Shown in pieces: positions 1 to 44,088 of a stretch of 44,088 nt of DNA. The DNA comes from Agarivorans sp. Alg241-V36 (GTDB lineage: Bacteria; Pseudomonadota; Gammaproteobacteria; Enterobacterales; Celerinatantimonadaceae): contig NZ_UNRE01000001.1 of NCBI RefSeq assembly GCF_900537085.1, positions 146,975-191,062 on the forward strand. Reading direction: 5' to 3'. The position numbers were made by a program, and so were the translations under genes. Below the pieces are notes generated by a model. That model saw only the letters and a list, made by a program, of their open reading frames with translations. It was not told where the DNA came from and did no database searches. Each line of letters starts with the position of its first letter. The first letter of the stretch is position 1.

Positions 1-280
1 TCACGTCTCAAATAGGCAAAGAGCCCATCTCGTCCAAGTTTAATGTCGTGCTCAAGGAGTTTAGGCTTTATCAACACGTAGAGCTTGCGTACACCCAATC
101 GCGGCATATATTTACGCCAGTACTGTACCCAGTCTTTGATGACCGATAACGTCGCTCTACGGTTTTCCATTCGGGCGACCGCCTGATAAATAGATTGCCG
201 TGAAATACCCGCCGCGCGACATGCAGCAGCTAGGTTTATTTCGCTGTCGGTTTTCGCTTGCCAGATGTACCGGATAAGTA
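1..280 (-). CDS. IS3-family transposase OrfB, N-terminal part (partial)
   Basis: On the minus strand, in the -1 frame relative to OrfA, translation runs without a stop from the shift site at 281-287 to the window edge. It includes LAAACRAAGISRQSIYQA (about 229-174) and PRLGVRKLYVLIKPKL (about 106-59). This is the N-terminal HTH_21-type region of IS3-family OrfB, ahead of the DDE catalytic core, which lies outside the window. It has no convincing start of its own and is expected to be made as an OrfAB fusion through frameshifting. Whether the rest of the gene is intact cannot be seen. Confidence 0.75.
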
Positions 281-631
281 CTTTTTTCTAAGGCCCGCTC
301 CGTATTCATTGTCCATGATATCGACCATACCATTGAGGATTTGGTTACGTAGCTTCTCTTCGGCTAACTCACGCTCAAGGCGCTTGATTGTTTCGGCTGG
401 CGTTTCTTTTGAATTAGGCATAAGGGGATGCTGAAATGGTTTTGACCAATCAAGCCTACCATGTTTTCTGAGCCAAACCAGTACTGTTGAACGCCCCTGA
501 ATGCCAAATCGGGCTTGAGCTTGTTTGTAAGTCATTTCGCCTTTTTCGACGCGCTCTACGACACCTAATTTAAAGGCTAAGGTGTAATCTCGTTGTGTGC
601 GCTTAGGGCTTGAGTTAATGGGTGTTGTCAT
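236..631 (-). CDS. IS3-family transposase OrfA
   Basis: A 131-residue protein. Residues about 15-65 form a helix-turn-helix of the HTH_Tnp_1 kind (QRDYTLAFKLGVVERVEKGE, then FGIQGRSTVLVWLRKHG), which in this family binds the terminal repeats. Residues about 78-108 form a leucine-zipper-like coiled coil (TIKRLERELAEEKLRNQIL) used for multimerisation. Near its end, codons AGA AAA AAG hold the heptamer A_AAA_AAG (minus strand, 287-281), the usual -1 slippage site of IS3 elements. Beyond it the zero frame ends at 236 while the -1 frame continues as OrfB. The start is the ATG at 631, preceded by AGAGGA on the minus strand. Confidence 0.85.
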   Translation of the reverse strand: MTTPINSSPKRTQRDYTLAFKLGVVERVEKGEMTYKQAQARFGIQGRSTVLVWLRKHGRLDWSKPFQHPLMPNSKETPAETIKRLERELAEEKLRNQILNGMVDIMDNEYGAGLRKKYLSGTSGKRKPTAK

Positions 632-682
632 AAAGAAGTCCTCTTTATGTCAACCTATTTCCGGACGGGACAAGATGTAAAC

Positions 683-711
683 AAAAGCCGATGCGTGAGC
701 ATCGGCTTTTT
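683..711. terminator. Bidirectional intrinsic terminator
   Basis: A perfect 9-bp stem, AGCCGATGC (686-694) with GCATCGGCT (699-707), and a GTGA loop, flanked by A-tracts and T-tracts so that it can work on both strands. It lies between the IS3 end and the cspD terminator. Its original gene was probably beyond the IS insertion. Confidence 0.8.
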
Positions 712-743
712 TGTTTTTAAGGCCTTGCTGAAAAGCACCCAAT

Positions 744-772
744 AAAAAACCAGTCACGTAGACTGGTTTTTT
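744..772. terminator. Intrinsic terminator downstream of cspD
   Basis: Stem CCAGTC (750-755) with GACTGG (761-766), loop ACGTA, extended by six A on one side and six T on the other. On the minus strand it follows the cspD stop by about 20 bases. Confidence 0.85.
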
Positions 773-793
773 GTTTAGCTGCTGCAGCGAGAG

Positions 794-1009
794 CTAGTTT
801 TGACTGTCATCGAAAACAATGCTTACTGCGTGGCTACCTTTGGGGCCTTGCTGTGTTTCAAATTGAACTGGCTGACCAGCTTTAAGGGTGCGATACCCTT
901 CCATTTGAATCGTCGAATAGTGAGCGAAGATATCTTCTCCACCTGTATCCGGGCAAATAAAACCAAATCCTTTTGCGTTGTTAAACCACTTAACTGTTCC
1001 GCTTGGCAT
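794..1009 (-). CDS. cspD: Cold-shock-domain protein CspD
   Basis: A 71-residue single cold-shock domain. The RNA-binding motifs RNP1 (KGFGFI, about 13-18) and RNP2 (DIFAHY, about 26-31) are both present. In E. coli CspD is a stationary-phase, nutrient-stress single-stranded-DNA binder that inhibits replication and is encoded divergently from clpSA, exactly as here. This placement, together with the length (E. coli CspD is 74 residues), favours CspD over CspA-type paralogues. The ATG at 1009 is preceded by AGGG on the minus strand. Transcription ends at the 744-772 hairpin. Confidence 0.92.
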
Positions 1010-1203
1010 ACGACATATCCCTATTAAATTTATCTACCAAACTGACCGAGTTGGTCACTTTTGACGCAACTTTGAGTCAGCTGTTTAACAATTTAGTAAA
1101 ATATTTACTACAGTCAAGTTTTCAAGGTACTTTTCTACTAGCCTTGTTAACTCAAAGCGGTTATGTTGAGAAACAGAGACGCGTTTTTACTACTATAGTT
1201 TTT
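1010..1203. promoter_or_regulatory. Divergent cspD / clpSA control region with two dyads
   Basis: This 194-base spacer must carry the promoters for cspD (minus) and clpSA (plus). Two inverted repeats stand out: TGACC (1043-1047) with GGTCA (1053-1057), and TAGTAAA (1094-1100) with TTTACTA (1104-1110). They could be operators, or hairpins in the cspD 5' untranslated RNA. No protein can be assigned to them from sequence alone. clpS has no clear Shine-Dalgarno site. Confidence 0.45.
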
Positions 1204-1521
1204 ATGAGCAAATTATCTGATTGGTTAGATGTTGAAGAAATAACCAAACAAGCAAAAAGTGAGACAGCACCGCCACCAATGTATAAGGTGGTTTTAAATA
1301 ATGATGACTATACTCCTATGGAGTTCGTTATTGAGGTGTTGCAGTTGTATTTTAATATGGATTTGGACAAAGCAACCCAAATAATGCTTACCATTCACTA
1401 CAAAGGTAAAGGAGTTTGTGGGGTTTTCACGGCCGAAGTAGCTGAAACCAAAGCTGCACAAGTAAATAGTTATGCCAAACAAAATGACCATCCCTTGATG
1501 TGCACTATGGAGAAAGCATAG
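1204..1521 (+). CDS. clpS: ATP-dependent Clp protease adaptor ClpS
   Basis: A 105-residue adaptor that hands N-degron substrates to ClpAP. The conserved block [20 protein letters not shown] (about 22-41) contains the ClpS residues that hold the substrate's N-terminal amino acid (NDD, TPMEFV). [17 protein letters not shown] follows. The reading frame is open far upstream to 1003, but that extension overlaps cspD and has no family match. The ATG at 1204 gives MSKLSDWLD, which aligns with the start of E. coli ClpS (106 residues). clpA follows after 35 bases, so the two are probably one operon. The partners aat and bpt lie a few genes downstream. Confidence 0.95.
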
Positions 1522-1556
1522 CTAAGTAGTATTGATTGTCTTTAGGGGGCCTATGC

Positions 1557-3806
1557 ATGCTAAATAAAGAGTTGGAACAAACTTTAAACCAGGCGTTTAA
1601 AGAAGCAAGACAGCAACAACACGAATTCATGACGGTAGAGCACTTGTTGTTGGGTTTATTAGAAAACTCTGCCGCCAAGGAAGCCCTAGTCGCTTGTGGG
1701 GCTAACCTCAACCAGCTTAACCAAGAGTTAAGTAGTTTCATTGAACAAACCACCCCTGTTATTCCAGAGGACGATGGAGAGCGCGAGACGCAACCTACTC
1801 TTGGTTTTCAACGGGTTCTCCAACGTGCAGTTTTCCATGTTCAATCTTCTGGTAATAGTGAAGTAAGTGGCGCCAATGTATTGGTAGCCATATTTAGCGA
1901 ACAAGAAAGCCAAGCCGTTTATTTCCTTAAAAAAGCAGATATTAGCCGTTTAGACGTGGTTAACTTCATCTCTCATGGCATTCGCAAAGATGAAGAACCT
2001 AGTGCAGAGCAAGGCCCAGCGGAAACGGAAACTCAGTCTGAAGAGACTAAGCAGCTAGAAAGCTTTGCTAGCAACCTTAATCATTTGGTGCTTAAAGGCA
2101 AAATTGACCCGCTTATCGGCCGAGATAAAGAATTGTCTCGCACCATTCAAGTATTGTGTCGTCGCCGTAAAAACAATCCATTGTTAGTAGGTGAAGCCGG
2201 CGTGGGTAAAACAGCCATTGCCGAAGGCTTGGCTTACCGCATTGTGCACGAAGATGTGCCAGATGTGATTAAAGACGCCACTATTTACTCTTTAGATATT
2301 GGCTCGCTGCTTGCGGGGACTAAATACCGAGGTGACTTTGAGAAACGTTTTAAAGCCTTATTAAAGCAGCTAGAAAACGCCGAGAATGCGATTTTATTTA
2401 TCGATGAAATCCACACTATTATCGGTGCAGGCGCGGCTTCTGGTGGCCAACTAGATGCGGCAAACTTAATTAAGCCTTTATTAAGTAATGGTTTATTACG
2501 TTGCGTGGGCTCTACCACCTATCAAGAGTACAATCAAATATTCGAGAAAGATCGCGCTTTAGCTCGTCGCTTCCAAAAAGTAGATGTAGTAGAGCCAACC
2601 ATTGAAGATACTACTAAGATTTTGTTGGGCTTGAAGAGCCGTTACGAAGCTCACCACGACGTTCGTTACACCAAGCAAGCAATGCGCAGTGCGGCAGAGC
2701 TTGCAGCTAAGTACATTAACGAGCGCCACCTGCCCGATAAAGCGATTGATGTGATTGACGAAGCTGGCGCGAGTATGCGCATGTTACCAGTGAGTCGTCG
2801 CAAGAAAACCATTGGGGCAGGGGATATTGAAGCTATTGTTGCAAAAATTGCTCGTATCCCTGAAGCCAAAGTTTCTTCTTCAGACAGAGAAACTCTGCGC
2901 AGCTTAAATGAAATATTGAAGATGGTAGTATTTGGCCAAGACCCAGCCATTGATGTATTGGTTGATGCCATTCGTTTAAACCGCTCTGGTTTAGGTGCAG
3001 AGGAAAAACCGGTTGGTTCATTCCTGTTTGCTGGCCCTACGGGTGTTGGTAAAACAGAGGTAACCCAGCAGTTAGCTAAGGCCTTAGGTGTTGAACTAAT
3101 TCGTTTTGACATGTCTGAGTATATGGAGCGCCATGCCGTTTCACGCCTGATTGGTGCGCCTCCAGGCTATGTAGGTTTTGACCAAGGTGGCTTACTTACT
3201 GATGCAGTGCTTAAGCACCCGCATTGTGTGGTTTTGCTCGATGAGATTGAAAAAGCCCACGAAGATGTATTTAACTTGTTATTACAGGTGATGGATCATG
3301 GCACGCTTACCGATAACAACGGCCGTCATGCTGATTTTCGTAATGTGATATTAGTGATGACCAGTAACGCTGGGGTTAAAGAGACGCAACGTTCTGCCAT
3401 TGGCTTTAAAGAGCAAGACATGAGCTTTGATGCAATGGACGAGATTAAGCGTATATTTGCTCCTGAATTTAGAAACCGCTTGGACAACATCATTTGGTTT
3501 AACCATTTAGATGAAAATATTATTGAACAAGTAGTCGATAAATTTATTGTGGAACTGCAAGCTCAGCTTGACGCTAATGGCGTTTCAATGGAAGTAAATA
3601 CAGAAGCGCGCTTATGGTTGTCTGAGCAGGGTTATGACAAAGCAATGGGCGCAAGGCCAATGTCTCGAGTGATTCGCGAGCAACTTCGTAAGCCGCTGGC
3701 TAACGAGATTCTATTTGGCCGCTTGAATGATGGTGGGCATGTAGATGTTGGAATTAAAGACGGTAAGCTTGATTTTCAATATGAAGATGAAGTTGCTGAA
3801 GTTTAA
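1557..3806 (+). CDS. clpA: ATP-dependent Clp protease ATP-binding subunit ClpA
   Basis: A 749-residue AAA+ unfoldase that feeds proteins into ClpP (E. coli ClpA is 758). The N-terminal double Clp repeat (about 1-145) contains FMTVEHLLLGLL. Module 1 has Walker A GEAGVGKTA (about 212) and Walker B LFIDEIHTI. Module 2 has Walker A GPTGVGKTE (about 493), VVLLDEIEKAHEDV, and a C-terminal sensor-2 region GARPMSR. I chose the ATG at 1557 (MLNKELEQTL), which matches the E. coli start and has AGGGGG eight bases upstream, over the in-frame TTG at 1536. The acidic linker at about 150-165 (SAEQGPAETETQSEET) is variable in the family. Confidence 0.97.
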   Translation: MLNKELEQTLNQAFKEARQQQHEFMTVEHLLLGLLENSAAKEALVACGANLNQLNQELSSFIEQTTPVIPEDDGERETQPTLGFQRVLQRAVFHVQSSGNSEVSGANVLVAIFSEQESQAVYFLKKADISRLDVVNFISHGIRKDEEPSAEQGPAETETQSEETKQLESFASNLNHLVLKGKIDPLIGRDKELSRTIQVLCRRRKNNPLLVGEAGVGKTAIAEGLAYRIVHEDVPDVIKDATIYSLDIGSLLAGTKYRGDFEKRFKALLKQLENAENAILFIDEIHTIIGAGAASGGQLDAANLIKPLLSNGLLRCVGSTTYQEYNQIFEKDRALARRFQKVDVVEPTIEDTTKILLGLKSRYEAHHDVRYTKQAMRSAAELAAKYINERHLPDKAIDVIDEAGASMRMLPVSRRKKTIGAGDIEAIVAKIARIPEAKVSSSDRETLRSLNEILKMVVFGQDPAIDVLVDAIRLNRSGLGAEEKPVGSFLFAGPTGVGKTEVTQQLAKALGVELIRFDMSEYMERHAVSRLIGAPPGYVGFDQGGLLTDAVLKHPHCVVLLDEIEKAHEDVFNLLLQVMDHGTLTDNNGRHADFRNVILVMTSNAGVKETQRSAIGFKEQDMSFDAMDEIKRIFAPEFRNRLDNIIWFNHLDENIIEQVVDKFIVELQAQLDANGVSMEVNTEARLWLSEQGYDKAMGARPMSRVIREQLRKPLANEILFGRLNDGGHVDVGIKDGKLDFQYEDEVAEV

Positions 3807-3827
3807 TTACTAATGCTTAACCCGATC

Positions 3828-3855
3828 AAAAAAGCCAGCTACTAGCTGGCTTTTT
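3828..3855. terminator. Terminator shared by convergent clpA and infA
   Basis: Stem GCCAGCT (3834-3840) with AGCTGGC (3844-3850), loop ACT, with an A-tract on one side and five T on the other. It lies between the stops of clpA (plus) and infA (minus) and can terminate both. Confidence 0.85.
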
Positions 3856-3880
3856 AATTGTTGTATACAACAATTGCGGA

Positions 3881-4150
<270 letters not shown>

Positions 4151-4182
4151 TTACTGCCTTGTGTAAAGTTTATCCTCTAAAT

Positions 4183-4866
4183 CTATTGCCATTTACTGTT
4201 AATAAATCGTTGATGTGGCAAATAGTTCCGTTTGTAGTTCATTTTTCTGCAATCATCTACCTGATAACCCAAATATAACCAGTCCTTACCTTGTTGTTTA
4301 GCTTGGCTAATTTGCATTAACACCGCCAAGTTGCCTAGTGATAATTTATCTAAGTCCGGGTCAAAGAATGTATAAACAGCGCTAAATGCTTTTGAAAAAA
4401 CATCAGTAACGCACACAGCAACTAATTGTTCATCATCAAATAGCTTTAGGTATTGGGTGCTAGACCAATCACACTGCAAAAACTCAAAGAAGGCTTTTTC
4501 ATTAGGCGGATACATGCTGCCATCTTTGTGCCTTGCTTCTATATAACGGGAGTAAAGTTGGTAATCGTCTTGGTCTAGTTGATGATCCCAGCAAAGGGTA
4601 AGCTGCTTAGCTTTGTTCAGAATCCGTTTTTGCGATTTGCTTGGGCTAAAATCTGCCACTTTAACTCTTAATGACTGACATTGAGTACATGCGCTGCAAG
4701 CTGGGCGGTATATCTCACTGCCACTGCGGCGAAAGCCGAGTTCTAACAATTGTGAGTAGTAGGCTGATTTTTGTTCATTATTACACAGTAAAAAGCATAA
4801 TTGCTCTTGTTGGTCTTCCAAATATGGACAAGTATTTACTTGGCTTAAACCTAGCGGTAGCTGCAT
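4183..4866 (-). CDS. bpt: Aspartate/glutamate leucyltransferase (N-degron pathway)
   Basis: Bpt transfers leucine from Leu-tRNA to proteins starting with Asp or Glu, making N-degrons for ClpS-ClpAP. This 227-residue form starts MQLPLGLSQVNTCPYL. The N-terminal ATE domain has CPY and the CxxC pair SACTQCQSLRV. The C-terminal domain includes RHKDGSMYPP, FDPDLDKLSLGNLAVL and YLGYQVDDCRKMNYK, typical of the ATE/Bpt family. The ATG at 4866 overlaps the aat stop (TAATG) and has AGGTGA seven bases upstream, so I prefer it to the in-frame start at 4893. Translational coupling to aat is likely. E. coli lacks this gene; many marine gammaproteobacteria pair it with aat. Confidence 0.93.
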   Translation of the reverse strand: MQLPLGLSQVNTCPYLEDQQEQLCFLLCNNEQKSAYYSQLLELGFRRSGSEIYRPACSACTQCQSLRVKVADFSPSKSQKRILNKAKQLTLCWDHQLDQDDYQLYSRYIEARHKDGSMYPPNEKAFFEFLQCDWSSTQYLKLFDDEQLVAVCVTDVFSKAFSAVYTFFDPDLDKLSLGNLAVLMQISQAKQQGKDWLYLGYQVDDCRKMNYKRNYLPHQRFINSKWQ

Positions 4867-5561
4867 TAAAAAATCACCTGCTGTTGCCAACACTTAGCAT
4901 CAACTTTGTTGTCTTTGTGTTTGTTAAGTAGGTTTAAAAAGCATTGTCTTTCAATCGCTTCCATGCCTAAACTTAACAAGTGAGGGTTCTCAACTTGCCC
5001 GTCAATGTAAACGCCGCCATGTTGTTTGAAGTGTTGGCAAAAAAGGTGGAACGCCAGTTTGGATGCGTTAGTCTCGGTATGAAACATTGACTCACCACAA
5101 AATACTTCTCCTACAAGAACCCCATATAATCCACCGACTAATTCTTCACCATTCCACACCTCAACGGAGTGAGCGCGTTCAAGTTGATGTAAAGCGATAT
5201 AAGCCTTGATCATGTCTTGATTAATCCATGTTTCATCGGTGCGTAGGGCTGCGCACCGTTCAATCACCTGTGGAAAATCACTATTCACCGAAACCTTTAA
5301 GGTGGTTTTTCGCATGAATTTTTGCATGCTTTTGTTTACGGTATGCGCGCTTAAGTCTAAGCCGATTCTAGGATTAGGGCTCCACCATAACACTGGTTGA
5401 TCATCACTAAACCAAGGGAAAATGCCATTGTCATAGGCTGCGATTAACCTTTGTGGACTAAGGTCTGCGCCAATGGCTAACAAACCATTAGGATCTTCTA
5501 AGGCGTGATTGGGAGAGGGGAATGGGCGATTTAGTTCTAAGAATACTGGATGCACAGGCAC
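4866..5561 (-). CDS. aat: Leucyl/phenylalanyl-tRNA--protein transferase
   Basis: Aat adds Leu or Phe to proteins with N-terminal Lys or Arg, creating degrons recognised by ClpS. The 231-residue product carries the family hallmarks FPSPNHALEDPNGLLAIGAD (about 14-33), GIFPWFSDDQPVLWWSPNPR (about 46-65) and the catalytic-region block WNGEELVGGLYGVLVGEVFC followed by GESMFH. The start codon is GTG at 5561 without an obvious Shine-Dalgarno site; another GTG lies two codons in, so the first residues are uncertain. It sits upstream of bpt in a two-gene operon. Together with clpSA, the whole N-degron branch is encoded within about 4.5 kb. Confidence 0.95.
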   Translation of the reverse strand: MPVHPVFLELNRPFPSPNHALEDPNGLLAIGADLSPQRLIAAYDNGIFPWFSDDQPVLWWSPNPRIGLDLSAHTVNKSMQKFMRKTTLKVSVNSDFPQVIERCAALRTDETWINQDMIKAYIALHQLERAHSVEVWNGEELVGGLYGVLVGEVFCGESMFHTETNASKLAFHLFCQHFKQHGGVYIDGQVENPHLLSLGMEAIERQCFLNLLNKHKDNKVDAKCWQQQVIF

Positions 5562-5617
5562 TTATAGCTTTTACAATATCTCTAACAAGTATATCAATAC
5601 TAAACGATTTTTAGGTA

Positions 5618-5643
5618 TAAAAAAGCCGGTTATTAAACCGGCT
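5618..5643 (-). terminator. Terminator downstream of trxB
   Basis: Stem AGCCGGTT (5624-5631) with AACCGGCT (5636-5643), loop ATTA. On the minus strand it ends in a run of T (5618-5623), 12 bases after the trxB stop. Confidence 0.85.
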
Positions 5644-5654
5644 GAATAAGATGC

Positions 5655-7029
<1,375 letters not shown>

Positions 7030-7518
7030 ATGGAAGCAAAAGGTCGACCAATGAAGGAACTGGATCGTATTGATCGCAACATACTTAATGAGTTGCAAAA
7101 AGATGGCCGCATATCGAATGTGGAACTTTCAAAACGTGTAGGCCTTAGCCCTACACCTTGTCTAGAAAGGGTTAGACGTTTAGAGCGCCAAGGTTACATT
7201 ACTGGTTACACTGCTATTCTAAACCCACAATACTTAGACGCTTCGCTACTGGTTTTTGTTGAAATCACGTTGAATCGCGGTGCTCCTGACGTATTCGAAC
7301 AATTTAATCATGCTGTGCAGCAGCTTGAAGAAATTCAAGAATGTCATTTAGTGTCAGGTGATTTTGATTATCTATTAAAGACCCGCGTAGCAGATATGTC
7401 TGCTTACCGTAAGTTGTTAGGCGAAACCTTGTTACGTCTACCTGGTGTTAACGACACCCGTACTTACGTAGTGATGGAAGAAGTGAAGCAGAGTAATCGA
7501 CTAGTTATCAAAAACTAA
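7030..7518 (+). CDS. lrp: Leucine-responsive regulatory protein Lrp
   Basis: A 162-residue global regulator, nearly identical to E. coli Lrp through DRIDRNILNELQKDGRISNV (about 11-30), the recognition helix ELSKRVGLSPTPCLERVRRL, and the C-terminal RAM/AsnC ligand domain ending in VVMEEVKQSNRLVI. It binds leucine and controls amino-acid and nitrogen genes; gltBDF is a classic Lrp target in E. coli, and gltBD is in this window. I chose the ATG at 7030 by alignment with the E. coli N-terminus over the start at 6994, which adds 12 unmatched residues. The local ribosome-binding site is weak. Confidence 0.96.
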   Translation: MEAKGRPMKELDRIDRNILNELQKDGRISNVELSKRVGLSPTPCLERVRRLERQGYITGYTAILNPQYLDASLLVFVEITLNRGAPDVFEQFNHAVQQLEEIQECHLVSGDFDYLLKTRVADMSAYRKLLGETLLRLPGVNDTRTYVVMEEVKQSNRLVIKN

Positions 7519-7557
7519 CGGAGTCGTTTCCCCCTCCAATTCATTTTTGATAAAGTT

Positions 7558-7590
7558 AAACAAGCGGCTATAGCCGCTTGTTTTGTTTTT
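7558..7590 (+). terminator. Terminator downstream of lrp
   Basis: Self-complementary hairpin: AAACAAGCGGCTA (7558-7570) with TAGCCGCTTGTTT (7571-7583), then a T-rich tail. It separates lrp from ftsK. Confidence 0.88.
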
Positions 7591-7637
7591 AGCCAAACAG
7601 AATAATTATTGGATATTTTTAGTTCAAGGGAACGCTT

Positions 7638-10169
7638 GTGACAGATACTACAGACAACAAATTGTCTGGCTTTGCTCGAATTGCGGAAGTTGGTGCCATC
7701 GCAATGGGCGCTTTAGGTGTTTACCTAATGGTAGCCTTATTAAGTTTTAATCCGAGCGATCCTAGTTGGTCGCAAACTGCTGGTCAGCAAAGTATTGCCA
7801 ATGCTGCAGGAAGCTCTGGTGCATGGTTTGCCGACTTACTGTTGTTTAGCTTTGGTTTTATGGCTTATAGCATGCCGTTTATTTGCGCGTTGTTGGCTTG
7901 GGCGCTGTTTTGGCGTCCTTGTCCTATAGCCCAAGTAAACTTCTTCACTTTAGGCTTAAGGCTTATTGGTTTTGTTTTCACTTTCGCTAGCTTAACCACG
8001 CTGGCGAGCATTCATATTGACGATTTTCATTTCTTTTCTTCAGGAGGCTTAGTGGGAGATATCTTCACTCAGCTAATGATTCCGGTGTTTGGTTTACTTG
8101 GCACCAGCATTATTTTATTAGCCGTGTTTGCCGGTGGTATTACTTTGTTTACCGGACAGTCTTGGGTTCAATTTGTTGAACAACTGGGTGGTGGGCTTAA
8201 TTCAGCTTATCTTGCGGTTGTTGGTTTTCCAGAGCGTTTACGAAATAAAAAACAACGTGAAATAGAGCAAGATGTCTTAATGCGAGACTTTGTAGCAGAG
8301 CCTTCTCAACAAGAATCACAGCAAAGTCCCCTTAATGAAGGTGATGCTGAGCGCCAAACCGATTTTGTAGAAGAGCAAAATGCTTATCAAGAACCAACGT
8401 TCGAACAGGCTATTCAATCAGAAACCGAAAATGATTCGGTAGCTATCGAGCCAAGTTTCTCTATGGAGACTGATTTTGAGGCCGAGCTTTCGCAAGCTAA
8501 AGAAGATATTGAGTTTGCTTATGAAGACGAAGCGATAGACCCTCCTAGCGTCATTCTTGATGACACCGCGCCTGAGCCTATGCCAGACATTCCATTTGAC
8601 GGAGAGTCTGTCGCTGTAGCCAAGCCGCCTGTGTCAAAACCTGCTGTTCAAGCTAAACCCGCTCAGCCAAGGCTAAGCCGTTTACCCGATATGAATCTAT
8701 TGGATAGGCCAGATAAAAAGGCCAACCCAATATCACCAGAAGAGTTAGAGCAGGTCTCACGCTTAGTTGAAGCTAAGTTGCTCGACTTTAATATTCAAGC
8801 AAACGTTGTTGCCGTTCACCCTGGCCCAGTGATTACCCGTTTTGAGCTAGATTTAGCGCCTGGGGTGAAGGTGAGTAAAATCACAAACTTGTCTAAAGAT
8901 TTAGCGCGTGCATTGTCAGCAATTAGCGTTCGGGTGGTAGAAGTAATCCCTGGTAAATCGGTAATTGGTTTAGAACTGCCAAACCGTTACCGAGAAATCG
9001 TTTATTTAAGCGAAGTGATTGATAGCAGCACTTTCCATCAATCGAAATCGCCTTTGGCGATGGTATTGGGCAAAGACATTGCTGGCCAGCCAGTTGTGGC
9101 TGACTTAGCTAAAATGCCTCACTTATTGGTTGCTGGTACTACGGGTTCGGGTAAGTCTGTTGGTGTAAACGTCATGATTGTCAGTCTTCTGTATAAATCT
9201 ACGCCAGAAGATGTTCGGATGATTATGATTGATCCCAAAATGTTGGAGCTGTCGGTCTACGAGGGCATTCCTCATCTACTATCTGAAGTTGTTACCGACA
9301 TGAAAGAAGCCGCCAATGCCTTACGCTGGTGTGTAGGTGAAATGGAACGGCGCTACAAGTTAATGTCTGCCATGGGTGTGCGAAACCTTAAGGGCTTCAA
9401 CCAAAAAGTGGTCGATGCGATTGAATCTGGTAATCCGATTGTTGACCCATTGTGGAAGCCGGAAGACAGCATGGCTGAAACAGCGCCTACCTTAGAAAAA
9501 CTGCCTCACATCGTGGTTATCATCGACGAGTTTGCCGACATGATGATGATTGTGGGTAAAAAGGTTGAAGAGTTAATTGCGCGTATTGCACAAAAAGCCC
9601 GTGCCGCTGGTATTCATTTAGTACTTGCTACACAGCGTCCTTCTGTGGATGTTATAACCGGCTTGATTAAAGCAAATATTCCTACACGTATGGCCTTCCA
9701 AGTATCAAGCCGTATCGATTCTCGTACTATTCTTGACCAACAGGGTGCTGAAACCCTATTGGGTATGGGTGATATGCTATACCTTCCTGCGGGTACGGGT
9801 GTACCAACCCGTGTTCACGGAGCATTTGTTGATGACCACGAAGTACACGCTGTGGTATCGGCTTGGAAAGAGCGGGGTGAACCAGATTACATCGATGAAA
9901 TTCTAAATGGCGAAGCAGGGCCTGACGCGATGTTGCCTGGCGAAGTTGCAGAGTCTGACGAAGAGCTAGATGCTTTGTTTGATCAAGCTGTTATGCATGT
10001 TACCGAAACCCGACGTGGTTCTGTATCTGGAGTACAACGTAAGTTTAAAATTGGTTATAACCGCGCCGCTCGTATTGTTGAGCAAATGGAAGCTCAGGGC
10101 ATTGTTAGTGCACCAGGTCATAACGGTAACCGGGAAGTTATCGCTCCACCGCCGGTGAAAATTGATTAA
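7638..10169 (+). CDS. ftsK: DNA translocase FtsK
   Basis: An 843-residue septal DNA pump that clears chromosomes from the division plane and activates XerCD at dif. About four hydrophobic segments (residues 20-175) anchor it in the membrane. An acidic, Q/E-rich linker follows (about 210-340). The motor has Walker [13 protein letters not shown] (about 499) and Walker [15 protein letters not shown] (about 623). The last 65 residues are the winged-helix gamma domain, with [20 protein letters not shown], which reads the KOPS orienting sequence. The start is GTG at 7638 behind AAGGGA. It is far shorter than E. coli FtsK (1329) because of the short linker, as in many relatives. Confidence 0.97.
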
Positions 10170-10177
10170 GAGAAAAG

Positions 10178-10783
10178 ATGAAAAAATTACTGAGTATAAG
10201 TTTTGCTGCATTGTTGTCTGCCCAAGCTTTTGCTAATGAAGCGGCTGACGAGCTACGCGCCCATCTTGCAGATTTAAAGGGGTTTCAGGCGCAGTTTAAG
10301 CAAACAGTGATAGATGCCGATGGCGTAAGCATTCATGAAGCGGAAGGAAAGCTAAGCTTAGCTAGGCCTGTAAAGTTAAATTGGCAACAGGTAATGCCCG
10401 AACAAGACATGATAGTGTCTGATGGTTCAACCATTTGGTACTACAGTCCGTTTGTCGAGCAAGTGACCATTATGGACGCAAGTGCAGCAATCAACCAATC
10501 GCCGTTCATTCTGTTAGCCGATGACCGCAGCGAGAGCTGGCAAAATTATCAGGTTGAGAAACAACAGCAGGGATTTTTAGTTAAGTCGAAAGATGATCCT
10601 CTGCAAGCTGCTTTTTGGGTAAAACTAAATGCAGATAACAGCATTTCTCGTTTTGATATTATCGAAAGCACTGGCCAACGTAGCCAATTTGATCTTCAGG
10701 GCTTTAAAGCTAACCCAAGCTTTAGTGACAAGTTGTTTAGCTTTGAAATCCCAAAAAATACCATGATTGATGATCAGCGCTAA
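10178..10783 (+). CDS. lolA: Outer-membrane lipoprotein carrier protein LolA
   Basis: A 201-residue periplasmic chaperone that carries lipoproteins from LolCDE to LolB. A signal peptide ([19 protein letters not shown], cleavage after residue 19) is followed by the LolA fold: [48 protein letters not shown]. It lies eight bases after ftsK and overlaps rarA by one base, so ftsK-lolA-rarA is probably one transcript, with the same order as in E. coli. Confidence 0.95.
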
Positions 10784-12099
10784 TGAGCCTTGAGCTAAAC
10801 TTTGAGGCCGACTTTCGGCCTCTAGCTGCTAGAATGCGGCCCAGTAAGTTAGAGCATTATGTTGGCCAACAACATATCTTGGCTGGTGACAAACCGCTCC
10901 ATAAAGCGATTTCTTCTGGACAGCTGCACTCAATGATTCTTTGGGGCCCTCCTGGCACAGGAAAAACCACAATTGCTGAATTAGCTGCTCTGTATGCCGA
11001 CGCCGAAGTTGAAAAAATCTCGGCGGTAACTGGCGGCATTAAAGAAGTTAGAGCAGCGATAGACCGCGCCTTACAAAACAAACAGGTTAGCCGACGCACC
11101 ATACTATTTGTAGATGAAGTGCATCGCTTTAATAAAAGCCAGCAAGATGCATTTTTGCCTTATGTAGAAAATGGTACGGTTATTTTTATTGGTGCCACCA
11201 CCGAGAATCCATCTTTCGAACTTAATAACGCTTTGTTATCTCGGGCAAAAACCTATGTTCTGCGCGCTTTAGATAGCACCGCTATTTTGCAGCTACTCGA
11301 CAGAGCGATAAACCAAGATGAGCTGTTAAAGCAACAAAAACTGAATTTTGAAGAAGGCGTGTTAGATACGCTTGCCAACTTAGTGAGTGGCGACGCTCGA
11401 CGGGCGTTAAACTTACTAGAGATGATGAGTGAACTGGCTGAGAATGATGGTCAGCAAAAACTATTGAGCTTTGACTTGCTCAAGCAAGTAGCCGGAGAGC
11501 GTTATAGCCACATCGATAAGGGCGGCGATAAGTATTACGACTTGCTCTCTGCTTTACATAAATCTATACGAGGATCTTCGCCTGATGCCGCCTTATTTTG
11601 GTACTGCCGCATCTTAGAAGCCAGTGGCGATCCGCTAGCGGTCGCTCGTCGTTGTTTAGCGATTGCCTCTGAAGATGTCGGCAATGCTGACCCTCGTGCG
11701 ATGCAAATAGCGGTAAGTGCCTGGGATTGTTTTACTCGAGTAGGAGCCGCAGAAGGCGAGCGAGCAATTGCTCAGGCGGTTGTCTACTTAGCCTGTGCCC
11801 CTAAAAGTAACTCTGTATATACCGCATTTAAAGCAGCCAGAGTGGCAGCTAAAGAATACGGTGATACCGAAGTGCCAGTGCACCTGAGAAACGCGCCTAC
11901 TAAACTGATGGCCGAACTGGGCTATGGGGCAGAGTACCGCTATTCTCATGACGAGCCCAATGCTTACTCAGCTGGTCAGCAATATTTGCCTGATGCTTTG
12001 TTAGGGACGCAGTTTTACCATCCCGAACAACGCGGCTTAGAAAAGCAAATAGCAGAAAAGCTCGAATACCTAAGAAACTTGGACAAGCAATCGCCATAG
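10783..12099 (+). CDS. rarA: Replication-associated recombination protein RarA (MgsA)
   Basis: A 438-residue AAA+ ATPase of the clamp-loader/WHIP clade that acts at stalled replication forks. Walker A is GPPGTGKTT (about 52-60), Walker [16 protein letters not shown] (about 108-122), sensor 1 [11 protein letters not shown]. The C-terminal MgsA tetramerisation domain includes [20 protein letters not shown] and [10 protein letters not shown]. The ATG overlaps the lolA stop (TAATG). Length and order agree with E. coli. Confidence 0.95.
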
Positions 12100-12133
12100 C
12101 TTGGATTAAATAACAGTTATTATCTTTATATTG

Positions 12134-12160
12134 CACAATCAAGCTTAAAGCCTGATTGTG
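12134..12160 (+). other. Hairpin between rarA and serS, no U-tract
   Basis: CACAATCA (12134-12141) pairs perfectly with TGATTGTG (12153-12160). No T-run follows, so it is a weak candidate for rarA termination; it could be an mRNA-end or processing structure. The rest of the 190-base gap presumably holds the serS promoter. Confidence 0.4.
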
Positions 12161-12288
12161 TCTGTAAGTAGTTGCTTTATAATAAGCTCGTTTTGGACAC
12201 TAAGTCATTAACAGTGCTTAAACTTTTCCGAGTAGGCTTGTTTAGCATTGTTTTTAATTAACGATTTGAATTGGAAGTAGGTTATTGA

Positions 12289-13578
<1,290 letters not shown>

Positions 13579-13593
13579 GCGTTAATTAAAATA

Positions 13594-13620
13594 AAAAAAG
13601 CGCCTTTAGGCGCTTTTTTT
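13594..13620 (+). terminator. Terminator downstream of serS
   Basis: AGCGCC with GGCGCT around a TTTA loop, flanked by seven A and seven T. It can act on both strands and so may also terminate the convergent tusE. Confidence 0.9.
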
Positions 13621-13636
13621 GTATGTAATTCAGGTA

Positions 13637-13966
13637 CTAAATACACTTTACTGGTTTAGGTAAGCCAGCAACCTTAGTGGCTTGTTTTGCCGGTCCCTGT
13701 GGAAATAGCTTGTACAGGTAACGGCTATTGCCTTTCTCGGGTCCAAATTTTTTGGCCATTGCTTTAACTAAAGCACGCATGGCGGGCGAAGTATTAAACT
13801 CTAAGTAGAAGTTGCGGACAAATCTTACAACTTCCCAATGAGCCTCACTCATTTCAATCTCTTCAAGTTTGGCTATATGGGCTGCAAGATCTTCTGACCA
13901 ACTGTCTATGTCGATCAAGTAGCCATTTTTATCGGTTTCGTATTGCTGGCCGTTGAATTCAATCAT
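13637..13966 (-). CDS. tusE: Sulfur relay protein TusE (DsrC family)
   Basis: A 109-residue protein, the same length as E. coli TusE. It passes persulfide sulfur from TusBCD to MnmA for 2-thiouridine in tRNA. The central block [20 protein letters not shown] and the C-terminal arm [20 protein letters not shown], ending KPVKCI with the penultimate catalytic cysteine, are intact. The TusE/RspA type has this single C-terminal Cys, unlike dissimilatory DsrC with two. The E. coli neighbour yccA is also near. The ATG at 13966 lacks a clear Shine-Dalgarno site. Confidence 0.95.
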
Positions 13967-14002
13967 TATATTATTCGTATCTATCTTTAACTTGTGGCTA
14001 GT

Positions 14003-16072
14003 TTACCACTTACCATTTACTAGTAGTTGGCGAATTTTCTTCAAATCTTTGCCAATTAGCTGCAGTTGATATGCAATTAATAGCTCGTTACCAACCAGCT
14101 GTGGAAGAAGCTGATTAATGGCTCGCGTAAAAGACTCATTGTTAGCTTGAACGATGGGGCGGTTTGGGCCTTTAAGTAATAAGTAATCGTGCATTAACTG
14201 CAGCTCGTTTTGAATTAACTCGCCTAAACACGCCAAGCGCTCAGCCGCTTGATTTGATTGCAGTTGGGTGCGGTGGGTTGATAGCGCGGAGAGATGCGAG
14301 AGCAGGTGATGGCTTAAGCCCACAAGTTGGTATAAATCTGGCGATAAGCGTTGCTTACGGCTGGGCTCTGCAAGCATGTATTGCCAATGCCTTACCAACT
14401 CAGCCTCGCTTTGATAAGCGTGGTAGCGGCTTAGACGAAAATTGGTGGTTTCTTCAACATCGGCGTTAAAATACTGGTTGAAAATGGCGGTCTGGTAGTT
14501 AGCTATATTGGCAAACAATTGACTAATGATTTTGCGGCTTTGTTTGTGTTGCCAATCAGGCCATAAATAGCGAAGCGCCGCCATCGCCATAAGTGCACCC
14601 ATTACCGTGACTAACGCTCGCACTATTAGCGCTTCGTTAGCGGGGTAGCCTTGAATGTCGAGGGAAATGGCAACAAATACCGTAATCATCGCAACCGATA
14701 TTGCGTAATTAAAGTGGAAGAATAAAAAGAATAACAATACAAGGCCGGGTATCAGTGAGGTAAGTGCAATATCTGGAAGCTGTAGGTAGCTTAGCGCGGC
14801 TGCAAAGCCAACCCCGGCTATAGTGCCATACACTCGTTTATCTACGCGTTTCTTGGTGTCGTGATAATTAGGTTTTACTACCAGTAAGCAACTTAGCATA
14901 AGCCAATAGGCATGTTCGTCACCCGACAGCTGAATCAGGCCATAAGCAAGTAGCATCAATGTAGCCATGCGCAAAGCATGGCGATTAACGCTCAGACTGA
15001 GATCAACGGCTTGTGACAGGTATTGTTTAAGTGATATTTGAGTAAAAGGTGAAAAGCTTTGTTCTGGCTCTGGAAAATGTTGCTCGTGAAAACACAAAGC
15101 AATCACTTTGTGCAGGTTTTTCAGCATATAAGCAAAGCGCGGTGGAACATCTTTAAGGTTTGAACGATCCGCTTCTAGTTGTTCAACCGCAGTAATCAAC
15201 TCTTGTTCTGCACTTGAATCAAGGTGTTTTGCGCCAATCACCCGCGCTATTCTTACTAGAACTGCTCTAGTGTCAGCGAGTAAAGTCCTTGGTAATACGC
15301 GTTGTAAGCGTTGGTAGTCTAGGTGCGAAGAGCTTAATCGCTCATGTAGCAGTTGGGCTTTAAAGAAACGGTCCATTTGGCTAGACCCAACATGCTGTTT
15401 GTTACGTTGTTGGTAAACATATAGTCCATGGCGTATTACCCCAAGTTGCTCAGCGATATCGGCGCTTTGAGCTGTTAACTTTACCTGTATGTCAGTGATG
15501 TTGGCTTCACGTTGAAACAAACGGGTTTTAGTTAATTGATAAAGACTAATTTGCTTGAATATCTGATCTAATTGTTTGTCTAGCCAACGCGTTGGGTAAA
15601 GGGCGTTGATTAACAACGAGAGTAGGGCATAACTTAAGGCGCCAACCACTAGCCAAAAGGGCTGTAGCCAAGGGTTGTCGTAGGTGTTGTAACCCAGCAT
15701 GGTGTAAATAGCGATGATCAAGGAACAGAGGGAGATTGCACCATACTTTTGCCCAAGCACAGGCATTCGCATAAACAGGTAAGTGGAGCAAAATAAACCA
15801 ATGGCAAACAGCCAAGGCCAGCAGAACAATAAGGTGACCGAGATACTGGCTAAGGAAAAACTGGCCATCATCAATAGCGTGCTTTGAACACGATGTTGAT
15901 AAAAGTCAGGGCTGTCGGCTAAGCCTGCTGCAACCACGCCAAGTGTAGCCGTTAGGGCAAAATCTAAATTAAACACTAAGCCCAAGCTAAGAATGAACAT
16001 AGCTAAGCCGGCTGCTTTGCAGGCTATGGTCCAATTTAGTTTGGCTGGGTCTAGTTTAAGATTTAGTACCAT
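14003..16072 (-). CDS. yccS: YccS-type FUSC-family inner-membrane protein
   Basis: A 689-residue protein of the YccS/YhfK branch of the fusaric-acid-resistance-like superfamily. The substrate is unknown. It has two sets of about five to six membrane helices: residues 15-160, beginning NWTIACKAAGLAMFILSLGL, and about 380-510, including HAYWLMLSCLLVVKPNYHDT and KRVDKRVYGTIAGVGFAAAL. Each set is followed by a cytoplasmic helical region. KRVDKRVYGTIAG is the FUSC signature. The ATG at 16072 falls in the U-tract of the yccA terminator, and the only upstream ribosome-binding match (AGGGCG) lies in the hairpin's 3' arm. Confidence 0.88.
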   Translation of the reverse strand: MVLNLKLDPAKLNWTIACKAAGLAMFILSLGLVFNLDFALTATLGVVAAGLADSPDFYQHRVQSTLLMMASFSLASISVTLLFCWPWLFAIGLFCSTYLFMRMPVLGQKYGAISLCSLIIAIYTMLGYNTYDNPWLQPFWLVVGALSYALLSLLINALYPTRWLDKQLDQIFKQISLYQLTKTRLFQREANITDIQVKLTAQSADIAEQLGVIRHGLYVYQQRNKQHVGSSQMDRFFKAQLLHERLSSSHLDYQRLQRVLPRTLLADTRAVLVRIARVIGAKHLDSSAEQELITAVEQLEADRSNLKDVPPRFAYMLKNLHKVIALCFHEQHFPEPEQSFSPFTQISLKQYLSQAVDLSLSVNRHALRMATLMLLAYGLIQLSGDEHAYWLMLSCLLVVKPNYHDTKKRVDKRVYGTIAGVGFAAALSYLQLPDIALTSLIPGLVLLFFLFFHFNYAISVAMITVFVAISLDIQGYPANEALIVRALVTVMGALMAMAALRYLWPDWQHKQSRKIISQLFANIANYQTAIFNQYFNADVEETTNFRLSRYHAYQSEAELVRHWQYMLAEPSRKQRLSPDLYQLVGLSHHLLSHLSALSTHRTQLQSNQAAERLACLGELIQNELQLMHDYLLLKGPNRPIVQANNESFTRAINQLLPQLVGNELLIAYQLQLIGKDLKKIRQLLVNGKW

Positions 16073-16076
16073 AAAT

Positions 16077-16102
16077 AAAAACGCCCTGTAAGAACAGGGC
16101 GT
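16077..16102 (-). terminator. Hairpin between yccA and yccS
   Basis: ACGCCCTGT (16081-16089) pairs perfectly with ACAGGGCGT (16094-16102) around an AAGA loop, with a T-rich tail on the minus strand. It follows yccA and directly precedes the yccS start, so it should attenuate read-through and may also mask the yccS ribosome-binding site. Confidence 0.8.
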
Positions 16103-16124
16103 GATAGTCCTTCAGCAATATCGC

Positions 16125-16790
16125 TTAGTCGTCGTTCAAGAAACCTAAGATATGTAACAAGTTTACGAAGATATTAAATACATTCAAGTACATAGAAATA
16201 GTAGCTCGAATATAGTTGGTTTCGGTTCCGTTTATGATATTGCTGGTATCATAAAGAATAAAGCCAGAAAACAACATTACCGCTGCACCACTAATGGCTA
16301 GGCTAAGCATTGGTATTTGTAAGAACAAGTTAAGTAACATGCTCACTACAACTACTATTAAACCCGCCATCAAAAAGCCGCTCATAAAAGAGAAGTCTTT
16401 TTTGGTGGTAAGTACATAGCCTGACAAACCAAAGAAGATAAGACCGGTCATTCCTAAGGCTTGCATTACAATTGCTCCGCCTTGCGGGAACTGTAGGTAA
16501 TGACTAAGGATTGGTCCTAGTGAGCCACCCATTAGGGTTGTAAATACAAAAGTCCAAACCAAACCCATTGAAGAGTTAATGCTTTTAGGTAGAACGAAGA
16601 ATACGATTACCATGGCGGCAACCATCATACCAATAGATGCTAAGTGGCCAATTCCGGCTACTACTGCAAAGAATGCTGCAATTGCACTGGTAAACAAGGT
16701 CATCGAAAGTAAGGCGTAGGTGTTACGCAATACCTTATTTGTTTCCAGTTTCGATGCAGCGCTATAGTTTATCGTGCTCGGCTGATTCAT
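16125..16790 (-). CDS. yccA: Bax inhibitor-1/YccA family membrane protein
   Basis: A 221-residue protein of the BI-1 (TMBIM) family with seven hydrophobic segments. In E. coli YccA is an FtsH substrate and inhibitor that protects the SecY translocon. Family features include NTYALLSMTLFTSAIAAFFA, GLSGYVLTTKKDFSFMSGFL, a C-terminal ILYDTSNIINGTETNYIRAT with the conserved Asp, and the end LNVFNIFVNLLHILGFL. The ATG is preceded by GGAG. The order tusE-yccS-yccA partly follows E. coli. Confidence 0.93.
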   Translation of the reverse strand: MNQPSTINYSAASKLETNKVLRNTYALLSMTLFTSAIAAFFAVVAGIGHLASIGMMVAAMVIVFFVLPKSINSSMGLVWTFVFTTLMGGSLGPILSHYLQFPQGGAIVMQALGMTGLIFFGLSGYVLTTKKDFSFMSGFLMAGLIVVVVSMLLNLFLQIPMLSLAISGAAVMLFSGFILYDTSNIINGTETNYIRATISMYLNVFNIFVNLLHILGFLNDD

Positions 16791-17093
16791 TATTTCACTC
16801 CGTTATGACTGAGTTAATTCGTTAAGTTATGTAAAACGAAATTCTAGTATAACGAGTTTTTTAACAAATAAAATCAAATCTGCCATCTAAAAGTGCGCTT
16901 AGCCTCACCAAATCATCATCAAACAATTTCCTAAGACACTCAACTACTTAACAAAATTGCTTCGCTTAAGCGAAAAAATCACTAGGCTTAACACCTCAGT
17001 AGTGTTGCACTCCGAATCACATATCCCTATGATCAGCCTATTAACAGGGCAGTTTGCCTAAACCATTCAACGAACAAGAGAGACGGATAACAG
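16791..17093. promoter_or_regulatory. Divergent yccA / ppaC intergenic region
   Basis: About 300 bases with no gene. A perfect 14-base palindrome, TTCGCTTAAGCGAA, lies at 16961-16974 and is followed by a short A-run. It could be an operator or a hairpin. Both flanking genes must have their promoters here. Confidence 0.4.
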
Positions 17094-18014
17094 ATGTTAG
17101 TTTTAGGACATACTAATCCAGACTGCGACAGTATTGCGGGTGCAATATCGTTAGCAGAGTTATTAACCAAGCAAGGCACACCAGCAACAGCGATTGCCCA
17201 AGGTGAGCCTAATCCTGAAGCCAAATTTCTGTTAGACAAAATTGGTTTTGCAGCGCCAGAAGTACGCACAGAGATTGCCGGTGAAGATGTGTGGCTAATT
17301 GACTACTCTGATTGGGGGCAAGCGCCAAAAGACGCTAAAAAAGCCAATATCCGCGGAATTGTTGATCACCACAAACTAGGTGATATCACTACAGCTGAGC
17401 CAGTAGAGTGTTGGATCCGCCCAGTAGGGTGTAGCTGTACTATTGTATACAGCATGTACCAAGCCGCTGATATTACACCTAGTAAAGAAGCCGCAACCCT
17501 AATGTTAGGCGCTATTTTAAGTGACACGGTTAAGTTTAATTCTCCAACATTTACACCTGTAGATCGCGAAGCAGCTGAAGCTCTTGCTAAGTTAGCTGGC
17601 GTAGCAGACATTGACGCATTTGCAGACGAGCAATTTGCTGCTAAATCAGACGTTGCATCTGTACCTGCTGACGAGTTAGTGCTACGAGACCAAAAAGTCT
17701 ATGAGATCAACGGTAAGCAATTCGCTATTGCTCAATTAGAGCTTACATCAGTTAAACCTGTGTTAGCCCGTTTAGACGAACTAGAAACAGCATTAGTGGC
17801 GCTTAAGCAAGCTAATAACTACCATACTGCTCTTGTTCTACTGACCGACATTACTACTTTAAACTCAACCGGTTTAATCTGTAGTGACGAAGCGGCTTTG
17901 GTTGCTGCAACTTTAGGTGGAACAATCGAAGGCTCAGTTATCGACTTACCTGGCGTAGTAAGCCGCAAGAAGCAGGTTATGCCGCCGCTTCAGCGTGAAT
18001 TTGATGTAGTCTAA
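17094..18014 (+). CDS. ppaC: Manganese-dependent inorganic pyrophosphatase (family II)
   Basis: A 306-residue DHH-superfamily enzyme that hydrolyses pyrophosphate, pulling biosynthetic reactions forward. The metal ligands are visible in LGHTNPDCDSI (about 4-14), LIDYSD (about 68) and GIVDHHKLGD (DHH motif, about 91). The C-terminal DHHA2 domain carries the phosphate-binding SRKKQVMPPL (about 289-298). Family II enzymes are usual in Firmicutes but common in marine Vibrio and Shewanella relatives. It is a single-gene unit ending at a strong terminator. Confidence 0.95.
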   Translation: MLVLGHTNPDCDSIAGAISLAELLTKQGTPATAIAQGEPNPEAKFLLDKIGFAAPEVRTEIAGEDVWLIDYSDWGQAPKDAKKANIRGIVDHHKLGDITTAEPVECWIRPVGCSCTIVYSMYQAADITPSKEAATLMLGAILSDTVKFNSPTFTPVDREAAEALAKLAGVADIDAFADEQFAAKSDVASVPADELVLRDQKVYEINGKQFAIAQLELTSVKPVLARLDELETALVALKQANNYHTALVLLTDITTLNSTGLICSDEAALVAATLGGTIEGSVIDLPGVVSRKKQVMPPLQREFDVV

Positions 18015-18032
18015 AGGCTATTTCACTCATAC

Positions 18033-18060
18033 AAAGCCAGCGTATAACGCTGGCTTTTTT
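18033..18060 (+). terminator. Terminator downstream of ppaC
   Basis: AAAGCCAGCGT (18033-18043) with ACGCTGGCTTT (18047-18057), short loop, six T. Confidence 0.88.
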
Positions 18061-18524
18061 GTAAGTAAATGTAGGCAGGGAAAATTTTGTAACCCTCGGT
18101 AGCGTTTTCAGTAACAAGATATCTTATTTTGATTTACAAATTACGTTATTTTATTACGTAGGGTATGACTGAAGGGATATTTTTCAGCGGATAGTGAATT
18201 TTTCTGCACTATTTGTGAGAAAAAACGCGCTTTTTTAGTCTGTTACGCATTTTTGTAAAAAAAAATCGTGTTTAATTTCAAGTCAAGTCTGAAATTCAAT
18301 TTATATCTGTGGTAGCATTTCCTTTACTTTCGTGACGAATGGACTAGCTCCTGCGTTATTGAATGCTGTTGTTTTGGAGGTTTAAAGAATAATTATCTGT
18401 GAAAGGTAGTTGTTCACACATCATCGATAGATGATGGGGCTCCTCTTTAAATGAAAATACTATTGATGTCTAAGGTCCTGTCGGTCTGAATAACATTAAT
18501 ATAGCAGTAAATAGGAATTACTGG
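18061..18524 (+). promoter_or_regulatory. Long gltBD upstream region
   Basis: About 460 AT-rich bases without a clear gene. Visible elements: a perfect spaced dyad, AATTTCA (18274-18280) with TGAAATT (18290-18296), that looks like an operator; a hairpin CATCATC (18419-18425) with GATGATG (18430-18436) and GATA loop; and a possible 12-codon leader ORF at 18450-18488 reading MKILLMSKVLSV, rich in Leu, Val and Ile, with no good ribosome-binding site. Lrp activates gltBDF in E. coli and lrp is in this window, so the dyad is a candidate Lrp or nitrogen-regulator site. This is inference. Confidence 0.4.
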
Positions 18525-21500
18525 ATGACAAACATAACTCAACACAATAAGAGCCTTTATAGGCCAGAATTCGAACACGATAGCTGTGGTATCGGATTCG
18601 TTGCCCACTTAAAAGGGCGTAAAAGTCATGATGTGATCGAAAACGCATTAACCATGCTTACTTGCATGGAACATCGTGGTGGTACTGGTTGTGACGTAGA
18701 TAGTGGAGACGGCGCCGGTATTCTCATTCAGCTTCCTCATGAGTTTTTTAACGAAGAAGTAACAAAATTAGGCTTCAGCTTACCTAAACCAGGTGAGTAT
18801 GGCGTGGGTATGGTTTACTTCCCAGCTGGTGAAGCTATTCGTCGCGAATGCCGCGAGATATTAAACCGTAACATTGAGAAACTAGGCTTAACCTTATTAG
18901 GTTACCGCGTAGTTCCAAAAGACAACTCGAGCTTAGGTCAAGCTTCTCTTGATAATGAGCCGCAGATAGAGCAAGTGTTCATTGCGCGCCCATCAGACTT
19001 AGACCAACAAGTGTTCGAACGTAAGCTATTTGTTTTACGTAAGTACACTTTGCACATCGCTGATGCAACAGTGGCTGGCGTGAACGAAGACTTCTACATG
19101 GCGTCTATGTCGTCACGTACTATTGTGTACAAGGGTCAGTTAACCACTGCTCAAGTTCGTAAGTATTATTTAGATCTTCAAGATCCTCGTGTGGTATCAG
19201 CAATTGCTATGTTCCACTCGCGTTTCTCAACTAACACTTTCCCTGCTTGGCGCTTAGCACAGCCTTTCCGTTACATTGCACACAACGGTGAAATTAACAC
19301 TGTTAAAGGTAACGTAAACTGGATGCGTGCTCGCGAGTCTTTGCTTGCAAGTGTTAATTTCAGTAAAGAAGAACTGGATATGATTAATCCAGTTTGTGAC
19401 ATCTCTCGTTCAGACTCTGCAAACCTAGACATGTGTGTAGAGCTGCTTGTATTAAGTGGTCGCCCGCTTGAGCAAGTAATGATGATGGTTGTGCCAGAAG
19501 CTTGGCAAACTCAAGAAGACATGGATCCTGTGAAACGTGCCTTCTACGAGTACTACTCTTGCATCATGGAGCCTTGGGATGGTCCTGCTTCAATTTCATT
19601 TACCGATGGTAAAGTTATTGGCGCAACGCTTGACCGTAATGGTTTACGTCCTTCTCGTTACCTAGTAACTGATGACGGCTTAGTTGTTATGGGTTCAGAG
19701 ACTGGTGCTTTGGTTGTAGACCAATCTAAAGTGGTTCAAAAAGGCCGCTTGCAGCCAGGCAAAATCTTCATCGCTGATCTAGAACAAGGTCGCATTGTTG
19801 CTGATGACGAAGTAAAACACACTGTTTGTTCTACTCAGCCTTATGGCAAATGGGTAGAAGAAAACAAGATTGTTTTAGACGACCTGCCACTACCAGAAGG
19901 CTACGACCGTTTTGCTACGCAGCACAGCTTAGAGAAACGTCAGAAAGCATTTGGCTACAGCCAAGAAGATATCTCGGCGGTATTAAAGCCGATGGTAGGT
20001 ACTTCTAAAGAGCCGCTAGGTGCAATGGGTACAGATACGCCGTTAGCGATTTTATCTGACAAAAACCCGCACTTATCGCACTACTTTAAGCAGTTGTTTG
20101 CGCAAGTAACTAACCCGCCAATCGACCCAATTCGTGAAGAAATGGTAATGTCGCTGCGTACATACGTAGGTGCGGACTTAAACTTACTTGAAGAAACACC
20201 ACTGCATTGTCGTAAGGTTGAAATCAAGCAACCAGTATTAACTAACGAGCAGTTAGCTAAGCTACGTAGCATTGACCATAACCATTTCCAAGCAGCCACT
20301 ATTCATACTACGTTCCACGCTTCTGGCGCAGAGAATGAGTTGGAAAAAGCCTTAGAGCGCATTTGTCGTCACGCTAAAGATGCAGTAGATGATGGATTCT
20401 CAATTCTTATTTTGAGTGACCGTAAGGTAGACAGTGACCACGCAGCAGTACCATCAGTATTGGCTACTGCAGCAGTTCACCACTACTTAATTCGTGAGGG
20501 CATTCGTGCTCACGCTGATTTAATTGTTGAATCTGGTGATATTCGCGAAACTCATCACTTAGCTACCGTATTGGGTTATGGCGCAGCAGCTGTTAACCCT
20601 TACTTAGCGATTGAAACGCTTCTTGATATGCGCGACCAAGCGATTATTGAAAGCAGCCTAAGCAACGATGAAGTAGTAGAGCGCTACACTAAAGCGGTGA
20701 ACAGCGGCCTATTAAAAATCTTCTCGAAGATGGGTATTTCAACGCTGCAGTCATACCAAGGTGCACAAATCTTTGAAGCCCTAGGTATTAACTCAGACGT
20801 AGTGAAAAAATACTTCACCGGTACAGTAACTCGTATTGAAGGTTTGAGCTTAGACGGTATTGCTACTGAAGCTTTAAATCGTCACCGTGATGGTTTCCCT
20901 GCAGACGACAATCCATTCAGTGATTTAATTCTGAAAACCGGTGGTGACTACGCTTGGCGTAAAGATGGTGAGCGTCACCTATTTAACCCAACTACTATTC
21001 GCTTGTTGCAAAATGCTTCGTCGACTAACGACTACAAAGTATTTAAAGAATACGCGGCAAACGTAGATAACCAAGCTAAAGAAGCATTCACTTTACGTGG
21101 CCTACTTAAATTTAAGTCGGACCGTGAAAGTGTGCCGCTAAGTGAAGTTGAATCAGCAGAGGCAATTCTTAAGCGTTTTGCTACTGGTGCAATGAGCTTC
21201 GGTTCTATTTCATGGGAAGCACACACTACACTGGCAATTGCTATGAACCGCATTGGCGGTAAGAGTAACTCTGGTGAGGGCGGTGAAGACCCAATTCGCT
21301 TCAAGCCGATGGAAAATGGCGACTCAATGATCTCTAAGATCAAACAGGTTGCTTCTGGTCGCTTTGGTGTAACCAGTCATTACCTAGCTAATGCCGAAGA
21401 ACTACAGATCAAGATGGCGCAGGGTGCTAAACCAGGCGAGGGTGGTCAGTTACCAGGTGATAAAGTTGACGCTTGGATTGGTAAAACTCGTGGTTCAACG

Positions 21501-23171
21501 CCAGGTGTTGGTCTAATTTCACCACCACCTCACCACGACATTTACTCTATCGAAGATTTAGCGCAGCTAATCTACGATTTGAAAAATGCCAACCGTGATG
21601 CACGTATTAACGTTAAGTTAGTATCTGAAGCGGGCGTAGGTACAATCGCTTCTGGTGTATGTAAAGGTTACGCCGATGTAGTACTTATTGCTGGTTATGA
21701 TGGTGGTACAGGTGCTTCTCCACTTAGCTCAATTAAGCACGCGGGTCTACCGTGGGAGCTAGGTCTAGCAGAAACGCATCAAACGTTAATTCAAAACAAA
21801 TTACGTAGCCGTATTACAGTACAGGCCGATGGTCAGCTTAAAACGCCACGCGATTTAGCCGTAGCAACGCTACTAGGTGCTGAAGAATGGGGTGTAGCAA
21901 CTGCTGCTCTAGTAGTAGAAGGTTGTACCATGATGCGTAAGTGTCACCTGAACACTTGTCCAGTCGGTATTGCGACTCAAGACCGCCGCTTGCGTGAACG
22001 TTACGCAGGTCAAGTTGACCACGTTGTTAACTTCTTCAAGATGATGGTTGAAGGCTTACGTGAGATTATGGCAGAGCTAGGCTTCCGCTCAATTAATGAG
22101 ATGGTAGGTCAAAGCCAATGTCTAACGCCACGTACCGATGTAGACCATTGGAAATACAAAGGTGTGGATTTATCTCCAATCCTTTACAAAGCTGATGACA
22201 GCGGTAACGAAACACTTTACTGCAGCCAAGAGCAAAAACACTTAATTCACGACATCGTGGATCGTCAGTTGATTAAAGACGCTGCTAAAGCGCTTGAATC
22301 TGGCGAGAAAGTATCGCTAAGTTCAGAAATCATCAACACCAACCGTAGTGTTGGAACCATGTTGTCTAATGAGATTTCTAAACGCTACGGCGCAGAAGGT
22401 CTACCAGAAGATACTATCGAAGTTAAATTTAACGGTAGTGCTGGTCAAAGCTTCGGTACCTTTGCAGCTAAAGGTATTAAGTTTGAACTAGAAGGCGATG
22501 CTAACGATTACTTCGGTAAAGGTCTATCTGGCGCCAAGTTAGTGGTTTACCCAGATGAAAAAGCCCCATTCGAAGCACGCAAAAACATCATTGTAGGTAA
22601 CGTAGCCTTCTTTGGTGGTACTTCTGGTGAAGCTTACATTCGCGGTATTGCTGGTGAGCGTTTCTGTGTTCGTAACTCTGGTGTAACAGCCATTGTAGAA
22701 GGTGTAGGTGACCACGGTTGTGAATACATGACTGGCGGTAAAGCGGTAATTCTTGGTGAAACAGGCCGTAACTTCGCTGCTGGTATGTCTGGCGGTGTAG
22801 CTTATGTATTAGACCGCAGCAAGCAATTCGCCTCACGTTGTAACATGGAAATGGTTAAGCTAGGCGGCATTGAAGATGCAGCCGAAGCAGCAGAGCTAAA
22901 AGCATTAATCGAAAATCACTTAGAGCAAACAGGCTCTGATGTAGCAAAAGAATTGCTAGCTGATTGGGATAACGCGCTTAGCATGTTCGTTCGTGTAATG
23001 CCTACCGACTACGAGCGTATGCAAAATTACATGAAAGAAGCAAAAGCTACAGGCGAGCATGAAACGGATTACGATGTAGCTGTTGCTGCATTCGATATGC
23101 ACCTTGATAGCGTAGCGCAAGCGAAAAAAGCCAAGGCTGAACAAGCCAAACAAAAAGCTGAAGCGGTTTAG
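18525..23171 (+). CDS. gltB: Glutamate synthase (NADPH) large subunit
   Basis: The 1548-residue alpha subunit of GOGAT, which makes two glutamates from glutamine and 2-oxoglutarate. The class II amidotransferase nucleophile is Cys21 (EHDSCGIGFVA), so a 20-residue propeptide is removed. The FMN-binding synthase domain contains GEGGEDPIRFK and SPPPHHDIYSIEDLAQL. The 3Fe-4S cysteines are in CTMMRKCHLNTCPVGIATQD (about 1133-1152). The C-terminal GXGXG beta-helix is present (GGKAVILGETGRNFAAGMSG). A charged Ala/Lys-rich tail closes the protein. gltD follows after nine bases. Confidence 0.97.
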   Translation: MTNITQHNKSLYRPEFEHDSCGIGFVAHLKGRKSHDVIENALTMLTCMEHRGGTGCDVDSGDGAGILIQLPHEFFNEEVTKLGFSLPKPGEYGVGMVYFPAGEAIRRECREILNRNIEKLGLTLLGYRVVPKDNSSLGQASLDNEPQIEQVFIARPSDLDQQVFERKLFVLRKYTLHIADATVAGVNEDFYMASMSSRTIVYKGQLTTAQVRKYYLDLQDPRVVSAIAMFHSRFSTNTFPAWRLAQPFRYIAHNGEINTVKGNVNWMRARESLLASVNFSKEELDMINPVCDISRSDSANLDMCVELLVLSGRPLEQVMMMVVPEAWQTQEDMDPVKRAFYEYYSCIMEPWDGPASISFTDGKVIGATLDRNGLRPSRYLVTDDGLVVMGSETGALVVDQSKVVQKGRLQPGKIFIADLEQGRIVADDEVKHTVCSTQPYGKWVEENKIVLDDLPLPEGYDRFATQHSLEKRQKAFGYSQEDISAVLKPMVGTSKEPLGAMGTDTPLAILSDKNPHLSHYFKQLFAQVTNPPIDPIREEMVMSLRTYVGADLNLLEETPLHCRKVEIKQPVLTNEQLAKLRSIDHNHFQAATIHTTFHASGAENELEKALERICRHAKDAVDDGFSILILSDRKVDSDHAAVPSVLATAAVHHYLIREGIRAHADLIVESGDIRETHHLATVLGYGAAAVNPYLAIETLLDMRDQAIIESSLSNDEVVERYTKAVNSGLLKIFSKMGISTLQSYQGAQIFEALGINSDVVKKYFTGTVTRIEGLSLDGIATEALNRHRDGFPADDNPFSDLILKTGGDYAWRKDGERHLFNPTTIRLLQNASSTNDYKVFKEYAANVDNQAKEAFTLRGLLKFKSDRESVPLSEVESAEAILKRFATGAMSFGSISWEAHTTLAIAMNRIGGKSNSGEGGEDPIRFKPMENGDSMISKIKQVASGRFGVTSHYLANAEELQIKMAQGAKPGEGGQLPGDKVDAWIGKTRGSTPGVGLISPPPHHDIYSIEDLAQLIYDLKNANRDARINVKLVSEAGVGTIASGVCKGYADVVLIAGYDGGTGASPLSSIKHAGLPWELGLAETHQTLIQNKLRSRITVQADGQLKTPRDLAVATLLGAEEWGVATAALVVEGCTMMRKCHLNTCPVGIATQDRRLRERYAGQVDHVVNFFKMMVEGLREIMAELGFRSINEMVGQSQCLTPRTDVDHWKYKGVDLSPILYKADDSGNETLYCSQEQKHLIHDIVDRQLIKDAAKALESGEKVSLSSEIINTNRSVGTMLSNEISKRYGAEGLPEDTIEVKFNGSAGQSFGTFAAKGIKFELEGDANDYFGKGLSGAKLVVYPDEKAPFEARKNIIVGNVAFFGGTSGEAYIRGIAGERFCVRNSGVTAIVEGVGDHGCEYMTGGKAVILGETGRNFAAGMSGGVAYVLDRSKQFASRCNMEMVKLGGIEDAAEAAELKALIENHLEQTGSDVAKELLADWDNALSMFVRVMPTDYERMQNYMKEAKATGEHETDYDVAVAAFDMHLDSVAQAKKAKAEQAKQKAEAV

Positions 23172-23180
23172 GAGAGAGAC

Positions 23181-24671
23181 ATGGCAAATCCAACGGGATT
23201 TATGGAAATAGACAGGAAGCTATCGACAGACCGCGACCCAGCAGAGCGTTTGATAGATTGGCTAGAAGTTAAAACGCCTATGAGCGAAGAAGCAGTTAAA
23301 GACCAAGCTTCTCGCTGTATGGATTGTGGTATTCCTTTTTGTCATTCTGGTGACTCAGACTACGCCCCGCGCGTAGCTGGGTGTCCAATTAACAACTTAA
23401 TTCCAGAATGGAATGACCTGGTTTACCGTGGTCGCTGGAAAGATGCGATTGACCGTTTACACAAAACTAATAACTTCCCAGAGTTTACCGGACGTGTATG
23501 CCCGGCGCCTTGTGAAGATTCTTGTGTACTCGGTATTAATGCTCCACCAGTAACTATTAAGAGCCAAGAAGTTAATATTATTGAGCGTGCATTTAAGGAA
23601 GGTTGGGTTAAACCTAACATTCCAGCTAAGCGCAGCGGTAAAACAGTGGCCATTGTTGGCTCTGGTCCTGCTGGTTTAGCAGCGGCTGCTCAGTTAAATT
23701 CTGCTGGTCATAAAGTGACAGTGTTTGAACGTGCTGACCGTATCGGTGGCTTGCTAATGTACGGTATTCCGAACATGAAGCTGCAAAAAGAGATCGTAGA
23801 GCGTCGTATTGAAATCATGCGTGAAGAAGGCATTGTGTTCAAAACTTCAGTAGAAGTGGGTAAAGACATTTCTATTAACCGTTTGAACGAAGACTTTGAT
23901 GCGTTATTGCTGGCCACTGGCGCAACTGTGCCACGTGACCTGCCTGTTGAAGGTCGCCAGTTAAACGGTGTTCACTTTGCGATGGAGTTCTTGGGTAAAA
24001 ATACTAAGAGCTTGTTAGACAGCAACTTAGAAGATGGCCGTTACATTAGCGCTAAAGATAAGCACGTTGTGGTTATTGGTGGTGGTGATACCGGTACTGA
24101 CTGTGTAGGTACTTCATTGCGTCACGGTTGTAAGAACGTAATGCAGCTAGAGATTATGCCTCAGCCTCCGCAAGAACGTGCTCAAGACAACCCTTGGCCA
24201 GAGTTTAAGCGCACATTGAAGCGTGACTACGGTCAAGATGAAGCGATTGCAATCCAAGGTGAAGATCCACGTCGTTACTTAGTCATGACGCAAAAGATGG
24301 TGGGGGACGAGCAGGGTAACGTAACTGAAGTTCACACTACTAAGATCAACTGGACTAAAAACGCTAACGGCCAAATGATTCCTGAGCCAGTAAAAGGCAG
24401 CGAAGAAGTAATTAAAGCTGACCTAGTTTTACTAGCAATGGGCTTCATGGGACCAGAAGCGGGCATTATTGATGAACTAGGTGTTGAAAAAGACGCCCGT
24501 TCAAATGCTAAAGCTACCTACGGTGAATACGCAACCAACGTTAAAGGTGTATTTGCAGCGGGTGATGCGCGTCGTGGTCAAAGTTTGATTGTATGGGCAA
24601 TCAACGAAGGTCGTGGTGCTGCACAAGCGGTTGATACCTTCTTAATGGGCAAGAGTTACTTGCCTAAGTAA
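23181..24671 (+). CDS. gltD: Glutamate synthase (NADPH) small subunit
   Basis: A 496-residue beta subunit that oxidises NADPH and passes electrons to GltB. N-terminal cysteines for the 4Fe-4S clusters are in [13 protein letters not shown] (about 46-58), GCPINN and [12 protein letters not shown]. Then come the FAD site [15 protein letters not shown] (about 157-171), the NADPH site [14 protein letters not shown] (about 293-306) and the C-terminal [19 protein letters not shown]. It has a Shine-Dalgarno site (GGAGAG) and forms an operon with gltB. Slightly longer than E. coli GltD (472). Confidence 0.96.
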
Positions 24672-24689
24672 GCTCGAGACAAACAGCTA

Positions 24690-24717
24690 AAAAGCCCGGC
24701 TTATGCTGGGCTTTTTT
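24690..24717 (+). terminator. Terminator downstream of gltD
   Basis: GCCCGGC (24694-24700) with GCTGGGC (24705-24711), one G-T pair, followed by six T. Confidence 0.87.
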
Positions 24718-24826
24718 ATAGCCAAAATTCGGCTAGTGATTAGTCAATTGCGAAGCTTTTCTAAAAAATCCAAAAATGACGGTTTACAAGCTGAAAAATG
24801 CTAGGTAATATGCGCCCCGTTGCTGC

Positions 24827-24917
24827 GGAGGGGTGGCAGAGTGGTCGAATGCACCGGTCTTGAAAACCGGCAAGGGTTAATAGCCCTTCGAGAGTTCAAA
24901 TCTCTCCTCCTCCGCCA
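24827..24917 (+). tRNA. tRNA-Ser (UGA)
   Basis: A 91-base class II tRNA with CCA encoded. The acceptor GGAGGGG (24827-24833) pairs with CTCCTCC (24907-24913). The anticodon loop reads CTTGAAA, giving UGA. A long variable arm (AAGGGTTAATAGCCCTT) is typical of Ser, and the T arm GAGAGTTCAAATCTCTC is complete. Confidence 0.96.
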
Positions 24918-24929
24918 TTATTTAGAAGA

Positions 24930-24955
24930 ACGCCAGCATTACGCTGGCGTTTTTC
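24930..24955 (+). terminator. Terminator downstream of tRNA-Ser
   Basis: ACGCCAGC (24930-24937) with GCTGGCGT (24943-24950), then a T-run. Confidence 0.87.
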
Positions 24956-25162
24956 GTTTCTGTATTCCCTTACATATAATATTGATAAATTGCTAGTTTA
25001 TTGCGCAAACTGCCAATAATCTCAGTTCTACTCTAAACTTATACCGCTTAATCCTTTAAATTATTATCCTGATGGGATATAAAGTTTGCTGCGCAGACGA
25101 TGCAAGGTCTGGCAACCCGCCCAATTAGTAGATTGATGTTTTAGTTACAGCGGAGAAAACGC

Positions 25163-25807
25163 TTGATAAACGTATTTCTGGTTGACGATCATGAGCTAGT
25201 GCGTACAGGGATCCGTCGCATTTTAGAAGACGTTCGAGGATTTAAAGTGGTTGGTGAAGCCGAGAGCGGAGAAAAAGCCGCTCAATGGTGCAGAAACAAC
25301 CAAGCCAACGTAATCTTAATGGATATGAACATGCCTGGTATTGGTGGCTTAGAGGCTACCCGCAAGATATTGCGTTACGATCCAGACGCCAAGATTATCG
25401 TACTAACCATTCACACCGAAAACCCATTTCCTACCAAGGTTATGCAGGCAGGTGCGTGTGGCTATCTAACTAAAAGCGCTGGCCCAGACGAAATGCTACA
25501 AGCGATTCGCGCGGTTAATGTAGGTCAACGTTACCTATCGCCAGAAATTGCCCAGCAAATGGCCTTGAGTCAGTTTAACCCTGCTGAAGATAATCCTTTT
25601 CAAAGTTTGTCTGAGCGTGAGTTACAGATCATGTTGATGATAACCAAAGGTGAAAAGGTTACGGATATCTCGGATCAGTTAAGCTTAAGCCCTAAAACGG
25701 TGAACTCTTATCGCTATCGCTTGTTCAGCAAGCTTAATATTAGCGGCGATGTAGAGCTAACTCACTTGGCCATTCGCCACGGCATGATTGATACCGACAA
25801 GCTGTAA
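25163..25807 (+). CDS. uvrY: Response regulator UvrY/GacA
   Basis: A 214-residue NarL/FixJ-type regulator, the partner of sensor BarA/GacS. It activates CsrB-type small RNAs and so relieves CsrA. Receiver domain: VDDHE (Asp 8, 9), phospho-acceptor in [12 protein letters not shown] (Asp about 54), and the conserved Lys in YLTKSAG. LuxR-type [23 protein letters not shown] and [20 protein letters not shown]. It starts at TTG with GGAG upstream; the resulting N-terminus matches E. coli UvrY ([14 protein letters not shown]). uvrC follows three bases after its stop, as in E. coli. Confidence 0.95.
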
Positions 25808-25809
25808 TT

Positions 25810-27642
25810 TTGCTCGAAGATAGCACTCCATTCGATAGTAAAAAGTTCCTAAGCCAGGTAACAGAAGCTAGCGGCATATACATGATGTATAACGCCGCTA
25901 ATGAAGTGATCTATGTAGGCAAAGCTAAATCACTTAAAAAGCGTTTAAGCAGTTATTTTCGTAAAAACGTAGATAGCAACAAAACCCGCGCGCTGGTTTC
26001 AAACATCGCCAAGGTAGAAGTCACGGTAACCCATACCGAAACCGAAGCGCTGATTCTTGAACACAACCTAATCAAAAAACACCTACCAAAATACAATGTA
26101 TTGCTGCGTGACGATAAGTCTTATCCCTACATTTTACTCAGTAAACACAAGCACCCCCGGATATCGATGCACCGTGGTGCTAAACGCAACAAAGGTGATT
26201 ATTTTGGCCCTTACCCTAATGGCAATGCGGTAAGAGAAAGTCTGCATTTGATGCAGAAACTGTTTCCTATTCGCCAGTGCAGCGATAGTGAATATGCCAA
26301 TCGGCAACGACCATGTTTACAGTATCAACTAAAGCGCTGCTCAGGACCCTGTGTGAATTTAATTAGCGATGAGGACTATAAGCAGCAAGTAGACCTCGCC
26401 AGCATGTTCCTAAAGGGCAAAAGCCAGCAGGTTATTAACCAACTGGCTGAGAAGATGACTACCGCCAGCGATAATCTAAACTTTGAAGCTGCTGCCGGTT
26501 TTAGAGATCAAATTCAAGCTTTACGTAAAGTACAAGAACAACAGTTTGTAAGTGGTAATACCGAACATAGCGATGTGCTTGGGTTTGCCTTTAGAAATGG
26601 CATTGCGGTTATTCACTTATTGTTAATTCGCGATGGTCAAGTATTAGGTAGCCGTTCTTATTATCCTAAGGTGCCTAAACAAGCAGACTTGCCGGAAGTA
26701 TTACGCAGCTTTGTTATGCAGTATTACTTGTCGGAGCAACGTAAAGGCAATCAACCAAATGAAGTGTTGCTGCCTGACATCGAAGGCGACTGGCCAGAAA
26801 TAGAAGCCGCTATCGAGAGCGAACTCGATTGTAAAGTTAAGCTGTTACAGCCTAAGCGTGGTGAGAAACTACGTTTTGTGGCACTTGCTAACACTAACGC
26901 TGAAAATGCGCTGTTAACTAAACTTAATCAAGAAGCCACTATTCATCATCGGGTAACCGAACTAGAAGCTTTGCTAAAGCAAGACAAGCCAATTAAACGC
27001 ATGGAGTGTTTTGACATCAGCCACACCCAAGGTGAAAGAACTGTAGCGTCTTGTGTGGTGTTTGACAGGCAAGGGCCCAATAAAGCTGAGTATCGCCGTT
27101 TTAATATTGAAGGTATTACTGGCGGCGATGATTACGCCGCAATGGCGCAAGCTTTAACCCGGCGCTATAAAAAAGCTCAACTGGCAGAAAAAATCCCAGA
27201 CGTACTGTTTATCGACGGTGGTAAGGGGCAATTGTCCGCGGCTTTTTCTAGCATAGAGCCGCTTAACCTTTCGCCAATGCCGCTGTTGGTTGGGGTCGCT
27301 AAAGGTACAACCCGTAAGCCAGGTTTAGAAACTCTGCTTATCGGTAAAGCAATGACAGAGATACACTTGCCCAGTGATTCCCCAGCATTACACTTAATCC
27401 AACACATTCGCGACGAAAGTCACCGCTTTGCCATTACCGGTCATCGTAATCGACGAGACAAGGCGCGTAAGACCAGCGTACTGGAAGACATTGATGGAGT
27501 AGGGGCAAAGCGTAGGCAAGCTCTACTCACCCATTTAGGGGGAATGCAGCAACTTAAAAGTGCCAGTGTAGACGAAATCAAAAAAGTTCCCGGAATTAGC
27601 CCTTCTTTGGCGCAAAAAATTTATGATTCGTTGCATCACTAG
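25810..27642 (+). CDS. uvrC: Excinuclease ABC subunit C
   Basis: A 610-residue dual-incision nuclease of nucleotide excision repair (E. coli UvrC is also 610). N-terminal GIY-YIG domain: [21 protein letters not shown] cysteine-rich stretch, then the UvrB-binding UVR motif ([20 protein letters not shown]). The C-terminal RNase-H-like endonuclease has [14 protein letters not shown] and [10 protein letters not shown]. Ends in a helix-hairpin-helix pair ([17 protein letters not shown]). The start is TTG, three bases after uvrY, so translation is probably coupled. Confidence 0.96.
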
Positions 27643-27688
27643 GCAAGATTAGGCAACATAGCGGCAGTAGTTTTATAAATGAAAAATA

Positions 27689-28240
27689 ATGATAAATATT
27701 CCAAATATACTAACCGCGTTTAGAATTGTATTAATTCCGTTTTTCTTAATAGCTTTTTACCTTCCCGTAGAGTGGGGCATGCTAGCGGCTGCTTTCATCT
27801 TTGGTTTAGCCGCAGCAACAGATTATTTAGACGGGTATCTTGCACGCCGTTTAGGTCAAACCACGCCTTTTGGTGCTTTTTTGGACCCCGTAGCTGACAA
27901 AGCAATGGTGGTGGCTGCGCTGGTAATATTAGTCGAGCATTATCAAACATTCTGGATAACCGTACCTGCAGTAATAATGATCTCTCGCGAAATTATTATT
28001 TCTGCACTTAGAGAGTGGATGGCTGAATTAGGCAAGCGATCGAGTGTTGCGGTATCTTGGATCGGTAAATATAAAACGGCAGCTCAAATGGCGGCGATTA
28101 CAGGTTTAACCGCACAAATAGACCCTTTGGTAACACAAGCTAGTTATGGTTTATTTTATATTGCGACCATTTTAACGCTGTGGTCTATGGTGAGTTACCT
28201 AGCTTTAGCTTGGCCAGAATTAAAGCAGAATGACAAATAA
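27689..28240 (+). CDS. pgsA: CDP-diacylglycerol--glycerol-3-phosphate 3-phosphatidyltransferase
   Basis: A 183-residue integral membrane enzyme that makes phosphatidylglycerol phosphate, the committed step to phosphatidylglycerol and cardiolipin. The CDP-alcohol phosphatidyltransferase motif D-G-x2-A-R-x8-G-x3-D-x3-D is intact ([20 protein letters not shown], then LDPVADK, about 46-70). About four to five hydrophobic helices. [20 protein letters not shown] matches the E. coli protein. It follows uvrC and precedes tRNA-Gly-Cys-Leu as in E. coli. Confidence 0.95.
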
Positions 28241-28295
28241 ACAGCGGCTTTAGCCTAAAAATCAAACGAACAGTTAGAAACTTACCAAAAGACAG

Positions 28296-28323
28296 TTGAC
28301 GTAGGGATTTGGGCCGCTAAAAT
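28296..28323 (+). promoter_or_regulatory. Sigma-70 promoter of first tRNA Gly-Cys-Leu set
   Basis: TTGACG (28296-28301), a 16-base spacer and TAAAAT (28318-28323), about 80 bases ahead of tRNA-Gly. Close to consensus, as expected for stable RNA. Confidence 0.65.
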
Positions 28324-28401
28324 GCACAGCACATTCAGCGGCAACGCTGGAGTGTTAAAGGCGCGTTACTTAGTGTAAATACAAAAGGTAATGCAGATGA
28401 A

Positions 28402-28477
28402 GCGGCACTAGCTCAGTTGGTAGAGCGCAACCTTGCCAAGGTTGAGGTCATCAGTTCGAACCTGATGTGCCGCTCCA
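28402..28477 (+). tRNA. glyW: tRNA-Gly (GCC), copy 1
   Basis: 76 bases including CCA. Acceptor GCGGCAC with GTGCCGC; the anticodon loop CTTGCCAA reads GCC. Same position after pgsA as E. coli glyW. It differs from copy 2 at 29203 only by one compensated pair in the T stem (ATCAG/CTGAT against ATCGG/CCGAT). Confidence 0.96.
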
Positions 28478-28495
28478 ATTTAACACAAGTAGTAT

Positions 28496-28569
28496 GGCGG
28501 GTTGGCAGAGTGGCTATGCAGCGGATTGCAAATCCGTGGACCTCGGTTCGACTCCGGGACCCGCCTCCA
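28496..28569 (+). tRNA. cysT: tRNA-Cys (GCA), copy 1
   Basis: 74 bases including CCA. Acceptor GGCGGGT with ACCCGCC; the anticodon loop ATTGCAAA reads GCA. Identical to the copy at 29297. Confidence 0.96.
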
Positions 28570-28587
28570 TACTATTAAAATTGTGTC

Positions 28588-28674
28588 GCCCGGGTGGTGA
28601 AATTGGTAGACACAAGGGATTTAAAATCCCTCGTCTGAAAGGACGTGCCGGTTCAAGTCCGGCCCCGGGCACCA
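28588..28674 (+). tRNA. leuZ: tRNA-Leu (UAA), copy 1
   Basis: 87 bases including CCA, class II with variable arm TCGTCTGAAAGGACG. Acceptor GCCCGGG with CCCGGGC; anticodon TAA in GATTTAAAATC. Two further copies follow at 28979 and 29388. Confidence 0.96.
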
Positions 28675-28978
28675 ACTCTTCTTGCTATTCTAAGTTCCAA
28701 TCTCCCTAAAAAGACTTAACTCATTGTAAAACTATACCTGTTTAGTTATATGAGTTGTTTAAGCCATTTAATCTCTAATTAAAACTAACTTTATGTTCGT
28801 TATATTTATAGCTGACTTCGCCGTTATTAAACCTGCAAAAGATTGAAAAGGCAGCTGCTAGATCGCTTTTTAAGCACTTGAATCAACTCCCTCAAAAAAT
28901 CCGTTGACTCATTTCTGTAATACGTTAAAGTACAACTCGTTTTCAGGGGCTAGCCCTTAGATAACAGCAAAACGTGTC
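28675..28978 (+). promoter_or_regulatory. Spacer between tRNA-Leu copies 1 and 2, with promoter
   Basis: About 300 AT-rich bases with no gene. The useful element is a sigma-70-like promoter: TTGACT (28904-28909), 16-base spacer, TAAAGT (28926-28931), about 48 bases before tRNA-Leu copy 2. It indicates that the second set (Leu, Gly, Cys, Leu) can be transcribed independently of the first. Confidence 0.55.
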
Positions 28979-29065
28979 GCCCGGGTGGTGAAATTGGTAG
29001 ACACAAGGGATTTAAAATCCCTCGTCTGAAAGGACGTGCCGGTTCAAGTCCGGCCCCGGGCACCA
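28979..29065 (+). tRNA. tRNA-Leu (UAA), copy 2
   Basis: Identical to the copy at 28588, and even the upstream bases GTGTC are the same, which points to a recent duplication. 87 bases including CCA. Confidence 0.96.
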
Positions 29066-29122
29066 GTTATTTGAGTTGGAATACTCGTTACTGCTTGAGT
29101 GGTAACAAAAGAAGTTTATTAA

Positions 29123-29181
29123 GCGGCACTAGCTCAGTGTGAGTATATAGAGTAGCGCAACCTAGTTGCTAACTCGCACAC
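29123..29181 (+). pseudogene. Decayed tRNA-Gly copy
   Basis: The first 15 bases (GCGGCACTAGCTCAG, preceded by TTAA as in copy 2) match tRNA-Gly exactly. Pieces of the D and anticodon arms follow in scrambled form (AGTAGCGCAACCT). The 3' half, T arm and acceptor complement are missing, so it cannot make a tRNA. A local hairpin, GCAAC CTA GTTGC, remains. Confidence 0.7.
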
Positions 29182-29202
29182 TAAATAGTGATAAAGAATT
29201 AA

Positions 29203-29278
29203 GCGGCACTAGCTCAGTTGGTAGAGCGCAACCTTGCCAAGGTTGAGGTCATCGGTTCGAACCCGATGTGCCGCTCCA
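29203..29278 (+). tRNA. tRNA-Gly (GCC), copy 2
   Basis: 76 bases with CCA. Acceptor GCGGCAC with GTGCCGC, anticodon GCC; T stem ATCGG/CCGAT. Confidence 0.96.
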
Positions 29279-29296
29279 AAATTTGTAATGCCTTTT

Positions 29297-29370
29297 GGCG
29301 GGTTGGCAGAGTGGCTATGCAGCGGATTGCAAATCCGTGGACCTCGGTTCGACTCCGGGACCCGCCTCCA
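29297..29370 (+). tRNA. tRNA-Cys (GCA), copy 2
   Basis: 74 bases with CCA, identical to the copy at 28496. Anticodon GCA. Confidence 0.96.
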
Positions 29371-29387
29371 TTACAAAGTAAAGTTTT

Positions 29388-29474
29388 GCCCGGGTGGTGA
29401 AATTGGTAGACACAAGGGATTTAAAATCCCTCGTCTGAAAGGACGTGCCGGTTCAAGTCCGGCCCCGGGCACCA
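29388..29474 (+). tRNA. tRNA-Leu (UAA), copy 3
   Basis: 87 bases with CCA, identical to copies 1 and 2. Anticodon TAA, class II variable arm. Confidence 0.96.
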
Positions 29475-29479
29475 ATTCA

Positions 29480-29513
29480 AAAAAAGCCAGTAGCAATTGC
29501 TACTGGCTTTTTT
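29480..29513 (+). terminator. Terminator of the tRNA block
   Basis: AAAAGCCAGTAGCAA pairs with TTGCTACTGGCTTTT as a perfect palindromic hairpin, followed by further T. It ends the tRNA transcript and insulates the guanidine operon. Confidence 0.9.
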
Positions 29514-29550
29514 GGTTCTAAAATCTTCAATATTACTCTCTTAGACAAAT

Positions 29551-29597
29551 CTCACCATGTTGGTGCTTGTTGAAGCGCATTGAGCAAAAACGGTGCG
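29551..29597 (+). promoter_or_regulatory. Two NtrC-like enhancer sites of the guanidine operon
   Basis: Site 1 (29551-29567) is CTCACCA-TGT-TGGTGCT, a perfect CACCA/TGGTG dyad close to the NtrC consensus TGCACCA-N3-TGGTGCA. Site 2 (29581-29597) is TGAGCAA-AAA-CGGTGCG, a weaker match whose centre lies 30 bases (about three helical turns) away. They lie about 87 and 117 bases upstream of the predicted start, a normal enhancer distance for sigma-54. Assignment to NtrC is inference from the motif and the nitrogen role of the operon. Confidence 0.65.
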
Positions 29598-29648
29598 CGA
29601 AAAGATACTTTTGCGTCAATGAAGTACCTAAAATTAGGTAACGCTGGT

Positions 29649-29665
29649 TTGGCATAGCCATTGCT
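29649..29665 (+). promoter_or_regulatory. Sigma-54 (RpoN) promoter of the guanidine operon
   Basis: TTGGCATAGCCATTGCT matches the sigma-54 consensus TGGCAYR-N4-TTGCW at every fixed position, with -24 GG at 29651-29652 and -12 GC at 29663-29664. Transcription should start near 29675, just before the riboswitch leader. RpoN with NtrC activation is the standard arrangement for nitrogen-limitation genes. Confidence 0.82.
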
Positions 29666-29730
29666 ACTTTAACTTTGCGACATGAGAGATGTATGGCTCT
29701 GCCTCATCAAGAGCCGCTTAAAATTTGCAA

Positions 29731-29826
29731 TAGACATCTAGGGTTCCGGCTGCAACGCAGTGTCTGGACCGAGAGTTGTCAACCTCATAGAGGTTACACG
29801 GAGGGATAAAAGCCCGGGAGATGACA
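29731..29826 (+). promoter_or_regulatory. Guanidine-I riboswitch (ykkC) aptamer
   Basis: The leader contains the ykkC hallmark segments in order: CTAGGGTTCCG (29738-29748), GGACCGAGAG (29766-29775), ACACGGAGGGATAAAAG (29796-29812) and CCCGGGAGA (29813-29821). P1 closes by CATCT (29735-29739) with AGATG (29819-29823). Side hairpins are CTGC-AAC-GCAG and AACCTC-ATA-GAGGTT (29781-29795). Guanidine binding should stabilise P1 and permit transcription of the importer and degradation genes. It was long annotated as an orphan riboswitch of urea-carboxylase operons. Confidence 0.95.
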
Positions 29827-29854
29827 ATAAATACGTCTCTCATGTTTTTATTTT
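29816..29854 (+). terminator. Riboswitch-controlled intrinsic terminator
   Basis: GAGATG (29818-29823) pairs with CGTCTC (29834-29839) with one G-U pair, extendable at the base, followed by a T-rich run (29845-29854). The 5' arm is the 3' strand of the aptamer P1, so aptamer and terminator exclude each other: ligand-bound RNA should read through. The 3' arm can alternatively pair with 29681-29694. Confidence 0.8.
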
Positions 29855-29881
29855 AAAGTGCATAACCACATTGAGGTGACC

Positions 29882-30964
29882 ATGTTAAAACTAATTAAAT
29901 CTCCACTCCGTACTTTGGCCGTAGCAGCCACCATCGTTAGCGCCAGCGCGCTTAGTATTGCATCTGCTCAAGCAGACGATAAACCAACTTATAAACTCGC
30001 TTGGACAATCTATGTAGGTTGGATGCCGTGGGATTATGGAGCAGCCTCGGGCATTGTTGATAAGTGGGCCGACAAATACGATATCAATATCGAAGTAGTG
30101 CAGGTGAATGACTACATCGAATCAATTAACCAATACACCGCCGGTGGTTTTGATGCCACAGTAATGACCAACATGGACGCACTAACTATTCCAGCAGCCA
30201 GTGGTGTTGATTCAACAGCACTTATTGTTGGCGATTTTTCTAATGGTAACGACGGTGTTGTACTCAAAGGTGATAAAACTCTTGCCGACATTAAAGGCGA
30301 AAAAGTTAACTTAGTAGAGTTAAGTGTTTCGCATTACTTGTTAGCACGAGCATTAGAATCGGTTGATTTGAAAGAACGCGACATTAAAGTTGAAAACACC
30401 TCAGACGCTGATTTAGTTGCCGCATTTACCACTTCAGATGTTACCGCTGTTACCACCTGGAACCCGCTATTAAGTGAAATTATTTCAATGCCAGACACCA
30501 ACATGGTGTTCGACTCATCTAAGATCCCTGGCGAAATTATCGACTTACTAGTAGTTAATACCGATACCCTTAAGCAAGACCCTAAACTGGGTAAAGCCTT
30601 AACCGGCGCTTGGTATGAAATTATGGCAACTATGTCGGGCGACGACGAAGCAGCGACTAAAGCACGTGCGTTTATGGCTGAAGCTTCAGGTACTGACTTA
30701 GCCGGTTACGATGCGCAATTAGCCTCAACTAAAATGTTCTACCAAGCTGAAGATGCCGTTGATTTCACCAACAGCGCAACCCTAAAAAGCACCATGGCTA
30801 AAGTAGCCGAGTTTTCGCACCATCACGGTCTGTTAGGTGAAGGCGCGCCAGATGCTAGCTTTATCGGTATCGAAACTCCATCAGGTGTGTATGGCGATTC
30901 AAGTAACGTAAAACTTCGCTTTACAGCCGAGTACATGGACATGGCTGCTGACGGCAAACTATAA
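29882..30964 (+). CDS. Guanidine/urea-type ABC transporter substrate-binding protein
   Basis: A 360-residue periplasmic binding protein of the NMT1/TauA-like class found in carboxylase operons, here inferred to bind guanidine. A signal peptide (about 1-32, ending SIASAQA) is followed by LAWTIYVGWMPWDYGAASGI and VNDYIESINQYTAGGFDATV, where aromatic and acidic residues are suited to a small cation. I chose the ATG at 29882 with GAGGTGA directly upstream; an in-frame ATG at 29858 lacks such a site and spoils the signal peptide. First gene of the operon, eleven bases from the permease. Confidence 0.9.
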   Translation: MLKLIKSPLRTLAVAATIVSASALSIASAQADDKPTYKLAWTIYVGWMPWDYGAASGIVDKWADKYDINIEVVQVNDYIESINQYTAGGFDATVMTNMDALTIPAASGVDSTALIVGDFSNGNDGVVLKGDKTLADIKGEKVNLVELSVSHYLLARALESVDLKERDIKVENTSDADLVAAFTTSDVTAVTTWNPLLSEIISMPDTNMVFDSSKIPGEIIDLLVVNTDTLKQDPKLGKALTGAWYEIMATMSGDDEAATKARAFMAEASGTDLAGYDAQLASTKMFYQAEDAVDFTNSATLKSTMAKVAEFSHHHGLLGEGAPDASFIGIETPSGVYGDSSNVKLRFTAEYMDMAADGKL

Positions 30965-30974
30965 GGCTCTGCCT

Positions 30975-31799
30975 ATGACTCGCATAATTAATAAAAAACC
31001 TAGCCGCTTTGTGCGGCTAATGTTGGGCTTACTACCGTTCTTGCTGTTAATTGCTTTATACATGGCGGCATCGCAGGCGCGTTTGGCTGATAATCCAAAC
31101 GACAAGTTGTTGCCTGCAATGTCGAGTTTTGTGGAAGCAATTAACCGCATGGCCTTTGAGCCTAGCAAACGTAGTGGCGAATACTTAATGCTGGCAGATA
31201 CAGTAGCCAGCTTAACTCGCTTAGCGTTTGGGGTAGGGATCAGTGCTTTAGTGGCTTTAATGGTGGGTGTTGCCAATGGCATGGTGCCATTTGTACGCGC
31301 TCCTTTATCACCGCTGGTTACTGCCATCTCGCTGATTCCACCGATGGCGATTTTGCCAATTCTTTTCATTGTGTTTGGTTTGGGAGAGCTGTCGAAAGTG
31401 ATGTTGATCATTATTGGAATCTGTCCAATTATGATTAGAGATCTGCAGCTTCGCACCGATGTTCTGCCTAATGAACAGATCTTAAAAGCGCAAACCTTGG
31501 GAGCCTCCAGTTGGCAAACCATTATTGCCGTGGTTATTCCGCAAATCCTGCCAAAGCTAATCGAAGCAGTTCGCTTAACCTTGGGTAGCGCTTGGCTATT
31601 TTTGATTGCAGCCGAAGCGATTGCTGCCACAGAAGGTTTAGGTTATCGCATCTTCCTAATTCGCCGTTATTTAGCGATGGACGTAATTTTGCCTTACGTG
31701 CTATGGATTAGTGTATTGGCCTTTGTAATGGATTGGTTGCTACGCAAGTTGTCGGTGCATGCTTTTTCTTGGTATCACAAAACACAAGGAGACGCATAA
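30975..31799 (+). CDS. ABC transporter permease (guanidine importer)
   Basis: A 274-residue inner-membrane protein of the BPD_transp_1 (TauC/SsuC-like) family with about six hydrophobic helices. The cytoplasmic EAA loop, which docks to the ATPase, is seen in EQILKAQTLGASSWQTIIAV followed by VIPQILPKLIEAVR (about 172-205). It lies between the binding protein and the ATPase; its stop overlaps the ATPase start (TAATG). The substrate is inferred from the operon and its riboswitches. Confidence 0.9.
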   Translation: MTRIINKKPSRFVRLMLGLLPFLLLIALYMAASQARLADNPNDKLLPAMSSFVEAINRMAFEPSKRSGEYLMLADTVASLTRLAFGVGISALVALMVGVANGMVPFVRAPLSPLVTAISLIPPMAILPILFIVFGLGELSKVMLIIIGICPIMIRDLQLRTDVLPNEQILKAQTLGASSWQTIIAVVIPQILPKLIEAVRLTLGSAWLFLIAAEAIAATEGLGYRIFLIRRYLAMDVILPYVLWISVLAFVMDWLLRKLSVHAFSWYHKTQGDA

Positions 31800-32584
31800 T
31801 GAGCACTCCAATTATTCAAGCTGTAGACGTTTGGAAAGAATACGGCGACAACGTAGTGCTAGAGCGCTTAAACCTAAGTGTTGAAGAAGGCGAGTTTGTT
31901 AGCATTGTGGGCGCATCTGGTTGTGGTAAATCTACCTTTCTCAACTTGATGCTAGGTAACGAAACGGTAAGCCGCGGCAAGCTTTTACTCAATGGCGAAC
32001 CTTTACCTAATGAGCCTGGGCCAGAGCGCGGCATTGTGTTTCAAAAGTACTCAGTGTTTCCCCACTTAACGGCCGTACAAAACGTCATGCTAAGCGATGT
32101 ATTTGCCCAAGCGCCAATTCTTGCGAGTCTATTTGGTAAAGCCAAGCAACAGGCCTACAGCCAAGCTATGGCAATGTTAGACAAGGTAGGTTTAACCGAG
32201 GCGGCGCATAAATACCCAACCGAGATGTCTGGTGGTATGCAGCAGCGCTTAGCCATTGCTCAAGCGTTGATGAAAAAGCCAAAGATATTGTTACTAGACG
32301 AACCCTTTGGTGCGCTTGATCCCGGCATTCGAAAAGACATGCACAAGCTAGTTCATCAGTTGTGGCAAGAGCACAAACTTACCATTTTTATGATTACCCA
32401 CGATCTCTCCGAAGGTTTTAGCCTAGGCAATCGCCTATGGGTGTTTGATAAGCATCGTCATGATGCTCAACAACCCGAGCGCTTTGGCGCGCAAGTCACC
32501 TTCGATATTCCTATTAGCAAGGGCAGCGACGCTACTCGCTTTAGTGAAGAGATGAAACCGATTATTGATAAATCGGTGGCCTAA
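31799..32584 (+). CDS. ABC transporter ATP-binding protein (guanidine importer)
   Basis: A 261-residue ATPase. Walker A is GASGCGKST (about 39-47), Q-loop IVFQKYSVFPHL, signature MSGGMQQRLAIAQALMKKP (about 142-160), Walker B ILLLDEPFGALD, H-loop ITHD. The ATG at 31799 overlaps the permease stop and has AAGGAGA upstream; the frame is open further back, but that stretch lies within the permease gene. The C-terminal 50 residues (LWVFDKHRHDAQQPERFG) extend beyond the ATPase core. Confidence 0.92.
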   Translation: MSTPIIQAVDVWKEYGDNVVLERLNLSVEEGEFVSIVGASGCGKSTFLNLMLGNETVSRGKLLLNGEPLPNEPGPERGIVFQKYSVFPHLTAVQNVMLSDVFAQAPILASLFGKAKQQAYSQAMAMLDKVGLTEAAHKYPTEMSGGMQQRLAIAQALMKKPKILLLDEPFGALDPGIRKDMHKLVHQLWQEHKLTIFMITHDLSEGFSLGNRLWVFDKHRHDAQQPERFGAQVTFDIPISKGSDATRFSEEMKPIIDKSVA

Positions 32585-32596
32585 TAAGGACAAACT

Positions 32597-33352
32597 ATGA
32601 ATCAAAATATTTCCCAAGAGCCTATTTACCAAGAAGTAATAAACGGTGCCGCGCATTGGTCGGTAACCGTGCCTGCAGGTAAAACCTTGCGTTTTACCAA
32701 CCCTGAAGGGGCTTCAAACGTAAGCCTATTGTTTTATAACCCAAAAGATTTGTTAGAGCGTTATAACGCGCCCGATACCCTTAAATGCCAGCACACCTTT
32801 AAACTCACTAAAGGTAATTGCTTGTACTCCGATATGGGTCGTGTGTTCTGTTCTATTACCCGTGACGATACCGCTTGGATAGACAGCGTAGGCGGCTTAG
32901 CTAACAAACAAAAAGTCGCCGAAAAATGGGGCGAGCGCAGCTACCAAACTCAAGGCAATTTGTGGTTACAAAATGGCTACGACGCCATGCTGGTCGAGCT
33001 AGCTAAATATGGCTTAGGCAAACGTGATATGGCAGCGAATCTCAACCTATTTAGTAAGGTGGCAGCCGATGCTGAAGGCAACCTACAGTTTGAGCCAGGC
33101 GCTAGCAAAGCGGGGGATGTTATCGAGCTGCGTTTCGAAATGGACACCCTAGTGCTTATGACCACCTGCCCACATCCTATGAATCCTGCTAGCGAATACC
33201 CCAACCATGGTGTTGAAGTAGCCATGTTGGAAGCTGATCCCGTGAGCGAAGACGACTATTGCAGAAACTTTAGACCAGAGAATGGTCGTGGTTTTGAAAA
33301 TACCGAACGCTACCGCTGTGTTAGCCAAGCTAGCACTTGTTGTGAAGCTTAG
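32597..33352 (+). CDS. Carboxyguanidine deiminase subunit (urea carboxylase-associated protein, DUF1989)
   Basis: A 251-residue protein of the family once named urea carboxylase-associated protein 1. The two paired proteins (CgdA/CgdB) were shown in Pseudomonas to deiminate carboxyguanidine to allophanate plus ammonia. Features: [20 protein letters not shown] (about 26-45), [33 protein letters not shown], and the metal/active-site region [17 protein letters not shown] near 190-206. It has a Cys-rich tail ([11 protein letters not shown]). It is homologous to the next gene, and the pair probably forms a heteromer. I do not assign A or B. Confidence 0.88.
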
Positions 33353-33381
33353 TTGTAAACGCTAAACAAGGAACAATATTG

Positions 33382-34026
33382 ATGATCAAAGAAAGTGATT
33401 TACAAGCAGAACAAGCCAGCCAGCGAAACGTAGTTCCAGCAGGTGACTATTACATGCAGGAGCTCAAGGCCGGTCAAACTCTGCGAATTTTAGACTTAGA
33501 AGGTAACCAAGCTGCTGATACTTTGTTTTTTAGCACAGCAGATCCTAGTGAGCGGTACAGCGCCATGGATACTATTCGAGAGCAAGGCAATGTTTACTTA
33601 ACAGCAGGCACAAAATTGTTGTCAAACTTAGGCCGTGAAATGCTCACCATTACTGCCGATACTTGTGGTCGTCACGATACCTTAGGCGGCGCTTGTGCCA
33701 CCGAAAGTAATACCGTGCGTTACTCGCTAGATAAGAAATGCATGCACGCTTGTCGTGATAGCTGGTTGCTGGCCGTTGCCGAAAACGATCAATACGGCTT
33801 AACCAAACGCGATATTACCCACAACATTAATTTCTTTATGAACGTGCCAATTACTGCAGCTGGTGGTTTAACCTTTGAAGACGGCATTAGCGGCGCAGGT
33901 AAGTATGTAGAAATGCGCGCCGAAATGGACGTAATTGTTTTAATGTCTAACTGCCCGCAGTTAAACAACCCTTGTAACGGCTACAACCCAACGCCAGTAG
34001 AAATGTTGATTTGGGATGCAGTTTAA
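33382..34026 (+). CDS. Carboxyguanidine deiminase subunit (urea carboxylase-associated protein 2, DUF1989)
   Basis: A 214-residue paralogue and partner of the previous gene. Shared motifs are [20 protein letters not shown] (about 33-52), [38 protein letters not shown] and the DUF1989 signature [20 protein letters not shown] (about 192-211). The ATG at 33382, with AAGGAA eight bases upstream, is preferred to the adjacent TTG. Unlike the other operon genes, which are packed within about 30 bases of each other, it is followed by a 92-base gap holding a second riboswitch. Confidence 0.88.
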
Positions 34027-34033
34027 GCACAAG

Positions 34034-34114
34034 TAATAACTCTATAGACTAAGGCTAGGGACGACCCTAAACACGCCTTGTTATTAGCCGGGACGACCCG
34101 CAGTTCTCAGGTGA
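34034..34114 (+). promoter_or_regulatory. Guanidine-II riboswitch (mini-ykkC) inside the operon
   Basis: Two hairpins with the diagnostic ACGA loop: TAGGG-ACGA-CCCTA (34056-34069) and CGGG-ACGA-CCCG (34089-34100), 19 bases apart, which is the mini-ykkC architecture. Hairpin 1 is extended by AAGGC (34051-34055) with GCCTT (34075-34079) and by TAATAAC (34034-34040) with GTTATTA (34080-34086). CGCCT (34074-34078) could instead pair with AGGTG (34109-34113), the carboxylase ribosome-binding site. Ligand-driven loop-loop contact would then expose that site. The aptamer class is clear; the switching scheme is inference. Confidence 0.9.
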
Positions 34115-34118
34115 CACT

Positions 34119-37100
34119 ATGTTCGATAAAGTATTGATAGCCAACCGTGGCGCGATAGCTTGCCGGATCATTCGAACCCTTAACAAAATGAACATTGCCA
34201 GCGTGGCTATTTACAGCGACGCCGACGCAGACAGCCTTCATATTAGCCAAGCCAGCGAAGCCTATAGCTTGGGCGAAGGTTCAGCTAGCCAAACCTATCT
34301 AAACATTGACAAGATTTTTGCCATTGCCAAACAAACTGGAGCACAAGCCATTCATCCTGGCTATGGCTTTTTAAGTGAAAACCAAGAATTTGCCGAACGT
34401 TGTGAACAACAAGGTTTGGTGTTTTTAGGGCCTACCGCAGAGCAAATGAATGCCTTTGGCCTTAAACATCGTGCTCGTGAATTAGCCGAGCAAGCGCAAG
34501 TACCTTTATTACCGGGCAGCGGACTTTTAGAAGACCAACAACAAGCATTAAGCTGCGCCGAAGAACTGGGTTACCCAGTTATGCTAAAAAGCACCGCAGG
34601 TGGTGGTGGCATTGGTATGCAACGCTGCGACTCCGCAGAGCAGTTAAGCCAAGCCTTTGATAGCGTAAAACGCCTTAGCGAAAACAATTTTAGCAATGCA
34701 GGTTTATTCCTCGAGAAGTTTATTACCCAAGCGCGACACATCGAAGTACAAGTATTTGGTAACGGCAAGGGAGAAGTGCTTACGCTAGGCGAGCGCGACT
34801 GTTCTGCTCAGCGCCGCAATCAAAAAGTGATTGAAGAAACGCCGGCACCAAACTTAAGCCCGGCCATTCGCCAGCAATTACAACAAACCGCGCAGCAGCT
34901 TACTCAAAGCGTAAATTACCGCAGCGCTGGTACCGTAGAGTTTGTATTTGACCAGCAAAGCCAAGCTTTTTACTTTTTAGAAGTAAATACCCGTTTGCAG
35001 GTTGAACACGGCGTTACCGAGATGGTGTTTGGCGTAGATTTAGTGCAATGGATGGTAGAGCTAGGTTACGCTCAACTAGCTAAACAAGCTTATCCATTGG
35101 CAGATAAAGCGGCCAATTTACAAGCCTCTGGCCATGCTATTCAAGTTCGTTTATATGCCGAAGATCCTAATAAAGATTTCCAACCAAACGCCGGTCTGCT
35201 CAGCCATGTAGCTTGGCCTACAGGCGATGATTTAGTACTGCCACAAAACGACAGTTTACGTATCGACCATTGGATAGAAAGTGGGGTAGAAGTTTCTCCC
35301 TTTTTCGACCCCATGTTAGCTAAAGTGCAATACCATGCAGCCGACCGTGATTCGGCCATCGCCGGCTTAGCCAAGGCGCTACAGGCTTGCCAAGTGTATG
35401 GTATTGAGCACAACCTAGCCTACCTCAAGCAGTTGCTAACGCTACCCGCTTTAGAGCAAGGCACTTTACTTACTTCAAGCCTTAATAGCTTTGCTTATCG
35501 CCCTAGCACTATGGATGTGCTTAGTGCGGGTACCCAAACCACTATTCAAGATTACCCAGCGCGAAAAGGCTACTGGGACATTGGCGTGCCACCTTCAGGG
35601 CCAATGGATTCACAAAGCTTTTTGTTGCTTAATCAACTGCTGGGCAACCAAACAGATGCAGCGGGTTTAGAGATAACCCTGCAAGGGCCAACGCTTAAGT
35701 TTAATCAAGACAGCTTAGTAGTTGTTGGCGGCGCAGATATCGAGATTGCCTTAGATGGCCAAAGCCGTGCGATGTGGCAGGTATTTAAAGTAAGCGCTGG
35801 TCAAAGCTTGGCATTAGGTAAAGTTAGTGAGGCCGGTGCTCGCGCTTATTTAGCGGTAAGTGGCGGCATTCAATGTCCTGAGTATTTGGGCAGTAAAGCT
35901 ACTTTCACGCTAGGTCAGTTTGGCGGTCACGCAGGGCGAGCACTAAGAACCGGCGATGTATTACAACTGCCAGACGCTAGCCAATTAAGCACCATTGATG
36001 ATTTCTTACTAGGCCGAGAGCTGCAGCAAAAGCCGCAGATTACTCAACAGTGGAATATTCACGTAATTTACGGCCCACATGGTGCGCCAGACTTTTTCAC
36101 CGACCAAGACATCGAACAGTTTTTTGAAGCTACGTGGAAAGTGCATTTTAACTCTAGCCGAACTGGCGTGCGCCTAATTGGACCAAAGCCAGAATGGGCG
36201 CGCAGTGATGGCGGCGAAGCGGGCTTACATCCATCCAATATTCACGACAACGCCTACGCCGTAGGTAGCATCGATTTTACTGGAGACATGCCAGTGATCC
36301 TTGGTCCTGATGGCCCTAGTTTAGGTGGCTTTGTTTGTCCCGCAACCATTATTAAAGCCGACTTATGGAAGATGGGGCAGCTTAAAGCGGGCGATGAAAT
36401 AAATTTTATTCCAGTAAGTATTGAGCAAGCAGAACAAGCCGAGCGCGAGCAGCTGCAAAGTATCTCTTTGGGTACCGCTTACAATACCAACATTAGCGCT
36501 GCGCCTATCACAACGCCGATTGTTAAAACTCTAGCCAGTGAGCTTTATGGTGAAAAGGTAGTGTATCGCCCAGCTGGCGAAGACTATTTGCTCATAGAAT
36601 ATGGTCCGCAGCGTTTAGACATTGCCCTGCGTTTTAGAGTGCACGCTTTAATGCTGAACCTGCAGGAACAAAACATTGCAGGCATTGAAGAGCTTACTCC
36701 CGGTATTCGCTCATTACAGGTTCACTACAACAACTTGGAGCTGCCGCTAGAGCGCTTGTTAGCAATACTCGAGCAAGCAGAAGCAAGCTTGGGTGATATC
36801 GACCAACTTAGTGTGCCAGCGCGAGTAGTTCATCTGCCGCTATCTTGGGACGACGAAGCCACTCGTTTAGCGATTCAAAAGTATAACGACGTAGTACGTA
36901 AAGACGCGCCATGGTGCCCTGATAACATCGAGTTTATCCGCCGAATTAATGGTCTAGACACCGTTGAGCAAGTGAAGGACATTGTGTTTAACGCCAACTA
37001 CTTGGTAATGGGCTTAGGTGATGTTTACTTAGGCGCACCGGTAGCTACACCTATCGATCCTCGCCACCGCTTAGTGACCACTAAATACAACCCCGCTCGT

Positions 37101-37763
37101 ACTTGGACTCCAGAAAATGCAGTGGGTATTGGCGGCGCCTATTTATGTGTTTACGGCATGGAAGGACCGGGTGGTTACCAGTTTGTTGGCCGCACCCTGC
37201 AAATGTGGAATCGCTATCGCAGCACTCAAGAGTTCACTAAACCGTGGTTACTGCGCTTTTTTGATCAAATTAAGTTTTATCCAGTAAGTGCAGATGAACT
37301 CAAACAAATCCGCAAAGATTTTCCACGCGGCGATTACCCATTAAAAATTGAACAAACCGAATTCAGCCTAAAGGGTTATCAAGCGCTGTTAGATGAGCAA
37401 CAAGAGAGCATTCAAGCCTTTAAGCTAAATCAGCAACAAGCCTTTGAAGCAGAGCGCCAGCGCTGGGAAGAAAGCGGCCAAGCACATTTTTCTGCCGAAA
37501 CTGCCAACGAACAAACCGCTGACGAAGACGCCTTAGGCGATTCAGAGCTAGCTATCGAAAGCCATGTGGCGGGCAACCTTTGGCAAGTAATGGTTGAGCC
37601 CGGCCAAAGCGTTAAGTCTGGTCAGGTTGTAGCAGTGTTAGAAGCGATGAAAATGGAATTAGAAGTAACCGCGCCTTCAAGCGGTGTGATTAAACAGCTT
37701 AGCCAAGCTCAGGGTTCACAAGTACATGCAGGCCAGCGCTTAATGGTTATGGAGACCGAATAA
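34119..37763 (+). CDS. Biotin-dependent guanidine carboxylase (annotated urea carboxylase)
   Basis: A 1214-residue enzyme that carboxylates its substrate using ATP and bicarbonate. Order: biotin carboxylase with ATP-grasp (about 1-450; FDKVLIANRGAIACRIIRTL, glycine loop STAGGGGIGMQ, EVNTRLQVEHGVTE); carboxyltransferase in two parts, KipA-like (about 465-790; TIQDYPARKGYWDIGVPPSG) and KipI-like (about 800-1010; ELTPGIRSLQVHYNN); and C-terminal biotin carrier with EAMKME, biotinyl Lys about 1178. Urea carboxylases share this layout. I call guanidine because of two guanidine riboswitches and the adjacent deiminase pair. ATG at 34119 behind AGGTGA. Confidence 0.92.
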   Translation: MFDKVLIANRGAIACRIIRTLNKMNIASVAIYSDADADSLHISQASEAYSLGEGSASQTYLNIDKIFAIAKQTGAQAIHPGYGFLSENQEFAERCEQQGLVFLGPTAEQMNAFGLKHRARELAEQAQVPLLPGSGLLEDQQQALSCAEELGYPVMLKSTAGGGGIGMQRCDSAEQLSQAFDSVKRLSENNFSNAGLFLEKFITQARHIEVQVFGNGKGEVLTLGERDCSAQRRNQKVIEETPAPNLSPAIRQQLQQTAQQLTQSVNYRSAGTVEFVFDQQSQAFYFLEVNTRLQVEHGVTEMVFGVDLVQWMVELGYAQLAKQAYPLADKAANLQASGHAIQVRLYAEDPNKDFQPNAGLLSHVAWPTGDDLVLPQNDSLRIDHWIESGVEVSPFFDPMLAKVQYHAADRDSAIAGLAKALQACQVYGIEHNLAYLKQLLTLPALEQGTLLTSSLNSFAYRPSTMDVLSAGTQTTIQDYPARKGYWDIGVPPSGPMDSQSFLLLNQLLGNQTDAAGLEITLQGPTLKFNQDSLVVVGGADIEIALDGQSRAMWQVFKVSAGQSLALGKVSEAGARAYLAVSGGIQCPEYLGSKATFTLGQFGGHAGRALRTGDVLQLPDASQLSTIDDFLLGRELQQKPQITQQWNIHVIYGPHGAPDFFTDQDIEQFFEATWKVHFNSSRTGVRLIGPKPEWARSDGGEAGLHPSNIHDNAYAVGSIDFTGDMPVILGPDGPSLGGFVCPATIIKADLWKMGQLKAGDEINFIPVSIEQAEQAEREQLQSISLGTAYNTNISAAPITTPIVKTLASELYGEKVVYRPAGEDYLLIEYGPQRLDIALRFRVHALMLNLQEQNIAGIEELTPGIRSLQVHYNNLELPLERLLAILEQAEASLGDIDQLSVPARVVHLPLSWDDEATRLAIQKYNDVVRKDAPWCPDNIEFIRRINGLDTVEQVKDIVFNANYLVMGLGDVYLGAPVATPIDPRHRLVTTKYNPARTWTPENAVGIGGAYLCVYGMEGPGGYQFVGRTLQMWNRYRSTQEFTKPWLLRFFDQIKFYPVSADELKQIRKDFPRGDYPLKIEQTEFSLKGYQALLDEQQESIQAFKLNQQQAFEAERQRWEESGQAHFSAETANEQTADEDALGDSELAIESHVAGNLWQVMVEPGQSVKSGQVVAVLEAMKMELEVTAPSSGVIKQLSQAQGSQVHAGQRLMVMETE

Positions 37764-37764
37764 A

Positions 37765-39585
37765 ATGACGAAAAGTACTTATACTATTTCACAACTACGC
37801 GAGGCTTACCTAAGCAAACAGTTTAGCGCTAAGCAGTATTTACAGCAGAAGTTAGCGGCCGTAAAAAGCGATAGCAACAACTGTTGGATCTCAACAATTA
37901 GCGAACAGCAGTTAGCCGACTACTTAGAAGGTTTAGCGCAGCAAGACATTGCCGATTTACCTTTATATGGTGTGCCGTTTGCCATTAAAGACAACATTGA
38001 TTTAGACCAACTGCCAACCACTGCTGGTTGTAAAGAATACAGCTACCAACCCAGCGACAGCGCCTTTGTGGTTAAGCAATTAATTGCCGCCGGCGCAGTG
38101 CCACTAGGTAAAACTAACCTAGACCAGTTTGCCACTGGCTTAGTAGGCACGCGTAGCCCTTGGGGAGCGGTAAAAAACAGTTTTGATCCAAGCATGATTT
38201 CTGGTGGTTCTAGCTCAGGCAGCGCAGTAAGTGTTGCCTTGGGGCAAGTGTGTTTCTCCTTAGGTACCGACACTGCTGGATCTGGCCGAGTGCCAGCGGC
38301 GCTAAACAACATACTAGGGCTTAAAGCTACCAAAGGTTTGCTTAGTTGCAGTGGTGTAGTGCCAGCCTGTAAAAGCCTAGATTGTGTCACCTTATTTGCT
38401 CATACCAGTGACGACTTAAACGTGCTGCTGGATGTAGCAGGCCAGTACGACGAAGAGGATTGCTATGCAAGGCCAAACCAAACCAGCAATCAAGCTCAGC
38501 ACTATCAACCTTTACAAGAGTTAACCTCACTTAAAATTGGTGTGCCTAAAGCCAGTGACCTGGCGTTTTTTGATAACCCAGAAACAGAAAAGTTGTTCAA
38601 GCAAAGCTTAAAGCAGCTAGAGCGCCTAGGTGCAGAGTTAGTTGAGTTAGATTTTGAACCCTTTTTAGCCGCAGCTAAATTGCTGTATGAAGGCCCATGG
38701 GTTGCCGAGCGTTATGCGGCTATTCAAGACTTCTTTGAAAAAGATCCCAGCCAATGTTTACCGGTTATTCAAACCATTATTGGCAGCGCCACTAAACATA
38801 AAGCGGTAGACGCCTTTAAAGCCTTTTATCAACTGCAAGCCTATAAAGTGGTTTGTGATCAGCTAGTAAACCAAGTAGATGCCATTGTTACCCCTACTGC
38901 GGGTAGCACTTACAGCATTGCCCAGTTGCAAGAAGATCCCATTCAACTTAACTCCAACATGGGTTACTACACCAACTTTATGAACTTGCTCGACTACAGC
39001 GCGGTTGCGGTACCTGCTGGCTTTTACCAAAACCAGCAAGGTAATACCCACAGCTTTGGTATTACCCTGTTTAGCGATGCTTATTGTGACAGAAAGATCC
39101 TCAGCATGGCGGCGCTTATTCAACAAGACAATGGCTTTAGTTTAGGGGCTAGCAAGCAAGCTTTACCGGCACTGCAAACCCCTGCAAGCATAGAAGATGA
39201 TTACATGGAACTGGCAGTGTGCGGTGCCCACTTGTCGGGTTTACCGCTTAACGGTCAGCTAACCGAGCGAGCAGGGCAGTTAGTTAAAGCTACCCAAAGT
39301 GCCGCCAAATATAAACTCTATGCACTGGCTGGTGGACCACCAGTACGCCCCGGAATGATTCGTGATGAAGAAAACGGCGTAGCCATAGCGGTAGAGGTTT
39401 GGCGTTTACCTAAACAACACCTTGGCAGTTTTTTACAAGGCATCCCGCACCCATTGGGTTTAGGCAAAATAGAACTAAGTGACGGCACTTGGGTAAACAG
39501 CTTTATTTGTGAAGGCTACGCCACCAACACCGCAAAAGATGTAAGCGAATTTGCTGGCTGGCGCGCTTACCTTGCCAGCCTATAG
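37765..39585 (+). CDS. atzF: Allophanate hydrolase
   Basis: A 606-residue amidase-signature enzyme that splits allophanate into CO2 and two ammonium, the last pathway step. The catalytic triad is Lys about 75 (GVPFAIKDNIDL), cis-Ser about 149 (ISGGSSSGSAVSV) and nucleophile Ser about 173 (GTDTAGSGRVPA). The C-terminal domain (about 475-606; LAVCGAHLSGLPLNGQL, YALAGGPPVRPGMI) is typical of AtzF/DUR1-type enzymes, where it assists decarboxylation. It starts one base after the carboxylase stop, so they are co-translated. Ends at a strong terminator. Confidence 0.95.
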   Translation: MTKSTYTISQLREAYLSKQFSAKQYLQQKLAAVKSDSNNCWISTISEQQLADYLEGLAQQDIADLPLYGVPFAIKDNIDLDQLPTTAGCKEYSYQPSDSAFVVKQLIAAGAVPLGKTNLDQFATGLVGTRSPWGAVKNSFDPSMISGGSSSGSAVSVALGQVCFSLGTDTAGSGRVPAALNNILGLKATKGLLSCSGVVPACKSLDCVTLFAHTSDDLNVLLDVAGQYDEEDCYARPNQTSNQAQHYQPLQELTSLKIGVPKASDLAFFDNPETEKLFKQSLKQLERLGAELVELDFEPFLAAAKLLYEGPWVAERYAAIQDFFEKDPSQCLPVIQTIIGSATKHKAVDAFKAFYQLQAYKVVCDQLVNQVDAIVTPTAGSTYSIAQLQEDPIQLNSNMGYYTNFMNLLDYSAVAVPAGFYQNQQGNTHSFGITLFSDAYCDRKILSMAALIQQDNGFSLGASKQALPALQTPASIEDDYMELAVCGAHLSGLPLNGQLTERAGQLVKATQSAAKYKLYALAGGPPVRPGMIRDEENGVAIAVEVWRLPKQHLGSFLQGIPHPLGLGKIELSDGTWVNSFICEGYATNTAKDVSEFAGWRAYLASL

Positions 39586-39611
39586 CTAGCAATTTCTCTC
39601 GTTTACTTAAC

Positions 39612-39645
39612 AAAAGCACTGTGAGTTTTTACAGTGCTTTTTCTT
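39612..39645 (+). terminator. Terminator of the guanidine operon
   Basis: AAAAGCACTGT (39612-39622) with ACAGTGCTTTT (39631-39641), followed by more T. It closes the ten-kilobase operon. Confidence 0.88.
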
Positions 39646-39766
39646 TTCCTGTTTTTCCCAAGCCACTGCATACTTTTATCATGATGTTTTAGTCAATTTG
39701 ATGCCTAGCCTGCTGAATTGAGTAGCTTTTAGTGATAATCTTGATTTTAATAAATGTATGAAAAGA

Positions 39767-39800
39767 GGAAAAATTCCGAGTTTAAACAAGGAAATTTTCC
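39767..39800. repeat. Inverted repeat just upstream of the cassette boundary
   Basis: GGAAAAATTCC (39767-39777) and GGAAATTTTCC (39790-39800) form an imperfect inverted repeat (10 of 11) with a 12-base gap. It lies 13-47 bases before the cassette insertion point, in chromosomal sequence between the operon terminator and the cassette. Its role is unknown; no promoter or integrase-binding assignment can be made. Confidence 0.45.
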
Positions 39801-39813
39801 TATTGATAAGATG

Positions 39814-40165
39814 TTATGTTTTTAATCAACTTTTGGAGTATATATGTCTAGAAATACCGATAATGTAATTCGTCTGATAAATGCAGGTGGAAACCTTAGT
39901 GTTAACTGTGATGGAAGAAATACTGACAATGTTTTACGAGTAATAAAAGCTGCTCAGAAAAAAAATACTAAGTTGACTCTTAGGAATCTAGATTCACATA
40001 ATACTGATAATGTTATTCGAATTATTAAAGCAGCAGGTGATACTGTAGTTTTGGAAGTCTAATTCACACACTTTACAAAACATAACAAGTTGCTTAAACG
40101 GAATAAAAACAGTTGGTTATCGCTTCGCGATTTTAACCAACCATTTTTGTCCGCTTAGCAAGGCG
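39814..40165 (+). mobile_element. Integron gene cassette without an adjacent integrase
   Basis: The left boundary is G|TTATGT (39813-39819) and the right is GGCG|TT (40162-40167). The attC at the right end opens with ACATAAC (40080-40086), the exact reverse complement of GTTATGT, which is what a circularised cassette requires. The cassette is 352 bases and holds one small gene. No attC precedes it and no integrase is visible, so it sits at a chromosomal G-TT site, possibly as the first member of a small attC array lacking integrase (CALIN). An IS110-type element follows at once. Confidence 0.85.
39844..40062 (+). CDS. Cassette-encoded 72-residue NTDNV-repeat protein, function unknown
   Basis: I do not recognise this family. 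The protein is three repeats of about 22-28 residues, each opening with RNTDNVIRLINAGG, RNTDNVLRVIKAAQ or HNTDNVIRIIKAAG, and followed by a short strand-like stretch (LSVN, LTLRN, VVLEV). This suggests a small helix-strand solenoid. No signal peptide or membrane segment. Basic overall. GGAG lies eight bases before the ATG, and the gene ends 17 bases before attC, as usual for cassettes. It could be an interaction or decoy protein, or an antitoxin-like factor; nothing in the sequence decides. Confidence 0.85.
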   Translation: MSRNTDNVIRLINAGGNLSVNCDGRNTDNVLRVIKAAQKKNTKLTLRNLDSHNTDNVIRIIKAAGDTVVLEV

Positions 40166-40171
40166 TTGATA
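40080..40171 (+). other. attC recombination site
   Basis: The site folds as a long imperfect hairpin on one strand: AAC-AAG-TTGCTTAAACGG pairs with CCGCTTAGCAAGGCGTT, inner arms AAAAACAGTTGGTTA and TAACCAACCATTTTT, and a central TCGC-TTC-GCGA. The outer simple site is ACATAAC, the inner core GGCGTT. Left and right arms match with single unpaired bases, the feature that lets IntI choose the strand. The form resembles attC sites of marine Vibrio/Shewanella superintegrons. Confidence 0.88.
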
Positions 40172-40441
40172 TGATTCCCACTGTCAACACGCACAAGTCT
40201 ATTCCTACCGATTAACACCGGCATAGAAAACCTGAATGAGAGACCCTTGGCAAGTAAGTGTCGGCGGTTGACCTTGCTGATATTCGCGAGTTGGTTATCG
40301 CATTACTTGTTTGCGCCTTTGGAGCCTTACCTCAGTCTATGTGCGCGAATTTACATCGCTTAACGCCCTCGAGGGTTGCTCTCACCGCTGCCGCCAGTCT
40401 TACTCATTCAAGTTGTTTAAACTCTTAACTTCTCTTCGTTT
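40168..40441 (-). ncRNA. Noncoding 3' end of the IS110-type element, candidate guide (seek/bridge) RNA region
   Basis: These 274 bases downstream of the transposase stop have no gene. IS1111-type elements carry their guide RNA in this end. Two matches to the target are visible: GGCGTTA on the minus strand (plus 40361-40367), equal to the attC core GGCGTTA, and a 13-base identity AGTTGGTTATCGC (40289-40301) with the attC stem at 40111-40123. A palindromic CCCTCGAGGG (40366-40375) adjoins the first match. The RNA itself is inferred. Confidence 0.4.
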
Positions 40442-41566
40442 CTATCCTATATGTTGGCTCTTCGGGTCAAAGCGTTGGGCAATATCCCAGATGTAACCGA
40501 GTAACTCCCTGGCGATAGCTGTTACCACTTTGTTGTATTCTTTACCGCGATGTTTGAGCTGGGCGAAGCGTCGACATAATCGAAGCTGAGCCTCCCATGA
40601 ACGCTGTTGTAGTTTTATTGATTGGTCTTGCTGGCGTATCAGTAACTCTCGCGAAACTTTGGGTGGAAAGCGGTAAGCCCAAGCCGCTTCTATCAGTATT
40701 CGCCGAGCATGAGTATTTCCACACTTGGTAATACCGCCTTGCTTTTGTCTGTTCCCACTGGAGTACTCCGAGGGCGTTAAGCCCACAAAATTCATCAGTG
40801 AACGCGGGTTAGCAAAACGGCGCATGTCTCCGAGTTCGGCTACAAGAGTAATGGCCGATAAGAAGCGTATGCCACGCAATACCGTTAAGTATTGCACTAG
40901 CGGATACCAAGACCAATCTTGGGCAATTATCTGTAGCTCTTGCTCAAGATGCTGAAGCCGCTCATAGCGCTCGGTAACAATGTTGATGTAGTGCTGAAAG
41001 GTGAGCTTCTTGGCAGGCTCTAAGAAGTGAATATCTGCCAAGTGCCGCTTGTAGGCTTCATTCCAGACTTGCCGACCTGTGCAAGGATGACCATTGCGTA
41101 ACAAGAACAGCTTTAAACGTTGCCGCGCTTGGCGACAATCAAGCATGGCATCTTCTCGACAGCGGATTAAGTCGCGCACTGCTTCGTCATCAGCGTTGGG
41201 CACATGGATAGAGTGAATCAATCCAGCTCGCGCCATTCTCGCTAATGCGATGGCATCACGCCTATCTGTTTTGACTTTATCACCCGGCGCTTTAGGGATA
41301 AGGGCGGGAGCCACTACCCAGCATTCAATACCGTGTTTCGCTAAATGACGATATAGCCAAAATCAGCACGGCCCAGCTTCATAAACTAAACAGAGATGGG
41401 TAGCCAAGCCTTTGTATTTTTTGATAAGTTTGTTGATAGAACGAATATTGGTGGGGATGGTGCCATGGAACACAGGCTCATCTCTCGAATTATCAACACA
41501 ATAAGCGACATCTGTGGTCTCCTTGTGAACATCTAGTCCAATGAAAAACGTGCTAGATTTAGACAT
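40442..41566 (-). pseudogene. IS110-family transposase, interrupted by in-frame TGA
   Basis: Reading from ATG 41566 (behind AGGAGA), the N-terminal DEDD RuvC-like domain begins FFIGLDVHKETTDVAYCVD and continues to YEAGPC. It then meets TGA (41365-41363) and resumes in the same frame with FWLYRHLAKHGIECWVV. Family members read GPCG at this point, so a GGA codon has become TGA. The rest is intact: KTDRRDAIALARMARAG, and the Transposase_20 domain LRGIRFLSAITLVAELGDMR with the conserved SSGNRQKQGGITKCG serine region. The single nonsense codon suggests recent inactivation. Confidence 0.88.
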
Positions 41567-41757
41567 GTCGATCTCCTGTTCTGTTAAGACTTGCATCTAA
41601 CAGTGTGGCTCTAGTTTGACTAACCCACGATAAACGCAGGAGGTCGGCACTTTCGCCGGGGATCATTATGTCTAGATGTTTCAAAATACCGAAGTATCGC
41701 TAACAGAAATAGCTGGATATAAAGGTATCATAAGGAAAAAGTAAGCGGAGAAGTGGA
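41567..41757. other. Noncoding 5' end of IS110-type element and start of the next cassette
   Basis: 41567-41665 is the upstream end of the IS, with a small hairpin CGGC-ACTTTC-GCCG near the tip. 41666-41757, opening TTATGTCTAGATG, is the 92-base region before the hydrolase gene, including its Shine-Dalgarno site CGGAG (41746-41750). No other gene is seen. There is no obvious sigma-70 promoter. Confidence 0.45.
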
Positions 41758-43581
41758 TTGAAAAATATACTCAATAAACCTTTTACCATCTTTTTTTTAT
41801 TTTTAGTAATGTCATTAATAATAATGATTGTTGTTAACGCGCTTAAAGTCGAAGATGAAAAATTAAATGACAGTTATAAAGTAGAAATAAGGGATAAAGA
41901 TACACTAATTGTTTTATTGCATGCATACAATTTGGACAGTAAAAGTCTTGATGACGTTCGTAAAACAATTGAGAGTACCGATGCGTTCAAAGGTGCTGAC
42001 TTTCTAATTCCAGATTTACCTTTCGATAAATTTTCGATGGCGGACTCGAGCAAGGTAACACTCGATATATTGCAGGCAATTGATATCGCATGGAGCAATC
42101 GTAAGAAAATTAACAGGCCTTACCAACGGATAATTTTTGTTGGTCATAGTATTGGAGCACTGTATGCGCGAAAAGTATATGTTGTAGCTTCTGGTGAAAA
42201 TGCAGATACCAAGTTTGAAAAACACCTACGAGAGCTGAGTCTAACTCATGAATATTCAGTTACAGAGGCACGGCCATGGGTAAATAGAGTAGATCGAATC
42301 ATTCTGCTGGCTGGAATGAATCGAGGCTGGACTATCTCACATCATATGTCTATTTCACGTGCAATATCGATGCAGGCAGGTGTTTTCCTAGGTTATATTT
42401 TAGAGTGGGTGTATGACCGACCACCTATTATTTTCACAATACGTCGCGGCTCCCCCTTCATTACCCAGTTGCGTCTTCAGTGGCTTTCGATGAAAAATCA
42501 CACTGAAGATAAAGGTGTGGGTAACGCAGTAACAGTGCAGATGTTAGGCACTATAGATGATTTAGTATCACCTGAAGATAATATCGATTTAATTACCGGC
42601 GCAGATTTCTCGTATCTAGAAGTTCCTGTATCTGGTCATAAAAATGTAATAGAGATGGACGACTCTGACTTTGGTAAAAAACGCCAAGAAGTATTAAGAA
42701 AGGCATTATTTATTGAGGGAAATTCTAAACCAAAATCAGCTGATGAAGAAAAAGTCACTGATATGATTTTCGTAATTCATGGTATACGTGATGAGGGATA
42801 TTGGACTTCAAAAATAGCACAAAGAGTTCGGTTACTAGCGAAATCAGGTAAATATCATATAGAAACAGAAACATCAAGCTACGGTTACTTTTCTATGCTT
42901 TCTTTTCTTATGCCTGGGGCTAGACAGGAAAAAGTACAATGGTTTATGGATAAATATACAGAAGCAAAGGCAAAGTACCCTGATGCTAACTTTCATTTTA
43001 TCGGACATAGCCATGGCACTTACCTTTTAGCAAAAGCGATTGAAGATTATGACTCCGTTAAGTTTAAGAATGTGTTTTTCGCAGGGAGTGTTGTCCATCA
43101 AGATTATCAGTGGACAAAATATATCCCTGACAGAATTGAGCACGTATATAATTTTGAAGCGACAGCTGACTGGGTTGTTGCGTTCTTTCCAAAAGCTCTG
43201 CAGAGTATTGGAATACAAAATCTAGGTAGTGCTGGCCACGATGGCTTTAAAGATTCTGAGGTATTAGTAAAAAACGTGAGAAATCATACATACATTACTG
43301 GTGGTCACTCCGCAGCAATTCAGGAAGCTATGTGGGATTCCATAGCACAATTTGTGCTAACAGGTGATTTTGTTATACCTCCTGAAACAATAGTCTCTAG
43401 CAATCAAAATAAATTCGTGTCATGGCCTGCGAAAATAGCACCCATGTTATGGGTGGCAGGCATTGCTTTACTTCTCTGGATATTATATTTTTTATTTAAA
43501 CTCAATGTACGAGAATGGAAAAAAACGTTAATTATCACTGCATATCTTTTCGTTATTTGGATTATTTTGACAGAGGTATAA
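41758..43581 (+). CDS. Membrane protein with two alpha/beta-hydrolase domains
   Basis: A 607-residue protein of unknown function. One membrane helix (about 8-28) at the N-terminus and two at the C-terminus (about 563-582, 589-605). Domain 1 (about 48-320): LIVLLHAYNLDS, nucleophile elbow GHSIG (Ser131), likely Asp267/268 in TIDDLV, His294 in SGHKN. Domain 2 (about 335-540): MIFVIHGIRDEGYW, GHSHG (Ser418), likely Asp471 in TADWVV, His517 in GGHS. Both triads look intact, so two esterase/lipase-type sites may be active. Start TTG with CGGAG seven bases upstream. AT-rich compared with the core genes, suggesting transfer; possibly a cassette gene. Confidence 0.88.
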   Translation: MKNILNKPFTIFFLFLVMSLIIMIVVNALKVEDEKLNDSYKVEIRDKDTLIVLLHAYNLDSKSLDDVRKTIESTDAFKGADFLIPDLPFDKFSMADSSKVTLDILQAIDIAWSNRKKINRPYQRIIFVGHSIGALYARKVYVVASGENADTKFEKHLRELSLTHEYSVTEARPWVNRVDRIILLAGMNRGWTISHHMSISRAISMQAGVFLGYILEWVYDRPPIIFTIRRGSPFITQLRLQWLSMKNHTEDKGVGNAVTVQMLGTIDDLVSPEDNIDLITGADFSYLEVPVSGHKNVIEMDDSDFGKKRQEVLRKALFIEGNSKPKSADEEKVTDMIFVIHGIRDEGYWTSKIAQRVRLLAKSGKYHIETETSSYGYFSMLSFLMPGARQEKVQWFMDKYTEAKAKYPDANFHFIGHSHGTYLLAKAIEDYDSVKFKNVFFAGSVVHQDYQWTKYIPDRIEHVYNFEATADWVVAFFPKALQSIGIQNLGSAGHDGFKDSEVLVKNVRNHTYITGGHSAAIQEAMWDSIAQFVLTGDFVIPPETIVSSNQNKFVSWPAKIAPMLWVAGIALLLWILYFLFKLNVREWKKTLIITAYLFVIWIILTEV

Positions 43582-43693
43582 TTAACAATTTGATATAAAT
43601 AAATGGCAAATTAAACGGAATAAATGGACACCCATAAATTTGACGCTTTAATTTTCCTCTTCTAGGCTTAAATACACTAGAAGGGGAATGGCT
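43582..43693 (+). other. Spacer with possible truncated attC before a RAYT gene
   Basis: TTAACAATT (43582-43590) is followed by TTAAACGGAATAAA (43611-43624), a 14-base identity with the left arm of the attC at 40094-40107. The sequence then changes abruptly to TGGACACCCATAAATT. This may be a broken attC left arm cut by the transposase-bearing element, but the opening AATTAAC does not complement TTATGT and the spacing is too long. Treat as tentative. Confidence 0.3.
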
Positions 43694-44088
43694 ATGACTC
43701 GCGCCCGTGAACAGCAAATTTGTTTAGACAGCACGCCTTATTACCACTGCATTTGTCGCTGTGTTCGACGCGCCTATTTGTGTGGTGAAGACAGGGTAAC
43801 AGGTACGAGCTTTGAGCATCGCAAGCAATGGATAGTGGATAAATTCACCCAACTCGCCCAAGTATTCTCGGTTGAGGTGTGTGCCTATTCGGTAATGAGC
43901 AATCACTACCATTTGGTATTGCGGGTTAACCAAAAGCAGGCAGAGCAGTGGAGCTATAGAGAAATAAATACTCGCTGGAAGCAGCTGTTCGCAGGCCACA
44001 ATATGGTAGAGCAATACCTTAACGACCCACAAGCCAAAGATGAAGACCATCCTAAGACGATAGAAAAGCTAGAAGACTGGCGTAAACG
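43694..44088 (+). CDS. REP-associated (Y1/HUH, IS200-like) transposase, cut by window end
   Basis: The frame is open from ATG 43694 to the window edge (131 codons). It opens MTRAREQQICLDSTPYYHCI and has CRCVRRAYLCGED, a histidine pair MSNHYHLVLR (the HUH metal motif, about 78-83) and EINTRWKQLF, typical of the Transposase_17/RAYT group. The catalytic tyrosine lies outside the window. These single-domain proteins mobilise REP-like palindromes or act as domesticated elements. AAGGGG seven bases upstream supports this start over the ATG two codons earlier. No REP palindromes were found in the window. Confidence 0.85.
   Translation, partial: MTRAREQQICLDSTPYYHCICRCVRRAYLCGEDRVTGTSFEHRKQWIVDKFTQLAQVFSVEVCAYSVMSNHYHLVLRVNQKQAEQWSYREINTRWKQLFAGHNMVEQYLNDPQAKDEDHPKTIEKLEDWRK

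Follow-up and report, generated by a model that had tools for sequence, protein, structure and literature searches.

Operons that combine two classes of guanidine riboswitch have been described in several bacteria. In Raoultella, Erwinia and Klebsiella, importer and deiminase genes are accompanied by a guanidine-I riboswitch, and the carboxylase and allophanate hydrolase genes lie immediately downstream under guanidine-II, according to the available excerpt of PMC12186494. In the available portion of the account of the Vreelandella boliviensis operon (Sinn et al. 2025, PMC12508155), both RNAs were probed and both bind guanidine, the operon proteins rise strongly on guanidine, and regulation by a pair of riboswitches that differ in specificity is named as a possible subject for further study. 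The window analysed here, a 44,088-nucleotide stretch of the Agarivorans sp. Alg241-V36 genome, holds the known guanidine-assimilation operon of the carboxylase pathway and is a further example of this known two-class architecture. Its two-class order is the same as in the excerpted description of the Raoultella, Erwinia and Klebsiella operons, which belong to other genera. Like the V. boliviensis operon, as presented in those portions of PMC12508155, it has guanidine-I in the 5′ leader, guanidine-II between cgdB and the carboxylase gene, an ABC importer, two deiminase genes and an allophanate hydrolase; unlike that operon, it is without methylguanidine genes between carboxylase and hydrolase. 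The sequence-only reading that preceded this work took the arrangement as not known to have been described, but it is in print for all four genera in these two sources. What may be new lies at the start of the operon, namely a sigma54-type promoter and a leader helix. Neither a sigma54-type site nor the 16-bp leader helix was found for this operon in the literature searched: the available portion of PMC12508155 mentions no sigma54-type start or leader helix, and the excerpted text of PMC12186494 discusses neither promoter nor antiterminator.

All genes of the operon lie on the forward strand, and family models confirm the identities first proposed for them from the sequence. Guanidine-I is followed by the three importer genes (substrate-binding protein, 29882..30964, TIGR03427, 554.7 bits; permease, 30975..31799, PF00528; ATPase, 31799..32584, PF00005), two carboxyguanidine deiminase subunit genes (32597..33352, TIGR03425, 316.8 bits; 33379..34026, TIGR03424, 333.3 bits), the guanidine-II element, a carboxylase of the urea/guanidine carboxylase family (34119..37763, TIGR02712, 1851.5 bits) and allophanate hydrolase (37765..39585, TIGR02713, 751.8 bits). 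TIGR02712 is itself named urea carboxylase, and guanidine is the presumed substrate because of the riboswitches and the deiminase genes. For the first gene, ATG 29882, with a ribosome site at 29873, is the most likely start and replaces a GTG at 29858. The genome holds one copy each of guanidine-I and guanidine-II.

The Rfam covariance search supports the class and place that the initial reading had given to both RNAs. The guanidine-I aptamer (29727..29822, forward strand) matches RF00442 over the full model, positions 1-107, at 87.3 bits (gathering 63, E 2e-14), and presumably binds guanidine. Its 3′ end overlaps the stem of a terminator (29816..29854), as had been proposed, and the pair would form an ON switch as judged from sequence and fold. 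The stem (29816-29823 / 29834-29841), GGGAGATG / CGTCTCTC, is followed by ATG and the T-rich tail TTTTTATTTT. Our terminator scan considers loops no longer than 8 and so does not report this stem; the T-rich tail is absent from some guanidine-I platforms of relatives. The guanidine-II aptamer, reported earlier within 34034-34114, matches RF01068 at 34053..34101 on the forward strand over the full model, positions 1-48, at 33.8 bits (gathering 32, E 0.0036). This score is barely above the cut-off, and the same place in relatives reaches 45.6 bits (G118). The twin hairpins expected about 4.2 kb downstream of guanidine-I, just before the carboxylase, are present at a distance of 4231 nucleotides as TAGGG-ACGA-CCCTA and CGGG-ACGA-CCCG, so that the loop of the ACGR type occurs twice as ACGA. 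The second hairpin ends 18 nucleotides before the carboxylase ATG at 34119. Guanidine binding by this RNA is likewise predicted, and folding the stretch by itself gave unremarkable z values (0.32, -1.12, -0.23).

The operon is probably preceded by a sigma54-type promoter (29649..29665, forward strand; -24 GG at 29651-29652, -12 GC at 29663-29664), which shares 11 of 13 letters with the consensus YTGGCACG-N4-TTGCW (GG-N10-GC) and has a predicted start near 29675. With a threshold of at least 10 of 13 letters, a site of this type lies about 60 nucleotides before guanidine-I in 47 of 57 loci with guanidine-I, against 0.95 expected; it occurs in 14 of 17 genera of the order, and the remaining three have no site of 10 or more. 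Transcription of the operon is predicted to depend on rpoN. RpoN and NtrC are both encoded in the genome, and NtrC is the presumed activator. A weak candidate enhancer, the NtrC-like dyad CTCACCATGTTGGTGCT at 29551..29567, has three mismatches to the consensus, and two relatives (L022, L023) carry TGCACCGTTGTGGTGCT-like sites about 158 nucleotides before guanidine-I. Dyads with at most two mismatches were found in 51 of 57 loci (mean 1.82 mismatches vs 2.85 in shuffled sequence); the matches are in part the sigma54 site itself, and the result is only suggestive.

Serial action of the two riboswitches depends on a single transcript, as the initial reading assumed. Were the carboxylase to have its own promoter upstream of guanidine-II, the two RNAs would sit on different transcripts and not in series. 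The available part of PMC12508155 offers one hint of this: in V. boliviensis on ammonium, the carboxylase, hydrolase and transporter ATPase are detected about a thousandfold below their induced level while most other proteins are undetected, which could mean some separate transcription. In the window, however, consensus scans, which miss other promoter types, gave no sigma70-like match on the forward strand from 29525 to 39606 and no other sigma54-like match of at least 10 of 13 letters on that strand from 29300 to 39600, and just 92 nucleotides separate the deiminase stop from the carboxylase ATG. We therefore see no sign of a second promoter and regard a separate carboxylase transcript as very unlikely.

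The first nucleotides of the predicted transcript can form a helix, which we call P0, with the terminator. Its 5′ strand (29679..29694) forms 16 pairs with 29831..29846, a 3′ strand that shares the terminator's 3′ arm; both strands are on the forward strand and show covariation. We propose that P0 is probably the antiterminator that works the guanidine-I switch. A helix of the same name is known from the PRPP and ppGpp riboswitches (Knappenberger et al. 2018, PMC6031431), in which, according to the available text, the ends of a ykkC-type aptamer likewise pair and join the expression platform. That P0 contributes to the ligand pocket, and guanidine-I is described there as lacking it, whereas the P0 of the window has its 5′ strand 33-48 nucleotides upstream of the aptamer and its partner in the terminator's 3′ arm.

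Among relatives, P0 judged by duplex energy came out under 0.05 in 43 of 55 loci and failed in 12; in two further tests the helix failed in 27 of 67 and 4 of 9 loci. RNAalifold recovers P0 unaided. The helix could nonetheless be something other than an antiterminator, either because the leader merely resembles the GGGAGA tail of the aptamer or because the two strands are inverted protein-binding DNA sites. The core GAGAGA/TCTCTC, common to leader and aptamer tail, never varies, and foreign leaders also pair fairly well with the P0 partner (-18.1 kcal/mol), as this alternative would have it. Against it, the mean advantage of own over foreign leaders is 8 kcal/mol, compared with a difference of 1.5 for an upstream control stretch, and the pair counts include compensatory changes outside the core together with several G-U pairs. 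These changes argue for an RNA helix because a G-U pair breaks a DNA dyad and keeps an RNA helix. The individual measures are uneven: an own leader beats 95% of foreign leaders in only 14 of 33 genera, 162 of 500 shuffles match the count of pairs changed on both sides taken by itself, and 468 of 500 match the number of pair types. On balance, we consider it unlikely that P0 is not an antiterminator.

Thirty-five loci retrieved from the order preserve the operon gene order. Within the 36 sampled loci of the order that hold the second deiminase and the carboxylase, two ACGR hairpins lie between these genes in 35 under a strict rule and in all 36 otherwise; because they are kept in every locus sampled in this one order, selection probably keeps both classes. 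Ten genomes of the order have guanidine-I without an Rfam guanidine-II match in the operon; the hairpins are present in eight, and of the other two, G131 has a contig that stops short and G191 gave no match to any of the operon's proteins. The arrangement is variable beyond the order, with a guanidine-II match somewhere in 14 of 28 other genomes of the class with guanidine-I. Twenty of these 28 loci were examined and 15 hold both genes; the gap between them contains an Rfam guanidine-II match in nine (one below cut-off), the twin motif only in one and neither in five. A further sample, drawn from 577 relatives of which 80 were kept and 73 had enough flank, overlaps the other locus sets and gave both classes in 45, guanidine-I only in 19, the twin motif only in seven and neither in two, counts that are underestimates because they come from a motif search with 6 kb flanks.

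Modelling gave no general support for ribosome-site masking by guanidine-II. Excess pairing that would mask the Shine-Dalgarno sequence was seen in 0 of 36 loci for the 5′ flank and 0 of 36 for the linker, in models that lack ligand and kissing loops, and modelled accessibility of the ribosome site changed little (5 up and 2 down of 36 loci). Counts that left out loci with hairpins more than 60 nucleotides away gave masking by the hairpin-2 arm plus spacer in 3 of 29 loci, by hairpin 1 in 4 of 30 and by hairpin 2 in 2 of 30. The positives are nearly all in three loci of one genus (L031, L035, L040), with L034 added in the hairpin-1 count. To the eye, hairpin 1 also seemed to be enclosed by a conserved outer stem (AAGGC/GCCTT in the window), but the shuffle test was passed by only 4 of 36 loci, and the stem was rejected as a general feature. 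As neither flank nor linker shows a masking partner, it is questionable whether the E. coli and Pseudomonas models apply to this operon. Guanidine-II might instead act mainly through RNA stability or Rho-dependent termination, with which the missing masking partner and the hairpins lying 185 and 230 nucleotides before the start codon in L050 and L051 agree; the available portion of PMC12508155 notes a possible coupling of mRNA level to translation. In 25 of 36 loci, nevertheless, the second hairpin ends 16-20 nucleotides before the ATG, where a translational switch would be expected to lie, and Pseudomonas guanidine-II is reported to alter ribosome loading in vitro. We judge action mainly through RNA stability or Rho rather unlikely.

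Taken together, we favour with moderate confidence a model in which three gates act in series: initiation by sigma54, elongation through the guanidine-I terminator and P0, and guanidine-II at the carboxylase. At the first gate, nitrogen limitation would presumably act through NtrC on the sigma54 promoter, from which the transcript would start near 29675. At the second, the terminator would halt transcription when guanidine is absent; with guanidine, the folded guanidine-I aptamer would sequester the GGGAG required by the terminator, whose 3′ arm would instead pair with the leader start as P0, so that polymerase reads on. At the third, guanidine-II would alter the RNA directly ahead of the ribosome site and raise carboxylase expression. 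More tentatively, guanidine-I in this operon family could be controlled by a long-range helix enclosing the entire aptamer, made of the first nucleotides of the sigma54 transcript and the terminator's 3′ arm, and would form with guanidine-II a three-step AND gate; the published statement that no helix joins the guanidine-I ends would then be true only of the bare aptamer. P0 would provide a concrete, mutable antiterminator for guanidine-I, and the sigma54-type site hints at a tie between guanidine use and nitrogen limitation. If the proposal is true, the inputs of the AND gate would be nitrogen limitation, guanidine at elongation and guanidine at the carboxylase.

Both guanidine riboswitch classes described by the sequence-only reading for this operon are confirmed at the Rfam gathering threshold, with guanidine-I at 29727-29822 (+, 87.3 bits) in the leader and guanidine-II at 34053-34101 (+, 33.8 bits against a cut-off of 32), and each class has one match genome-wide. 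NCBIfam/Pfam models name the substrate-binding protein (TIGR03427), the importer permease and ATPase genes, two DUF1989 proteins (TIGR03425 and TIGR03424), which we take to be the carboxyguanidine deiminase subunits, the carboxylase (TIGR02712) and the allophanate hydrolase (TIGR02713). Upstream of the operon, Rfam places eight tRNA genes at 24827-29471 (+), seven of them at 28402-29471 with near-identical repeats, and some ORFs listed in this region overlie tRNAs. Behind the operon lies a 290-aa ORF (40442-41314, -) that resembles an IS110-type transposase. The further claim that this arrangement was undescribed fails because it is already in print: the available text of Sinn et al. 2025 (PMC12508155) describes guanidine-I in front and guanidine-II before gca in Vreelandella boliviensis and several other bacteria, the same placement as in the window operon, where guanidine-I comes first and guanidine-II lies ahead of the carboxylase gene. 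The same text gives apparent KD values for V. boliviensis of 44 uM for guanidine-I with guanidine, and of 93 uM guanidine and 83 uM methylguanidine for guanidine-II. The window operon is thus an ordinary, already published architecture that is well conserved in its order.

The two-class arrangement is neither chance nor unique. Among 12 genomes of the family, ten carry both classes, one carries guanidine-II alone and one carries neither. Our sample of 394 genomes from the order holds guanidine-I in 38 and guanidine-II in 95, and in 28 of the 38 a same-strand Rfam guanidine-II match follows guanidine-I, at 4142-4398 nt in 27 and at 6768 nt in one. Eight of the remaining ten have the twin hairpins in the same gap, though without an Rfam match there; of the last two, one contig ends early and the other has no match to the operon proteins. 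This leaves 36 testable loci, each holding the second deiminase and carboxylase genes, and under a strict rule two ACGR hairpins are present in 35, the other (L057) having one good hairpin and one imperfect. The order importer, deiminases, carboxylase is kept in all 35 loci fetched, with a hydrolase match after the carboxylase in 30 of these. Beyond the order, the arrangement is common without being constant, with 10 of 15 usable loci carrying it. The locus at 6768 nt (L035, genome G100) has importer genes just 26-40% identical, a pattern that would fit a swap of transporter beneath the same two switches. Within the family, genome G007 (L004, L059) has guanidine-II without guanidine-I, and no operon protein match in the fetched 10 kb.

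The action of guanidine-II has been modelled elsewhere as masking of the ribosome site, by the linker in E. coli (PMC9300104, available text) and by a flank helix in Pseudomonas (PMC9561414, available text). Ribosome-site pairing exceeded shuffles in 0 of 36 loci for either flank or linker, pairing with the hairpins themselves was rare (3/29, 4/30 and 2/30 loci), and forcing both hairpins moved mean modelled accessibility of the site from 0.39 to 0.42 (5 up, 2 down, n = 36). These masking results are missing support and not disproof, because the folding calculations used here cannot represent kissing loops or ligand. For 25 of 36 loci, the second hairpin stops 16-20 nt short of the start codon, a spacing that still points to translation initiation as the probable target. 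L050 (G072) and L051 (G104) keep intact guanidine-II hairpins but at 185 and 230 nt from the carboxylase ATG, which would fit an insertion of DNA separating the switch from its gene.

In the guanidine-I leader, whose predicted transcript start lies at ~29675, a proposed antiterminator helix, P0, pairs 16 positions (29679-29694 with 29831-29846), the latter including the 3' arm of the terminator. The duplex is predicted at -24.2 kcal/mol, whereas shuffles average -11.7 and none of 300 does as well. The predicted fold of 29674-29860 (-60.1 kcal/mol, z -3.55) contains P0 but not the terminator, whose stem forms once the leader is left out, and RNAalifold chooses P0 unaided. Across 13 sequences (11 distinct) from two genera, P0 is paired in 94.9% of cells and changed on both sides in 4 of 16 pairs. 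None of 500 shuffles and no slid version reaches P0 in share paired, in number of cells changed on both sides (13) or in covariation score (0.318; 0.169 for shuffles and up to 0.091 for slid versions). The numbers of pairs changed on both sides and of pair types are unremarkable, being reached by 162 and 468 of 500 shuffles, respectively, and the terminator stem has no covariation signal either way.

More widely, P0 falls under 0.05 against shuffled leaders in 43 of 55 loci, two further loci having no usable leader. Mean pairing is -26.5 kcal/mol with own leaders versus -18.1 with those of other genera (upstream control stretch, -15.9 own and -14.4 foreign); the own leader ranks first in 15 of 57 loci and within the top 5% for 27 of them, and 14 of 33 genera pass when their loci are averaged. 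A simpler test is passed by 40 of 67 named loci, and a further set of 22 loci from the phylum gave nine readable sites, of which five pass. The available text of PMC6031431 describes an end-joining helix as a PRPP aptamer feature absent from guanidine-I; P0 differs from it in being part of the expression platform. The text available on ykkC-type antitermination deals with PRPP. Five guanidine-I platforms (L027, L028, L033, L050 and L051) lack a clear T-rich tail and may use something other than an intrinsic terminator.

A sigma54-type site, TTGGCATAGCCATTGCT, lies at 29649-29665 (+), with 11 of 13 letters of the -24/-12 consensus and exact GG-N10-GC spacing. It is the sole match of at least 10 letters on this strand in 29300-39600; a second sigma54-like match in the window, TTGGCTCGCTGCTTGCG (11/13), lies at 2299-2315 (+). 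Matches of at least 10 letters occur within 150 nt before the aptamer in 47 of 57 guanidine-I loci, where the remaining DNA of these loci predicts 0.95, and in 33 of 37 loci of the order and 46 of 67 named loci. Since loci within one genus are not independent, the genus count is fairer (14 of the order's 17 genera throughout). The genome encodes RpoN (523.6 bits) and NtrC (767.7 bits), and many loci have NtrC-like dyads farther upstream, for which the control is weak. In the literature searched, which was mostly non-subscription, no paper paired a guanidine riboswitch with sigma54, or with NtrC and a carboxylase, which does not establish absence from print; a broader search had none with guanidine terms among the matches listed. 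The value of the window operon lies in its sigma54-type start together with the leader helix, which make serial control directly testable.
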